Source of the DNA: Bacteriovoracaceae bacterium
Lineage (GTDB): Bacteria; Bdellovibrionota; Bacteriovoracia; Bacteriovoracales; Bacteriovoracaceae
NCBI GenBank assembly: GCA_013141065.1
Contig: JABFRR010000002.1
Location: forward strand, 89,927 to 153,926
Direction of reading: 5' to 3'
Length of the DNA: 64,000 nt
The translations under genes were made by a program, and so were the position numbers. A model generated the notes under the pieces. It saw only the letters and a program-made list of their open reading frames with translations. It was not told the origin of the DNA and did not search any database. Shown piece by piece: positions 1 to 64,000 of this stretch. Position 1 is the stretch's first letter. Each line of letters begins with the position of its first letter.

Positions 1-238
1 GTGTAAGGTGCAGGTGATAAGTGTTGGAGAGAATAATCTTAGTATCCATCTCTTCAAGAACTTGTGGCTGAAGTGCCTTTATCGCGCCATGTGTTCCCAC
101 CGGCATAAAAACAGGAGTAGGGATATCACCATGAGGAGTTGAGATCGTACCTGCTCGGGCCTTAGAGTTTTTATCTGTGTGCTCTAATTTAAATTTGAAA
201 TGTTCTTTTACTTGGTCTTGAATTCTTTCAGTACTCAT
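1..238 (-). CDS. tgt: queuine tRNA-ribosyltransferase, N-terminal part (runs off window)
   Basis: Reverse complement from ATG at 238 translates [78 protein letters not shown], the Tgt N-terminal signature (TPHG..TP.FMPVGT, LSNTYHL). Confidence 0.9.
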
Positions 239-240
239 CT

Positions 241-2127
241 TTAATCTCCAGGATTTTCCATTGGTGTGAGTTGTTTTTTTATTTCTTCTAAGGACGTTTT
301 TGTATTTTTTAAAATCATTACTGGTAAGAGTTCGTCTATGTTTGATTTAAGGGCCACTTTAAAGGCTTCTGTAAAATCCTCTTCTCGGTAAAGTATTTTG
401 TTCTCAAGTGGTTTCTTAGCTGAATTAATGTAATAAGTCAAAACGGTCTGTTCGTCTTGACGTTTGAAGGCATCTAAAATTTCAAGAAAATCAAGCCCTT
501 GATTAGCAGCGGTTTTCTCATTTATCGTCCATTTATTCAAGAGCTGGGTTGTGGCCAAAGTTTGGAGAGCACTATTTCCCGATGTTTTATCAAGTTTTAA
601 TGAAATCAATTTTTCACCTGAAAAAAGGAGTGTGTATAAAATATTTTGATTTTCTAAAGAGATAAAAGGAGCATCATTTAAAAAAGCTCTAAGGTTTAAA
701 TCGGTTTTTTCAATGTCTCTAATAATCAGATTTTTTACAAAGACATTATTGGCAAAGAAAAGTCCAAAGGTTTTTATTTGTGAAGAAATATCATCAATGG
801 AAGTTAATAATATCTTTTGAATAATTTCTTTTTGATCTTGTCTCGATTGATTTCTCAAAGGAAGTTTTTGATGAAAACTCAAAAACGGATTTGCAAAACG
901 CAAGGCCTCTTCTATCGAATCAATCAAAAGTGTGTGGTGCTCTGTGATTTCAAGATTCTTTTTTTCTTTTAGGTCATAAATCTTAATACCAAATGTTTCT
1001 GGTGCGCGTTTTTTTGCAATCGGATACACTGAGAATCGTGGAGGAATTTCGAGATTAAGTGTAAGTTTATAATTTTCAGATGTAGTCAAATAGCTAACGG
1101 TATTAAGTTCACTCAGGCCCTTACTTTCTGAAATATTAAGTTTCGTTATCGTTAATTGTGGAAGTAAAAGCGGGGATATTAAAATAAATAAAAAAAGTAA
1201 AAAAACACCAACTTTTCTTAAAGCAGAAAAAAAGAAATGATTAGACGCAATGTTTTGAGCTGGATAAAGAAATAAAGCACAAACGACTATTTTTATTCTT
1301 AGTCCAATTATTCCCAGGACAGTTGATTTCGGAATTGTTCCAAGGCCCATGAGTAGCTGACCGATGGAAGTTCCGAATAAAAGAATTTGCACTAATCTTA
1401 AAAAATAAAAAATGAAAAAAAATGGCCAAAAGGAATGAGAGGAGTAGGGCATTACTATTTCACTAAGAACTTGATAAAGGGAAAAGCTTAATTCGTGAAC
1501 ACCTGCGAGTGGACTGATTGAAGTGAGTAAAAAATAAGTGAGAAAAAAATCTAATAAAAGTGCATATAATTTTATGACTAAAAGAGAAATAATCGTTGGA
1601 GAATAGACAATTTCCACAATTGGCGTTTTGACTTTTTTTTCAAATTTCATCGAACCTGTTTCATTTTTAACATACAAGATTTTTCCATTATCAGAGCTGT
1701 TATCACTTTCACTTTCAGGAACCAGATCGTTAAGAGAGTGAAAAACAACTGATTTTGTCACATGCTCTTTGGAGTTTGCTCGATCGATTACTGGCAAAGT
1801 TGGTTTTGTTTCAATCTCTACCAGGCCAATAATAATTTCAAGTTCAGATATTTGTACATGATCTCCAGCTTCGAGTAAGTAATTTTTATTGTATTCGAGT
1901 GGCGTTGAATTTAAAAATGTTTGGTTGGCAAGGCCCATATTATGAAGAGAAAGATTTTCCCCTTTGGGTTCGAAAATTAAATGTTTTGGAAGACAATTTT
2001 TTCCGACCAAAATGATGTCGTTTCTCGGATCTCCCCCCACTGAGATAGTCTCTTTGACATCTATTTTGATTGGGTGTTGCTTATGTTTTCTGACATCTAG
2101 TCGGTAGAGAGTTTTTAGGTATGACAT
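241..2127 (-). CDS. FHA domain + RDD-family multi-pass membrane protein
   Basis: N-term FHA-like ([37 protein letters not shown]); several TM segments with RDD-like [15 protein letters not shown] and [11 protein letters not shown]. Confidence 0.7.
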
Positions 2128-2270
2128 TTTTTAATTATTAAGAAAATTGTCTTATATAGCAATCAAAACCTATTCCCAACAAAAGCAATCGGACAAAATC
2201 CACTTTACAAAAATTTAAGAGGTAATAGGATTAGATAAACTCATCATTTAAATTATCAAGGAAGATTGAA

Positions 2271-3524
2271 ATGAAATTACTGAAAGTGGCATCCCTGGGA
2301 TCCCTACTTGCTCTAACTGTTTTAAGCGCAAATGCCTACGATGTCACCGAAAGATTTAAACTGATTGATGACAAATTAAAAACCGAATCACTTCTTCGTC
2401 CAATCGGACACGATTTCTTCTTTGATATCAATATTGCAGCCAATACAAATGTTACAGATGTAATTGATGATGTTGAAAAAGCGACTAAAGCTGCTACAGT
2501 TATTGCGGCCAATGAAGTGCTTTCAAAATACGATAAGACCGAACAGGCAATTAAGTTAGGAATTGGACTAGGAACACCGCTGCCTTCATTCACGGCCTGG
2601 GATGTTTCGGTTAAGCCAAATTTTAGAATTTTTCTAGATATTGGTGCTAACCTTGGAATTCGTTCAGAAATTCTCACTCTAGCAGACGTTATAAACTTTT
2701 TCCCTGAAGGTATTCCAGCGGATTTAAAATCTTTTATTTTAACTCTTACAACTCCAGGAACAGACGTTATTGTTCAATGTAAGGCGAATCCCGGGGGCGT
2801 TCTTTCCGCCAATACAGTTACTTTTTGTGGAACTCAACAAGAAGGGAAATATCTTATTCCAAGTTTAACTCAAGCCGCCCCAACTCTGGCCGTTTTTGGA
2901 AAGGCAGATGGTAAATTTGGTTTATTTAATGACTACACTTATGGTGAACATTTTTTTGGTAATTTCAATCTTTACGGAATGGGCCGGGCCGATATTTATC
3001 AATTGATCACTGCCAGACAAATTGCCAGTGGACAGTCGATTGAAGCACCAAAAAAGATGAATACTGAAACGTCAGTTCAAGCAGATTATCGATTTGGTTA
3101 TAAAAATACCAATTATACAGCTTTTTTAGGTGTCGAAGAACTGAAGCTCGCTAAACTGAAAGATGCTGATGTTGGATCAAAAACTCAAACCTATGGTTAT
3201 AAATCTCTCATTCGCGCTCACGCTGATGCGACTTATAAATATACTGTTTTAACACTTCAACCGTTCGTGGGATTTCATAAGCGTTCAGGTTATGGTTTTG
3301 GTGATGGAGTTTATGCAGGGGCCATGGCCGGTGCTTATTTATGGGGAGATCGTTTAGGTCTTCAACTTCGAGCAATGGCGGATAAGCAGTACCTTACGAT
3401 CACTCCGCGAGTAAAATTGTGGTTGATGCAGTTAGAGTACTCAATGAAAAACCCAATGAAGAGCATGGATGGTGATGTAAAGCTATCAGCTATTCATAGC
3501 GTCGACTTCCGCATTTTCTTTTAA
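2271..3524 (+). CDS. secreted/outer-membrane beta-rich protein, hypothetical
   Basis: Signal peptide MKLLKVASLGSLLALTVLSANA, alternating aromatic C-terminal strands ending FRIFF. Confidence 0.6.
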   Translation: MKLLKVASLGSLLALTVLSANAYDVTERFKLIDDKLKTESLLRPIGHDFFFDINIAANTNVTDVIDDVEKATKAATVIAANEVLSKYDKTEQAIKLGIGLGTPLPSFTAWDVSVKPNFRIFLDIGANLGIRSEILTLADVINFFPEGIPADLKSFILTLTTPGTDVIVQCKANPGGVLSANTVTFCGTQQEGKYLIPSLTQAAPTLAVFGKADGKFGLFNDYTYGEHFFGNFNLYGMGRADIYQLITARQIASGQSIEAPKKMNTETSVQADYRFGYKNTNYTAFLGVEELKLAKLKDADVGSKTQTYGYKSLIRAHADATYKYTVLTLQPFVGFHKRSGYGFGDGVYAGAMAGAYLWGDRLGLQLRAMADKQYLTITPRVKLWLMQLEYSMKNPMKSMDGDVKLSAIHSVDFRIFF

Positions 3525-3591
3525 TCGTCTAATAGTCGTGGTAAGCTCTAAATAAATTAGCACTTACCACTTCTATTTTGAGATTATCACA

Positions 3592-5142
3592 ATGAGCTTT
3601 GAAAAAATCCTGTCCCATCCTTCCGTCCTGGCCTTCTTATCTGAACAAAAAATTAAAGAGCCCACACAAATTCAGTCTCAAGTCATTCCAGATTTTATTG
3701 GTGGAAAATCAGTCAATGTCATCGCCAAGACTGGCTCGGGAAAAACATATTGTTTTGCTTTACCTATATCAGAACAATTAAAAATTATTGAAGAAAACGC
3801 TAAAGGCGGGGATCCTAAAAAGAATTTAGGAAAACCCAAAGCAGTTATTTTAGCACCAACTAGAGAGTTAGCTCTCCAATTACAAAAAGTTTTCAAATCG
3901 ATTTCTCATCACGTGAAATTGAGAGTTCGCTTACTGGCCGGCGGTGAAGCAGCAAAAACGAATCACTTACTTGCCAGAGATACGATTGATGTCTTAATTG
4001 CTACTCCTGGGCGTCTTAGCAGTGCTTTAAAACGAAAAGAGCTCAATTTAAAAGAAACTAATTACATCATCATGGATGAAGCTGATCAACTCTTAGAGAT
4101 GGGCTTTCGTCGTGACCTTGAAAACATTTATCAGTCGTGTGATGCTTCTTTAGTTCACGTTGGTCTATTTAGTGCAACTCATTCTGAAAGCCTAGATGAA
4201 TTTTGTCGCACCATTTTTTCAGAAATAGAATTTGCGACTTATAACAGTGACGATAAAAATAAACTGACACAATCAGTGAGAACTTTTAATATTTATTTAA
4301 AAGACGAAGAAAAAATTGTGATGACTGAAACTTTCCTTAAGACTCAAGCAGTAGGAAGAGGAATTATTTTTGTTAATAAGCACGACACAGTCGATATGTT
4401 GTACTCAACACTTCCCGCAAAATTTCCTAAAATGAAATTCCATGCTCTTCATGGCGAAATGGAAGCAAAAACGAGAAAGAAAAACTACGATCAATTCCTA
4501 AAAGAAGGTGGAGTTTTAATCTCTACAGATATTACTGCTCGAGGAATGGATATTGATGATTTAGTGTGGGTAATGAATTTTGATTTACCTTTTGAAGCTG
4601 TTTATTACATTCATCGCTGTGGGCGAGTAGGAAGAAGACAAAAAGAAGGTTTTGCTTATAACTTAGTGACACCTAAAGATATGAACATCATCACAAGAAT
4701 TAACGAAGCAATTAAAAATCAATCTGCCATGAAATTGACTTCTTTTGATGAAAAGAAATTTAGCGGCATGAAGGCCATCAAATCAAAGACAATGGTCACA
4801 AAGCTGGATAAAAAGAAAAAACAGCTCGATACACTAAAGAAAAAAGTTTTTGAAAAGAAGAAGCCTTCAGATCGAAAACATTTAAAGGTCATTAAAGGAT
4901 CGTCTACTCCAAGGTATAAACGTTTAGAAAAAGGTCTCCCAGAAAAGCCAGCTGATAAAGCTAAAACACTAGCAAAAAAATCAGTGCGCAATACAGATGG
5001 GCGAACTGATAAAAATGCTAAGCCTTACTCAAAGGGGAACGCTAAACCTAATGCCAGAACGAATCCAAAATCTAATACCAACACGAAAAAGCGTTCAGTA
5101 GAAGATGGATATAAAAGGGTTGTAGGAAAATCAAGGAAGTAG
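3592..5142 (+). CDS. DEAD-box RNA helicase with Lys-rich C-terminal tail
   Basis: Q motif, AKTGSGKT, PTRELALQ, MDEADQLL, SATHSE, HRCGRVGR. Confidence 0.95.
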   Translation: MSFEKILSHPSVLAFLSEQKIKEPTQIQSQVIPDFIGGKSVNVIAKTGSGKTYCFALPISEQLKIIEENAKGGDPKKNLGKPKAVILAPTRELALQLQKVFKSISHHVKLRVRLLAGGEAAKTNHLLARDTIDVLIATPGRLSSALKRKELNLKETNYIIMDEADQLLEMGFRRDLENIYQSCDASLVHVGLFSATHSESLDEFCRTIFSEIEFATYNSDDKNKLTQSVRTFNIYLKDEEKIVMTETFLKTQAVGRGIIFVNKHDTVDMLYSTLPAKFPKMKFHALHGEMEAKTRKKNYDQFLKEGGVLISTDITARGMDIDDLVWVMNFDLPFEAVYYIHRCGRVGRRQKEGFAYNLVTPKDMNIITRINEAIKNQSAMKLTSFDEKKFSGMKAIKSKTMVTKLDKKKKQLDTLKKKVFEKKKPSDRKHLKVIKGSSTPRYKRLEKGLPEKPADKAKTLAKKSVRNTDGRTDKNAKPYSKGNAKPNARTNPKSNTNTKKRSVEDGYKRVVGKSRK

Positions 5143-5146
5143 TTTT

Positions 5147-5602
5147 TTGATAAAATATTTTTTTCTTTCACTTTTACTTTTAGGAATGGGCTGTTCTAAA
5201 AAACACTCTGCTCCTGAAGCTTTTTATAAACTTGAAGATTTCACGCACATAATGGATGCCACGGGGGCCTTGCCTGATAAAGAAGTGGCCCGAGCAATTA
5301 ATTTTGCAGACTATTCACCAGGCGTGAATCGTTTGAATTCCAAAGCACTCGTCTTTTCGCGTTTAAGTTTTTACGCTATTGAATTTGAAACTGAAACTCA
5401 GGCAAAAAATGAAGCGCTCAGACTCAATCAGTATTATTCCCGCAATTGGTTATTTGATAAAGTTGATGGGGAGCCGATATTAGAAGATTTAGTCATTTTA
5501 AAATTTCAAGCACAAAACCCGAAACGCCATACTCAAAGAAAACCAGTGGGTTCAGAAAAAGAATCTAAAGCTGAGCACACCGAGCATAAAAGCGAACATT
5601 AA
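5147..5602 (+). CDS. putative lipoprotein
   Basis: Lipobox LLLLGMGCSKK. Confidence 0.6.
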   Translation: MIKYFFLSLLLLGMGCSKKHSAPEAFYKLEDFTHIMDATGALPDKEVARAINFADYSPGVNRLNSKALVFSRLSFYAIEFETETQAKNEALRLNQYYSRNWLFDKVDGEPILEDLVILKFQAQNPKRHTQRKPVGSEKESKAEHTEHKSEH

Positions 5603-6000
5603 TTAAACATTTGTGGATGGGCTTTAAAGCGTTCTTCAAAAAAGTGTATGCGCTTTTTCCATTCTTCAGAAATTAAACGAATATTTTCATAGGAACTTTC
5701 ATCGTGTTTAAAATTGGCCTCTAATTCATCTAGCGTTTGATGAAAAAGCACAATCCATCTTCCTAGTTCTCCGCGTTTGATTTTCAAACCCAAGTGAGTA
5801 AAGAGCAGTTGGAAGGGTTTTCCTTCCAAAGGAATTGATGTCTGGCCCGTGAGCTGCATTTCCCAAAATGTAGTGATTCGCTCCAAGTGATGGCCTAGAA
5901 CTACAGGGTCTTCAAATTTTTTAAAATGATAGCCAATTAAGACGTCTGATAAGGCCTTTTCGTAGAAGGTTTCTACCACTATAGCGATTAAATCTCTCAT
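5599..6000 (-). CDS. group 3 truncated haemoglobin-like protein
   Basis: IVVETFYEKALSDVLIGYHF..HLERITTFWEMQLTGQ..F..WIVLFHQTLDELF-like pattern of trHb group III. Confidence 0.65.
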   Translation of the reverse strand: MRDLIAIVVETFYEKALSDVLIGYHFKKFEDPVVLGHHLERITTFWEMQLTGQTSIPLEGKPFQLLFTHLGLKIKRGELGRWIVLFHQTLDELEANFKHDESSYENIRLISEEWKKRIHFFEERFKAHPQMFN

Positions 6001-6085
6001 ATTTTTAAATACCTAGGCTGCCCGACAATATTAGTAAACTTCTAAAACAAATAACCGATAGGAATAATAAGGTAAAGAAAAACAA

Positions 6086-6739
6086 ATGCAAAAAAACGCG
6101 AGAGCTTTCGTCATTTTCCTACTTCTTTGTTCTCCAGCTTATGGAGAAGACCTCACAGTGCAGTCACTTTCAGACGGTGCTTGCTGGTTAGAAGAAAATG
6201 AAAATACGGATTCTCTAAAAATTGCCAGTTTTAACGACAAAGAAACACTTTTAATCAATAAAGAAGACATGAGCATAAAAGTAAGTGAGCTTTTGGTTAA
6301 AGGCCTAAGTTCTCCACTAGTATTGAGTGAGCGCTCACTACATTGTGGCGCTTATGGTTCCAGCATTGTGATGAAATTAGACTATCAAGGAAGAGCAGCT
6401 TGTTTATGGCTAAAAATAAAGAAAGGTCAATTAGAAGTGCGATCTCTGGGAGGCCTAGAGCCCACGAAGAGTCAGCTTTGTGATGGATATAAATGGGGTG
6501 AGTTAATCATTGGTCTGAAATCATCTTTACAAAAAAATGAGTTAATCAGTCATTTTATGCACAATACATTTAGTAATGTAGCTGTTGTCTCTACAAACTT
6601 AATCAAAGTGACCTTAAGAGAAGAATTTTTTGGAAAAGAATTAGAAGTTATAGAGAGTATTAAAAAAGAAATCGATGTGAAATATATCGAACTCAATACA
6701 ATCCAACATCCAGTTGGACTTGCAACTCCGTTAAGATAA
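6086..6739 (+). CDS. hypothetical secreted protein
   Basis: Signal peptide MQKNARAFVIFLLLCSPAYGED. Confidence 0.5.
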   Translation: MQKNARAFVIFLLLCSPAYGEDLTVQSLSDGACWLEENENTDSLKIASFNDKETLLINKEDMSIKVSELLVKGLSSPLVLSERSLHCGAYGSSIVMKLDYQGRAACLWLKIKKGQLEVRSLGGLEPTKSQLCDGYKWGELIIGLKSSLQKNELISHFMHNTFSNVAVVSTNLIKVTLREEFFGKELEVIESIKKEIDVKYIELNTIQHPVGLATPLR

Positions 6740-6760
6740 CTAGAGTTGCAAGATTAGCAA

Positions 6761-7246
6761 TTACCTTGAAATATCGTGAAGAGCTCTTCCTAATGACTTT
6801 GATTTTTTATCAAAGAAATTATTATTTTCTGCCATTTCAGCTTCTTCTTTACAGGCGATGCACATTTCAGCAGTGAGACGAGCACTTAGTCGTTCATAAC
6901 CAATTTCACCATCGCATTCTTCGCAAAGACCGTAAGTTCCACGAGTCATTGCATCGAGGGATTTGTTAATTTTTTTAAGGTAAAAATTCTCACGATTGAT
7001 AAAACGAATATCATGTGAAGTTTGTGTATTTACACTGGCTTCATCGAGGGGATCTGAGAGTTCGTTTCTGTCGAGTTGATACTGTTCGTGTTCAAGTTTT
7101 TTATTAGCGATTCTTTCTTTTTCAGATAAGAGTTTGTCTTTTAGCAAAGTAATTTGTTTGTCGGTCAGATAAGCGTTCTCTCTTTTCATTCTATCTCCTG
7201 AAAAATAACTGCATTGATCCTCAGTGATTATTGCAGCGGCAAACAT
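6761..7246 (-). CDS. DksA/TraR-family zinc-finger protein (start probably the internal MKREN)
   Basis: ALDAMTRGTYGLCEECDGEIGYERLSARLTAEMCIACKEEAE. Confidence 0.85.
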   Translation of the reverse strand: MFAAAIITEDQCSYFSGDRMKRENAYLTDKQITLLKDKLLSEKERIANKKLEHEQYQLDRNELSDPLDEASVNTQTSHDIRFINRENFYLKKINKSLDAMTRGTYGLCEECDGEIGYERLSARLTAEMCIACKEEAEMAENNNFFDKKSKSLGRALHDISR

Positions 7247-7353
7247 AGTTAAGAAACCGTATTAGTTTAGTAGTCTTGAAAATCACAATACAGATAGGAG
7301 AGTAATCTAGACAATTACTAAAATCTAACAAAGCTTAACATCTTACAAATGTA

Positions 7354-7761
7354 CTATTTGTCATTTTTAGGAAAAGAGGCTTCGCAGTAAGGGCAAAAGT
7401 GCCAGAATTGCACATCTAATTCTGTCTTGCATGATGCACAAGTTAAGAGACACTCTAGGTCAATGAAATCTTCTCCACCCATAAAAAGTTCTTTTCTCAT
7501 TGCACGAATCGTGACGGGGTGAGCACGAAATTTTTTCGGTATCAGTAAATCAGGAATAAATTTAGCGGGAGCTACACTGGTATCTGGAATGATTTGAACT
7601 TGGTGCGTTTCTTGTAAGTCCATGTCAAAGAGCTGAGTGTTAGCAGCATTGTTATAACTTTTGAGTTTTTGAAATTGTGAATGTGGATCTTGTTTATTTC
7701 GTAAAAACTTTCTCATTTCTTCAAGCTCTTGTTGTTTACTCATAATTTCATCCTTTTCCAT
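7354..7761 (-). CDS. zinc-ribbon hypothetical protein
   Basis: C-terminal CASCKTELDVQFWHFCPYCEASF paired CxxC motifs. Confidence 0.5.
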   Translation of the reverse strand: MEKDEIMSKQQELEEMRKFLRNKQDPHSQFQKLKSYNNAANTQLFDMDLQETHQVQIIPDTSVAPAKFIPDLLIPKKFRAHPVTIRAMRKELFMGGEDFIDLECLLTCASCKTELDVQFWHFCPYCEASFPKNDK

Positions 7762-8309
7762 TCTGATTCAAGATATTCGATTATTTGATGACTGGCTTTT
7801 TGGTGACGATTTAATAATTGGTAAAAGAGAGGCTTGGCTTCAAGAACTTCTTTTTGAAAGCGCAAACTTAATGGGCCTAATGTTTCAATCGTTCGCAAGG
7901 TCCATTCTTTAACTTCTGGATGCCCCTCTTTAAGAAAAGTTTTGAGTAGGTCAAAATAGTCTTGAGAGATCATTTTTCCAGACTTAAAACTCTCAGCAAT
8001 GACATGCTTTTGGGAGGCACCGAGGCAGTAAACAATAAGTTCATGATGATTAATTTTGTGAAGAATTTTGAGAGAATTAATAAAGTGATCATTAAGTTCA
8101 CTAGTCGAATTTTGGCAATGGTCAAGAATGCAAAGAATCTGTTTCAGCTTTATTTCTTCCTGACTTTTAAAATTAAGAGAATGGATAGTTTGAGGCCACT
8201 GGTCCTTGATGAGAGCAATTAACTCTGCATGAAGTTTAATTTGGGGACGCCCGCCAGACTTGAGTTTTTCGAGGGTCTCAGTGTAAATGTTGTCTAAAAA
8301 TTGATCCAT
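7740..8309 (-). CDS. hypothetical alpha-helical (HEAT-like) protein
   Basis: Continuous ORF, overlaps the downstream gene; helical composition. Confidence 0.45.
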   Translation of the reverse strand: MDQFLDNIYTETLEKLKSGGRPQIKLHAELIALIKDQWPQTIHSLNFKSQEEIKLKQILCILDHCQNSTSELNDHFINSLKILHKINHHELIVYCLGASQKHVIAESFKSGKMISQDYFDLLKTFLKEGHPEVKEWTLRTIETLGPLSLRFQKEVLEAKPLFYQLLNRHQKASHQIIEYLESEWKRMKL

Positions 8310-8401
8310 AAGGGTATTTTACCACTTTTTTAGCTGTTTATGGGCCAAAAAATGCTGAAAAAACTACTCATCTTTCGATATCAGTTTGACGCCCTAAGTG
8401 C

Positions 8402-9145
8402 ATGACTGGTAAAAATCGACTTATCATGATGCCAATAAAAAAAGACCACTTAATTAATTCTATTTATCGTGCCACTGAAGGGGAATGGGTTTCCCTCGGT
8501 CGCCCGCAAATATTTGTGCGCTACCAAGGTTGTGCTATTGGTTGCCTAAACTGCGACTCAAAAGACACTTGGGATTTTAGTCAAGACATGGGTATAAACC
8601 TTGAGTCTGTAATATCAAAAGTTCATTCTGAAGGCTTTGATGGCCGAATAAAGAATGTTTCTATTACAGGGGGGGATCCACTTCACCCAAGCCATGTCCC
8701 TCACGTGCTTGCCTTAGTAAAGGCCCTAAAAGAAAAAAATTATTATATTAACATTGAAGCTGCAGGTTCGAGAGTTGTTGATGAAATTTTTGATTTAGTT
8801 GACTACATCAGTTTTGATTTTAAAACGCCGTCAACTGGGGTAAAAACTCCCCTTAAAAATATTCAAAAGATGATTGGCCAGTACCAATCGAAATTCCAAA
8901 TTAAAGCTGTTATTTCAGATCGCACTGACTTTGAAGCCACACTCGAAGCGTATAAATCTCTAGAAAAGACGGAAACGTCTCTTAATTTTCCATGGGTTCT
9001 CACACCTTGCTACAACACGGAAGAAGAATTTCCTATGAGTCGATTTATGAATGTCTTATCGTGGAACGAAGAAGCAGGGGGCGTATTTAGAGTTATCGGT
9101 CAACAGCATAAATGGGTCTGGGGCCCGGATCAAAAACAAGTATAA
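8402..9145 (+). CDS. queE: 7-carboxy-7-deazaguanine synthase (radical SAM)
   Basis: YRATEGEWVSLGRPQIFVRYQGCAIGCLNCDSKDTWDF..VSITGGDPLHP..YINIEAAGS. Confidence 0.9.
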   Translation: MTGKNRLIMMPIKKDHLINSIYRATEGEWVSLGRPQIFVRYQGCAIGCLNCDSKDTWDFSQDMGINLESVISKVHSEGFDGRIKNVSITGGDPLHPSHVPHVLALVKALKEKNYYINIEAAGSRVVDEIFDLVDYISFDFKTPSTGVKTPLKNIQKMIGQYQSKFQIKAVISDRTDFEATLEAYKSLEKTETSLNFPWVLTPCYNTEEEFPMSRFMNVLSWNEEAGGVFRVIGQQHKWVWGPDQKQV

Positions 9146-9175
9146 ATAAATTCAATATCGACTTATAATTTTCTT

Positions 9176-10546
9176 ATGAGTTGCCTAAAAAAAATAATCA
9201 ATGCTCCTTTTGTTCTAATGCTTTTTTCAATTTGTTTGTTTGTGCCGAATGCTTTCGCACAAGACTGTATTCAAGAAAATATGGAGCTGGAAACTAATTT
9301 GGATAACCTGTTATCCAAACGTTTAATCTCCTATAATGATATGCAAAACATTTCAGAGAGTATGTCATCGGCACAAAATAAAAGATGCAACCTGTCTTCT
9401 CATAAAGGAAAACTTCAGGCCCTTAAAGAAAAACGTTTAGCGACTGTGAACATGTATCTTCGTAATGGAATAAAGAATGAAGGAACGATTGATCTTACTA
9501 ACGAGCAAGATTATTTAAACGGCAAGCCTGTTAAATTTAAATATGCTTTTGATAATGTATTTACAGGCAGTGCTGTCAATCCCCCCAATCAGTCGACTGT
9601 AAAAATTCCTCCCCCAACACAAAGAGTTCCAATCAAAAATATTAAACCTAGTGGCGGAAGCTGCGAAAATAAAATTAATCAAAACTTTACAGTAAATCTT
9701 AATAATACCAGAAACCAAGACAGTGTTGGTTGGTGTTATGCATTTGCCGCTAGTGATCTAGTGAGTTATCGCTTAAATAAAAAAATATCAGCTGTCTCTT
9801 TATTTGATACGTCTGATAAAACCATAGAACAGGATGTGGCGACCGGAAGTAAGATTGGAGGGGATATTAAGTACAGCATTACTTATTCGCTTTCTAAAAG
9901 AAAAGGCTTTTGCTTGGAAGCTGATTTACCTTCGAGCGATTTTAAGTTTTGCACTGATCAAGCCTACCTAGGTTTTCTCAATGATATTTTAACTCGTGCG
10001 AGAGAAAAAAGATTAGAAAGTGATTTGCAAAATGATCAATGCTTAACTCAGAATTTAAAGTCAGCTTTCCCCGGTGTTGATATTGGCCAAATGCTCAATT
10101 ACACCAAAAAAAATAATCAGTTTCGTTTTGTAGAATATCTTTATGAGTCTCAACGTAAAGTTTCACTTAAAGAAGAAGCTTCAAAAATTAGAGTTCAAAA
10201 ATTAAATGCCAAACATGTGAGTAGTGAGTTGCTTTTAAAGCGATTACACGACCAAATTAATAATAATGATGTGGCAGCAATTGGTTATGATTATAACAAG
10301 GTCAATCAAGAAAAAAATGAAGGCGCTCATGGCTCACTGGTCGTTGGTAGGAGAACTAATCCAGTAACTGGATCTTGTGAGTTTTTGGTGCGAAATAGCT
10401 GGGGAAAGGATTGTACTTTGAATGAAGGCCCTGGACTTTCATGTCACAAGGATTGTGCGGGAGGTACTTGCCGTGATACTGGGCATTTTTGGGTTGAAGA
10501 AAATCGCTTGAGTCAATCCCTTATAGATGTGACGTATCTCGAATGA
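9176..10546 (+). CDS. secreted papain-like (C1-type) cysteine peptidase
   Basis: Signal peptide; QDSVGWCYAFAASDLVSYRL (Cys), GAHGSLVVGRR (His), FLVRNSWGKDC (Asn). Confidence 0.8.
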   Translation: MSCLKKIINAPFVLMLFSICLFVPNAFAQDCIQENMELETNLDNLLSKRLISYNDMQNISESMSSAQNKRCNLSSHKGKLQALKEKRLATVNMYLRNGIKNEGTIDLTNEQDYLNGKPVKFKYAFDNVFTGSAVNPPNQSTVKIPPPTQRVPIKNIKPSGGSCENKINQNFTVNLNNTRNQDSVGWCYAFAASDLVSYRLNKKISAVSLFDTSDKTIEQDVATGSKIGGDIKYSITYSLSKRKGFCLEADLPSSDFKFCTDQAYLGFLNDILTRAREKRLESDLQNDQCLTQNLKSAFPGVDIGQMLNYTKKNNQFRFVEYLYESQRKVSLKEEASKIRVQKLNAKHVSSELLLKRLHDQINNNDVAAIGYDYNKVNQEKNEGAHGSLVVGRRTNPVTGSCEFLVRNSWGKDCTLNEGPGLSCHKDCAGGTCRDTGHFWVEENRLSQSLIDVTYLE

Positions 10547-10974
10547 TAAAAAAATTAACCACACAATTATTTTTTTGTTTTTTAGTTTTCTCTATCGAAG
10601 CCTCGGAAAAGAGCTGTGAGATGTATAATATAAAAATCATCTTTGATAAAAAACCTATAGTCTCCAGTGAAGATATGTGCAGTTTTATTGATGAGGATAA
10701 TTCACTTTATTACATGTCGAAATCTTGTTTGTTTTATGGATGTGAAGTTTTAAAAAAGAAAAAAACGAGATTAGTTATTCCCAATTATTTGGGTAAAATA
10801 GGTTCCCCCGGATTTAAATTGTGTAATGAGCTTGGTGGGGTACCTCAAATTTTTGAATTTCAAAAAAAGTCCAATGCCTGGCAAAATACGGAACGATGTC
10901 TTTTTAATAAACGCGATTTCATTGAGATTTCTTTTTTGACCAAAGAATGGAAAGCTTATATAAAAACTGAGTAA
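10543..10974 (+). CDS. hypothetical secreted Cys-rich protein
   Basis: ORF overlapping the peptidase stop (ATGA-type); signal-like N-terminus. Confidence 0.4.
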   Translation: MIKKLTTQLFFCFLVFSIEASEKSCEMYNIKIIFDKKPIVSSEDMCSFIDEDNSLYYMSKSCLFYGCEVLKKKKTRLVIPNYLGKIGSPGFKLCNELGGVPQIFEFQKKSNAWQNTERCLFNKRDFIEISFLTKEWKAYIKTE

Positions 10975-10975
10975 T

Positions 10976-12083
10976 CTAAGTCAAACGTAAGAGAGCTCCA
11001 ACTTTTGAAGCAATGCCTGGCTTGATACTGAGGTTTTTACCCGTTTCCACTCCCGCAGCACTCGCTCCACTGTGTGTGGCCCCAGAACCAAGAGTTGTGT
11101 GTCCTATTCGTGAATAGACAATTTGTAGTTTTTTAGAGAGATTTGACTCAATCAAAATTAAGTCTGAACTCTGAGCATGAGCTTTTTTTTGTTTTTCAAT
11201 TTTTTCAACATAGCCTTTCGCCACACCTCTAAAAAATGAATTTTTTGCAGTGATGGTCTTAAACTGTGGATTATCTTTTTTAGTGATTTTCCATAAACGA
11301 TCAAGCTCACTGTCTAAAAAATTAGCGACATAATCGGCCAATTCCACACTGGTTTTATCTCCAATGACTTCCAAATAAAAAAGTCCAGTCCCATGATTAA
11401 AAACGGGTGAGACAAAAAATGTTTTGAGAATTTCATAAATCGCCACGTGCTTGGCGCTCTTTCGTTTTGCTTCGAGAACTCTTTTTACACAGACTTCTTC
11501 GTCTGTATCAAGTTTTTCTCGAGACAGTCCTTTGGTGAGGTCTAGGTTGTGTTCAAGTAATAGGGCATTGGCCTTTAAAGTTGCAAGCTCTCTTTTCATG
11601 TGGGTTATCACTGCTAGTTAAGGCCAGTAGTTTTTTTAAGCGCTCTAAAAGTTTTTCTGTTTTTAAATCACCTTCTAATTTAGAGTTTTCAAGATTCAGA
11701 TTTGAATAGGCCCTTTCAACTTCAGGATCCCATCCATAACTTCGACAAACATCTTTAAATTCTTCACCATGAATGACGTGCTCCGGGCCGTGGACAATAA
11801 AGGCAATAAAGTGGGCGAGTTCGTGGCGAATGACATTTTTTAATACTCTATCGTGCGCCAGCATCATCAATTTTTTCGAAAGTCCAATTTCATAAGTGCG
11901 GTGATCGAAATATCCAAGACGATTATGGTCTTCAAAGACCACAATGTTTAAGGGATAAAGAATTCCATTATAGAGGACGCGACTGCGATCCATTTTTAAG
12001 TTCATTTCAAGATTAATAATCTCACGAACGTCTTCGCGAACTCTGGCAATGAAGGTTTTGATTGTTTTAGAATAATAAAACAT
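10976..12083 (-). CDS. SprT-like zinc metalloprotease domain + DUF2786-like region, split by a frame change at about 11593
   Basis: ORF 11553-12083 has NVIRHELAHFIAFIVHGPEHVIHGEEF and ends LLERLKKLLALTSSDNPHE; ORF 10976-11611 continues RELATLKANALLLEHNLDL in another frame. Removing one base of an A4 run (plus-strand TTTT 11593-11596) joins them. Confidence 0.7.
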
Positions 12084-12103
12084 TCGGCACTATAGGCTAT
12101 TTT

Positions 12104-12808
12104 TTATTGAAGGGCAATTAACTTATTGGGCACATCGTCTTGGAGCAGAAAATGACGTTTTTTGACTTCTAAAAGTCGCATTCTTTGGTCTAGTTTTGAT
12201 AAATAAATTCTTTTAAATTTCTTTGAATGCGAGTGGTAACGTGCGTACCAACGTCGATCATTTTTAGCATATTTATTTTTTAAGTGAGTTAAGATTAACA
12301 CCATTTTTTGCAGAGAATAAGCATGGTCGACTTTTAATCTTTCTACATCAAGTGGTTCTAAGTTTAGTCTTAGAAACTCTTTATTCCAAACATGGGGGTT
12401 AATTTGAGCAATTGAAAGATCTCCTGTGGATGAAACGGCACTTTGATTAAATAAGCTTTCTACATCAATGATTGAAACCATTATTTGAGGGTTAAGAGAT
12501 GTTCCCTGAAGAGCATCTGAAATCAGTTCTGCCACTTGAGTTCTATATTCAATAGGTAATTCAGGTCTTAAGATAGAGATCATTTTTTCAACAGACCGAC
12601 TATTGGTCGGCATTTTAGTTTTATCAAAATCACTGTATTGATTGTTGTAAACATTCGTTAAGTTCACACCATTAGTAGACGGATTAGAATTAGAATTGAA
12701 ATCTTTAGAATTGCAATAAATGCCAACTGCCATAAAGGAGCAAACAACCATTTTACTTAATAGTTCTTTTTGTTCTTTAGGAGTGAATATGAAATTTAAT
12801 GTTTTCAT
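12104..12808 (-). CDS. lytic transglycosylase-like (SLT) protein
   Basis: LNPQIMVSIIDVESLFNQSAVSSTGDLSIAQINPHVWN; N-terminal hydrophobic segment. Confidence 0.65.
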   Translation of the reverse strand: MKTLNFIFTPKEQKELLSKMVVCSFMAVGIYCNSKDFNSNSNPSTNGVNLTNVYNNQYSDFDKTKMPTNSRSVEKMISILRPELPIEYRTQVAELISDALQGTSLNPQIMVSIIDVESLFNQSAVSSTGDLSIAQINPHVWNKEFLRLNLEPLDVERLKVDHAYSLQKMVLILTHLKNKYAKNDRRWYARYHSHSKKFKRIYLSKLDQRMRLLEVKKRHFLLQDDVPNKLIALQ

Positions 12809-13136
12809 ATATCCATTATAAGGGGCATATGGTTTGGTAAATCTCCTAATTTAGCCTGTTGTCGATATACCAATAAGTTAAAAAAATAAAGGGATTTTTA
12901 AGCAGTTGAATTTGCATTTATATCACTTAGATAAAGACCTAATGACTGTCCAATATTCAAGGCGATTGTTTTGTAATTTGTTGAAATGTGAAGAGCAAAA
13001 TTGACTCACTTATTTGGTCAATTTTAAATCTTAAGATAAGTATAATTTATATTCTTTTAGGAATATTTCTCTTGTTTGTTTTAAATTTGCCGTTAACCTT
13101 CTGTAATACATTTTGAATGTCAGGGAAGGAAGTTCG

Positions 13137-16100
13137 ATGAAGTATTTATTTGTCACATTTTTATTTTTTTCATTAAGTTTTCTCAGTAATGCTCAAGATA
13201 ACTGTACTGGTGTTCGTATTAATATGAATTTCTATTACAGTGAGTGTGCACGAATACAAGCTGAATCAATTGAGCAGGGTGCAGAGGGGCTGGTGTTAAC
13301 CCCTACAAAAAAACTCGTATACGTAGATGATAATGGACAATCATACTCGAATATAGAATGCGTTAGTAAATGGGAGCACTTAATATTTGGTTATATTTCT
13401 GAGCCATTTTTAGATACATGTGGTGTGAATCCTCCTGGGCCCAAAATTCAAAACGCAAACTCATGCGGAGTCCCTGGCTCAATAATCGAAGTTTCTAATC
13501 AAGTTGTCGGAGAAGTCATTCCCGTGGTCGGAGCCCCATTTGAATTAATTTATTATTCTAATAAAGTTATTGGCAGAACAGAAGACTATATTTCAAGAAT
13601 TCCATTAACAGCTCAGACTTATTCATCTGCAGTTATACATTTAGGATTACTAATAAAAAATGAAATTGATGCCACAGTCCTTAGTACGAGTTACACCCCT
13701 TCTTCAAATATTATTTATAATTATCAGTGGGATGGGTTCGACGCAAGTTTGAATGAAACGTGGGGAAAAATAAGACGAAATGTTACAATTTCTGAAACTG
13801 CCATGGATTTATCATTTCCACCAGAACCAAGGGACATCTATCTTGGTAATTTGAAAGCTAAAAAATTAGGAATAGGAGCATGGCTTCCGAGTATCTGGCA
13901 TTTTTATGACCAGGTTTCCGGCACACTTTTTAAAGGAGACGGGTCCTATAGAGAAATCAAAGGAAAAGTAATTGGTGCCTACACAGAAGTAGCAGATGAA
14001 TCTGGCCTGGAAGTTTATTATTTTGATAGCACTGGTAAAATCTCTCATACAAAAACAGGACTTACTGGGGCGACGATTTTTACTTTTTTATACGATGGTG
14101 CCGGCAGAATAACGAGCATTACACAAGCATTTGGGCAAGTGACAACTTTTTCTCGAGATGGCTCAGGACAACTTCAGTCAATTGTTGCTCCCAACGGAAA
14201 AGTAACTAATGTGAGTTTTAATACGAATGGATATTTATCAGAAGTTTCTAATCCCAACTCAGAAGACTATCTAATGACCTATTATGGAACGACGGGGGGG
14301 CTACTTCATACATTTACTAAACCTTCAGGTGATGTGACAACTCTTACCTATGATAGTTATGGAAATTTAACAAGTGACACTCACACCAATGGTTTTTCTT
14401 TGACGCTTAGTAAAGTTGACGGTGTCGTTTCTTCAGTGAGTTCTGAAGGTGTCACCAATTTTAGTAAATATACACCATGGGATTTTACAGAAAAGAGCAC
14501 TTCGGCAACAGGCCTAGTTAATTATGTCAGTACAACACCTACGTCAACTGCCATTAGTTCACCTTTTGTAAGTCGCAATTATACTTATGAAGCCGATTTA
14601 CGTTTTGGAGATCAAGTCAAAAATATTTCAAATTCATCTATCTCTAACTATGGAGTCCGAAATACAAGTATCACACGAAGTCTGAATTTAAATACACCAA
14701 ATGACCCTTTTTCAATTGATACATATTCAATTCTAGAAACGGTTGGCCCTTCTGAAACGACTTCAGTTTATTCAGGCAGCAATAATTCTTGGGTGACAAC
14801 TAGTAAGCTTGGAAGAACACTGACGAAAACTTTAGATACTTATGAAAGACCAATTTCCGTGCAGAAAGGAAATTTGACTGCCACAAATTTTACTTACACT
14901 AATGAGTTGTTAACAAAAATTTCTCAAACGTCTGCGAGAGAAACAAGCTTTACATATTTTACAAATAAACTTTTAAAAGATGTGACTAATGCTCTCAATG
15001 AAGTCACTAGCTACACTTATGATAATGCCGAAAGACTTTTAACGAAAACACTACCTGACTTAAGAGTGATTACTTATAGCTATGATTCAAACGGAAATAT
15101 AACTAGTATCACTCCACCGAGTAGACCGGTGCACACTTTAACATACGGGTTGAATGAAAAACTTGTCGATTACACTCCTCCAAGTTTATCCGGTGTGAGC
15201 ATCGTTAAAACAGAATATACTTATGACTTGGATAAGAGGTTAATAAAGATCACTAGACCCGATGGAAAGGAAATTGATTTTACTTATAGTACAGCGAATG
15301 GACTTCTTGATACGACGTCAGGTTTGTTTGGAACTATTACTCATGGTTATAATTTGGGAAGTCTCACAAGTATTGTGGACCAATTTGGATCAACTCTTAA
15401 TATGAATTATACCGGCAATACAGTGACTTCAAGTGATCTCAGTGTCACGGCGGGAGCAGTATATAGTTATTCACGAACTCCAAATGCCACTGCTGGCGAA
15501 AAAACTGCAAGTGAAACGATTAATGGTTTGGGAGCAAGTTCTGTTAATAGAACGGTTGCCTATACTTATAACGATGACGAATTATTAACTGGCGCTGGAA
15601 CAATGAGTCTCGTTTATAATGTACCCAACGGACAATTGACGGCAACGACCTTAACGAATATTAAGGATTACACTTATTATAATTCTTTCGGCGAAGTCAT
15701 TCAGTATGTAGTGAAAAAAGGCACACCCGTTATTTATCAATATGACTTAATCAGAGACAATCTCGGACGAGTCACTAAAAAAACAGAACTCTTAAATGCC
15801 GTGACAACAATTTGGGACTACCTCTACGATAGTGCTGGAAGACTGACTCAGGTAAGTAAAAACTCTGTCGTCGTTGCCACTTATAGTTATGATAATAATA
15901 GTAATCGCACGGGTGGAATAATTCGAGGTGTGAGTACTACTGCCATCTATGATAATCAAGATCGACTGACTACATATAACGGTATTGCTCGAAGCTATAA
16001 TGCCAATGGTGAACTGTTAACACTCGGAACGGCCGTCCTTACTTATGATGTCTTTGGAAATTTAAATCAATTTGTGAATGGTTCAACAAATGTGACTTAC

Positions 16101-16913
16101 GAAGTTGATCCACTTCAAAGAAGATTGGGACGCACGATAAATGGAGTGGGATCATCGCGAACGAGATATATTTACAATCCAGAAAATCAGGTTATCGGTG
16201 AATTAAATTATCAAAATAAATTAGCGAAGACTTTTATTTATGCGACTAAGAGTCACGTGCCAGATTATTATATTGATAGCGGTGGAAATAAGTTTAGAAT
16301 AATAACTGACCATCTTGGATCTGTCAGAATGGTAGTGAACGCGAGCACGGGGACTGTTTCACAGTACATGGAGCACGACGAGTTTGGAGTGGTGTTGACG
16401 GATACAAATCCAGGCTTAACACCATTTGGTTTTGCGGGAGGGCTTTATACTCCACAGTCTGGGCTGGTTAGGTTTGGGGCGCGTGATTATGATCCATTGG
16501 TTGGTCGTTGGTTGAGTAAAGATCCGATTAGGTTTGATGGTGGGGATACTAATTTGTATGGGTATGTTGAAAATGACCCCATAAGTTTTATAGATGAGGA
16601 TGGTTTAAATAGAAATAGACCTGGTGAAAAGAGGGAAGTTGGAGGTAGCGTTGGCGGCGGAGGTGTTATTTATGTTGCACCTAACGGACAAGCAGCTTTC
16701 GCTCCGACAGGCTCATTTGTTTCACCAACAAAGTATGCAGATGGGTTGAAAATTAATACGCCTAATGGTGCTCAAATTCGATTAATGGACCCAAAACCTA
16801 TGAGCCCCAATGGTTATGGTGTAATTAATATAAACGGTAAATTTTATAACTCTGGAGGTCAAGTTGTTCCAAAGAGCTCACCAGAAGCACACATACAACC
16901 AACATGTAAGTAG
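13137..16913 (+). CDS. full-length RHS/YD-repeat protein with variable C-terminal (toxin) region
   Basis: Signal peptide MKYLFVTFLFFSLSFLSNAQ; many YD repeats; core end [49 protein letters not shown] then unrelated ~97-aa CT. Confidence 0.93.
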   Translation: MKYLFVTFLFFSLSFLSNAQDNCTGVRINMNFYYSECARIQAESIEQGAEGLVLTPTKKLVYVDDNGQSYSNIECVSKWEHLIFGYISEPFLDTCGVNPPGPKIQNANSCGVPGSIIEVSNQVVGEVIPVVGAPFELIYYSNKVIGRTEDYISRIPLTAQTYSSAVIHLGLLIKNEIDATVLSTSYTPSSNIIYNYQWDGFDASLNETWGKIRRNVTISETAMDLSFPPEPRDIYLGNLKAKKLGIGAWLPSIWHFYDQVSGTLFKGDGSYREIKGKVIGAYTEVADESGLEVYYFDSTGKISHTKTGLTGATIFTFLYDGAGRITSITQAFGQVTTFSRDGSGQLQSIVAPNGKVTNVSFNTNGYLSEVSNPNSEDYLMTYYGTTGGLLHTFTKPSGDVTTLTYDSYGNLTSDTHTNGFSLTLSKVDGVVSSVSSEGVTNFSKYTPWDFTEKSTSATGLVNYVSTTPTSTAISSPFVSRNYTYEADLRFGDQVKNISNSSISNYGVRNTSITRSLNLNTPNDPFSIDTYSILETVGPSETTSVYSGSNNSWVTTSKLGRTLTKTLDTYERPISVQKGNLTATNFTYTNELLTKISQTSARETSFTYFTNKLLKDVTNALNEVTSYTYDNAERLLTKTLPDLRVITYSYDSNGNITSITPPSRPVHTLTYGLNEKLVDYTPPSLSGVSIVKTEYTYDLDKRLIKITRPDGKEIDFTYSTANGLLDTTSGLFGTITHGYNLGSLTSIVDQFGSTLNMNYTGNTVTSSDLSVTAGAVYSYSRTPNATAGEKTASETINGLGASSVNRTVAYTYNDDELLTGAGTMSLVYNVPNGQLTATTLTNIKDYTYYNSFGEVIQYVVKKGTPVIYQYDLIRDNLGRVTKKTELLNAVTTIWDYLYDSAGRLTQVSKNSVVVATYSYDNNSNRTGGIIRGVSTTAIYDNQDRLTTYNGIARSYNANGELLTLGTAVLTYDVFGNLNQFVNGSTNVTYEVDPLQRRLGRTINGVGSSRTRYIYNPENQVIGELNYQNKLAKTFIYATKSHVPDYYIDSGGNKFRIITDHLGSVRMVVNASTGTVSQYMEHDEFGVVLTDTNPGLTPFGFAGGLYTPQSGLVRFGARDYDPLVGRWLSKDPIRFDGGDTNLYGYVENDPISFIDEDGLNRNRPGEKREVGGSVGGGGVIYVAPNGQAAFAPTGSFVSPTKYADGLKINTPNGAQIRLMDPKPMSPNGYGVININGKFYNSGGQVVPKSSPEAHIQPTCK

Positions 16914-16922
16914 GATATAAAA

Positions 16923-17297
16923 ATGAAAAGTTTTGAGAGTGTTAATAAACTAATTAATGAGAAGCTAAGTTTTCCTATAAAAGTAACTATTAAGTGTGAA
17001 AATCAAGAATACAATATAGAAAACGATGAAATAAAAATTGCTTTAGGTGATATCTTTTATTTTTCATCAAATGAAGGTGAAACGCTTGTTGCAAAAGAAA
17101 ATATTTTTTCTATGTTAAATATAAATGAAATAACAATACTTAATATGCAAGTAGATGAATTGAATATATTAAAAATCGAATGCAAAGAATGTATCATATT
17201 AGGTTTTCCTAGAGAGTATGAGGGCTGGGGTATTTATGTAAAAGGTAAACAATTTGCAGCTCATTATGGGTGGCAAAATGATTTGGATTGGGAGTAG
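16923..17297 (+). CDS. putative cognate immunity protein of the RHS CT
   Basis: Small acidic ORF 10 nt after the RHS stop. Confidence 0.5.
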   Translation: MKSFESVNKLINEKLSFPIKVTIKCENQEYNIENDEIKIALGDIFYFSSNEGETLVAKENIFSMLNINEITILNMQVDELNILKIECKECIILGFPREYEGWGIYVKGKQFAAHYGWQNDLDWE

Positions 17298-17420
17298 CTA
17301 TTTTCAACTACAATTGGTTTTTAATATAGATTGAAGAACTAGCTAAAGGCTGCCACTTAATGCGTTTTAAATGCAAGCTAGAACGCTGAGATTTTGATTT
17401 TGGAATATAAAATTAGAGAA

Positions 17421-17437
17421 TGGCCAGAAAATGGCCA
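17421..17437 (+). repeat. cassette-site copy 1: TGGCCA-GAAAA-TGGCCA
   Basis: Direct reading; followed by TGCACC...GGTGCA inverted repeat and GGCCGC. Confidence 0.75.
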
Positions 17438-17521
17438 AGGATTGCACCAAATTTCTTAAAATACTGTCAAATGAGGCATCGGGTGCAGGGCCGCAAAGAT
17501 TCTTGCTCTCTAATATTTAAG

Positions 17522-17583
17522 AATTATGGATGAGTAAAGATCCAGTGCCATTTGCGGGAAATTATCACTGGGTCTTTAAATAG
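17522..17583 (+). pseudogene. RHS core-end remnant (LWMSKDPVPFAGN)
   Basis: tta tgg atg agt aaa gat cca matches RWLSKDP of RHS core. Confidence 0.55.
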
Positions 17584-17698
17584 GTGGCCAAAAAGTGGCC
17601 AAATATTTAGAAAAATTCCAAAAAAAGTGCTTTAAATGAGCACTTTTTTGGAACGGCCAACTGGCACTGACGTTGGGAATTTTCCACTTAAAGACCCA
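17569..17698 (+). repeat. cassette-site copy 2 in a large palindrome: TGGCCA-AAAAG-TGGCCA (17585-17601)
   Basis: Outer arms TGGGTCTTTAA (17569-17579)/TTAAAGACCCA (17688-17698); inner hairpin TTCCAAAAAAAGTGC/GCACTTTTTTGGAA. Confidence 0.75.
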
Positions 17699-17813
17699 AT
17701 TTAATTGTATTTTCCAAGGTTGTGAGAGCTCTTTGATAAAGGCTAGTTTTGTAAGAGAGTTTTTCATACAAAAATGAAGTTTAAATATTAATTCTGATAT
17801 AAGGAATATTAAA

Positions 17814-19517
17814 ATGCATCGAATTGTAAAATCTCACTTAGACAATTTTTCTAAAAATTTTGGACTAGAAAAACTTAGTGAATCATATCAGTTTGAAGTT
17901 TTTTGTAATTACTCATTACTTTATTCTAGAGTAAGTGGTGATTTAGATGCAACTGATGTAACGACTAGTACAGGTGATGATGGTATAGATGGTATCGCAA
18001 TTATAGTAGATGAAGAATTGTTGATATCAGACGAAGATGCAAAAAATATTTTTTCGACAGAAAAGAAAAATCATGAAGTTGAATTTGTTTTTATTCAGGC
18101 AAAAAGAAGTGAATCTTTCGACTTGGGAGATTTTTTAAAGTTTAAAGAATCAATATTGAGATTTATTACCTCTGAAAAATACGATCCTTTGGATGACGTT
18201 CAAGTAAATACGAGAAAAGTTTTTGATATATGTATAAGTAATGTCCCGAAGATTAGAGGAGGTAAACCTAGCTTAACAGCTAGATTCGTTACAACTGGAA
18301 ATTATCAATTTCCAACAGCCCTGGAGACAGCACTTAAAGATTTTAAAGTACAGCTTGAAGAGCTTGGATACTTTTCTAATGTAGATATCAGTTTTATTGG
18401 AAGAGATGAATTAACTACTCTATGGGTAAGTACATATTCAGGAATAGAAGCCCAGTTAACTATATTTAGCAATGCTCCCTTACCTCCCATCTCAGGAATT
18501 GAAGAAGCATATCTCGTTGTCGCTAAAGCTAAAGACGTAGTATTTAATCTACTTCAAAATAAGGATGGTACTCTTAGAACTCAAGTCTTTGAAGAAAATG
18601 TTAGATCATTTTTAGGGATAGAAAACCCTGTTAATAAATCTATTGCAAACACTATTCATACGACTAATTCCTCTACAAGGTTTCCAGTCTTAAATAATGG
18701 TATAACGATTGTAAGTCCTGATGTTAGAGTGCAGGGTAATACTTTGCATTTATTAAACTTTCAGATTGTTAATGGATGTCAAACATCAAACGTATTATAT
18801 GAAAATCGCGAATATTTAAGCGACGACATTATGGTAAATTTAAAAATCGTAGAAACCTTAAATGAAGATGTTTTTTCTGAGCTGGTTAGGGCAACAAATA
18901 GTCAATCAGAAGTAAAAGAGAATCAATTTTTTTCCTTAAGACCGATTGTAAAAAGAATTGAGCAATATTTTGATTCTTTTGATGGACTGGAAAATCGATT
19001 ATACTTTGAGCGCCGTCAAAGACAATTTGTAGGAAGAGACATTCAGGATGTTAGAATATTTTCAGTTCATAATACTGCTAAATGTGTAGGTTCAATGTTC
19101 CTGAGAAGACCAGATTTGGCTTATAGGTACCCAAGACAGGTTTTTGATAAACTCGGTGCCGATGTATTTTCAGAAGATAATAAAGAAATTATTTATTATA
19201 CCTCATGTCTAGCACTTTATCGTTTTCAATTATTTGTTTCTAATGCGCAAATTTCCCAAAATATGAAAAAATATAAGTGGCATATACTAGCTCTATTTCG
19301 TGCAATCGTTTGCGATAAAAATATCCCACCATTAAACTCAAAACAAATTGAAATTGATTGTACTAATCTAGTTAATGTTTTATCTGCTAACGATGCTTCT
19401 GCTCTTGCACCATTCTTGGAAGCAGTTTTTATAATTGATTCTATGGGCGCTATTACTGATGACAGATTAAAGAGACAATTAGTTTTAGATGAGATGTTTG
19501 CCAAAATTAAAAATTAA
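17814..19517 (+). CDS. AIPR-family abortive phage infection-like protein
   Basis: SRFPVLNNGITIVSPDVRVQGNTLHLLNFQIVNGCQTSNVLYENRE...VRATNSQSEVKENQFFSLRPIVKRIEQYF..LYFERRQRQF is the AIPR signature. Confidence 0.85.
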   Translation: MHRIVKSHLDNFSKNFGLEKLSESYQFEVFCNYSLLYSRVSGDLDATDVTTSTGDDGIDGIAIIVDEELLISDEDAKNIFSTEKKNHEVEFVFIQAKRSESFDLGDFLKFKESILRFITSEKYDPLDDVQVNTRKVFDICISNVPKIRGGKPSLTARFVTTGNYQFPTALETALKDFKVQLEELGYFSNVDISFIGRDELTTLWVSTYSGIEAQLTIFSNAPLPPISGIEEAYLVVAKAKDVVFNLLQNKDGTLRTQVFEENVRSFLGIENPVNKSIANTIHTTNSSTRFPVLNNGITIVSPDVRVQGNTLHLLNFQIVNGCQTSNVLYENREYLSDDIMVNLKIVETLNEDVFSELVRATNSQSEVKENQFFSLRPIVKRIEQYFDSFDGLENRLYFERRQRQFVGRDIQDVRIFSVHNTAKCVGSMFLRRPDLAYRYPRQVFDKLGADVFSEDNKEIIYYTSCLALYRFQLFVSNAQISQNMKKYKWHILALFRAIVCDKNIPPLNSKQIEIDCTNLVNVLSANDASALAPFLEAVFIIDSMGAITDDRLKRQLVLDEMFAKIKN

Positions 19518-19702
19518 GTAAAATATTATTATTCTTTAAAGTTGAAAATAGTGGTGAAGTGGAGATTCGATGTTTTGAACACTTTTACGAGTGAATTGTT
19601 TATTCAAAAATGCTTAAAGATCCAGCGATGAATTTCTGGAGATGTTTTTGATAATTACAGACTCAAGTAGATTACTAGCTTTTTCGTATAGGAAAAATTT
19701 TT

Positions 19703-20161
19703 ATGAATGAAAATAAAATTAGAGCTTGGGGATATTTTCTAAATAGAGTTCTCCTGGGAATAGCAGCAATCGTTGGAGCTTGTAAAGCACCTCAGGCGAT
19801 TTCTGATTATGCAATTAATGTTAAGACTGAGCAGATTATTAATAATGCGATGTCGACTGTGGTAAAGATTGCTTCAAGTATAAAGAATGAGAATCACAAC
19901 ACCATCGTTAATCAGTACAAAGAAAAACTTCAAAGTTCTTTAAACAATCCAAGTGAATTTAAAAAAGAGATTGCAGGTATTCCGGAACCAGTTCTTCAAC
20001 AATTAGGCTTAAAGACTTCAAAAGCTGATCTTTCACATGGCTTGGAAGATAAAAAAACTACCGAAGACGTTAGAAAATTTTTAAATGAGAAATTACCTAA
20101 TTTGCTTTTAGATGCAGCAGGAAAGCCTTTTCTTTTGGATAGGAGCAAGCCTGGCCAATAA
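19703..20161 (+). CDS. hypothetical protein
   Basis: ORF with hydrophobic N-terminus; no recognised motif. Confidence 0.4.
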   Translation: MNENKIRAWGYFLNRVLLGIAAIVGACKAPQAISDYAINVKTEQIINNAMSTVVKIASSIKNENHNTIVNQYKEKLQSSLNNPSEFKKEIAGIPEPVLQQLGLKTSKADLSHGLEDKKTTEDVRKFLNEKLPNLLLDAAGKPFLLDRSKPGQ

Positions 20162-20272
20162 TAAAATTTAAGATGAAAAGTAGTTCTCAACTCAGCTTTC
20201 TGAAATATGGATAATAAGTTTAAGAGAATGTGATTCTAAAAATAGGGTCTTAGGAAAAATGGGTTTAAGAAA

Positions 20273-20289
20273 TGGCCAAAATATGGCCA
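20273..20289 (+). repeat. cassette-site copy 3: TGGCCA-AAATA-TGGCCA
   Basis: Direct reading; followed by CTCAA...TTGAG inverted repeat and GGCCGC. Confidence 0.75.
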
Positions 20290-20386
20290 AAAATTCTCAA
20301 AAATACAAAAAATTGAGGAAAAACGAGGGCCGCTTGAAGAATAAATATATTTTTATTTTTAAAGACTTAGAGAGATTTTCGATCTT

Positions 20387-20875
20387 ATGATGCCACAGTC
20401 GAATAGTCATTATGATCCATCGGTTGGTCGGTGGTTATCAAAAGACCCTATTAGGTTTGCAGCTGGTGATAGTAACCTTTATGGCTATACATTTAATGAT
20501 CCAATTAACTTGATTGATCCTTCTGGCCTGGATGTAACTTTTTATATTGTTCCTCCTTATCATTCTATGATTGGTGTTACTAATCCTGCTTCACCATCAG
20601 GTATGACTTATGGTGAATTTTATCCTCGTGGAAATGATATTGGCTTAACAGGACCAGTCCCAGGAAGAGTAAATATCACTTCAAGTTATCCTTTACCAAA
20701 GATTCCATACAATACAATTCAGACTACTCCAGCACAAGATAGCCAGGTTCTTCAAAACATGAAAAACTTAAGAAACATGGCAAACGAAGGATCATTTGGT
20801 TATTCGGTTACTGAACAAGGTGGTAGCAATTGTTTTGGATTTTCTTCACAAGCTTGCGGAGGAGCGTGTAAATGA
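20387..20875 (+). CDS. orphan RHS C-terminal cassette (toxin tip)
   Basis: [42 protein letters not shown] core end, then unique CT with YHSMIGV...GGSNCFGFSSQACGG. Confidence 0.8.
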   Translation: MMPQSNSHYDPSVGRWLSKDPIRFAAGDSNLYGYTFNDPINLIDPSGLDVTFYIVPPYHSMIGVTNPASPSGMTYGEFYPRGNDIGLTGPVPGRVNITSSYPLPKIPYNTIQTTPAQDSQVLQNMKNLRNMANEGSFGYSVTEQGGSNCFGFSSQACGGACK

Positions 20876-21117
20876 ATATAGCAGGAACTTTCGTAATATT
20901 TTGGTTTTATATCTATTGGGCACTTATTATAACCTGTCCAATTGTTCTCGCAGTAACGATATATGTTTGGCTTAGGAAAAAAGGGACAATCAAGCAAAGA
21001 CGTTTGTTGATTATTTTTTCAGCATTGCTTTTGATTCTTTCAATATATCAAATAGCATTTTCTGCTTATAAGAAAAACTTAATAGAGAAAATGCCAGAAG
21101 AAGAAATTTACAAATAA
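20872..21117 (+). CDS. small two-TM protein, putative immunity
   Basis: ATGA overlap with the orphan CT stop; two hydrophobic helices. Confidence 0.55.
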   Translation: MNIAGTFVIFWFYIYWALIITCPIVLAVTIYVWLRKKGTIKQRRLLIIFSALLLILSIYQIAFSAYKKNLIEKMPEEEIYK

Positions 21118-21192
21118 GTAAGCGAACAGATTTCGAAGTCACTTTTTGATTAGATTGTGACTTTAAAATTTTATAATTTATTCAGTTTTTGA

Positions 21193-21208
21193 TGGCCAAA
21201 TATGGCCG
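21193..21208 (+). repeat. cassette-site copy 4: TGGCCA-AATA-TGGCCG
   Basis: Direct reading; next ~120 bp nearly identical to copy 5. Confidence 0.8.
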
Positions 21209-21319
21209 AGGATTTATTAAAATACAAAAAATTCTCGAATTTTGTAGAAGTAGTAAAAAAAGAGATTGCTTAAATATTGAAGATTTAAAGTCGGTTCTAC
21301 TATTTGTCGGCCGCGATAG

Positions 21320-21730
21320 TTGAGGTTTGGGTTGCGTGATTATGATCCATTGGTTGGTCGATGGTTATCAAAAGATCCGATTAGGTTTGATGGTGGTGAT
21401 AGCAATCTTTACGGATATGTATTGCAAGATCCAGTAAATCTAATTGACCCTACCGGTCATATATTTGCCAATGTAGTCGGAGGTATTTTTGGGGCTGCGT
21501 ATACTGCTGCAACTGGTGGTTCTGCTAAAGAAATAATTGGGTATGGAATACTTGGTTTCGCAACTGCTGGTTTAAGTATTCCTGTACAGATTGGTATTGA
21601 ATACTTCTCTAACCCTAATGTTACGGCACCAGATGCTGATAAGGTTCCAAGAGCTCCTAAGCCAAAGAGTCCTTCGTGTGTACCGTCTATGCAATCATGT
21701 CAACCTGCTAAAAATGCTTGTGGAGTCTAA
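21320..21730 (+). CDS. orphan RHS C-terminal cassette (glycine-rich hydrophobic CT)
   Basis: [45 protein letters not shown] then [21 protein letters not shown]... Confidence 0.8.
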
Positions 21731-22035
21731 GAATGAAAATTGCCAAATATAACATAATTGAATTTTTTCCTATGTTTATAGCTTTAGGAATTTTAATAAT
21801 TTTAAGAACTTTTTATCCAGGTTGTGTTAGTAAAAATTGCTTGGGGAATGCAATACTTATATCTTCAGCGATCGCAGCAGTTTTAAGTTTTTTTATTTAT
21901 AGAAATACTCAAAAAATAGATAGCAAAATATACTATTACTCTAAATTACAAAAAGTAAGAATTCTGCTTGGTTCTTTTTTATGGATAGTGCTTTTTATAA
22001 TTATTTTGCTTGATAAAATATTTGTGCTTTTTTAA
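21718..22035 (+). CDS. small multi-TM protein, putative immunity
   Basis: Overlaps the CT ORF end; about three hydrophobic helices. Confidence 0.55.
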
Positions 22036-22091
22036 AGCCGATAGCTTCTGAACTAGAAGAAGTTTAGAAAGACTTTTGTTTAAGTTTTTGA

Positions 22092-22107
22092 AGGCCAAAA
22101 ATGGCCG
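22092..22107 (+). repeat. cassette-site copy 5: AGGCCA-AAAA-TGGCCG
   Basis: Direct reading; downstream leader matches copy 4. Confidence 0.8.
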
Positions 22108-22204
22108 AGGATTTATTAAAATACAAAAAATTCTCGAAATTTGCGAAAGTAGTAAAAAAAGAGATTGCTTATATATTGAAGATTTAAAGAGGGTTGTTTT
22201 ATTT

Positions 22205-22338
22205 GTCGGCCGCGATATTTAGATCTGGGGCGCGTGATCGATTTACTAATAAAGAAATGATGATTTTAAATAATAAGACTATTTTTGTTGAGATGATAAA
22301 GAAACTTGCAAATACTAAAGCATCCATAAGAGCCTAGG
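22205..22338 (+). pseudogene. degenerate RHS cassette remnant
   Basis: GGCCGCGATATTTAGATCTGGGGCGCGTGATCG matches leader and RFGARD start, then unrelated short ORF (RSGARDRFTNKEMMILNN...). Confidence 0.5.
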
Positions 22339-22548
22339 ATTGATTTTTATTGAAAATGAAGGCCATCGGTAAGGGCCGTAGTTTTGAATGGATTTAAACG
22401 CGAAATTTTGATCTAAAAACACTTAACTGCGTTGTTTTTGATAAATTCAATGAAAGAATTTCGATTAGATTTTTAACTTTCAATTCATCGGATCTTGAAA
22501 AGAGCACTGCGTAGTTTTACTTCTTTCTTCATCAAATTTTCAATTTGG

Positions 22549-22565
22549 TGGCCAAAAAATGGCCA
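22549..22565 (+). repeat. cassette-site copy 6 (recombinase-proximal): TGGCCA-AAAAA-TGGCCA
   Basis: Direct reading; ~100 bp downstream align with copy 2. Confidence 0.8.
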
Positions 22566-22670
22566 AAAATTTGTAAAAGAACTCAAAATTCAGCCTAAAT
22601 AAGGCATTAATTTTGGCTAGCCAACTTACACTTGGTTTGCTCGTTGGCTGCTTAAGAATCGGATTTATAC

Positions 22671-22697
22671 ACAAAAAAAAAGCGCCCTAAGGCGCTT
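22671..22697 (-). terminator. Rho-independent terminator of the recombinase operon
   Basis: AAGCGCC-ctaa-GGCGCTT with an A-run to its left on + (T-run for minus transcripts). Confidence 0.85.
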
Positions 22698-22706
22698 AAT
22701 AGAAAA

Positions 22707-23729
22707 TTATTCAAATGGGTTTATAATATCGTTAGTAATTTTTTTCCCTACAGCTTCGGCATAAAGTCTCTTTGTATCGTAAACACTTTTATGCCCGAGA
22801 ATTCTTTGAAGCTCCAAAATATCTCCTCCATTAGATAAAAAAATTACTGCGAAGGAGTGTCGAAGATCCATAGGGCACCATTCTCCTATGTACATTTTTT
22901 TTGCTTTAAATTCATTAATGATCCTAACTAATTTAAAGTTTGTGAATGGCTCCTTATAATAAGTTTGAAAAACAATTTCAGAAACTCGCTTTTTCATTGA
23001 TAAGATTTTTACTAGCTCACTTGATATTTTCAGCGTTCTGTCTTGGCATTGTAATTTTGTATTTAGTCTAACAATGCCATTATCCAAATTAATTTCATCC
23101 CATCGTAGCTCGACAAGCTCAGATGTTTTCATTCCTGTTTCAGCAAACATTTTAATAATAGGATAAAGATATCCGGGAGAATATAATTTTATAGAATTTA
23201 ATAATTTTTTGATGTCAGATTCAGATAGCAGATTTCTAGCTTTTAATGGTGGAGCAATTTGATCATAGTAAATTCTTCTAAGTGGTGACTCTGAAATAAT
23301 TTCTTTTTCTTCAAGAAAGGTAAATAACGAGTCCACATCACCCTTAATGTGTCTCATTGTTATGTCTTTTAAATTATTTTCAGCTTGAATTTGATCAAGC
23401 CACATTTTAAGAGAGTTATGAGTAATGTTTTCGACATAAAATTTTCCAAAAGTGTCGATAAAATCAATTAAATGGCAATGGGTTTTTGAAAATTTATTAT
23501 ACTTTGGTTTTTCTATCAAAAAATAAATAATCAATTCTTCTATTGTTAGATTACTAAATTTGTTTTTAGGCCCAACCTTGTACATAGTTTCAGTGCTTTT
23601 TTTAAAAACTTGGGCATCTTCTTTTGTAGAAAAACAACGGCGAACTTTTCTTTTGGTTAAAGGATCAACAAAGCTTGTTAAAAAATTGTTCTCTTGAGAT
23701 GTGAAAATGTTAACTTTAAATTCTTGCAT
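22707..23729 (-). CDS. tyrosine recombinase, degenerate active site
   Basis: LRHSFAVIFLSNGGDILELQRILGHKSVYDTKRLYA; ETGMKTSELVELRW at the ArgI box. Confidence 0.85.
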   Translation of the reverse strand: MQEFKVNIFTSQENNFLTSFVDPLTKRKVRRCFSTKEDAQVFKKSTETMYKVGPKNKFSNLTIEELIIYFLIEKPKYNKFSKTHCHLIDFIDTFGKFYVENITHNSLKMWLDQIQAENNLKDITMRHIKGDVDSLFTFLEEKEIISESPLRRIYYDQIAPPLKARNLLSESDIKKLLNSIKLYSPGYLYPIIKMFAETGMKTSELVELRWDEINLDNGIVRLNTKLQCQDRTLKISSELVKILSMKKRVSEIVFQTYYKEPFTNFKLVRIINEFKAKKMYIGEWCPMDLRHSFAVIFLSNGGDILELQRILGHKSVYDTKRLYAEAVGKKITNDIINPFE

Positions 23730-23747
23730 GGTTTACTCCAATAATTG

Positions 23748-24785
23748 TTAAGGTTCATATGGCGAGGGGCATTCGATATCTTGAGCTTCTAGTTGACCAT
23801 AAAGATCAACAGTCACATTAATTGAACTGTGTCCCAGGATTGCTTGAAGCTGGTACATTTTGCCACCCTTTTTTAAAAAGTTGTAAGCAAATGAATGACG
23901 TAAGGCATGTGATCCCCATTCATTTTTTACCATTGGAAAAAATTCCTTAAATTTCTTCATGAGTTTTGATAGATCTCCATCAGAGCTAGAATTGTTATCA
24001 TGTCCAAATGTGGTGAAGAGCATGTGATGATTATGACTAGCAAGGTGATCTCTCAAGACTTTTTCAAGGATAGGAGAGATTCGAACAAATCTCTCTTTAC
24101 CATTTTTTGTTTTTCTTAAATGGATAAGTCCTGTTTCAAAATCTACATCCTTTCTATGAAGACTTGTAATTTCTTCTTTTCGAGCACCTGTATGAGCGAC
24201 ACAAGAGAGATAAGGATAAAGTGTCTCAGAAGAAAATGTTTTAGAATTTTCCAAAATTTCTCTTACTTCACCTATCGACAAAACAACTCGGGATCTTTTA
24301 GGAGGAGCGTTACGATTAAAACGTATTCCTTGAATTGGATTTTTTGTGAGATAGTCTTCCTCAATTAAATATTGAAAGAATCCAAAAAATTGTGACCGAA
24401 TATTATTTAATGTTTTGTCACTTAAATCACCTTTTGATTTTGTATCTAAGAGCCATTGCCTTAAATCTGTTTGACTTAACTCTACAACTTTATAAATACC
24501 AAAGGTATCAATGAAGGATTTAAAATAACTAGGTCTTTTTCTTACTTTGGTTCCAGGAAATCTTTCAATAAAGTTTTGCATAGCTTGAGAAATTCTCAAA
24601 TCAGAAAATACATTTTCTCCTTTACTAAGAACTTGAGTTTCAAGTGATTTTTTAAATACCCTTGCATCCTTCAAGGATGGGAAACGCTTTCTAATTCGAG
24701 TGCTTGTTTTAGGGTCAAAGAATTTACATTGATAAAATCCTGATCCCATCTTATGAATTTTCACTTCAAATTGATTTATGCTCAT
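23748..24785 (-). CDS. tyrosine recombinase
   Basis: TGARKEEITSL; TKNGKERFVRIS; HALRHSFAYNFLKKGGKMYQLQAILGHSSINVTVDLYG. Confidence 0.93.
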   Translation of the reverse strand: MSINQFEVKIHKMGSGFYQCKFFDPKTSTRIRKRFPSLKDARVFKKSLETQVLSKGENVFSDLRISQAMQNFIERFPGTKVRKRPSYFKSFIDTFGIYKVVELSQTDLRQWLLDTKSKGDLSDKTLNNIRSQFFGFFQYLIEEDYLTKNPIQGIRFNRNAPPKRSRVVLSIGEVREILENSKTFSSETLYPYLSCVAHTGARKEEITSLHRKDVDFETGLIHLRKTKNGKERFVRISPILEKVLRDHLASHNHHMLFTTFGHDNNSSSDGDLSKLMKKFKEFFPMVKNEWGSHALRHSFAYNFLKKGGKMYQLQAILGHSSINVTVDLYGQLEAQDIECPSPYEP

Positions 24786-25987
24786 AACTTAACTCTCATT
24801 AGCTCATTTGAACTTGGAAGATTATGATCTTTTAAAATTAATTGATGGCTTCGACTTGCTAACCATTTATCAAAAAGTTCAAGTTGAATTAAAAAATGTT
24901 TTTTTATTCCAATATTAACGCTTGGAAACGTTGGGTCTGATTTTATGTGGCGATAAATTAACCACTGACTAATTCCATACATACTGGCAACCTCCTTGAT
25001 TGAGTACAATTTTTTTAATGGAAATTTTTCCATACTTGTAGGCCAACATGTTGTCGGCCGTTCAGTCAATGGCCGTTCTTCAGAATTTAATTTTTTTGGA
25101 ACTCGCTCTTTGGGATATCTGAGGTTTACAAGCGTCGGATTAAGATCGCAGAATTTTTTCTTTAAGTATTTGGTCTCCCTTTTATCGGTTCCTAAAATAT
25201 AAAGATATTTATGCTTTTTAGGCAAAGGACGCTTTAGACATCTAGATTGGTGATCTGTAGAAGCTTGATAAAGAACCTCTTTAATTTTTTCTGGGATTTT
25301 ATTCCAGAAAATTTTGTCACGATAACTCCAGGCCAATTCCCATTTAATACCAAGGTCATGGGCATAATATTTGTAGCTTGTCGTTTTTCTAAAAAGGCGA
25401 TCACAAAACCAATTTTTTTCTGGGAAGGCTTCATCGAAGTATTCAAAGCGTGCTCCCGAATTTTGGCCGAGGTAAGTAAAATTACATGCCTGATAAATAG
25501 TTCCAAGCTCTCTAGCCGTAGTGTCTGAGTAAGCAGTAAAAAATCTAAAAGGAGTATTTTTTACCATCCATTTAATAGAAAACATTAAAAGTGCACTCGC
25601 AAGATTCTTCGGACTCCATGAGATGCATGCACCTCGAGAGATTAATTTTTCTAGATCTCTTTCTTTTTCTCCTAGCAGATTAGAAAATGCATTAGGTGTA
25701 GCCATTACAATAACGCCCGCTAGATTTCCTTTGTAGGTTGCAATGAATCGCTGTGTTGGTCTATGAGGCATTTTTCCAAGCCATTCATGACGTGTGATAA
25801 AATTTCTAACTCTTTCACACATTAATTGGTCGGTTTTATCTATGTATGAAAATGTAAAATCAGAAATTTTTAAAGAGCTAATCTCTTCCTTAATAAGCCC
25901 TGATTCAATAAGATCGAGCTTTAGATTCTTAAGTCTAACGTCATATTGGTAACAGTGATCTTTATTATATTCGTTCCGGTGATCCAA
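24782..25987 (-). CDS. Mom-like GNAT acyltransferase fused to C-terminal excisionase-type HTH
   Basis: ISWSPKNLASALLMFSIKWM..FFTAYSDTTARELGTIYQACNFTYLGQ (Mom-like) and LYSIKEVASMYGISQWLIYRHIKSDPTFPSVNIGIKKHFLIQLELFDKWLASR (HTH). Overlaps start of recombinase gene. Confidence 0.6.
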   Translation of the reverse strand: MDHRNEYNKDHCYQYDVRLKNLKLDLIESGLIKEEISSLKISDFTFSYIDKTDQLMCERVRNFITRHEWLGKMPHRPTQRFIATYKGNLAGVIVMATPNAFSNLLGEKERDLEKLISRGACISWSPKNLASALLMFSIKWMVKNTPFRFFTAYSDTTARELGTIYQACNFTYLGQNSGARFEYFDEAFPEKNWFCDRLFRKTTSYKYYAHDLGIKWELAWSYRDKIFWNKIPEKIKEVLYQASTDHQSRCLKRPLPKKHKYLYILGTDKRETKYLKKKFCDLNPTLVNLRYPKERVPKKLNSEERPLTERPTTCWPTSMEKFPLKKLYSIKEVASMYGISQWLIYRHIKSDPTFPSVNIGIKKHFLIQLELFDKWLASRSHQLILKDHNLPSSNELMRVKL

Positions 25988-26054
25988 GCGAGAGGAGTGT
26001 TCTATAGGTTGTCCTTGATGAATGTTTAATAATTGGAAGTGTCTATAAATACGT

Positions 26055-26393
26055 TTATAGCTTTTTAGGCTTTTCAGTTTTGTACTTCATTTTTTTAGAC
26101 TTCATCTGAATCTTCTCCAATGCTGCCGTTAAAAGAATGGCGGCATCATCAGAGTTCTGGATCTTAGTAGCTAGATCTCTTAAATACTCTTTGGAGTTAA
26201 AATGTTCTTGGATAATTTGATTCTTATGCTTTTCGAATGATTCAGTTCTAAACTTAGTAATTATCCAAGATAACAATCTTGAGGGGGTAATCCTTACAAA
26301 GTTGCCATTTCCTTTTAGATTTATAAGCATTTCATCTAAGGACTCTTGTGCATCTGTTTCGATCAGAACTCTTAATGGATTTTTATTTTTCAT
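26055..26393 (-). CDS. hypothetical basic protein of the mobile element
   Basis: Continuous ORF, operon-like orientation. Confidence 0.4.
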   Translation of the reverse strand: MKNKNPLRVLIETDAQESLDEMLINLKGNGNFVRITPSRLLSWIITKFRTESFEKHKNQIIQEHFNSKEYLRDLATKIQNSDDAAILLTAALEKIQMKSKKMKYKTEKPKKL

Positions 26394-26395
26394 TT

Positions 26396-27196
26396 TTACC
26401 TCGTTAAATTTTCAACAACGACACTAACTCTATATTCAATCCTTTCTTGGTTCAGGACTTGGTCTGAAGCCGTAGGTCCACCAGATTGAAAAGCTGGTTT
26501 GCCAGTACCAGCACAATTCCCAAGTCCTAGGAATCCAACCGGAACCATTCCTTGATTTGGCTCTGCGGTTACCTCTAGGAAGATTTCATTTGATTCAAAT
26601 TGCATATCTTTAGCTAATGTAAATCTCGTTACTAAGGTTTCACCTTGGTTATCCACTACCTCACCCAAGGAATAACTTTTTTGGCCTATCCTAATTTTAA
26701 TAGAAAGTTGATCAATGCTTTTATTAAATAGAAGTGGGGCGATTAGATCTTCCGTTCTTTCTCGATATTGATGGATGCATTGACCGTGTAAGTCCTCATC
26801 AAAACATTCAATAAATCTTGTGCATGTTTTGCAGCTTTCACTAACACAATATCTTCTCGTCCAGCTTGATTGATAAGCCTGATCAAATACCGCTGTAAAT
26901 TGAGGCGAGGTCCTTGTTCCCATTAGACTGATTTCAATTGCTGTAGCATTAGACTCAATACGACCAAGAGATAACTGACTCACAACCGTCTGTGACTCAA
27001 TTAGGATTTTTCTTTGAAGGCTCGGAGTCCTTTCTGTATTTGTTTCATTTGTCTCATTTTTATCATTAATCTTTTTAACCTCAGGTTCTTTTGGATTCCA
27101 AAAGTCACCGCATCCAAAAAGAACTAAGGCCAATAGAGTCAGCAATCCTAAGTTTAGTTTATTCATTATTTTGTCCTCTGTGAATTTGGCACCCAC
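26396..27196 (-). CDS. putative lipoprotein (start probably MNKLNLGLL)
   Basis: Lipobox LALVLFGCGDFW. Confidence 0.6.
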   Translation of the reverse strand: MGAKFTEDKIMNKLNLGLLTLLALVLFGCGDFWNPKEPEVKKINDKNETNETNTERTPSLQRKILIESQTVVSQLSLGRIESNATAIEISLMGTRTSPQFTAVFDQAYQSSWTRRYCVSESCKTCTRFIECFDEDLHGQCIHQYRERTEDLIAPLLFNKSIDQLSIKIRIGQKSYSLGEVVDNQGETLVTRFTLAKDMQFESNEIFLEVTAEPNQGMVPVGFLGLGNCAGTGKPAFQSGGPTASDQVLNQERIEYRVSVVVENLTR

Positions 27197-27621
27197 TGAG
27201 CATCTTCAGTAATGACCCAAATCCTATGTCCTTCAATTAGTTTCTTTCCTTGAACCTGTGTCTCAACCCATTGAGCATCAACTCTTGGGACCGTTAGTCC
27301 TGGTCCGTTAGTTGTTGGAGCAGTTTGAAATTTGGAGGGAGCTGAGACATTAAATTTTTCAAGATTAAAAAGTGTATCTCTTCTAGTTCGATCATCTCTT
27401 TGTTCTAAACTATTATGTAAAAAGTAACTTGCGATTCCTCCGATCGCTCCACCGACTAAAGCTCCTTGAATCGCGGCCGATCCCTTGTTTCTTTGTGCCA
27501 TTGCAGATGCACTAATTCCGCCTAAAGCAGCACCAGTTCCAATCCCTAATACCATTGATCCTTTCATCGTCGAACAACTCGCTAGCGTTGCCATCAATAC
27601 AATCAAAATCAATTTATTCAT
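27166..27621 (-). CDS. glycine-zipper lipoprotein
   Basis: LIVLMATLASCSTMKG lipobox; GTGAALGGISASAMAQRNKGSAAIQGALVGGAIGGIASYF. Confidence 0.65.
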   Translation of the reverse strand: MNKLILIVLMATLASCSTMKGSMVLGIGTGAALGGISASAMAQRNKGSAAIQGALVGGAIGGIASYFLHNSLEQRDDRTRRDTLFNLEKFNVSAPSKFQTAPTTNGPGLTVPRVDAQWVETQVQGKKLIEGHRIWVITEDAQWVPNSQRTK

Positions 27622-27694
27622 GAAAATTCTCCTTAACGTAATACACGTGATTGAAATCCAAAATATCAGTGCCTCGAATAGTTAAAACAGCTAA

Positions 27695-28291
27695 TTACAA
27701 TTCTATTGCTGCCTGTGTACTGAAGTGGTGATGGCAGTTCCCTGAATGGAAATTTATGGTGAAGAGTTTGCCATTTGTATTTGATAAAATGGCCATAGCC
27801 TTATTTGATTTAAACTCTTCAAGAGTGCAGAAAAATACTTTTCCAGAAAATTGTTTAGCTAGATTTTCTTCAGTTTTTATCAATCCGTTTTTAATGTAAT
27901 TGTCACTACAAATATAGAGGACCGCATCTATGGATTCCTCTAAGTGGTAGTTAAGTAAATGCTTAGTCCAACGATCTGACTTTTTCTGACTTCTTTCAAA
28001 TTCAACAGCGATTTTATATTCTCTCTCTTTAACTAGCAGAGAGAAGTAAATATCTGTATTCAGTCTTCTTAAGGCTTCGTAGTGCGAATCATTATCACCA
28101 AATACAATTGACTGAATTTCATTTTCGGTTTTGATTTCTACCAAATTTCTTGCAAGTGAAAGTTGATCAAATATTCCAGCAAGCTCAATGTCATGTTCAA
28201 TATTTGAACTTTTTAGTTCTTTTCTTATGAGTTGCCCAGAGAGCAAATCCAATATTGCAGTTAAACCTTTTGGTGAGATCGGTAAATTCAA
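27695..28291 (-). pseudogene. replication-relaxation-like protein, C-terminal part (interrupted by IS110-like element)
   Basis: LNLPISPKGL..., YKIAVEFERSQKKSDRWTKHLLNYHLEESIDAVLYICSD; N-terminal part at 29831-30067. Confidence 0.65.
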
Positions 28292-29830
28292 AAAAGTCTC
28301 CTCAGTGCTCTAAAGCACGAATGTTGTAAAATAAGTTTGCGTACATTTTTTAGCAACATTCAAACATTTGAAGGAGACCAGTATGTTTAATCATTATGTA
28401 GCAGTGGATTGGGCAATTGCCAATATGGCAATCGCAAGAATGACGGAAAAATCTGATGATATAAAAGTCATAGATGTTCCATCAAGTATTAAAGAAATGC
28501 AGATATACTTAAAAAACTTAAAAGGAACAATTTGCTTAACCTTTGAAGAAACATCGACTTCACAATGGCTATATACTGAGCTGAAAGAGTACGTTGATAA
28601 ATTAGTTGTTTGTGATCCCTATCGAAATAAATTACTAAGTGAGGGACCTAAAAATGACAAAATTGATGCAAAGAAATTAGTAATGCTACTTAGGGCTGGA
28701 CTCCTAAAAGAAGTTTTTCATTCCAGTGATAAATTTATTGAATTGAGAAAAATAGTAAGTGGTTACGAAGACACAATAAAGGCCGGTGTAAGACTTAAAA
28801 ACCAAAGATCATCAATGTTTCGATCAGTAAATAAAGATCACAAAAAGAAACAGAGCTGATAATAGATGCGGATAAATTTGTACTTGGTGGTGTTGACATG
28901 CAAATTAAATACTATGAAGCTGAAAAATTAAGATATAAAAATGAATTTGCACGACTAAAAAAAAGCACATCCTGAAATAAAAGATTATGTGATATTCCAG
29001 GAATAGCAGACATATCTGCAGTTAAATTAGTTGCAAGAATTGTTGATGCGAATAGATTTCCCAATAGAAATAGCTTTTTGAGTTACTGCGGGCTCATTAA
29101 ACTTGAAAAAATGAGTGGTGGAAAAAGCTATGGGAAGAAAACACCTCGTTTTTGTCGTCCATTAAAAGCTGTTTTTAAAACAGCAGCATTGGCAGCAATT
29201 GATGGAGACAACGAATGTGGAGATTATTGCAAATACCTTATAGAGACAAAGAAATATTCTGACAGAAATGCAAGACATGCTTTGTCGAGACGAATTGCCA
29301 CAATCACTTATGGAGTAATGAAAGGAAATATAAAATATGATGCTTTAAAACGAAGGAACAACATAGAACGAAACAAGATGGATACAAGTAAAACATAGAT
29401 CTATAAGTTTATTTTTGAATAATTTATTTTAATAATAGTTGTTGATAATAACCTTATAGATGGGAAGAGATTGCTCATTTTATATGATAGCATTTAATAG
29501 CTCAGGAGATCGGTTAGCACCTTCCCTTTTTCTTAAATTTATAATGCGGCCAAATTTATAGCCAATGTAGGGGGATATTTAAAAATCCCCTACACATTGG
29601 CAAATTAGAGAGCCCAGATAGACGTGTTGGAAAAACTATAAAATATCCAATTGAAAAACTTATAAAGAAAAGGTTATTAACGTTAAAAGTGGAACAGATA
29701 AATTGTAAAAAATACTTTAAAACCAGGCAGGATTTTGTCATCATTCCCAACATAAGTTAATGTGTGGTGCGAAGTCCGGAGACCGTAAGTCAAGAATTTC
29801 TTGTAATGGGAGACTTTTTTTCTTGACCTA
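28292..29830 (+). mobile_element. IS110/IS1111-like insertion sequence, transposase frameshifted
   Basis: ORFs 28368-28859 (HYVAVDWAIANMAIARM..KNDKIDAKKLVMLLRAG) and 29078-29398 plus CDIPGIADISAVKLVARIVD; near-terminal inverted repeats AAAAAAGTCTCC/GGAGACTTTTTT; removal restores a host ORF. Confidence 0.75.
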
Positions 29831-30067
29831 CTTTTTGATAGACGTATAAATGATCTGACTCGTGCTCCTTTCGGTAAAAGCTCCTTTGTTTATATATTTT
29901 CCATCATACAGGCGGTTCATTCTTTTAATTACTGTGGTCTTGTGGCCATCTTTAAAATATCTATTGAGAATTATTTCAAGGTTCAGGCCTTTGCTATAAA
30001 AAAGATCACGCAATATCAACTTATCTCTTTGAGATAAAAATACCTTCCAATTTTTTATATTTTTCAA
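29831..30067 (-). pseudogene. replication-relaxation-like protein, N-terminal winged-helix part
   Basis: FLSQRDKLILRDLFYSKGLNLEIILNRYFKDGHKTTVIKRMNRLYDGKYI. Confidence 0.65.
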
Positions 30068-30078
30068 TTTAGTTCAGC

Positions 30079-30714
30079 TTAAATTCCAATAAAGATTTCT
30101 TTCTCATTATTTTCAGTATTATCTGAGTTTATTTCTAGCATATTATTTCTACATGGGTATTTGGCATTAAATTTCTCCTGAATAAGTTCAATTTCTGCTT
30201 TTAATTCGTCTTCATCAATAAATGGACATTGAAGTTCTAAAAATTCATTTCCAGATGCCGAAATGGCCCGACCTTTTATATCTGGCAAATCAAATGCCTT
30301 TTTATTTCCTAAGACAGTAATCGAGTTGACCATTGTGTTCATTCTAAAACAGACTCGACCGCCAATGTTTTCTTGAACTTTGGTATCAATGGTTTCTTTC
30401 GAGACTTTTTGAGTTGCTAGAATTAAATGCATTCCTGCTGCTCTTGCCAATTTTGCTAATTCATCTGTGTATTCTCTAGCGGAATTAATTAAGTGAGCTT
30501 TAGTGTCGTTGGATCTGACCTTTGTGTAGAGAACAGAAGCTTCATCAATTCCGATCACGATTTTGTCCATTCCATCCCTTTGAGGAACAATTTCTTTGTG
30601 ACCTGATTTCTCTAAATATTTAAATCGCCGATCCATTTCATCCTTAAGCTTCTTTAACATTTTGCAAGCTTCTTCTTCGGTTTTGGCAATTCTCACATTA
30701 GATATACTGCTCAT
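30079..30714 (-). pseudogene. FtsK/SpoIIIE-like (conjugation coupling type) ATPase, C-terminal fragment
   Basis: IVIGIDEASVLY (Walker B), ELAKLARAAGMHLILATQK, NIGGRVCFRM, GRAISASGNEFLELQCPF; Walker A half missing at the IS630 boundary. Confidence 0.7.
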
Positions 30715-30739
30715 GATTTAATTTTCTAGTAAAAATTAT

Positions 30740-31783
30740 TTGGCCTATTGTTATGGCCGTACTATTATACTTTTCATGTATAAATTTCTTAACAAAGACC
30801 AAAGACAGGAACTACTTGACGAGCTACAAATTGAGCGTTCAAAAAGATACGCTGATAGGATTCGGGTTATTTTACTCTTAGATGATAATCAGACGTACAA
30901 AGATATTTCTAAATTTTTATTTCTCGATGAAGGATCCATTGCCAATTACAGAAAACGCTATATGGAAGGTGGAATCGAAGGCCTAATTCTGGATGAATAC
31001 AGCACCAAAAGAACAAAGTTAAATCTTGTTGAAGAATTTCAACTTGCCAATGAACTTGACGATAGAATCTTTGCTTCAACTAAAGAAGTTGTTAATCATA
31101 TTTTTAAAAAATATAAAGTAAAATTCTCTATTAGTGGCTGCAACAACCTTCTTCACCGGCTTGGATTTTCGTTCAAAAGCAAAAGGCGTACCTGGTAAAG
31201 CAAAGAAAAAGACCAAGAAGAATTTATAGAAAAATACAATTCTCTCAAAGGAAAAGGAAAGATTTACTTTGGCGATGCAACTCATCCACTTCATAATACA
31301 ATCCTTTCTGCTGGGTGGATTAGAAAAGGCGAAGAAAAAGAAGTTTTCACCAATTCAGGTCGAAATCGCGTCAATGTCTTCGGGGCAATTTCTATTGACG
31401 ACTTAGATATCGTAACTCGTAGCTACGATATAATAAATCAAATCTCAGTATGTAATTTTCTAAAAGCATTAAGAGAGAGAAATCCTAATGGTGAGAAAAT
31501 ATATTTTATTTTAGATCGTGGACCAAGCAATAAGGCATTATCCGTAAGAGAGCTGGCGAAAAAATTAAATATTGAGATAGTGTTTTTGCCCGCCTATAGT
31601 CCAAACTTGAATCCTATAGAACGTTTATGGAAATTTTTTAAGAAAAAAGTTTTATACAATCAGTATTATGAAAAATTTAAAGATTTTAAATTAATTTGCG
31701 CCTCATTTTTTCGAGGAATACGAAAGTATGAATTAGAGCTTGCAACTTTAATTACTGATAATTTTTCAGCAGTAGGCACTTGA
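30740..31783 (+). pseudogene. IS630-family transposase, frameshifted
   Basis: N-term YADRIRVILLLDDNQTYKDISKFLFLDEGSIANYRKRY; then in other frames GKIYFGDATHPLHN and FLPAYSPNLNPIERLWKFFKKKV. Confidence 0.8.
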
Positions 31784-31803
31784 AAACTTAACTGGCTTCA
31801 GTA

Positions 31804-31986
31804 TATCATACGCATGCAGGTTATGATCCTAGATACAATAACGAAAATTTTTCATCAACCGATACAAGATTTTCAAAAGGTAGAGGATTAGGATCTTATC
31901 TAGGAACCCCCTCTGGAAGCACTCAATATCAAGGACCGAATGGGAACACGACAAATATGTCAGGCCCTAATAGTTGTGGAAGGTAA
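31804..31986 (+). pseudogene. RHS-type C-terminal toxin fragment, DUF4329-like
   Basis: YHTHAGYDPRYNNENFSSTDTRFSKGRGLGSYLGTPSGSTQYQGPNGNTTNMSGPNSCGR* with HTH.GYD..Y.NE.FS..D and YLGTPSG signature. Confidence 0.65.
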
Positions 31987-31989
31987 CAA

Positions 31990-32406
31990 ATGAAACTAAT
32001 CTTTTTTTTTCTCTTTTTCTTATTGGCAAATGTAGCTTTAGCGGGTGGCAATTCGGTAAATACAGATTTTATAGAGCTGTTAAAAAATCCAGAAAAGTAC
32101 GATGGAAAAGTGGTAGAGATTATAGGTTTTGCGACCATTGAATTTGAAGGAAATGCATTATACATGGATTCAAAATCTCAAAAGAATGCCTCTTATGAAA
32201 AAGGAGTGTGGCTTGAAATTGCAAAGACACCCTTTGAGCTAAAAAAATATAACGGCTCAAAGGTTTTAGTTAAAGGAATATTTAAACTAAGTAATAAAGG
32301 TCATATGGGATTATGGAGAGGCGCTTTGGAACAAGTGTCAAAAGTAGAATTAGTGAAAACGGAGCCTGTCAAGATAGTTGTCGCCTCTGGCTTAAGCGAA
32401 TTTTAA
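31990..32406 (+). CDS. secreted small protein (OB-like), possible immunity partner
   Basis: Signal peptide; begins 3 nt after the DUF4329-like fragment stop. Confidence 0.45.
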   Translation: MKLIFFFLFFLLANVALAGGNSVNTDFIELLKNPEKYDGKVVEIIGFATIEFEGNALYMDSKSQKNASYEKGVWLEIAKTPFELKKYNGSKVLVKGIFKLSNKGHMGLWRGALEQVSKVELVKTEPVKIVVASGLSEF

Positions 32407-32499
32407 AATTTCTCTTTTCTTATTGGATTGAAATCACATGAAATCTCATCATATTGATAATATTATTTGAATAATATTGAAGCTAAGTTAAAATAAAAA

Positions 32500-32549
32500 C
32501 TGGTGGATGTCGGTAGAAAAAACTTGCAGGTTCTTTTTTCATCCACCAG
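32500..32549. repeat. perfect 10-bp inverted repeat hairpin
   Basis: CTGGTGGATG (32500-32509) / CATCCACCAG (32540-32549). Confidence 0.7.
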
Positions 32550-32673
32550 AAAACTTCTTAAATTCTTAATAAGCCTTTTCAGGCTTTCTAACATCAAATT
32601 TACACTTTACTCTTTAAAGCCATAACTTGATCAGACGATTTTTCGTTATTGAAATCTAAGGGATAAAAAAATC

Positions 32674-32949
32674 CTAATTCACACTAATAACTTTGCACGT
32701 CTTAGCTTCAAGGATAACACCGACAGACACTTTTTCACCTGTTTCAAGGTCATCGATAATAATCGAATGAGCCTCCTGTCCGTTATAAACAACTGGCTTA
32801 CCAAGGAACCTGACATTAATTATTGAATCAGAAAATTCGTATTGGTATCTCTCGTAAGCGGCCCTTTGAGCTTCAGATTTACAAGACTTATCTTGAGCAA
32901 ATAGTGGTAAAGCCAATGAAAGAGAAAGAGTAAAAATAATTGATTTCAT
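32674..32949 (-). CDS. hypothetical secreted protein
   Basis: Signal peptide MKSIIFTLSLSLALPLFA. Confidence 0.45.
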   Translation of the reverse strand: MKSIIFTLSLSLALPLFAQDKSCKSEAQRAAYERYQYEFSDSIINVRFLGKPVVYNGQEAHSIIIDDLETGEKVSVGVILEAKTCKVISVN

Positions 32950-33190
32950 AATCAGTCCTCAAGGATAAGGAATTTTTAGTTTCTTTGAATATGCTAGGGG
33001 GATTTTTTCTAAAAAGCCTGACTTTTCCCCATAATTACATGGTCGAAAATAAAGTGTAAAAAGATTGGTCGGCCTCAGCGAGGATAACTGGCTAAAAAAT
33101 CATAAAACTAACTGATTCGCTTCTTAAAGGGTGCTACTCGGTTTGTAAATTACTTATTGATTGGTGTTGTATCGGGAAGATTTATTAGAA

Positions 33191-34531
33191 TTAAAATTGA
33201 TATTTTTCTTTGAGGTATCTGAACATTTCTACTTTTGCTTCAAGCTTTATTAATCCTCGCCAAATACTAACCGTCCCGGGCTCTCCGTCGCTTTTACGGC
33301 CATTAAAGCCCCCCATCTTAGCGACAAATCGTAGGGCCTCTCTAATCGTTATTCTTTGATCATCAGATATCTTATTTTCTATTTTCAAAACGAGTGATTC
33401 TTCTTCTGAAAAAAGAAAGACTTGAATCTTCATCTGGAGCTGCTTCTGCTAAATGTTTAACGTAATAAATTCTCCACGCAATAACTGAAAATAATGTGAT
33501 ATATTTTTCTAGTCGCTCAAATGTTCTTAATGATGCTCTCTCAACTTTGCATCCGCCATCTTTTAAAATTTTAAAATAATTTTCAATGTGCCAGCGTTTC
33601 TTATAATAATCAATGACTCTAGAAGCATCTCCAAAAATTTTTCAATGGCAAACTTGTCAGCAAGATCCAGTGCAATCGATCTTTCTCTGCAACTTCCCCA
33701 GTCGTACTTATTTCTAATATATTTAACACCACTTTTCTTTTTACAGAAGTAAGTCCATTAAGTTTGAAGCTAGGATCAAAAAATTCTATCTCACCGTACT
33801 TTACAATTGCATCCACATCTTTTTAACTTCGTATGAAATATTTTGAATTCATGATCAGTTTTCTTTTTGTTCAAATGCCAGCGAAGATAATGATCTCCAT
33901 TTTCGATTATTCGATCGTGCTTGGATCTAATTATAAAATCTTTATTATTTTTTATTAAAGTAAATAGAACTTCAAACTGATCTGCCTCCCTGTCAGCGAC
34001 GTGAATGAGTTTTGTGCCTTTAGGACAATGCTTTTCTGTTTCTAAAATTGCCTCTGCCCAACGATCACTTTCTTTCTCCCACATATCATCGTATGCACGA
34101 CTCCATGTTGATAAGGCCATAACTCCTAGAGGTAAATCATTGATATTTACAGCTAAACTATAATGTCCAATAAAACCATGAGTCTCTTGATCTCCAGCTT
34201 TTCCACCAATATTACCTAAGCCTTTTATAGATCTTTTTGAATTGAAGCTAAAAAAGCTAGAATCATGAATCATCAAAGCTACAGATTCATTTTGAAGTCT
34301 CGAAGAAGTAGACTCACGATGCTCAAATAATATTTTATCTGACGAGAAATTCTTGTGACTGAAGAGACGATAAGTTGCTTTTTTATCTGCAAAGTTAACT
34401 ACCGCTTTATTAATAGTTTCGTCAGGACGTCGTGAAAAAATATTCGCCATAGAGAAAAAGCGATCGCGAAGTCTTTTATCTCCAAATTCAATATTCTTAA
34501 ATTCTTTTTCTAGCCAATCGCTTTCACTCAT
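33191..34531 (-). pseudogene. IS4/Tn5-like transposase, broken into several frames
   Basis: SDWLEKEFKNIEFGDKRLRDRFFSMANIFSRRPDETINKA (N-term); LRFVAKMGGFNGRKSDGEPGTVSIWRGLIKL (C-term). Confidence 0.85.
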
Positions 34532-34682
34532 TTAATAAAAATAATTGCAACGATGTGGATGGCCAAGCAAAAAAATCTAACAGGGCCTTACATTTGAAAA
34601 TGTCAACGAGTTAAAGAAAACTTGTGGGTAATTGTTAGTAAAAAGCTTTGGAGTTTGTAAAATCTATAGAGGAGAATAAAAA

Positions 34683-34710
34683 ATAGGCACTTCAAAAAAG
34701 AAGTGCCTAT
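34683..34710 (-). terminator. terminator of sdh operon
   Basis: ATAGGCACTTC/GAAGTGCCTAT perfect stem with T-run on minus strand. Confidence 0.85.
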
Positions 34711-34728
34711 GCAAGTCTTTTGTATTTA

Positions 34729-35499
34729 CTAACGGCCTGAAAATAAACCTTTAGTGACCGCGCGATTCATACGAGCGATGTTTTCAAGTTTAATTCCTTT
34801 CGGACATTGGGCTTCACATTCAGCTTCATTAGTGCAATTTCCAAATCCTAATTCATCCATTTTTTCGACCATGGCAATGGCCCGAGATTCAGCTTCGACT
34901 TGGCCTTGTGGTAACAGTGCCAATTGAGAAATTTTAGCTGAGACAAAAAGCATAGCAGAAGCATTTTTACAACTTGCTACACATGCCCCACAACCGATGC
35001 AAGCAGCAGCATCCATGGCGAGCTCAGCATTTTCTTGTCCGATTAAAATAGCGTTAGCATCAACGGCATTACCTGTGTTGACATTGACGTATCCTCCAGC
35101 GGCCATGATTTCATCAAAAGCTCCGCGGTTAACCATGAGGTCCTTTACTACTGGAAAAGCTTTTGCTCTCCATGGCTCAATGACAATGGTGTCGCCATTT
35201 TTAAATTTTCTCATGTGAAGTTGGCATGTCGTTGTAAGTGCTTCCGGGCCGTGGGCCTGGCCATTGATCATCATTGAACACATTCCACAAATACCTTCAC
35301 GGCAATCGTGGTCGAAAGCGATTGAGTCACCTTGCTCTTTGACTAGTTTAGTATTGAGAGTATCCATCATTTCAAGAAAAGACATGTCAGGTGAAACACC
35401 ATCAAGGGTGTAGTCGACCATTTTACCTTCGTCTTTACTATTTTTTTGTCTCCAAATTTTTAATTTTAAAGACATATTGTGTGCACTATTTCCGCTCAT
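34729..35499 (-). CDS. sdhB: succinate dehydrogenase/fumarate reductase iron-sulfur subunit
   Basis: [49 protein letters not shown]. Confidence 0.95.
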
Positions 35500-35512
35500 A
35501 TTATATCCTCGC

Positions 35513-37450
35513 TTATTTGTAACTTCTTTGGGTTAATTTAACGAACTCGAACTTTAATTCTTCTATGTGGCGCAGAGGTTTTTGGTCTAAACCTTGGTAC
35601 TCCCAAGCAGCGACGTGACAAAACTCTTCATCATTTCTCATTGCTTCGTTTTCTGGAGTTTGAGACTCTTCTCTAAAGTGGCCACCACATGACTCTTTTC
35701 TTTCAAGCGCATCGAGGGCCATCAGTTCACCAAGTTCTAAAAAGTCTGCCACACGTCCAGCTTTTTCAAGCTCAGTGTTAACATCCACATCAGTTCCCGT
35801 GACTTTTACATTGCTCCAGAATTCTTTTTTAAGTTCTTGGATAGTGCTAATGGCACTGATTAAGCCTTTTTCATTACGGGCCATACCGACATGGTCCCAC
35901 ATAATTTTTCCAAGCGCACGGTGAAATTCATCGACTGTTTTTTTCCCATTAATCGCGAGAAGTTTTTGGTATTTTTCTTTAGAGTCAGTTAATGATTTTT
36001 CAAATTCAGGGTGAGCAAGATCAATTTTGTCGAACTTGTTAGTCGCAAAATAATCCCCGATCGTATATGGAATAACGAAATAGCCATCAGCGAGTCCTTG
36101 CATAAGTGCTGAAGCCCCTAGGCGATTGGCCCCATGGTCAGAGAAGTTTGCTTCTCCTAAGACAAATAATCCTGGAATATTACTCATCAAATTGTAATCA
36201 ACCCAAAGGCCACCCATTGTGTAGTGAATTGCCGGATAAATCATCATAGGTGTTTTGTAAGGATTTTGATCTGTAATTCGCTCGTACATATCAAAAAGAT
36301 TTCCGTACTTCGCTCTGATTTTATCTTCGCCATCTCGTTTAATGGCATCAGCAAAATCCAAATAAACGGCCATTCCTGTTTGAGAGACTCCACGTCCTTC
36401 ATCACAGACAAGTTTAGCATTTCTTGAAGCCACATCTCTTGGGACTAGATTTCCAAAAGAAGGATAAATTCGCTCTAAGTAATAATCTCTTTCTGCTTCC
36501 GGTATTTCAGTAGGATTTCTTTTGTCACCTTTTACTTTTGGTACCCAAACGCGGCCATCATTTCGAAGAGACTCAGACATTAAAGTCAGCTTTGATTGAT
36601 GGTCTCCAGAGACGGGGATACAAGTCGGGTGAATTTGAGTGAAACATGGGTTTCCAAAATAAGCACCTTTTTTATAGGCCCTAAAAGCAGCCGAGGCGTT
36701 TGAAGCTTTGGCGTTTGTAGACAAGAAATACACATTTCCATATCCACCAGTTGCTAATAAGACAGCGTCTGCAGTGTGTTTTTCGAAGGCACCCGTTGAA
36801 AGGTTTCTCATGATTACACCACGAGCTTTTCCGTCAACGATCACGAGCTCGACCATCTCACGACGTGTATAACTTTTAATTTTTCCGTTATGCACTTCTT
36901 TCATCATGGCCGAATAGGCACCTAATAAAAGTTGCTGACCAGTTTGTCCGCGGGCATAAAACGTTCTTGAAACTTGAGCACCACCAAAAGATCTGTTGGA
37001 TAATGTTCCACCGTATTCACGAGCAAAGGGAACCCCTTGGGCCACACACTGATCGATAATGTTATTAGCGACTTCTGCCAATCGGTGAACGTTTGATTCA
37101 CGAGCGCGGTAGTCACCACCTTTAACTGTGTCATAAAAAAGCCGGTAAACAGAGTCACCGTCGTTAGTATAATTTTTAGCAGCGTTTATTCCCCCTTGGG
37201 CCGCGATTGAGTGAGCGCGACGAGGAGAATCTTGAATACAAAAAGTTGTGACGTTATAACCAAGCTCTGCCAAAGAAGCAGCAGCTGAGCCTCCCGCTAG
37301 ACCTGTTCCAACGATGATAACAGAATATTTTCTTTTGTTAGCAGCATTGACGATTTTGAGATTAAATTTATGCGTACTCCATCTTTCACCGATAGGGCCC
37401 GCCGGAACTTTGCCATCTAATTTTTTAATTTTATCATTTAATGGAGACAT
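35513..37450 (-). CDS. sdhA: succinate dehydrogenase/fumarate reductase flavoprotein
   Basis: [52 protein letters not shown]. Confidence 0.96.
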
Positions 37451-37451
37451 A

Positions 37452-38126
37452 TTATTTTACTCCTTGTAAGTAACAGAAGATTGGAAAACTTGAAAATCCT
37501 ACCGCCACAATTATTCCAAAAGCGAACGAAGCGAATTTTATTTTAGGCATATACTTCGGGTGATTTAATCCGAGAGATTGAAACGCTGACCAAAAACCAT
37601 GGCTGACGTGAACACCCAAAGTGGCAACACAGACAATATAAAAAAGCACATGTAGTGGATCTTGGAAGTACTCGACCGTTGTACGGTACATGTCTCTCAT
37701 TATAATCCCACCAACTTCAGTATCGTAGTGAGTTCCAAATTTTAAATTGATTATGTGTAAAACCAAAAAGAGAAGTGTAATGGCACCTGAAATAGGCATT
37801 GTTGAAGAAGCGAGTGTTGATCCTCTTCCTGATTTTGTTCGCGAGTGATATTCCACAGGCCTTGCTCTTTTATTTTCCAAAACAAGTTTTACGGCCATAA
37901 AAATATGCGACAGAAAAATCAGCCCGAGAATCAGTTCAGCCAAATAAATAAGCGGATTACTTGTAAGAGTGTACGAATACTTATTAAAAGCATCAGGACT
38001 AACAAACAGTAAAAAGTTTCCAAGCATGTGAGTTAAGACAAAACCGCATAACAATAAACCAGTGATACCCATAATCTGCTTTTTGGTCACAGAGTTAAGA
38101 GGTGAGGACGAACTTTTAGAACTCAT
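37452..38126 (-). CDS. sdhC: succinate dehydrogenase cytochrome b subunit
   Basis: Five-TM cytochrome b type; [25 protein letters not shown]; adjacent to sdhA. Confidence 0.85.
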
Positions 38127-38281
38127 AAGAAATTGCCCCTTTGAAAGTTTAGATAAAATTGTGATCTGAGTTTATAATAACTGATCGACATCGTTAGGTT
38201 AAGAAGAATTAAGAGCTGCAAAAGAGAAATCTAATTCATAAATAAGTTCTTTTTTGCCTCATTTAAATCACTTTTCAAATC

Positions 38282-38776
38282 ATGAATCAAAGCTATATCC
38301 TAGCTAAGGAAATTAGAGAACATAGGATCGATGTGAAAGAGACCAAACAGGATTGTGAATTTGTAGGATGGCGCGAAGAAGTCAGCTTGCCGGACTTTAA
38401 ATTAAAAAACTTGAAAGCGAAGATTGACACAGGGGCAAAAACATCGGCCTTACACGCTGATAATATTGAGATTGTTTCTGTTAAAGGAAAAAAGTTTGTA
38501 AAGTTTACGTTCACCTCCGAAAGTGGAGAACACCATACTATCAAATCACCCTTTATAGTAGAACGCTCAATCCGTAGCTCAAACGGAGACAAGACCATAA
38601 GGCCCGTGGTGAAAACAGAGATAAAAATGGGAAAACATTGTTTTGATATTGAAGTCACATTGATCAATAGAGGAATGATGGGTTTTAAAATGCTCATAGG
38701 CCGTGAGGCTTTAATTGGGAGATTCCTGATAAACCCGGCCAAGCACAATCTCCTCAAACCTAAAAAGGAAAGCTAA
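38282..38776 (+). CDS. RimB-like putative zinc/aspartic protease (RimK-associated)
   Basis: [36 protein letters not shown]...[10 protein letters not shown]. Confidence 0.85.
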
Positions 38777-38778
38777 TC

Positions 38779-39681
38779 ATGAAAATCGCGATTTTATCCC
38801 GCAGCACTAGCTTGTACTCTACAAAAAGATTAATGGAAGCTGGTAAGGCCAGAGGTCATGAGATCGAAGTCATTGATACTCTAAAATGTTACATGGACAT
38901 CACCTCTACCAAGCCTTTAGTTCATTATCAAAATAGAGTTCTCGATCAATTTGATGCGATTATTCCTCGAATTGGTGCGAGTGTGACTTTTTATGGAACT
39001 GCCGTCATCAGACAATTTGAAATGATGGGAGTTTTTTCTCTCAATGAAAGTGTGGCCATTTCTCGCTCGAGAGATAAACTTCGCTCACTTCAACTTCTCT
39101 CGAGAAAAGGGCTAGGTTTACCCATAACAGGTTTTGCTCATTCGACAAAAATGACAAGTGATCTCATTAAACTTGTTGGTGGATCCCCCCTAGTGATTAA
39201 GCTTTTAGAAGGAACTCAAGGTAAAGGTGTTGTTCTTGCTGAAACAGACTCAGCAGCAGAATCGGTTATTGATGCATTTCGCGAGATGGATGCCAATATT
39301 TTAGTTCAGGAATTTATTAAAGAAGCCAGAGGAACTGATATTAGATGTTTTGTGGTTGGTGACCAAGTTGTGGCATCAATGCAAAGAACTGCTAAGCCCG
39401 GTGAATTCAGATCTAATCTGCATCGTGGTGGAACAGCAAAAATTATAGAAATTACTGCTGAAGAACGTCAGGCTGCCCTCGATGCCACAAAAGCATTAGG
39501 TCTCAACTTGGCCGGAGTAGACATGCTTAGGTCTAGTAGAGGCCCGCTCATTATGGAAGTTAACTCAAGTCCCGGACTCAATGGAATAGAGACGGCCACA
39601 GGTAAAGATGTCGCCGGTATGATTATTGAGTATCTCGAAGCGATGGATAAAAATTCCACTGCGACCAAAGGCAATGGTTAA
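38779..39681 (+). CDS. rimK: RimK-family ATP-grasp ligase
   Basis: [28 protein letters not shown]...[20 protein letters not shown]...[23 protein letters not shown]. Confidence 0.95.
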
Positions 39682-39686
39682 TAATT

Positions 39687-39941
39687 TTGCAAATAAAAGA
39701 GTTTCCCGCCGAATATTTTATTAAACTCGAAGGCCAAGATTTTCTCTTAGGAAGACTGTCGATTAATAAAATGAATTCTAGTTTTTGGGTCGAAATAGAT
39801 ATTGTAACCAAAGAATCAAAAAAAATTTATGCCCATGTCGGCAACCTCTATAATATGTCTGATGTCGATGAAGCAATCACCAATTCAGTTCAGATGTTAT
39901 CAAGTTACTTGACTAAAAAAACTAAGCTTCAGACTTTCTAA
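39687..39941 (+). CDS. hypothetical protein
   Basis: Tightly spaced ORF after rimK. Confidence 0.45.
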   Translation: MQIKEFPAEYFIKLEGQDFLLGRLSINKMNSSFWVEIDIVTKESKKIYAHVGNLYNMSDVDEAITNSVQMLSSYLTKKTKLQTF

Positions 39942-39942
39942 G

Positions 39943-40536
39943 ATGAATAAGTTATTATTAATAATTGTTGCAGCTTCATTTATATTTTTTTTAAATAAAA
40001 ATAAATTTAGCCATTATCAAGCTGCAGGACCTTTTCTTGCTCCTAAACAAGTCGTTCTTGAAATTCCTAAAAAATTAATGGCGCCACCAAGTTTTCAAAT
40101 CATGGCCACACATAGTTATGAACTCACTGCCATGATAATGTCGAAAAGTAGATACTGGTTAGATGGGCCTTCTAAATTATCTCCAGTTGATTTTGTTTTA
40201 GCCTGGGGGCCACTTACAAAAAAAAATTACCTTTCAAAAATAAACTACTCTCAGTGGGGGAGATGGTATTATTTTAATTATAGAGAGTCTGAAGATTTCA
40301 TGATTAATGAAGAAGATATTACGAGTAATAGTGCGAACACTCATATTATTCCTGATTTTTCTAAACCTTTTTTGAAAAAACAAATATTGAATTTTAAAGA
40401 AGGACAAGTCGTGAGATTAATTGGATATCTTGTCACTGTTACCAGAGAAGGGGAAACACTTTGGGAGTCTTCGACAGTAAGGACAGATACTGGAGCAGGT
40501 GCCTGTGAAGTTTTCTATGTCACTGGTGCCTATTAA
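39943..40536 (+). CDS. conserved hypothetical membrane-anchored protein
   Basis: N-terminal TM; FVLAWGPLTKKNYLSKINYSQWGRWYYF...VRLIGYLVTVTREGETLWESSTVRTDTGAGACEVFYV. Confidence 0.6.
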   Translation: MNKLLLIIVAASFIFFLNKNKFSHYQAAGPFLAPKQVVLEIPKKLMAPPSFQIMATHSYELTAMIMSKSRYWLDGPSKLSPVDFVLAWGPLTKKNYLSKINYSQWGRWYYFNYRESEDFMINEEDITSNSANTHIIPDFSKPFLKKQILNFKEGQVVRLIGYLVTVTREGETLWESSTVRTDTGAGACEVFYVTGAY

Positions 40537-41891
40537 ATAGACTGGCTGAATTTTGTTTTGTTAATTTGTTGTCTCAAGTGATAATCAAAGCTCATTGCTA
40601 CATTTCTGACAAAACCCATTCCTCGTGGTGAAATTGTAATGAGATCATCATCTATTTCAATGATTCCATCTTTTTCTAATAATGAAAGTTCTTGCTTTAT
40701 CTCGTCCCAAAAAGGAAGACTTTCTTTGTTTAATAACGAAACTTGATTATTGCACATCAGTTCTGAAATAATTCTCTGAATATTGATATCATCTTCATTG
40801 TGACTATGACCTAATTCCAAGGGAAGCTCACCTGCAGCTATTTTATCTTTATAAGATTTTAGGTCTTTCATGTTTTGCACAAAACTCATCGAAGAATCAG
40901 AAATAGAAGTTGGCCCCAGTCCAATCAAAATTGAGGATTTTTTGTCGACGTAACCCATAAAGTTTCGCTGTAATTTATTTTCCACTTTGGCACGGTAGAG
41001 ATAGCTGGAAGGAAGTGCAAAGTGATCCATCCCCACATCTTCGTAGCCATTTTCCAAAAGAAGTTTTTTTCCAGATTCATAAAGATCTCTTTTTAATTCA
41101 GGAGAAGGAAGGTCAATCTCATGAATTAGCCTTTGATTTTTAATTTTATCAGGCAAGTGAGCGTAGCTGTAAAAAGCAATCAAGTCTGGTTTCATGATTG
41201 CTACTTTTTTTATAGTTTGAGAAATTGTGGTCAGTGATTGTTTGGGAAGTCCGTAAATGAGATCAAAATTGAGTGAAGAAAAATTAAGGGCCCGAAGACT
41301 TTCAACAAGTGCAGAGACCATTTCAGGAGACTGATCACGGTTAATAGATTTTTGAACGTCTGGATCAAAGTCCTGTATTCCGAGAGACACTCTTGCGATG
41401 CCGTTTTGAGAAAGAACTTCCAAGTGTTCACTTTGGCAAGTTCTGGGGTCAATTTCAATAGAGCCAATAAAAGAAGGAGATTTATTTATAAGTAAATTCT
41501 TCAATAAAACTTCTAAATTTTTGGGTGATAAAAAAGTGGGAGTTCCACCGCCAAAATGAAGAGAATTGATTTTCGGTGAAAAGCCCAATTTATTTTTATA
41601 AATTTGCCATTCATTTAAAAGTGCTTCCAAGAACGAATCTTCATTTTTGTGATTTTTAGTAATAATCCTATTACAGGCACAATAATAACAAAGGCTCTCG
41701 CAAAAAGGGACGTGTACGTAGAGATCGACTCCAACATCATCAAGATAGTTTTTTTTAATATGAGAAATCCAGTCTGTAGAACTTGGAGGATTAATCCAAA
41801 AGGGAACGGGGGGATAACTCGTATACCTCGGAGCTGGGCGGTTGTATTTTTGAACTAATTCTTGTTGGTTTAACATATATGGATTATGCAT
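40533..41891 (-). CDS. hemN: oxygen-independent coproporphyrinogen III oxidase
   Basis: YVHVPFCESLCYYCACNRIIT radical SAM; LHFGGGTPTFLSPKNL; HFALP. Confidence 0.95.
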   Translation of the reverse strand: MHNPYMLNQQELVQKYNRPAPRYTSYPPVPFWINPPSSTDWISHIKKNYLDDVGVDLYVHVPFCESLCYYCACNRIITKNHKNEDSFLEALLNEWQIYKNKLGFSPKINSLHFGGGTPTFLSPKNLEVLLKNLLINKSPSFIGSIEIDPRTCQSEHLEVLSQNGIARVSLGIQDFDPDVQKSINRDQSPEMVSALVESLRALNFSSLNFDLIYGLPKQSLTTISQTIKKVAIMKPDLIAFYSYAHLPDKIKNQRLIHEIDLPSPELKRDLYESGKKLLLENGYEDVGMDHFALPSSYLYRAKVENKLQRNFMGYVDKKSSILIGLGPTSISDSSMSFVQNMKDLKSYKDKIAAGELPLELGHSHNEDDINIQRIISELMCNNQVSLLNKESLPFWDEIKQELSLLEKDGIIEIDDDLITISPRGMGFVRNVAMSFDYHLRQQINKTKFSQSI

Positions 41892-42123
41892 TTTAAAATT
41901 TATAATAAGGATGATTTCAATCAGCTAAGGAGAATTTATTTCGGGTGCTGATAATTCACTGACAAGTGTAAGAAGTAGTTAGGTTATACTGTCATTTTAA
42001 TGACTTAGAACTTGGAAAATACGTCAAATTAGTGACTTAGGCAATGTAAGTTTAGTTATGAGATATCAAGCACATAGTTCACTTGTCCACACAGTAAGTA
42101 CTCTAAAAGGGGCTTTGAAAACT

Positions 42124-42139
42124 TGGCACGATCTCTGCA
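42124..42139 (+). promoter_or_regulatory. sigma54 (-24/-12) promoter candidate
   Basis: TGGCACG-ATCT-CTGCA, one mismatch to TGGCACG-N4-TTGCA. Confidence 0.65.
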
Positions 42140-42149
42140 ATGTATACTA

Positions 42150-42242
42150 GTGTGTGTGGAGAATCTATTAAAAGGATTTTTTTAGACCTCCTGTGAATGT
42201 CTCTCAAAAAGCCCATTGCTGAAATATGCACTGGGCTTTTTT
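42150..42242 (+). ncRNA. candidate ~90-nt small RNA
   Basis: Lies between the -24/-12 promoter and a strong terminator, no ORF. Confidence 0.45.
42206..42242 (+). terminator. Rho-independent terminator
   Basis: AAAAAGCCCA...TGGGCTTTTTT. Confidence 0.85.
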
Positions 42243-42424
42243 GTTTGTGCTTCTTCGCGAGTCACCTAATCTTTTTATTTCCCAATTATTCAGTCAACTA
42301 ATGTTTAAATCGTTTTTGTTTTCAAAGTGTTAAAAAATTCCCCTGTCCAAAATTATTTTAAAATTATGTCACAATAAGAGGATATATAATTTGCGCTCGT
42401 TATTTTTATTGAAAAAGGAATTTT

Positions 42425-44188
42425 ATGTCTTTTAATTATAAAAAAAATTCACATGATTCAGGTGATAGCTTCTGGACATCTTATTCAGATTTGTTCTTAG
42501 GCTTAAGTTCAATATTCTTACTCCTCTATGTTGTCTCTAGCATGAGGCAGGGGGCAGATACAATTAAGCAACAAGTAGTCAATGAGCAACTTGAAACGCA
42601 AGTCAGTGATTTAAAAAATCAGCTCAAAGCATATGAAGATATAAAGAATCAATACATGAAAGATTCTGCCAGTGATTCTGAAAAAGACGAATATAACGAA
42701 CTCGTTGATAAGCTTTCTTTGTTACAAGAAGAAACACAGTCTGAGAATGATAAGCTTAAAAGACAATTACTCGATAACCAAAAAAAAGAAGTCTCACTTA
42801 ATAAGTACCAACAAATGGTACGTAATATGCTTAATGCCAATAAACTTGCCAAAACAAAAATCAATACTAGGGAAGTTGTCATTGAAGAAAAATCTCAAGT
42901 TATTGCTGAAAAAGAAGATCAAGTTAATGACTTAGAAAAAGAAGTTCAGTTAAATGAAAAAAAGATTGCTGAAGGTGAGCAACAAATTCGTGAAGCTAAA
43001 GGTCAACTTGTAGACAAAGTAAAACAATTAAAAGGATTGTTTAAGGCCAACAAACTTTCTAAAGCTGCAATGGAAAAAAAGATCGCCCAAGCTAACGAAG
43101 AAAATCAAAAAAGACTTAAGGCCTTGGCCGCCGAAAAACAACAGTACCAAGCACAACTTTCTGGTGTTTCTCAAAAACTTCAAGAAGTGGCTTCAGACCT
43201 AGATCAAACCAAAGAACAACTTGATCAAAAAGCAGCTGAAGCAAGTCAGCTCGCAGGCAAGTTAACCCAAACACAAGCAGACGCTGCAGCAAGAATAGCA
43301 GGATTAAAATCAAAATTTGGAGCAGAGCAGGCGCGATTAGCGGCTGATGCAGAATCAAAAATTTCAGGAATGAAAGCGGCTTTCGGCGCCCAACAAGATA
43401 AAATGGCCGCAGATGCAGAAGCCAAAATTGCAGGCATGAAGTCAGCCTTTGGTGATCAACAGGCACGTGAACGAGCTGCTTTTCAAGGAGAGCTTGGCAA
43501 ATTGAAACTAGGTGCTGCTGAAAGAGAAAGAAGAGAAGGAGAGTTTAGAGCTGCTGCTGCTGCCAAAGAAAGAGACATGAATAACCAAATGTCTGGCCTA
43601 CAAGGCCAACTTGCTAAGGCCAAAGCTGAAATTGAAGCTCGCCAAGCAGTTGCCAAAGATATTCGCCAAAGTTTTGCTAGGGCCGGAATTAAAGCAGAAG
43701 TTAATGATGAAACTGGTGAAGTTGTCTTAGATTTTGGACAGTCATATTTTGATAGTGGTTCTGCTCAGTTAAAAAATGAAATGAAAGCCGTCATTGAAAG
43801 AGCAGTTCCAGTCTATGCAAAGTCACTTTTAGGAAATGCGAAAGTTTCTGATAAGGTTTCTGCTGTAGAAATTATCGGATTTGCTTCGCCTACCTATAAA
43901 GGTAGATTTGTTGATCCAAAGAGTAGTTCTAAAGAAGATCAAGAAGCGCTTAAATACAATATGGATTTGAGTTATTCTAGAGCTAAATCAATTTTTAATT
44001 ATATCGTTGATAATCAAAATGATCAGTCACCAACTCAAAAAAGCTTAATGTCATTGATGAAAGTCTCAGGACGAAGCTTTTTAGAAGTTGCAAAAGTTAA
44101 AGATGTTTCACCAAAAGATTTTTGTAAGGTGAATGATTGTAAAAAAGCACAGAGAGTTGTTATTAGATTTAGTATGGATAAGAAATAA
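42425..44188 (+). CDS. MotB/OmpA-like protein with long coiled coil
   Basis: SFWTSYSDLFLGLSSIFLLLYVVS (single TM with conserved Asp), coiled coil, C-terminal FDSGSAQLKNE..VEIIGFASPTYKG..LSYSRAKSI OmpA-like domain. Confidence 0.8.
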   Translation: MSFNYKKNSHDSGDSFWTSYSDLFLGLSSIFLLLYVVSSMRQGADTIKQQVVNEQLETQVSDLKNQLKAYEDIKNQYMKDSASDSEKDEYNELVDKLSLLQEETQSENDKLKRQLLDNQKKEVSLNKYQQMVRNMLNANKLAKTKINTREVVIEEKSQVIAEKEDQVNDLEKEVQLNEKKIAEGEQQIREAKGQLVDKVKQLKGLFKANKLSKAAMEKKIAQANEENQKRLKALAAEKQQYQAQLSGVSQKLQEVASDLDQTKEQLDQKAAEASQLAGKLTQTQADAAARIAGLKSKFGAEQARLAADAESKISGMKAAFGAQQDKMAADAEAKIAGMKSAFGDQQARERAAFQGELGKLKLGAAERERREGEFRAAAAAKERDMNNQMSGLQGQLAKAKAEIEARQAVAKDIRQSFARAGIKAEVNDETGEVVLDFGQSYFDSGSAQLKNEMKAVIERAVPVYAKSLLGNAKVSDKVSAVEIIGFASPTYKGRFVDPKSSSKEDQEALKYNMDLSYSRAKSIFNYIVDNQNDQSPTQKSLMSLMKVSGRSFLEVAKVKDVSPKDFCKVNDCKKAQRVVIRFSMDKK

Positions 44189-44227
44189 TAATAAGAGAAT
44201 ATCGAGATCGTAATAAGGAGTAAATTT

Positions 44228-45136
44228 ATGTCTGACCAAATTAACACTGCCCATTGGATAACATGGTTTATTACAAGTCTTCCTTGGATTATCGGAGGAG
44301 TCTTTTTCGTGGCAGCGTTTACCAGATACATCATTTTTTACACCGTTCAAAGGCATGAATGGTTTTCTGTAGAATTTGAAAAAAGAGTAAACCGCTTTGT
44401 TGAGTCTCAGAACCCTGGAGATGTAAACGATGTTTCGTTCTATGTTCTTTCTAAAAAATGGTTAGAAAAGACTTATTATGAAATTTTTGAATTGCGTGAC
44501 AGAATGCAAAGAAGAAGATCTGATAAAGTCATGAGACTGGCAGATCGAGTTTTTCTCATAAAGCAAGGATGTGCTTGGCTAGTTAAAGATATTTTGAAGC
44601 AATTAAAGTTTTTGAAGTGGACTCAAGATACACCTAAAATGCTTAACATTACAAAAACTACATTTAATCACAACCCATGCTTTAATCGTATCTTTGGAAT
44701 CTTTCCGATAAACGTTGTGAACGATCTCATTTCAATTCTTCCAGGTTTATTCGTTGTTGGTGGGGTTCTTGGAACATTCCTTGGTATTAGAGGAGGTTTA
44801 ACAGCTCTTGGTAGCATGAACATGGAAAATCTTGATGCCACAAAAAGAGTTATGGATAGCTTCTTAGCTGAAATTGCTCACGCCATGGGGGCATCAATTG
44901 TGGGTATTACTTTTTCTCTAGCAATGCACATAGTGAACACATTGTTTAACCCTGAAAGAGTTTTTGGCTCAATGATTGATAGATTTGAAAGTGCACTAGA
45001 TTTATTATGGTACAGAAGTGACAACAATCGCTTTCCAAGTAACTCAGTGGCATTTGATGAACATAAAGATCCTTCAGAGGCATTGGCAGAAGAAGCTATT
45101 AAATTAGAAACTTCTAAAACGCCTGTCGAGGCATAA
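44228..45136 (+). CDS. MotA/TolQ/ExbB-like channel protein
   Basis: ILPGLFVVGGVLGTFLGIRGGLTAL...FLAEIAHAMGASIVGITFSLAMHIV. Confidence 0.8.
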   Translation: MSDQINTAHWITWFITSLPWIIGGVFFVAAFTRYIIFYTVQRHEWFSVEFEKRVNRFVESQNPGDVNDVSFYVLSKKWLEKTYYEIFELRDRMQRRRSDKVMRLADRVFLIKQGCAWLVKDILKQLKFLKWTQDTPKMLNITKTTFNHNPCFNRIFGIFPINVVNDLISILPGLFVVGGVLGTFLGIRGGLTALGSMNMENLDATKRVMDSFLAEIAHAMGASIVGITFSLAMHIVNTLFNPERVFGSMIDRFESALDLLWYRSDNNRFPSNSVAFDEHKDPSEALAEEAIKLETSKTPVEA

Positions 45137-45162
45137 TGATAACTGGGATGTAATGCACGGGT

Positions 45163-47932
45163 ATGAATGATTCAAGTGCTAATTTACTATTAAGAATTTC
45201 AGAAAACGAAAATGAACAGACTCTCTCCCTGAATGGGCGAGAGTTTGTCTTTGGCAGAAGCCAAGACTCTCAAGTTGTATTAAATGACCAGGCGTTCAGT
45301 CGATCTCACTTTAAGTTTACGGTAGTTGGTGAGAAGCTATTTTTATCAGATCTCAAATCTTCAAACGGAACCTATCTTAACGACAAAATAATAAAATCTA
45401 AAGAAACGCCTGTATTTGTTGGTGATGTTATTTATACTGCCAATTCTGATATAAAAATTTCTATACAGTCGATTGAAATCGAGACTCCTTATGATCCTGA
45501 CAATGAACCTACTCAAAGCAGTATAAATCTTGGGAAATTTAATCTCACTCGAACACAATATGATGAAGACGATGAGGCTTTTGAAGAAGAGATCGCACCA
45601 GAATCGGAAGAAATGTCAGATGCTGACAATGAAGAATTCAGTGAAGAATCCAGTGAAGATGAAAGTGAAAATGAGGGAGACTTTAACACGGCCATCTTAA
45701 CTGACAGAATATTTGCAGCCGCCAATCAGCAAGTCAGTGAAATATTGATAAATGCCAATAAAAAAGCGGAAGAGATAATTAAATCAGCACAGCTTGATCA
45801 TGACATAAAAATCAGTGAAAATGAAAAAATTTCAAAGTCAGATTTGCTTTCTAGAAAAAAGATAATTGAACAAGAAATTGAACAATACAGAGAGGCCCTT
45901 GAAGCAGCGACGCTCAAAGCTGTTGAACTCGACAAAACAAAAAAAATCGAAGAGCTAGAACTTGAATTAAGTCAGAGGCAAATAGAAAATGAAAGACAAT
46001 TAGAAGCTGAAGCTAGAAGAAAATCCTCTGAGTTTGATGTTGAATATAATGAAATGCGAGAGCGTTTTTCTCATGAATCTAGAGAGCTTACAGAACAAAA
46101 TCACGAAAAAAGTTTAGAGCTACAAAAACAAATTTCGGTAATAGAGAGTCATCTTCGATTAAAAAATGAAGAATATTTAAAGTTAGATGCAAAATTAGCT
46201 GAAAAAATTCAATCAATCGAAAAAGAAATTGACCTGCAGTTAAAAACTAAGAAAAAAGAACTTCAATTATTGCAATCCAACTTTGATAAAGAACAAGAAA
46301 AACAGCAAAGAGAAATCGACGCAACAATAATTGAAAAGAAAAATGAACTTTCGAGAGTCTCGAAAGAAATGAGTGAGACAATTGCTCATAAACAAAATGA
46401 AATTAATAAAATGATTGCGATGTATGAAGATCAAAAAAAGCTTCAAATACAGATGCTCGAATCAGATTTGGAAAAAAAGAAAATATTTTATGAAGATCAA
46501 ACAAATCAATTAGAAAAAAAGGTTGCGGCTACTCAAGTTGAACTCTACTTTGATTGAAAATTATGACATTAAGAAAAAAGAAGAAATGCAGACCATTTCT
46601 GAACTTAAAGTTAAAAATGAACAGTTGAAAAATAGTGTTTTACGTTATCAAGATGATCTAAAGAAAAAAAATGAAGAAAATCAGCATTTAATTGATGAAA
46701 TTAAAAGTGAAATTGATGGATTGACCAAAAAGAAGAATGAATCGACTAAAGAGGCCATTCAGCTTAAAAAAGAAGCCGATGATCTTTTATTAAAAAATAA
46801 AGAATTAACTGATATTAATATTTCTGTAGAAAATAAAACAAAAGAATCTCGCAACATTAGGGCAGAATTAGAAAAAGAAGCTAAGAGTTTTATTACTCAA
46901 AAAGAAGCTTTAATTCCAGAGATAGAAAATTTAAAGGCACAAGTTAATGAAGCTCGTAAAAAATTAGATGATATCTCAAGGCAGGCAGTTCATATCCAAA
47001 AAAATCATGAAAAAGAAATTGCAGGTCTGGATATTGTTTTCGCTCAAAAGAAAGAAAGTCTCGATGCAGAAATTAGAAAGTTGCGAGATATTGAAGAAAA
47101 GAAAATACAAAATTTAGTACTTCAAGAAATTAACCAAATTAACAAACTGAAAGAAGAATCACTAAAGATGGTTCTAGACTTAGAAGATTCAATTACAAAA
47201 GAATTGGTTAATTCTACGATGACAGTATTTGCCAATACGATTGGTGCTTCGAAATTTAAAGAAATAGCTCCTCATTATGAACAAAGCATCAGGACCTCTC
47301 TTCAAGGTGGAGTTCTCAAGTTATTAAAGAATGAATTAAATCCTTCAAAATCACCAAATGCTAAAAAATTGTCGTCTAATCCTAGAGTGATGAAACCGGT
47401 GATTATAAGTTCACTTATCAGTGCATTTATATTTGGGGTCATTCCTCATATTTATAGACAAATTGAAGATCAAAATGATCCTGTACGTCTCGAGATGGCA
47501 GCTAGAGCGCGTGCAGCCGCCATTGTTCCGAAGCGAGTTTTTACACCGATGAAAGTTGCTGAATTAAAGCCGACATTTGTTGATGCTGTCATTTACACTG
47601 AGGGCTTTACCGACGTTTATGCTAAAGAAGAATTTCGCTCTGAACTTATGAAAAAGGGAAGTGAGTATCTTTATAAACAATGGCAAATAGACGAAGAAAA
47701 ATCGATTGAGGCCTACGCAATGATTTTTTCAATGATTGATCTATTAAAAGATAAAACATTGAAAGTTGATCCTGATAATGAACAAAAAGACATCCAGAAA
47801 ATGGTTCAAATTGAAAAAGAGACATTAAAAAAGTTAGAAAAAATATTGGGTAATGAAGTCAGACTAGAAGCTGCCCTTAAATTTCAAACTCGCTACTATA
47901 AAGAATTTATTGGTGATACTTCGGTAGAATAA
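45163..47932 (+). CDS. FHA domain, long coiled coil, C-terminal TM protein; split in two frames at ~46.51-46.56 kb
   Basis: FHA: EFVFGRSQDSQVVLNDQAFSRSHFKF..LSDLKSSNGTYLND; ORF 45163-46557 and ORF 46523-47932 together mirror the single-ORF paralogue at 47938-50826. Confidence 0.7.
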
Positions 47933-47937
47933 TTATG

Positions 47938-50826
47938 TTATGGTGCTATGAGTGCTTTAATTTCTTTAAATGCACTTTCATAAAAATTCGGATACTCGAC
48001 TATTGAATAAACAATGCCAGCAAGCAGACAAAAAATGAGTGTATTTTTCTTAATCGCTTGAAAGTTAATTTTTCGTCTCGGAAAGAGTGTACGCATGTCA
48101 ACATTCTTTCTTTCGATTTCACCTTGAATGGCCTCTAAAACGACATTTTTAAATTTAAAATGTAACTTTTTAATCAAAGTTTCTGTTAATGGTAAATTTT
48201 TAGATTTTGTAATTTCTAAAGTGAGATGATCTTGAGCAATCAGTGCAAATGCCTCTGCCATTTCATGATTTTTCTTGTCAGCGTACCGCTCAATAGTTTC
48301 TTTCATCTCTTGGAATTTTTCTTCTTCTACTCTTTTTAATTCAGACATTTCGAGTTGATACCTTTCTTTACTTCGTTGGGCATCTAATTCAATGTCTTTA
48401 GCTCTTTTTTCAGCACGTAAAATAGTTTCACGAATCTTTTTTTCATTGGCGAGGTAATTGTCATTCATTAAACTATCTGATTTTCGAATTGATTCTTCCA
48501 AACTTCGTTTTAGTTTTTGATTTTCCTCGCTCTCGAGTTTATTTTTTTCTTTTTCTAGGATCACTTCATTTTTTAGTTTTTGAACTTCGGCCATTCCCCT
48601 TTGATGGAAACTGTGTGATTCCTTCAGCATGGCCTCTTTTTGTTTTGCAATATCAATTACTAATTGCTCTTTTTTCTTTTGTATATCGAGTTTTGTTTGG
48701 TTAGTGGCATTGAATATAGTTTCTTTCGCTTGATTTTGAATTGCGAGGGCCTCTTTTTTTGCATCATTTATTATTGTTTCGGCCTGCTTATTAGCAGCAA
48801 CAACAATTTCATGCCCTTTCTTCTGAGCATTTTCTTCTATCCAGTTGAGTTCACTTTTAATAGTTTCTTTTTGTTTGTTAAGTTTAGCTAATTCTTCAAG
48901 ATGAATAAGTTTTTCTTTTTCGTTTTCTTCATGGGCAGTTTTAAGCACTTCCTCTCGTTTTAAAAGAGAATCTTCTTCTGCTTTAATTTTCTTCTGATCT
49001 ATGTCTAAAAGAGCCGCTTTAATCTTTTTAATTTCTATTTGATTCTTTTGGTTTGCTTCCAATAAGATTTCTTTACTTTGAGCTTGCGCCTCCAAAATAA
49101 TGGTCTCAGCCTCTTTTTGAGTCTTTTCCCTCATTTCGTTTATTAACTTTTTCTCTTTTTCTATCGTTTCAAATTCTTGCTTAAAGTTTTCACTTTTACT
49201 CTCAATTTCTTTTGATACTTGAATGAGTGTTAATTGAATTCTCTCTAATTCAGATTTTTTTTCATTTTGGAGTTGGTCAATTTTATCAGCTTCAAATTGC
49301 AATTTTTTGCAATTTATATCAAGCTGGTTAATTTCTCTTTCAATTTTATTTTTCTCATTTCTAAGTTCTTGAATTTCTGGTTGTAGAGCATCTTTAGTCG
49401 CGAGAGCTTTTTCGGCCTCTGCAAACATTTTTGCTGTTTTTCCTTGAGCTTCATAAAACTCAGTTTCAATTTTCGCCTTAACTTTTCTTTCTTCTATCGC
49501 TAGTTCTTCTAGTTTTAGTTCACCACTTCGCTTAAGTGTTTGATGATAGCTTTTAACTTCATCGAGATTTTGATTTTCATTTCTTATTCGTTCTTTAATC
49601 GCCTCGACATCATCATTAAATTGTTTAATTTTTTGATTGTGCCTAGATTCTGCATTTTTAAGACTTGCTAGCCGCTCTTCAAAGGTTCTTAAAAGCTTAT
49701 CTTGCCTTGATTTTATCTCATGCGTTTCTTTTTCAGTTTTATTAAGTTCTTCATTGGCACCAAAAAGCAATTCTTCTAGTGCTTTTTTTCGAGTTTCTTC
49801 TTCATAAGAAATCCGATCTAATATTTCTTTTTCTTTTAATTGAACACTCTCTAGAATTTCTTTTTCAATTGATTTGGCATTTTCTATCATCTCTAATTCA
49901 GAGAGTTTGGCAGTGTCGAGCATCTTTTTTTCTACGGCCCTAGCATTTCCAATAATTTCTCTTTCAAATGACTTTGCATTTTCAATTATTTCGTGTTCAT
50001 GGGCCATGGCCCTTTCTATTATTTCTTTTTCTTTCGCTCTGGCTTTCTTTAAAATTAAATTTTCTTCTTCTAATGCATGCTTTTTAATTTGCTGAGCTTT
50101 TTTAAGAGAATTTTCTTTAAGTTTGAGTGATTCAGTACTAATAAATTGCTTGACCTGATTGTCTAGACTAGGGGCATCTTCAGGCATAACAGCTTTAAGT
50201 TTTGGTGCAGCTTTCTTTTCGGTTGCAGTTGAAGCCGGAGTCGGAGTCGGAGGTGGATTTTTGTAAGTCACTATTGAGCTGGATCCATTGGCAACTTTTA
50301 GCTCGACGACTTCAGGCATATTTGATTTTGCCATTGGTTTAACGAATGCCTTTACATTATCTTTTACAATGACTTTGGTACTTGCCTGGACATTGGTCTT
50401 TGCCAGTTCTTTGGTCACAACTTTGTTTTTATCTTTTATCAATTTTGTGGCATCAAAACTAAGTGTTCTATCTGATTGTTTGACATCGGCCAGTGGTTTT
50501 TTTTCAATCTGAGTTTCCGCGATGATACTTACTGAAGGTCCATTTTTTCCACCTAAGAGTAAGATGTCGTTGGCATGAAAAATTTCGGGTTTGCCTTTTA
50601 TGAGTTTGACATCATTTAAGATTGTGCCATTGGTAGATCCCATCTCTTCAACAACAATGCCATTATTATTTTTTGAAATTTTAAGATGATTTCTACTGAT
50701 GAGTTCGTGATTAAAAATAATGTTACAGTCTCGGCCTCGACCGATGACACATTGATCCCCATCAACTTTATGCGAAGTTAATTTTCCTTTTTCGTTAATG
50801 GTTATTTTAAATCTATTTTTACTCAT
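47938..50826 (-). CDS. FHA domain, long coiled coil, C-terminal TM protein (paralogue)
   Basis: CVIGRGRDCNIIFNHELISRNHLKI..EEMGSTNGTILND; coiled coil; C-terminal TM NTLIFCLLAGIVYSIV. Confidence 0.85.
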   Translation of the reverse strand: MSKNRFKITINEKGKLTSHKVDGDQCVIGRGRDCNIIFNHELISRNHLKISKNNNGIVVEEMGSTNGTILNDVKLIKGKPEIFHANDILLLGGKNGPSVSIIAETQIEKKPLADVKQSDRTLSFDATKLIKDKNKVVTKELAKTNVQASTKVIVKDNVKAFVKPMAKSNMPEVVELKVANGSSSIVTYKNPPPTPTPASTATEKKAAPKLKAVMPEDAPSLDNQVKQFISTESLKLKENSLKKAQQIKKHALEEENLILKKARAKEKEIIERAMAHEHEIIENAKSFEREIIGNARAVEKKMLDTAKLSELEMIENAKSIEKEILESVQLKEKEILDRISYEEETRKKALEELLFGANEELNKTEKETHEIKSRQDKLLRTFEERLASLKNAESRHNQKIKQFNDDVEAIKERIRNENQNLDEVKSYHQTLKRSGELKLEELAIEERKVKAKIETEFYEAQGKTAKMFAEAEKALATKDALQPEIQELRNEKNKIEREINQLDINCKKLQFEADKIDQLQNEKKSELERIQLTLIQVSKEIESKSENFKQEFETIEKEKKLINEMREKTQKEAETIILEAQAQSKEILLEANQKNQIEIKKIKAALLDIDQKKIKAEEDSLLKREEVLKTAHEENEKEKLIHLEELAKLNKQKETIKSELNWIEENAQKKGHEIVVAANKQAETIINDAKKEALAIQNQAKETIFNATNQTKLDIQKKKEQLVIDIAKQKEAMLKESHSFHQRGMAEVQKLKNEVILEKEKNKLESEENQKLKRSLEESIRKSDSLMNDNYLANEKKIRETILRAEKRAKDIELDAQRSKERYQLEMSELKRVEEEKFQEMKETIERYADKKNHEMAEAFALIAQDHLTLEITKSKNLPLTETLIKKLHFKFKNVVLEAIQGEIERKNVDMRTLFPRRKINFQAIKKNTLIFCLLAGIVYSIVEYPNFYESAFKEIKALIAP

Positions 50827-50937
50827 AAACCTACTGTTTCTTTAGGGATAATCGGTTTTTGAGTAAAAAAGTTGAATCAATCTCAAGACAAATACGTTTG
50901 CTATTTTTAATGATTGAGTGTTTTGGTTTTTTTGTAA

Positions 50938-51864
50938 TTAGGTCAGTGAAGTATCCATAATTTGATAAATTAAACTCGAGAGAATTCGTGCCCCTTTTTG
51001 AGAGAGATTATCAAAAATGGGGTTGTATTCATAGAATCCAAAGTGTTTTACTCGGAGATTATTGATTGAGTAGTTGAGTAATTCATCAACAAAAGTGTAG
51101 GGAAGTCCACGATGATTGACAGCGCTTACTCCTTCCATTACTCCCGCTTCAAGTGCGTCGGCATCTAAACTAAAAATATAAAGGGTGTCTCTTTCATAAG
51201 GGATCATTCGTTCAAAAACTTTTCTATTTTGAGTGAAATTTATAGTCAAGTGTCGAAGGTCATCGTAAGTGGCAACAATTTCTCGGGCCGAGCCTAATTC
51301 ATTCATAGTTGATTTGCTGTTGGCAAAATCATGAATACCTAATTGAATTAATTTAAATGTCCCTTCGAACTCATTGGCGAACTGCCGAAAGGGTGTGCCG
51401 GAATTATGAAAATCATCTATTCTCGTATCAAGGTGAGCATCAATATTTATGACAACAATTTTTTTATGGATGGTATTTAAAGATTTTAAAACAGGATAGA
51501 TATGGTCGTGACCTCCACCAAGATAAATGAATTTTTGAGCACGATGGTAGGTTTCATAAAGAGTTGTTAATTTTTGTATGTATTTTTTTTGAGAAAAATC
51601 AAAATCTTCCAATTCTAACTGTGAATCGGACAATTCAATTTCAGACCAAGTTTCTCTGGTATGTAGGGCCAATTTTTTTACGATAGCAATGAGGGCCTCT
51701 GGCCCAAAATTTGCTCCTCGCCGGCCAGCATTTCTTATTGCACCTATATCACTTGATGATTTGATAAAAAGCATATCAGCTTCACTAGGCATGGTCTTAT
51801 GATGAATAATTCTTTCGCGGTCTCTAGTGCTGGCATTATGAAGTATAGAATCTATTTTCATCAC
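50938..51864 (-). CDS. arginase/formiminoglutamase-family ureohydrolase
   Basis: YLGGGHDHIYPVLKSL, VVINIDAHLDTR, IFSLDADALEAG. Confidence 0.85.
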   Translation of the reverse strand: MMKIDSILHNASTRDRERIIHHKTMPSEADMLFIKSSSDIGAIRNAGRRGANFGPEALIAIVKKLALHTRETWSEIELSDSQLELEDFDFSQKKYIQKLTTLYETYHRAQKFIYLGGGHDHIYPVLKSLNTIHKKIVVINIDAHLDTRIDDFHNSGTPFRQFANEFEGTFKLIQLGIHDFANSKSTMNELGSAREIVATYDDLRHLTINFTQNRKVFERMIPYERDTLYIFSLDADALEAGVMEGVSAVNHRGLPYTFVDELLNYSINNLRVKHFGFYEYNPIFDNLSQKGARILSSLIYQIMDTSLT

Positions 51865-51899
51865 TCTTCCTTATATTAGCAGTTTACCTAAGTGGCACT

Positions 51900-53297
51900 G
51901 TGAGTATATCATTAAATGATCAAATGAATAAAGAGTGGTTTATATTTAAAGGCACCCATCACACTGGCCCGTACAGTGTTAGTGAACTGCGTACATTTTT
52001 TGTCAATGGTGAGATCACCATGCAGTCTTTACTTTGGAAAGAGGGAACAGAAAAATGGGAAGCCCTTAGTCGCATTGACGTATTGAGACCTGTACATCAA
52101 TTAAGTGAAAGTTCAACTCCAGATATTCCTCCATTGCCCACACCGACTAAAAAAGTCTTACCTAAATTAACTCCTGCGCCTCTACCTGCGCCGCCTATAG
52201 ATGCTGACGAACCACCTCCCATTCCACTCGATGCACTCTTAAATCCTGCTGGAGATAAAGAGTTATTTAAAGCAGCACCACCGGCTTATAAGAAATATAT
52301 TTCAAAAATTCTTTTTGGATTTATGCTCTTGGTTTTTGCTAGTGTCATAGCTTGGTTCACACTCAATGAACAATCATCTCAAGTTCAAATAAAAATACCT
52401 GGGGTCATGCCCATTTATGTAGAAAAGTTACAGGAGCTTGCCTCGCAAAGACTTCCAGGGATTTCTCTTGGAATGGCGCTTTCAATCGATAAAAGTAAAC
52501 TTTATGCGGCCATTAATCAATCCGGTGAAATTTTATCAACCATTAAATTAATTTCTGTTCCAAAACGAATTTTAGGATCAAGTGATATTGAGTTGCAAGT
52601 CAGAGGAGTCATTAAGGATCATCTTGGATCTTTTGAAAGAATGTCGATGATTAAAGGTGAGAGGCTTATTCCGGGAGAATACGAAATTCAATTTTCTGGT
52701 AAAAAAATTCATTATCTCAATTCACAATTTAAATTCTTGCGAGCGATGAATGTATTTAATAATCTCAATACAAATTATACATATAAAACAGTTGCTTTAA
52801 TTTATCCTGGAACACCAAGAGACTTTGAACTCAAACTCAGCGAGTTTAAAAAAGCCGTATTAAATGAAGCACTCAAGCCTTTTGGTGATAAACTTGAGCG
52901 TCACCAAACCTTCCTATCACTCCTCAATAAAATAATGGAGATGTACTTACTGACTTTAGAGAAAATTTCGAAGCCACTTGAAATTAATGCTTTTGAAAAA
53001 ATGTTAATTAAAGAAGTCTCTCCCATTATTCAATCTTTAATTATTGAAGCGAGTGAACGATCAAATGAAGTTGTAACTGACGATTTGGGATCTTACAAAA
53101 ACCAAGTTTATATCGGCAAGCAAATCGGTGAACTAGCGAGTGATATGATAACGCTCACTCAAAAGTCCCCGAAGTTGGCATTTGCCGACAAGACGGCACT
53201 CAAAGCAAAATTTGAGACTCGTTATAAATTTGTCAAATCTCAATTGGATACAGTGATTCAAGAAATTCAGACAAAAATAGAAGTCTTATCTAAGTAA
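51900..53297 (+). CDS. GYF_2 (DUF4339)-like domain membrane protein
   Basis: EWFIFKGTHHTGPYSVSELRTFFVNGEITMQSLLWKEGTEKWEAL; Pro-rich linker; TM. Confidence 0.75.
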   Translation: MSISLNDQMNKEWFIFKGTHHTGPYSVSELRTFFVNGEITMQSLLWKEGTEKWEALSRIDVLRPVHQLSESSTPDIPPLPTPTKKVLPKLTPAPLPAPPIDADEPPPIPLDALLNPAGDKELFKAAPPAYKKYISKILFGFMLLVFASVIAWFTLNEQSSQVQIKIPGVMPIYVEKLQELASQRLPGISLGMALSIDKSKLYAAINQSGEILSTIKLISVPKRILGSSDIELQVRGVIKDHLGSFERMSMIKGERLIPGEYEIQFSGKKIHYLNSQFKFLRAMNVFNNLNTNYTYKTVALIYPGTPRDFELKLSEFKKAVLNEALKPFGDKLERHQTFLSLLNKIMEMYLLTLEKISKPLEINAFEKMLIKEVSPIIQSLIIEASERSNEVVTDDLGSYKNQVYIGKQIGELASDMITLTQKSPKLAFADKTALKAKFETRYKFVKSQLDTVIQEIQTKIEVLSK

Positions 53298-54174
53298 AAA
53301 TTCTGTAGACTGGTTTTTTTTCATAATCCATTTTTTGATCACAAACAAAATCATTTTTTTCATTTAATTTGATAGTTGAGCCAAAATAAAGTGGATCGTG
53401 TTCAAAAATGATGGTCAAATTTTCTTTTTTTATAAATGACAGAAAGTGTTTTTTGTCTTGTGTCGTTACACCGGGTGAAATGTCATAACCCATGACCCAA
53501 GGAATATGAATATGATTAGAGGTGGGTATGAGATCGGCCATATAAATAAATTTGTCGTCATAAGCATGTAGTAAATACGGCGTATGTCCCATTGAGCATT
53601 TAAACTTGAGACCTGGGAGAATTTCTCCTTCCATTTCATCAAGAAAATGGACTTGATTTTTTTCTAAATACCAATTGAGTACCGGCTCAAAATATTCAAT
53701 TTGAAAAGATCCCGTATCGCGGTCAGTTGGATTAAGTGAATATTCATAATGTTTTTTATGAAGATGAATTGTGGCATTAGGGAGAACGGCACTCATTTGA
53801 CCGTCTACCATTTTACCAATGCCACCCACGTGATCAAAATGCAAATGAGAGAGCACGAGATCCGTTATATCAGTTGGACTTAACTGAGCTTCTTTGAGCG
53901 CTAATTCAAGCGGAGATTGCGGGCCTAAAATTCCAAAGCGGCTTTCAAATTTATCACCGTGATAATCACCTATGCCCGTGTCGATTAAGATATTTTTTTT
54001 ATTGTCTTCATCCTTTATTAAAATAAGTCTCAAGGCCAATTCAATTCTATTTTGATCGTCTGCTGCATGGACTTTGCTCCAAAGTGGTTTAGGGATGATG
54101 CCAAACATCGCTCCGCCATCAAGTTTAAAGCGGGCAGGTTCTAGGCAAAAATATTTTTTCATAAAATGTCTCAC
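53290..54174 (-). CDS. metallo-beta-lactamase-fold hydrolase
   Basis: VLSHLHFDHVGGIGKM; MGHTPY; YMADLIP; FEHDP. Confidence 0.85.
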   Translation of the reverse strand: MRHFMKKYFCLEPARFKLDGGAMFGIIPKPLWSKVHAADDQNRIELALRLILIKDEDNKKNILIDTGIGDYHGDKFESRFGILGPQSPLELALKEAQLSPTDITDLVLSHLHFDHVGGIGKMVDGQMSAVLPNATIHLHKKHYEYSLNPTDRDTGSFQIEYFEPVLNWYLEKNQVHFLDEMEGEILPGLKFKCSMGHTPYLLHAYDDKFIYMADLIPTSNHIHIPWVMGYDISPGVTTQDKKHFLSFIKKENLTIIFEHDPLYFGSTIKLNEKNDFVCDQKMDYEKKPVYRIFT

Positions 54175-54403
54175 TTAATTTATATTTTATTTCATTATTT
54201 TGACTTGTATATTGGCCCAATCGTCCTGGAAATGCCATTTTCTCTTAATTCTCATTAGGACGCATATTCCTGAGCGCAAATAATGAATTTATTTGGGTTA
54301 TTTTGGGCGATGTTCCTTTAAGGACATCACTGGGACTATTAAGATGATCACGTTTCATTTTATTGTTTCAAACACATCACAAACTCTTGAATTAGGAGAA
54401 GCT

Positions 54404-55570
54404 ATGAACGTCCATGAGTATCAAGCGAAAGAATTGATGCGCAAATTTGGTATTAAAGTTTTAAACGGCGCCGTCGCAAAAACAGTTGATGAAGCTGTCG
54501 AAGGAGCAAAAAAACTCGGTGGAAATATTTGGGTTGTTAAAGCACAAATTCACGCGGGTGGAAGAGGGAAAGCCGGCGGTGTTAAACTCGCTAAATCTCT
54601 TGATGAAGTAAAAAAATATGCCAGCGAAATTTTGGGGGCAACACTTGTCACTCACCAAACAGGACCTGAAGGAAAAAAAGTGAATACACTTTTAATCGAA
54701 GAAGGCTGTAACATTAAATCGGAATTTTATTTGGGAATTGTTCTCGATAGAAATAATTCAAAAGTCACATTCATGGCCTCGCGTGAAGGTGGGGTAGAGA
54801 TTGAAGAAATAGCTCACAAAAATCCAGAAGCCATCGTAAAAGTTGCCGTAGATCCTTCTACTGGATTCCAACCATACATCGGAAGAAAATTATCAAACGC
54901 ACTTGGATTAGATGCAGCTCAAGCGAAAGAAGCTGATAAATTCTACCAAGGTCTTTACAATCTTTATACGCAATCAGATTGTTCAATTGCCGAAATTAAT
55001 CCTTTAGTCCTAACTGCTGATGGAGCAATCATCGCTCTTGATGCTAAATTGAATTTTGATGAAAACGCTCTTTTTAGACACCCAGAGATTGCAGCGTACA
55101 GAGATTTTTCTGAAGAATCAGAAAAAGAAGTGGAAGCCTCAAAGCACGGACTTTCTTATATTGAACTCGACGGAAACATTGGCTGTCTTGTTAATGGTGC
55201 AGGGTTGGCAATGGCAACTCTCGACATTATTCAACTTCATGGCGGAAACGCTGCCAACTTTCTTGACGTAGGCGGTGGAGCAACAAAAGAAGCTGTAGAA
55301 AAAGCATTCAGAATTATTCTTTCTGATCCAAACGTTAAAGCAATTCTCGTTAATATTTTTGGTGGAATTATGAAATGTGACATCATCGCAGAAGGTGTCA
55401 TTGCTGCTGCTAAAGCAGTTTCTTTAAAAGTTCCTCTAGTTGTTCGCCTCGAAGGAACAAACGTTGAATTAGGAAAGAAAATTTTAAGTGAATCAGGTTT
55501 AGCAATTACAGCAGCTGGGGATCTCGGCGATGCTGCAAAAAAAGTAGTCGCTGCAGCGAAGGGAGTATAA
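54404..55570 (+). CDS. sucC: succinyl-CoA synthetase beta subunit
   Basis: [19 protein letters not shown]...[18 protein letters not shown] aggag upstream of ATG 54404. Confidence 0.97.
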
Positions 55571-55574
55571 TTAT

Positions 55575-56459
55575 ATGGCAATCATGATAGATAAAAATAC
55601 ACGTTTAATCACAATAGGAATTACCGGGAAACAAGGAACATTTCACACTAAGCAATCTGAAGCCTATGGGACAAAAGTTGTTGGTGGTGTAACTCCAGGT
55701 AAAGGCGGAACAGTTCACGAAGGCTGGCCGGTGTTTAACACCGTCACTGAAGCAGTTAAGAAGACAGAGGCCAATGCTGCCATGGTATTTGTTCCACCTC
55801 CTTTTGCAGCTGATGCAATACTAGAATGTATCGATGCAAAACTTCCAATCATAATTTGTATTACAGAAGGGATTCCTATTTTAGATATGGTTAAAGTTAA
55901 AGGAGCTCTTGCTCGTTCACCTGAAACCCGCTTAATTGGCCCAAACTGTCCGGGAGTAATCACGCCAGGACAATGTAAAATTGGAATTATGCCAGGACAC
56001 ATTCACTTGCCTGGTCGAATCGGAATCATTTCTCGTTCAGGTACATTAACTTATGAAGCTGTCGGACAACTGACAGCCAGAGGCATTGGTCAATCGACAT
56101 GTGTCGGTATTGGTGGAGATCCGGTTAATGGAACGAACTTCATTGATGCTCTTGATATGTTTAATAAAGACCCAGACACAGATGCTGTTATTATGATTGG
56201 AGAAATCGGTGGAACGGCCGAAACTGATGCAGCAAGATGGATCAAAAAGAATATGAAAAAGCCAGTCGTAGGCTTTATTGCTGGAGCTGCTGCCCCAAAA
56301 GGGAAGAGAATGGGCCATGCTGGAGCGTTAATTTCTGGAGAAGATGATACTGCTGCAGCAAAGTTTAAAATTCTCGCAGAGTGTGGTATCACTGTGGCGA
56401 ACTCACCAGCGGACTTAGGATTAAAGTTAGAAGAAGCAATGAAGAGTATTAAGAAATAA
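55575..56459 (+). CDS. sucD: succinyl-CoA synthetase alpha subunit
   Basis: [53 protein letters not shown]. Confidence 0.97.
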
Positions 56460-56506
56460 GAAATAAAAAAATAAGAAGACCGTCATCTTTCAAGGAGATT
56501 TACCAA

Positions 56507-56929
56507 ATGGAAAGAACATTCTCAATTATTAAGCCAAACGCAGTAGCAGATAACAACATTGGAAACATTGTTGCCCGATTCGAAAAAGAAGGACTTCGTA
56601 TTGCCGCTTTAAAACTAACTCATTTATCAAAAGAAAAAGCCGAAGGATTTTACATTGAACACAAAGAAAGACCTTTCTTTGGTTCACTTGTTGGCTTCAT
56701 GACTGAAGGCCCAGTGGTTCTTATGGTTCTTGAAGGTGATAACGCAGTTGAAAAAAATAGAAAACTTATGGGTGCAACTAATCCGGCAAACGCTGAAGAA
56801 GGAACTCTAAGAAAGCTTTATGCTAAGTCAATCGAAGCTAACGCAGTTCATGGATCTGATTCTCAAGCAGCAGCAGAAAGAGAAATCAATTACTTCTTCG
56901 ATAAAAATGAAGTAAAAGCAAGATACTAA
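56507..56929 (+). CDS. ndk: nucleoside diphosphate kinase
   Basis: [37 protein letters not shown]. Confidence 0.97.
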
Positions 56930-56957
56930 TCACTGACTTGAAATTTGATATTTATAG

Positions 56958-56992
56958 AAAGCTCCAACCCTCAAAAGGCTGGAGCTTTTTTT
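56958..56992 (+). terminator. terminator after ndk
   Basis: AAAGCTCCA...TGGAGCTTTTTTTTT. Confidence 0.85.
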
Positions 56993-57075
56993 TTATTTAG
57001 ACACTTGTCGTACGAATTTGAACTTGATAACTATAAGACTCTTAAAAGATGTCTTATTTTTGTTGAGGAATATTT

Positions 57076-58320
57076 ATGAAATTTCTAGTGGCACTTTTTT
57101 TATTAGTTTGCACACCATCACTAATGGCCAACGAAGTTTTGAAGTGGAATTCACTTTTACTTCAAGCTATAAAAATAAATAAAACCCCACCGCCTATTGC
57201 CGCTCGAAATCTAGCGATTCTTCATACTGCAATTTTTGATACAACAAACTCTTTGTCATCGCAATATCAACCTTACCAAGTAAAAATTTCTCCGCAAGGA
57301 AAGATTTTTAGCAGTGTTGCCATTGCTCAAAGTGCCGCATATGTCTTGGAAAAAATTTATCCTCAACAGGCATTAACTTGGGAAAGTGAGCTCGCCAAAG
57401 CTAAGGCATTATATCCTTCGGGACCTCTATTAAATGCTTCTTTAGAACTGGGATTAGAAATTGCAAAAGTCATTTGGACAAGTAGATCAAATGATTTGAA
57501 CAAATCTAAATTGAATGAAGACTATGATTCAGTAGGATTTACCGACATCGGAATTTGGATTCCCACACCACCTAAATTTGAACCAGGACTTCTACCTTAT
57601 TGGGGATTAGTGAAACCATTTGGACTTCAAAGTGGAAGTCAATTTAGACAATCAGGTCCTCCTGCTTTTTCATCAAAGAGGTATGCAAAAGATTATAATG
57701 AAGTTTTGAAATTTGGTTTAAAAGATTTGAGTTCACGAACAGATGAAGAAACACTTATCGCAAAATTCTGGGCAGATGGAGGTGGAACTGTGACTCCTCC
57801 AGGACATTGGAACGTGATTGCTCAAGGGATTTCTTCAAATAAAAAGCTGTCACTCTTAGAAACGAGTAGGCTTTTTGCTTTATTAAATATTGCCTTAGCC
57901 GATGCTGGAATTTCTGCTTGGGATATGAAGTATACTTACAATTGCTGGAGACCAATTACTGCCATTAGCGAAGGAAGTGCTGATGAAAATCCAAATACAG
58001 AGGTTCATAATAATTGGGAGCCGCTATTAACGACTCCACCTTTTCCGGATTATGTGAGTGGACACAGTACTTTTAGTTCTGCAGCTGCAACAATTTTAGA
58101 AAACTTTTTTGAATCAGATAAAATGCATTTTACAACTCACTCCGATGACCTTCCAGGAGTAAGTAGAACTTTTACTCGCTTTTCTCAAGCAGCTTATGAA
58201 GCAGGAAGAAGTCGAATTTTTGGAGGCATTCATTTTGAATTTGCCAACAGAGATGGGGCCCGCGCAGGAAGAATGGTCGGAGACTACGTTTATAGTCATT
58301 TGCTTCTTAAATTAAATTAA
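57076..58320 (+). CDS. secreted vanadium haloperoxidase/PAP2-like phosphatase
   Basis: Signal peptide; YNCWRPITAI; PPFPDYVSGHSTFSSAAA; SRIFGGIHFEFANRDGARAGRMVG. Confidence 0.85.
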   Translation: MKFLVALFLLVCTPSLMANEVLKWNSLLLQAIKINKTPPPIAARNLAILHTAIFDTTNSLSSQYQPYQVKISPQGKIFSSVAIAQSAAYVLEKIYPQQALTWESELAKAKALYPSGPLLNASLELGLEIAKVIWTSRSNDLNKSKLNEDYDSVGFTDIGIWIPTPPKFEPGLLPYWGLVKPFGLQSGSQFRQSGPPAFSSKRYAKDYNEVLKFGLKDLSSRTDEETLIAKFWADGGGTVTPPGHWNVIAQGISSNKKLSLLETSRLFALLNIALADAGISAWDMKYTYNCWRPITAISEGSADENPNTEVHNNWEPLLTTPPFPDYVSGHSTFSSAAATILENFFESDKMHFTTHSDDLPGVSRTFTRFSQAAYEAGRSRIFGGIHFEFANRDGARAGRMVGDYVYSHLLLKLN

Positions 58321-58323
58321 AAA

Positions 58324-58761
58324 ATGAAGCAAAAATGTAAAGTTCTCGCTTACATTTTTAGAGTCACAGATTTAACTCTTGAAATTTTAGTTTTCACTCA
58401 CCGAGGTATGCCCGATGCTGGTATTCAGGTAGTAGGGGGAACAGTGGAAAATGGCGAAGACTTAATCTGTGCACTCAAACGAGAAATTAGTGAAGAAAGT
58501 GGACTTATTTTTGATGAAAGCACTAGTTTCCAAAAAATTGGAGAGTCTTTATATCAAAGAAAAGACATTGCTGAGCTCAACATAAGGCACTACTTTAGTG
58601 TTTATACGAGTGATCTAAAAGATTCATGGTCTCACAGAGTAGAATCCACAGGAGAAGACAATCAACTATTATTCGATTTTTTCTGGTTGCCCGTAGATGA
58701 AGCTTGTCTGAAATTGACAGGTAATATGGGTGAGTTTTTAAAACCGATGGAATTGCTTTAG
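58324..58761 (+). CDS. Nudix hydrolase
   Basis: GIQVVGGTVENGEDLICALKREISEESGL. Confidence 0.9.
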   Translation: MKQKCKVLAYIFRVTDLTLEILVFTHRGMPDAGIQVVGGTVENGEDLICALKREISEESGLIFDESTSFQKIGESLYQRKDIAELNIRHYFSVYTSDLKDSWSHRVESTGEDNQLLFDFFWLPVDEACLKLTGNMGEFLKPMELL

Positions 58762-58840
58762 TTTTTATCATTTACTAATTTTTTTTACATAAATTCCGAT
58801 CACTGTTAAAATCTTATAATTATTACGATGGAAGTGATTA

Positions 58841-60172
58841 GTGCAAATCCTCTTTATTGAAAAAGATGAATCGCAAAGAGTCTTATTTAAGGCCAATGCC
58901 ATTAAGTCACTTGGCGTAGAGGTCATAGAACGGGCATCAACAGATGAAGCTGTCTCACTTATTCAGTTATTGCCAACACTCGATCTCATTATTTGTAAAG
59001 AAGACTTAGAAGGCAGTCAAGATGTTGTCAGTTGTTTACATGATGATGGTTTATCCATCCCACTACTTTGGTTAGGTGAAGCTACACCTAAATATAAAAA
59101 TTCGAATCTCATCTCTAAAAATGTTCCCTATGATAAATTGCTAATAGAAATTAAAAAAATTCTTAAACTGGAAGAAGTTCTCACACAAGATTTAAGTGGT
59201 GGCTATCAGCCAGTTGATTGTCGTTATTTTCTCTATATCAACTCAACAAGTCTCGGATGTGATGTCTTTATTAAAATTAAAAAAGAAGGCAAAGATCATT
59301 TTATAAAATGTTTTCATAGCACCGATCATTTTAATCGTGCTCAGGTAGAAAAATACACACAATCTGGGCTTAAAGAGTTTTACGTGCCTTCTACTCATTA
59401 CGTGCAATTTATCAACTTTGTCACAGATAAACTTGTTTTAAAATTAGATGATTCCAGACTTAATTCAGAAGAAAAGGTCAGTTTAAATGCTGAGGCTTAT
59501 AGAATCAGTGTGGAGCGTATTCAATCATTAAGAGTAGATGATTTCACTGTAGAAGTCGTTCAGGCCAGTGTCAATGCGATGATGGCGGCAGTAAGTGAAA
59601 ATAATGCTCTTGGAAATTTCTTAAAGTCGATGAGTAGTGATAATTTGTCTTACTCTTATGCCAATGCTCACTTGATGAGTTTAGTTCTTCATAAAATTGT
59701 CGATCACTTTGAATGGTCGTCTGATCAAATAAAATCAAGACTGACATACGCTGCTTATTTTCATAACATCTCTCTTAAAGATGAGGGCCATATGAAGGTT
59801 CGTTCTATGGAAGCTCTGATTAAATTAAATCTGACAGGTACAGAAGCAGATGCAATTTTAAAACACGCCTATCAGTCCTCGGTTCTCATCGATTCATTTA
59901 AAGAAATTCCAGATGGTGTAAAGTTAGTTATTAAAGAACATCACGGGATGAAAAATGGTGTAGGCTTTGCTGAGACTCCCAATATTTCGCTTACACCTCT
60001 CAGTATGATGTTTGTAGTTGTAGAAGATTTCGTTGATGAATTCTTGAGTTTTCCCGGCAAACCGCTGAGGGTTGACTACGAGGCAATGCTCTCTCGATTA
60101 GAAAAACGCTACACGAAACTGGCCTTTGCAGAGACAGTTAAGGCACTTTCAAAAATGGTTTTGGGTAAGTAG
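58841..60172 (+). CDS. receiver-like + degenerate HD-GYP-like protein (GTG start)
   Basis: LDLIICKEDLEG receiver-like; AYFHNISL and IKEHHGMKNGVGF at HD-GYP motif positions. Confidence 0.6.
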   Translation: MQILFIEKDESQRVLFKANAIKSLGVEVIERASTDEAVSLIQLLPTLDLIICKEDLEGSQDVVSCLHDDGLSIPLLWLGEATPKYKNSNLISKNVPYDKLLIEIKKILKLEEVLTQDLSGGYQPVDCRYFLYINSTSLGCDVFIKIKKEGKDHFIKCFHSTDHFNRAQVEKYTQSGLKEFYVPSTHYVQFINFVTDKLVLKLDDSRLNSEEKVSLNAEAYRISVERIQSLRVDDFTVEVVQASVNAMMAAVSENNALGNFLKSMSSDNLSYSYANAHLMSLVLHKIVDHFEWSSDQIKSRLTYAAYFHNISLKDEGHMKVRSMEALIKLNLTGTEADAILKHAYQSSVLIDSFKEIPDGVKLVIKEHHGMKNGVGFAETPNISLTPLSMMFVVVEDFVDEFLSFPGKPLRVDYEAMLSRLEKRYTKLAFAETVKALSKMVLGK

Positions 60173-60363
60173 TTTTCACTGGGAAGCTTGCTTTTTTTCC
60201 TTACCTTAAGGCCATTTTAAAAAAAACCAGACATGCAGGAATTCCCGGTGTAAATATCTTCCTCTCAAAATATGATAATAAATTTATTTTTTCGTAATGT
60301 TTTTGTGGTTTCTGGCCTTCACAATTCATCCTTGGCCATCTAAAATACTTTCAGAGGTATTTT

Positions 60364-61503
60364 ATGGGGCGGCAAGCAAATAAATTAAAGGTAGAAGAAT
60401 GTCATGAGATTATTTTGAAAGAATTTTCAAAATTTAGGGAAAAAAGACCAATTTTTGAAATTCCGCTCAATAATTTTTTAATGTCGAGTTTTGCAGTTTT
60501 TGCGCTGAAGTCACCATCCCTCTTGCAGTTTGAACAACACTTTACAGAAGAAAAAACAAGAAGACATAATCTCAACTCACTTTTTAAAATTGATCGAGTT
60601 CCATCGGACACACATTTACGAGATGTTTTAGAAACGGTAGAATACGCTCAATATCGCCCTGTTTTTCAACGATTATTTTCATACATTCAAAGATCAAAAA
60701 CTCTTGAACAGTTTGAGTTTATGAAAATAAATGGTCAATCACATTATTTATTAGCAACAGATGGCTCTGGCTATTATCGCTCAGAAAAAGTCGTTTGTGA
60801 TTGTTGCATGATCGAAGAACATTTTGATGAAAATAATAAACTGACACTTAAGTTTGGCCACAACATCTTAGCAGGTTCAATTGTTCATCCAAATTTTAGA
60901 CAAGTCATTCCAATGTGTCCTGAACCTATCATGAGGGTTGATGGCCGAAGTAAAAACGATTCGGAACAAACAGCATTTAGAAGATTTTTAGAGGATTTTA
61001 AAAGAGAGCATCCTAAGTTGAAAATTATTTTTTTACTTGATGCTCTGTATGCCAATGGGCCAATTATCAAATTGCTCCGAGAGTATAAATATGAATTTAT
61101 AATTGCGGTAAAGGAAACGAAAAGTCTTCTATTTATGCTTGTCAAAGAAGGAGAAACCACTGGGGAAACTCAATTTTTGGAAACAAGTTTTGAATTTGGT
61201 GAAAAAGTTATCAAAACAACTAAAATGAATTATAGATTTGCAAACAACGTAAGGCTTCATCAAGACAAAGACAGTCCATTTATAAATTTTGTTCAAGTTA
61301 AAGAAGTTACCGAATGGATTGGAAAAAAAGGCAGACCTGAAAGAATCGAACGTAATTTTACATTTATTACCGACATACTAGTTACTAAAAATAACATTGC
61401 ACAACTTGCAAAAGGAGGCCGTACTCGTTGCGATGTGTCTCAGAAATTAGTGCAGTTTGAAGGAAGGTTGAAAAACTTTTCTGCTACAAGATTCACTTTC
61501 TAA
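60364..61503 (+). pseudogene. DDE-type transposase, C-terminus apparently lost
   Basis: FLLDALYANGPIIKLLREYKYEFIIAVKETK...NFTFITDILVTKNNIAQLAKGGRTRCD then no recognisable C-terminal motif. Confidence 0.65.
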
Positions 61504-61611
61504 TTCAATTTAATTATCAAGTCAAAAAATATTTCATGCTAAATTCAAATCAACACGAGACGAGTTTATTAAAACTTCAGTCTTATAATATTTTTTATTT
61601 TGGAGATGTAT

Positions 61612-61935
61612 ATGACTTGGTCAAAGGCAGCTGATAGCGAAAAAGTTTTATTTCGAGCGATCTCTTTATTATTTTATCGTAACGAAAACCTTTTGCATCT
61701 TATGCTTAATCCTGATTATCCTAAACTCATGGCGCCACCAGAAGTCATTAAAAGGCGGGCGCAAGGCTTTTCATCATCAGAACAACTCCTAGTAAGGATT
61801 GCCCTTGATGCTTGGAATGGATCGGGAGGCATCCACTTTAATGAGTTGTATGAAAAGCTAGATCCACACAATTTTCAAAAAATGCTTTTAGTTCTTAATT
61901 ATTTATATTCTCCACAACAGGCCGTACATTTCTGA
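61612..61935 (+). CDS. hypothetical protein
   Basis: Short ORF with coding-like composition. Confidence 0.35.
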   Translation: MTWSKAADSEKVLFRAISLLFYRNENLLHLMLNPDYPKLMAPPEVIKRRAQGFSSSEQLLVRIALDAWNGSGGIHFNELYEKLDPHNFQKMLLVLNYLYSPQQAVHF

Positions 61936-61956
61936 CTTTGTCGTAAGTGCATTTAG

Positions 61957-62331
61957 TTAATTTTCACCTCTACTATAGGGAGAAAACTCTTTGCATTTTT
62001 TGGTATATCGATGAGAATGAGTTTCATAAAATTTTTTAATCGTTTGATTTCTTGAATCTAAAATTTTCTTCTCCTCGCCATAATGCCTTTCTGCCGGTGT
62101 TATGAATTGGATACCTGAATGTTTATAAGAGTAATTATATTCATGGAAATATCCTACAAAATAATTTCGGCCACTTTGTAAATCAACGAAGCTTCCTGGG
62201 AATGTTCTAAAGGTTTTTATTGTTCCAAATAAACTTTCTGAAAAAGGGTTGTCATCCGATACCCCGGCCCTAGAATAAGAATCGACCATCTGGGCATCTC
62301 GGACAAATTTGATCATCTCATGCGAAGTCAT
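61957..62331 (-). pseudogene. IS3-type integrase-core (rve) fragment
   Basis: SRAGVSDDNPFSESLFGTIKTFRTFPGSF...YFHEYNYSYKHSGIQFITPAERHYG. Confidence 0.75.
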
Positions 62332-62487
62332 TATTGCTCCGTTGTCTTTGTGATTGGTCAGTCCCTTGCCTGTTATAAATTGTAAATCATCACAACTCTA
62401 CGTTGAAAATGTTTTAAATATATTGATGTGAGGCCATGTAAGTATTTTTTTGTGGGCCAAATCATTTTTTAATGGCATCTTTCTCCT

Positions 62488-63837
62488 ATGAAAACTGTTG
62501 TAAAAATAGATCCAGAACTTGAATATGAAAAAGCTAAAAAAATTATTGACCTAGTCAGTAAGCAAATTCTTGATCCTGACCAAGTATCCTCTCTCGATTC
62601 TTCCGTTTCAAATCTCGCAACAGTTGCCAGAGTTTTACTTGAAAGAAGCCCGTAGACGTGGACCACCAAAACCTAATCCCAAAAATAAAATACCAAAAAA
62701 TAAAAATAAAAAAAAGCGTGAGATTTCAAGCAAACTTCCCTCTGTAAAATATCCGGATCTTGAACTTCGCGAAGAAGTAATTCGTCCAGATGTTACCCCA
62801 ATCTGTCCATGTTGTAGCTCTGAAATGAAAGAGTCTGGATTATTTGATCTTAGTGAAAAACTAGAAGTTGAACCTAAAAAATATTATATTCAAAGATCAA
62901 AACGAATTAAGTTTAATTGTTCTAAGTGCTATGGTGCCATAATCAATACTCCCTCAACTCCAAGTATTGTTCAAACTTCTAACTACGGTGATATCTTATT
63001 ATTGACGTAGTATTATCTAAGTACTGTGACCTTATTCCCATTGAAAGATATGCACAAATAGCAGTCCAGGCCGGTTTAATGGGAGATTTACCACCTCATA
63101 GTTTGATCGGTCTTACACATCACCTGGCGATTTTAAGAATAGTTTACGAGAGGTTGGTTAATGAAGTTTTATCGTCAAGGTTCTTCATGCCGATGAAACT
63201 CCCCATAAGATGCTAGAGGAGATGAAATTATCATTGGTATTTATGGGGATTTTTTTTCACTACTAAGGGTTGTTATTTTGAGGCTCATGGAACGAGATCT
63301 GGAGATGTAGCCTTTAAAAATTTAGAAAAATCCGCTGCAAGAATTTTTACTTACAGACGGATTTGCTGGTTATGGAAAAGCTGTTAAAGATTTAGAAAAA
63401 AAGAACGGTAAAAAATAACAGAAGTACATTTGCAACTCCCCACGCATATCGCTATTTCAAAAGATGCCAGTACAACATGGGAAAGTGAATGTCAGATTTT
63501 CTTTCTTTATATGGCAAGATCTATGAGCTAGAAGATCAGCGAAAAGTAGCAGCAATTGAACATCAACTAGAATTTAGAAAGAAGATGTTACCATTATTTG
63601 CAGAAATAAAAAGTAATTGTGAAGAACTTTCAAAGTGCCATGCCAAATAGTTTCTTATTGAAGAGTCTGAATTATTTTTTAAATCATTATGAAGGATTAA
63701 TTGTTTGTACTCGGCATATTGATGTCCCCCTCGATAATAATCTTGCAGAAAAGAGAGTTTCGTGCACCAGTTGTCGGAAGAAAAACGTGGATTGGAACCC
63801 ACTCCAAAAGAGTGAGAAACAATGGCGTATTATTTAG
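62488..63837 (+). pseudogene. IS66-family transposase remnant (several frames)
   Basis: Zn-finger ICPCCSSEMKESG...FNCSKC; C-term HIDVPLDNNLAEKRVS. Confidence 0.8.
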
Positions 63838-63911
63838 TATAGAGAAGTTGCATGATGAATAAAATTAATCAAGAAATTATTTTCCTTGGATCGTTAACCA
63901 AATACATGCAG

Positions 63912-64000
63912 GCAAGTACTCACCCCTATGAGTATTCAAAATTCATTGGGGTGACTCAATAAATCTTTTTATTGATACTTGCACCCTCGAAAAAAGGTGC
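63912..64000. other. three-way-junction-forming sequence plus terminal hairpin
   Basis: GCAAGTA(63912-63918)/TACTTGC(63976-63982); TCACCCC/GGGGTGA; TCAATAAA/TTTATTGA; GCACC/GGTGC. Confidence 0.6.

Follow-up and report, generated by a model that had tools for sequence, protein, structure and literature searches.

Inverted-repeat sites between modules of an RHS toxin array, one of them within a large palindrome, in a member of the Bacteriovoracaceae

Results

Organization of the RHS array

The 64,000-nucleotide stretch of Bacteriovoracaceae DNA analyzed here (the window) contains an RHS array with a full-length RHS gene at its head and, at its far end, the convergent genes for two tyrosine recombinases, Int1 and Int2, followed by that for a Mom-HTH protein (Table 1). 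The orphan RHS tips of the array are up to 86% identical in DNA to the end of the RHS core (80 to 86% over RHS segments overall), and six directly repeated copies of the doublet TGGCC-N-TGGCC, termed W1 to W6, lie between 17.4 and 22.6 kb. This doublet is found 11 times on the two strands of the whole window, against 0.19 occurrences expected. As a genome-wide detector, the TGGCC pattern alone was rejected, many of its matches in the organism's own genome being chance occurrences or the ends of IS630-like elements. An Rfam search returned no match above the gathering scores.

Table 1. Sites and genes of the RHS array and the adjoining recombinase island
Feature	Position	Strand	Evidence
Full-length RHS/YD-repeat gene, array head	13113..16913	+	Pfam TEN_YD-shell, RHS_repeat
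ORF immediately after RHS, presumed immunity gene	16923..17297	+	Position only; no Pfam family
W1 core, integrase-proximal type; tail GGGCCGCAAA-GATTCTTGCTC common to G167 sites	17421..17437	+	Pattern, alignment
W2 (feature under study), integrase-proximal type: outer arms, core, inner hairpin, CCAAC/GTTGG stem	17569..17698	+	Folding, alignment with homologous sites
W2 core, TGGCCA-AAAAG-TGGCCA inverted repeat	17585..17601	+	Sole helix retained in homologous sites
W2 inner hairpin, intrinsic-terminator-like	17621..17649	-	Pattern match only
AbiU/AIPR anti-phage protein, W2-W3 cargo	17814..19517	+	Pfam AIPR; PADLOC AbiU, 365 bits
DUF1002 protein, W2-W3 cargo	19703..20161	+	Domain search
W3 core, cassette type, precedes orphan RHS tip 20387	20273..20289	+	Site model, E 5.8e-14 (W3 itself in the model's alignment)
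Orphan RHS tip: RHS core end and new C-terminus	20387..20875	+	Sequence
Small membrane ORF, presumed immunity gene of tip 20387	20872..21117	+	Position and sequence
W4 core, precedes orphan RHS tip 21320	21193..21208	+	Pattern, tip distance
Second orphan RHS tip	21320..21730	+	85.7% DNA identity to RHS gene over 98 bp
Small membrane ORF, presumed immunity gene	21718..22035	+	Position and sequence
W5 core, precedes tip remnant	22092..22107	+	88% identical to W4 over 160 bp
W6 core, integrase-proximal	22549..22565	+	31 bp around core identical to L059 site
Int1, tyrosine recombinase; Arg-I replaced by Lys, HxxR His lost	22707..23729	-	Pfam Phage_integrase; residues
Int2, tyrosine recombinase, catalytic motifs intact	23748..24785	-	Pfam domain, residues
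Mom-domain and HTH_17 fusion, first gene of recombinase operon	24782..25987	-	Pfam; conserved partner
MobC/replication-relaxation-like protein (weak), island backbone	27695..28291	-	18.7 bits, weak; homologues in L060, L062, L128
Truncated FtsK/TraB-like translocase, island backbone	30079..30714	-	Sequence comparison, profile match

In four sister genomes of the genus (G001, G012, G005, and G011), the genes at 11553 to 12083 and 34729 to 35499 are adjacent or nearly so, and the intervening region (12084 to 34728) is absent or replaced, so that the RHS region (~22.6 kb) was either inserted here or lost there. The outer ends of this region are not sites of the W1-to-W6 kind and, since sister genomes are without the whole 12.1- to 34.7-kb segment, the gain or loss of the array as a whole took a route that these sites do not delimit. 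An IS630-like copy (~30741 to 31790) with ends (TGGCCTATTGTTATGGCC) that are repeated many times throughout the genome sits at the expected far end of the recombinase island and is followed by a tip remnant and a further ORF; this insertion would explain the missing far core, having probably destroyed that end of the island. Inside the island, two ORFs at 28368 to 29398 resemble pieces of a broken IS110-type transposase.

Two types of site in Bdellovibrionota genomes

All related sites have in common a short core with inverted repeats, TGGCCA-N5-TGGCCA, and they separate into two types, as follows.

(i) Integrase-proximal sites (W1, W2, W6, and relatives) consist of the core, AAAATTCC, and a variable tail that is often rich in hairpins.

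(ii) Cassette-type sites (W3 and relatives) consist of the core and AAAAATT...AAAATACAAAAAATT, after which the RHS GRW motif appears at a near-constant ~160 bp.

Among 19 cassette-type sites from many genera, identity rises from 0.26 to 0.31 left of the core to 0.84 and 0.80 in the two arms, is 0.43 in the spacer, and stays at 0.64 to 0.76 from +17 to +49 on the right; the arm values follow partly from selecting sites by TGGCC, a criterion that accounts for neither the right flank nor the sharp boundary on the left. The core is where homologous stretches start (e.g., L088 from 11011 versus L122 from 2608, 92.5%). A sequence-only model built from cassette-type sites and applied to further genomes identified strong sites in several more genera as well as in a different family (G281, G289, and G134). 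Matches with E values above ~1e-4 were left out as evidence, except for the G028 sites that adjoin a recombinase relative, which are included in the 27-site counts below.

Homologous sites sit between RHS toxin-tip/immunity modules in many Bdellovibrionota genomes. A gene's stop codon lies no more than 15 bp upstream in 16 of 27 cassette-type sites (1.4% of random positions; the other 11 are not directly behind a stop codon), and an RHS tip begins within 450 bp downstream, mostly at ~160 bp, in 17 of 27 (2.4% at random). The cargo beside sites includes HicAB, Fic/Doc, AbiE, and AbiU: HicAB modules abut sites in three genera of two families, and each of three sites in G281 directly follows a pair of toxin-antitoxin or related genes (Fic/Doc, DUF6932/HTH, and AbiEi/AbiEii). 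In two loci, an integrase-proximal and a cassette-type site are 230 to 280 bp apart with nothing between them (L088, 1680 and 1961; L173, 9571 and 9339), perhaps representing emptied islands.

The palindrome of W2

Integron attC sites are large foldable palindromes that are used as single strands, and the initial annotation of W2, made from the letters alone, likened it to them. The elements it listed are all present: outer arms that are perfect reverse complements of 11 bp each (TGGGTCTTTAA from 17569 and TTAAAGACCCA from 17688), the TGGCCA doublet (TGGCCAAAAAGTGGCCA, 17585 to 17601), an inner hairpin with one bulged A (TTCC-A-AAAAAAGTGC / GCACTTTTTT-GGAA), and CCAAC-N10-GTTGG. Folding all six sites as single-stranded DNA, the check proposed there, sets W2 apart (136 nt; -31.1 kcal/mol versus a shuffled mean of -13.7; z = -6.5, with 0 of 200 shuffles as low), the other five being much weaker (z of -2.5 for W1, -1.1 for W3, -1.1 for W4, 0.1 for W5, and -3.9 for W6).

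Taken alone, the outer arms are unexceptional: a shuffled 64-kb window averages 3.9 such 11-bp inverted repeats (gaps of 60 to 140), and ~1% of local shuffles contain one. They gain weight because a homologous site in L059 has similar arms (TCGGGTCTTTAAT / ATTATAGACCCGA, 12 of 13 positions complementary), between which and those of W2 a compensatory T-A to C-G change keeps the pair. Conservation of the arms in related loci thus extends to this one site but is not general, and the arms may be locally important, yet they are not what defines the site.

The covariation anticipated for an attC-like structure was not recovered. In RNAalifold predictions from 14 cassette-type and 9 integrase-proximal sites, drawn from many genera, the core is the sole helix retained, and there are no compensatory changes. 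When the W2 structure is imposed on 12 integrase-proximal sites, the core is paired in 94% of cells and the outer arms and inner helices in 58, 48, and 43%, compared with 33 to 46% when the whole structure is slid. Its covariation score (0.196) exceeds those of all 500 shuffles, but we do not count it as evidence because the sequences are related and slid controls reach 0.154. At equivalent boundaries, cassette-type sites show no excess folding (z of -0.5 to -1.2), and they are conserved at the sequence level, unlike attC sites. The outer R boxes of attC (RYYYAAC / GTTRRRY) are not matched exactly in W2, the nearest sequences being GGCCAAC and GTTGGGA, with one mismatch each and ~10 bases apart; the stem that they form (CCAAC/GTTGG) is retained in 43% of cells. 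Nor is either recombinase in the window an IntI-type integrase (46 and 70 bits against a TIGR02249 cutoff of 265). The specific analogy to attC is therefore weak, and function as a folded single strand finds no support; the broader hint of an integron-like array was right, in that the six related, directly repeated sites are very probably the recombination sites of such an array next to tyrosine recombinases.

The recombinase pair and its operon

Int2 retains all catalytic motifs, including Arg-I and the HxxR histidine. In Int1, Lys replaces Arg-I in all copies that cover the position (7/7), and the HxxR histidine is replaced by Met, Ala, or Ser in 8 of 8 copies. The most economical reading of these residues is that Int2 would cut, with Int1 as a putative architectural or directional partner. 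Int1-Int2 pairs that are 52 to 65% identical to those in the window occur in G005 (a same-genus relative, "Bacteriovorax sp. STB_52"), G081, and G048; further pairs are present in G163 and G167, and a distantly related pair in G262, which belongs to another family. A search of contigs with Int1 returned three close relatives and one weak, unrelated match; plasmid records contain no relative of the Mom-HTH protein and only Int2 matches below 60% identity (25 to 28% in the best rows).

Two recombinases with a Mom-HTH protein, rather than the three consecutive recombinases of GInt and RIT elements, are encoded in the window and in L060, L062, L088, L089, and L224. The fusion of a Mom domain to an excisionase-like HTH is the conserved first gene of the operon (window, 24782 to 25987; L060, 16862 to 18031; L062, 8846 to 10075; L088, 6698 to 7924; L224, 9715 to 10959), and a domain of the DNA-modification type is unusual in a recombinase operon. 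Close homologous loci have the operon within an RHS array or at its end, between an immunity-like gene and an RHS tip, or beside a tip. The G005 recombinases (L059, 668 to 2737) look frameshifted or interrupted, with split ORFs suggesting a decayed element or assembly errors. In G281, two C-terminal remnants of Int1 lie between cassettes (L168, 7692 to 8000 and 9765 to 10070), a sign of repeated insertion and decay.

Boundaries of recombinase elements

Recombinase elements in several genera end in TGGCCA-N5-TGGCCA cores, and in two loci the recombinase genes are bounded by matching att cores. In L062 (FtsK, MobC-like, Mom, Int2, and Int1), the bounding cores share the spacer TGGCCGTTTGGTGGCCA. 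In L224, from another family, a comparison confined to the two island flanks gave CGGCCG-GTTCG-CGGCCG / CGGCCG-GATCG-CGGCCA as the best shared stretch; the change in its arms is symmetric, as an inverted-repeat binding site would lead one to expect. The spacers differ in L060/L061 and L088, as those at the two ends of one island usually do (ATATA/GAATA in G081; CGATA/TTTAA in G163), which limits the argument for a recombination site. The L060/L061 and L062 elements also carry an FtsK/TraB-like translocase and a weak MobC-like protein; in L060 and the window, both proteins score far below curated cutoffs.

Discussion

W2 is best read as a short recombination site of the double-stranded kind, in a copy that folds unusually well. 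We put a probability of about 0.7 on the explanation that a dual tyrosine recombinase acting on double-stranded cores inserts and removes modules in RHS arrays, with W2 as the left boundary of an AbiU island. The repetition of the sites, the boundaries, the gene content, and the catalytic residues are directly observed. W2 would be an attachment site that bounds, on the left, an island of 2.7 kb without an integrase gene (AbiU and DUF1002, 17.6 to 20.3 kb) within an array of orphan RHS toxins, and its working part would be the double-stranded core (two inverted TGGCCA arms with a 5-bp spacer) followed by the AT-rich right flank, the large palindrome being a local embellishment that probably consists of arms and a terminator hairpin. 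Recombination is probably carried out by the Int2/Int1 pair from the end of the array, with Int2 active and Int1 catalytically defective; we infer that these proteins bind and cut the cores, and also the direction and frequency of recombination. Recombination between directly repeated cores would add modules to, or delete them from, the interval that separates an immunity gene from the following RHS tip, the modules being tip/immunity pairs, toxin-antitoxin or anti-phage genes, or the ~6- to 9-kb recombinase-bearing element itself. Homologous recombination could later join stored tips to the full-length RHS gene through the segment that they have in common, as has been demonstrated for orphan Rhs of Salmonella.

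Several findings tell against this explanation: simple conservative recombination would not predict differing spacers unless heterologous spacers are tolerated, 11 of 27 cassette-type sites do not directly follow a stop codon, the contigs of many site-bearing loci encode no recombinase, and sister genomes are without the whole region. Nor were excised circles, reads across junctions, or pairs of strains with a single-module difference seen. The absence of a nearby Int gene at many loci would also fit sites that are a mere conserved intergenic repeat (MITE- or REP-like, or the 5' leader of an orphan RHS tip), with homologous recombination moving the modules and the recombinases belonging to a bystander mobile element that uses RHS arrays. 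The conserved leader, which extends to ~+50 right of the core and runs into the RHS tip, and the availability of RHS segments of 80 to 86% identity are likewise as this account would have it, but conservation ends sharply where the core begins on the left, and yet the spacer varies, and recombinase elements in several genera end in these same cores, with a symmetric arm change in another family; we regard it as unlikely. Also unlikely is a half-active Int2/Int1 heterodimer that makes one strand exchange at double-stranded cores and leaves the Holliday junction to the host, as in integrons. In this way it would assemble reshuffled repertoires of toxin tips, toxin-antitoxin modules, and anti-phage modules, subject to modulation by extruded palindromes like that of W2.

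The palindrome invites two further explanations. That it serves mainly as a transcription terminator or insulator between modules, independently of recombination, would accord with the terminator-like score of the inner hairpin and with hairpins of unrelated sequence at a similar place in some integrase-proximal sites. But sites without hairpins have the same core and AT-rich flank, and the predicted direction of termination opposes that in which the RHS genes are read, leaving this very unlikely as a complete account; a terminator role may exist in addition to recombination rather than instead of it. We give still less credence to an attC-like site that the recombinase uses as a single strand folded into a large hairpin, as in integrons. 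The exceptional folding of W2, the recurrence of its arms in L059 with a pair-keeping change, and the moderate folding of some integrase-proximal sites (z of -2.5 to -3.9) speak for it, but cassette-type sites do not fold, the core is the only helix kept, sequence and not just structure is conserved across genera, and the integrases fall far below IntI models.

Among known systems, integrons are similar in that small, co-oriented, toxin-antitoxin-rich cassettes have a directly repeated site shortly after their stop codons and a tyrosine recombinase is encoded at one end of the array. They differ in that the sites described here have a double-stranded inverted-repeat core of conserved sequence without a conserved hairpin, the recombinases are two, of non-IntI type, and accompanied by a Mom-HTH protein, and an RHS toxin gene heads the array. 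The rAID systems of Bacteroidales (PMC12247911), compared here by description, likewise pair a tyrosine recombinase with arrayed, co-oriented genes for interbacterial conflict and have conserved motifs in the intergenic regions, but they store orphan immunity genes, whereas the present arrays hold RHS tips, toxin-antitoxin, and anti-phage genes, have two recombinases, and belong to another phylum. Orphan rhs modules (PMC3967940) are tip/immunity pairs downstream of a main rhs gene with which they share a segment, and polyimmunity loci near XerC/D genes (PMC3482391) show that recombinase genes can adjoin such loci; those reports describe homologous recombination or adjacency, to which the present analysis contributes defined cores separating the modules. 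GInts (PMC5385486), RIT elements, and PAISt (PMC4057263) resemble the present elements in having a recombinase operon at one end, cargo, and imperfect end repeats, and in PAISt a short palindromic att site permits modular excision (PMC4057263). GInts, however, encode three integrases and a small helix-loop-helix protein (PMC5385486), as opposed to two integrases, one of them catalytically defective, and a Mom-HTH protein, with RHS arrays as the target. A search of the freely accessible literature found no description of such recombination sites in RHS arrays.

The gain of polymorphic toxin tips and the buildup of defense genes nearby have so far been ascribed mostly to homologous recombination or to unspecified recombinases. 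Defined cores, a conserved recombinase pair, and recurrent modules in several families offer a specific and testable route, by which, in several Bdellovibrionota families, RHS toxin arrays would acquire modules through a dual-recombinase system. The Int1-Int2 pair is also a naturally occurring example in which a catalytically defective tyrosine recombinase has been retained alongside one that is active. In these relatives of predatory bacteria, the system seems to place toxin, toxin-antitoxin, and anti-phage modules behind a large toxin gene.

Follow-up and report, generated by a model that had tools for sequence, protein, structure and literature searches.

What is the site that lies just past a pair of tyrosine recombinase genes in this Bacteriovoracaceae locus, and why do further copies of its core recur between the units of the adjoining Rhs array? 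The original prediction described the recombinase-proximal site (copy 6) as sharing extended sequence and hairpin layout with one of the others (copy 2), and offered two readings of it, as one of two attL/attR-type ends or as an attI-like primary site. The reading favored here, from comparison of sequences, is that copy 6 is probably the recombinase-side copy of the site of the IntB/IntA pair, TGGCCR-N5-TGGCCR with an A-rich flank, and that this site would border head-to-tail units behind a Rhs gene.

Organization of the locus

The window, as the whole stretch of 64,000 nucleotides analysed is called here, comes from a 3.58 Mb MAG (G000); a congeneric MAG, G005, carries the label Bacteriovorax sp. 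The comparison sample has one genome per species and consists mostly of short MAG contigs. Genes and gene remnants in the window that concern the array and the recombinase element are:

13113-16913, plus strand: full-length Rhs/YD-repeat gene with its own C-terminal tip (TEN_YD-shell, RHS_repeat)
16923-17297, plus strand: putative immunity gene of the expressed tip (by position only)
17814-19517, plus strand: AIPR-family gene (PF10592, 1.5e-47), cargo between copies 2 and 3
19703-20161, plus strand: DUF1002 gene (PF06207), cargo
20387-20875, plus strand: orphan Rhs tip
20872-21117, plus strand: putative immunity gene (membrane protein)
21320-21730, plus strand: orphan Rhs tip
21718-22035, plus strand: putative immunity gene (by position only)
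22680-22697, minus strand: the recombinase operon's Rho-independent terminator, with intA on one side and copy 6 on the other
22707-23729, minus strand: intA, tyrosine recombinase of degenerate active site, with Lys in place of Arg I and no HxxR His
23748-24785, minus strand: intB, tyrosine recombinase with complete catalytic residues
24782-25987, minus strand: Mom-family protein with a C-terminal HTH_17
27695-28291, minus strand: truncated relative of the replication-relaxation-like protein of L045 and L085
30079-30714, minus strand: truncated FtsK/SpoIIIE-like translocase, interrupted by IS elements and part of the same element backbone
31815-31985, plus strand: probable remnant of a Rhs tip, beyond the recombinase element

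An orphan Rhs tip array has orphan tips and immunity genes behind a full-length rhs gene, and this is the arrangement here, the immunity genes being recognized by position only. Such arrays also hold non-Rhs defence cargo, here the AIPR gene, and in the related locus L045 (13804-14474) there are MNT/HEPN-type toxin-antitoxin look-alikes, so named from their sequence only.

The Mom/HTH_17 gene is kept beside intB in most loci that have both intA and intB. The Mom-family domain of its product is DNA-modification-like and the HTH_17 part excisionase-like, and clusters of GGCC repeats, possibly an operator, occur inside or upstream of the gene (25041-25076 in the window and 6403-6440 in the related locus L087). 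At 28368-31760 there are IS110- and IS630-like insertions within the FtsK-like part of the recombinase element, and because these broke that part the far end of the element is lost in the window.

The site and its copies

The constant core of the site is TGGCCR-N(4-5)-TGGCCR, and six copies of it stand between units over 5.2 kb of the window, with one further degenerate box pair.

17421-17520, unstranded: copy 1, array site, TGGCCA-GAAAA-TGGCCA ... GGGCCGCAAA
About 17568-17710, unstranded: copy 2, of the copy 6 class (int-side end), adjoining the AIPR gene
20273-20411, unstranded: copy 3, array site 5' of an orphan Rhs tip, TGGCCA-AAATA-TGGCCA
21193-21321, unstranded: copy 4, array site, TGGCCA-AATA-TGGCCG
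22092-22238, unstranded: copy 5, array site with a truncated Rhs motif (GGGGCGCGTGAT) after it, AGGCCA-AAAA-TGGCCG
22361-22377, unstranded: degenerate box pair GGCCATCGGTAAGGGCC, a possible relic
22547-22660, unstranded: copy 6, recombinase-proximal site, GG-TGGCCA-AAAAA-TGGCCA-AAAATTT, hairpin, GCCAAC-N17-GTTGGC

Copy 6 is placed between the last unit and the recombinase terminator, copy 2 is bracketed by GGGTCTTTAA..TTAAAGACCC, and copies 4 and 5, which are 90% identical over 141 nt, bound an 899-bp cassette of tip and immunity gene. The spacer between the boxes is 5 bp in 16 of 18 sites, copies 4 and 5 having 4, and its sequence is not conserved among sites.

Outside the array, TGGCCAN4-6TGGCC occurs at only seven places in the 3.6 Mb genome, at none of which (0/7) is the conserved AAAnTT flank present. 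The 20-bp pattern TGGCCRN5TGGCCRAAA was found in 21 of 129 genomes of the family, with the reversed pattern as control giving two matches in a single genome. Rhs tips or recombinases of the intA/intB family adjoin 17 of the 30 pattern places that were fetched, and one such place is in G013, a genome of the same genus in which no recombinases were detected. Box sites are also present in related loci of about ten further genomes, so that the arrangement is shared with relatives that are likewise of predatory type. A scan of genome contigs for relatives gave only one close relative, and searches of plasmids and of viral contigs gave none.

A break in homology at the box

A comparison of nine sites from eight genomes, each preceding an orphan tip, took in the 30 nt on either side of the boxes and gave 36 pairs. 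Identity on the left was 0.41 against 0.43 for shuffled sequences and on the right 0.77 against 0.54, the spacers differ, and the onset of homology in the eight genomes is exactly at the first box. The same break is seen within single loci, L086 (1680/6443 and 1961/11015) and L087 (797/1854). With unrelated sequence to the left, a first box that is there all the same and homology to the right, the pattern is of the kind that recombination within box-N5-box would leave. Conserved boxes, a short spacer and a break in homology are features of a tyrosine recombinase site with two inverted boxes, and all three are found here. Judged by the homology break and the differing spacers, the box would be a junction of cassette type.

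The recombinases IntA and IntB

The catalytic R-H-R-H-Y set is complete in IntB. All seven aligned IntA orthologs have Lys for Arg I and have lost the His of HxxR, with the second Arg, the GH of LGH and the Tyr kept, and in all seven loci the IntA ortholog is retained beside a catalytically complete IntB. Such a pairing of active and degenerate enzymes suggests that IntA is architectural or sets asymmetry, and the conserved loss of its catalytic residues raises a mechanistic question, that of asymmetric strand exchange. IntB shows distant similarity to the Int whose structure is entry 6emy (E 2.6e-11). With the IntI model TIGR02249 the scores are 69.5 bits for IntB and 46.2 for IntA, the cut-off being 265, and neither is of IntI type.

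The family is closely tied to Rhs genes. In 17 genomes, 21 of 27 members lie within 5 kb (<=5 kb) of a Rhs YDPxxGR motif as against 1 of 123 other PF00589 proteins (Fisher p 2.8e-19, on counts that are non-independent since intA and intB are adjacent and some contigs have two). No Rhs motif is nearby on 5 of the 20 contigs that carry the recombinase family, some contigs being short.

Related loci and the single-integrase branch

Sites like copy 6 follow closely on the intA stop in L042 (from a contig of low coverage, with stops in its ints), L045, L085 and L087, in three relatives 106-146 bp past intA and with flanks that match copies 2 and 6, which bears out the description of copy 6 as recombinase-proximal. 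Relatives having the recombinases and lacking an adjacent site would speak against that description; most intA+intB loci are not of this sort. L086 differs: one of its sites is on the side of Mom/HTH, a second follows intA at a distance of about 1.1 kb, and the orientation of its module relative to the tips is opposite. No clear int-adjacent repeat was seen in L047, L048, L049, L050, L052, L053, L088, L091 and L092.

A site is present at both ends of the recombinase module in L085 and L086. In L106, from another family of the phylum, CGGCCG-GTTCG-CGGCCG and CGGCCG-GATCG-CGGCCA flank a two-int module; at 8573-14432 of that locus the two-recombinase/Mom module stands between rhs with its tip and an orphan tip, and is a clean candidate for an element with both ends. 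In L051, with a recombinase 38% identical, the box is YGGCTA-N5-TGGCTA-AAAATTCC. Given the GC-rich box of L106 and that of L051, the sequence of the box varies with the recombinase and its layout stays.

Other loci have arrays with one integrase:

L055, 1696-6654: single-integrase array, six tips in a row
L054, 1667-3936: single-integrase array
L089, 440-8356: single-integrase array, eight tips
L051, 5795-10212: single-integrase array

In these the integrase is adjoined by a short truncated copy of an rhs coding motif, which the rhs gene (where that is on the contig), the orphan tips and the int-adjacent copy have in common, the sequence beyond it being unrelated. The motif is GAGCCAGATATTATGACCCGAGCTC in L055 and L054, GTGAGATATTACAACTCTT in L089 and AGCGATTACAACCCTGTGAC in L051, and the in-gene core of the single-integrase loci is GCCAGATATTATGACCCGAGC. 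As the core of this branch is inside the rhs reading frame, exchange there could swap tips directly and in frame. The intA+intB loci have no box sites inside rhs, and with the site outside the rhs frame an additional (homologous) step would be required for a tip to be joined to rhs.

The modules with a site at each end are relevant to another explanation, namely that the boxes are att sites of an integrative mobile element that lands preferentially in Rhs arrays, the tips accumulating by homologous C-terminal displacement and not being moved by the recombinases. The element would consist of FtsK-like, replication-relaxation-like, Mom/HTH, IntB and IntA components, the backbone seen in L085; it is complete also in L045, L050 and L088, sites flank the module in L085, L086 and L106, and the conserved 125-nt start of the tips would permit homologous exchange. 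The junction could then be the end of a mobile element hitchhiking in Rhs arrays. However, units free of recombinases are also bounded by sites (between window copies 3 and 4 and copies 4 and 5, at 797/1854 of L087, at the G013 tip and on contig C5 of G132), and the single-int arrays, with 5-8 tips at regular spacing, lack any other gene of the backbone, so that this explanation is considered unlikely.

Less plausible by some way is a regulatory role, with the box pair as an operator in the form of an 11-bp direct repeat, to which the HTH_17 protein or IntA would bind so as to control transcription of the orphan tips. The box is indeed about 100-150 nt upstream of many orphan tips, and GGCC-rich repeats are also found in or near the Mom/HTH gene, but the int-side copies lie beyond the 3' end and the terminator of the recombinase operon with no gene start adjacent, and the abrupt stop of homology at the box, with spacers that differ, is unlike an operator within one promoter.

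Copies 2 and 6

When copies 2 and 6 were read directly, all the checked details of their common sequence and hairpin layout proved correct. GGTGGCCAAAAARTGGCCAAA has two exact matches in the window, at 17583 (copy 2) and 22547 (copy 6), and a third place like it, with three mismatches, is at 20271, none being expected in shuffles. The block common to the two copies is 26 nt, and their common 21-mer pattern is expected 0.00 times in shuffled sequence. In copy 6 the hairpin CAAAATT..GCCT/AGGC..AATTTTG (22584-22615) is accompanied by a second inverted repeat, GCCAAC (22620-22625)-N17-GTTGGC (22643-22648); in copy 2 the hairpin is at 17621-17649 and CCAAC-N10-GTTGG at 17657-17676.

That the two are a real pair is borne out by their right flanks, which agree with one another and with the int-side sites in L042, L045 and L085, and do not match copies 1, 3 and 4. 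Copy 2 and L042 moreover both carry GGGTCTTTAA...AGACCC. As the flanks match int-side sites and not array copies, copy 2 is probably an orphaned recombinase-side end, most likely a leftover whose recombinases were lost or replaced by the AIPR/DUF1002 cargo, and copies 2 and 6 are two ends of one kind and polarity. That they are the attL and attR of one element spanning 17.6-22.6 kb, as their extended sequence and direct orientation had suggested, is the least credible reading and was rejected, since they have polarity, class, layout and right flank in common where attL and attR should have only the crossover core, since both match int-side ends in other genomes and since three other box sites lie between them. 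Among the genomes compared, one per species, there was no locus in which copies 2 and 6 are fused.

The different bases of the two hairpins had also been taken to suggest that structure is preserved, and support for this is weak. As single-stranded DNA both copies fold more stably than shuffled sequence, with z -3.2 for copy 6 and z -5.3 for copy 2, and the main hairpin is found in L042 and L085 as well (AATTGG-GCC/GGC-CCAATT and similar). Among five sequences, 3 of 7 hairpin pairs have two-sided changes, a result that gives weak support to structural covariation and that 25 of 500 shuffles equal. In the window the main hairpin is absent from array copies 1, 3, 4 and 5, which also counts against preservation; apart from the box pair, excess folding is lacking in most array copies, with right flanks mostly at z near 0, and the second inverted repeat is not kept in L042, L045 and L085. 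Because five sequences make up the sample, A/T runs inflate the signal and array copies do without it, the hairpin is not used here as evidence for an attC-like substrate. The idea that copy 6 is the terminator of the recombinase operon was rejected, that terminator being a separate one at 22680-22697; the copy 2 hairpin scores as terminator-like on the minus strand, and it may conceivably have such a role.

A proposed route for tip exchange

As far as can be judged from the sequences, the locus is most likely an integron-like cassette recombination system dedicated to Rhs. The units joined at the border would be a Rhs tip with its immunity gene, other defence cargo or the recombinase module. 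Strand exchange may occur in the 5-bp spacer with spacer mismatch tolerated, as with the coupling sequences of Tn916/CTnDOT or in integrons; IntB would be the catalytic subunit and IntA a structural or asymmetry-setting partner, and single cassettes would be excised as circles and inserted into the array. The genomes compared, with one per species and mostly as MAG contigs, showed no excised circles, empty sites or rearrangements between strains. Put forward more tentatively, as possible rather than probable, is a ‘toxin-tip integron’ of Bdellovibrionota-type bacteria, in which IntB and an obligate degenerate IntA would shuttle cassettes of tip and immunity gene via mismatched 5-bp spacers, and the single-integrase branch would use the rhs coding motif for an in-frame swap of toxin domains. 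For Rhs and other polymorphic toxins, both the building and the exchange of tips are generally put down to homologous recombination. Border sites together with a tightly linked recombinase family offer a site-specific route that can be tested directly through the circles, junctions and enzymes that it predicts, and what may be an integron-like way for bacteria to gather weapons and antidotes.

Comparison with known systems

Integrons are similar in having a tyrosine recombinase beside one site, head-to-tail cassettes, repeated sites with short inverted boxes, variable spacers and defence or toxin cargo. In contrast to them, the recombinases here are paired, with one degenerate, and are at the 3' end of the array with the Rhs gene at its start. 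IntB and IntA are far below the IntI cut-offs and the array sites lack an attC-like fold, so that the likening of copy 6 to attI holds as a fair functional analogy and not as a statement about the type of recombinase or site. In shufflons (Rci, with PilV tips) a tyrosine recombinase is also downstream of an array of alternative C-terminal ends, but shufflon segments invert between inverted repeats, whereas the repeats here are direct, so that excision and insertion are expected. Integrases of the Tn916/CTnDOT type recombine across short (5-6 bp) non-identical spacers; the likeness is in the spacers, IntB being only distantly similar to 6emy Int.

No papers on border sites for Rhs tip cassettes were found in the open-licence literature, a result that is not proof of absence. 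Orphan Rhs arrays themselves are known, and where they are discussed in two later papers their origin is put down to homologous or illegitimate recombination within the conserved core (Jackson 2009, as cited by PMC5727410 and PMC8125069). Rhs C-terminal displacement, as presented there, likewise has a full-length rhs followed by orphan tips and immunity genes; the locus here differs in its defined border sites and dedicated recombinase family. In Snodgrassella and Gilliamella of the bee gut, integrase-like genes recur near Rhs loci and capture of Rhs sequences was suggested by the authors, with no sites, borders or mechanism described in the parts of that paper dealing with them (PMC5727410). 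Also comparable are recombinase-linked immunity arrays, the rAID loci of Bacteroidales (PMC12247911) and the polyimmunity loci beside XerC/D-like recombinases (PMC3482391), where a tyrosine recombinase adjoins an array of immunity genes with conserved intergenic motifs. The rAID loci consist of immunity genes only, whereas the units here, which are not of the rAID kind, combine toxin tip and immunity gene and are attached to a Rhs delivery gene.
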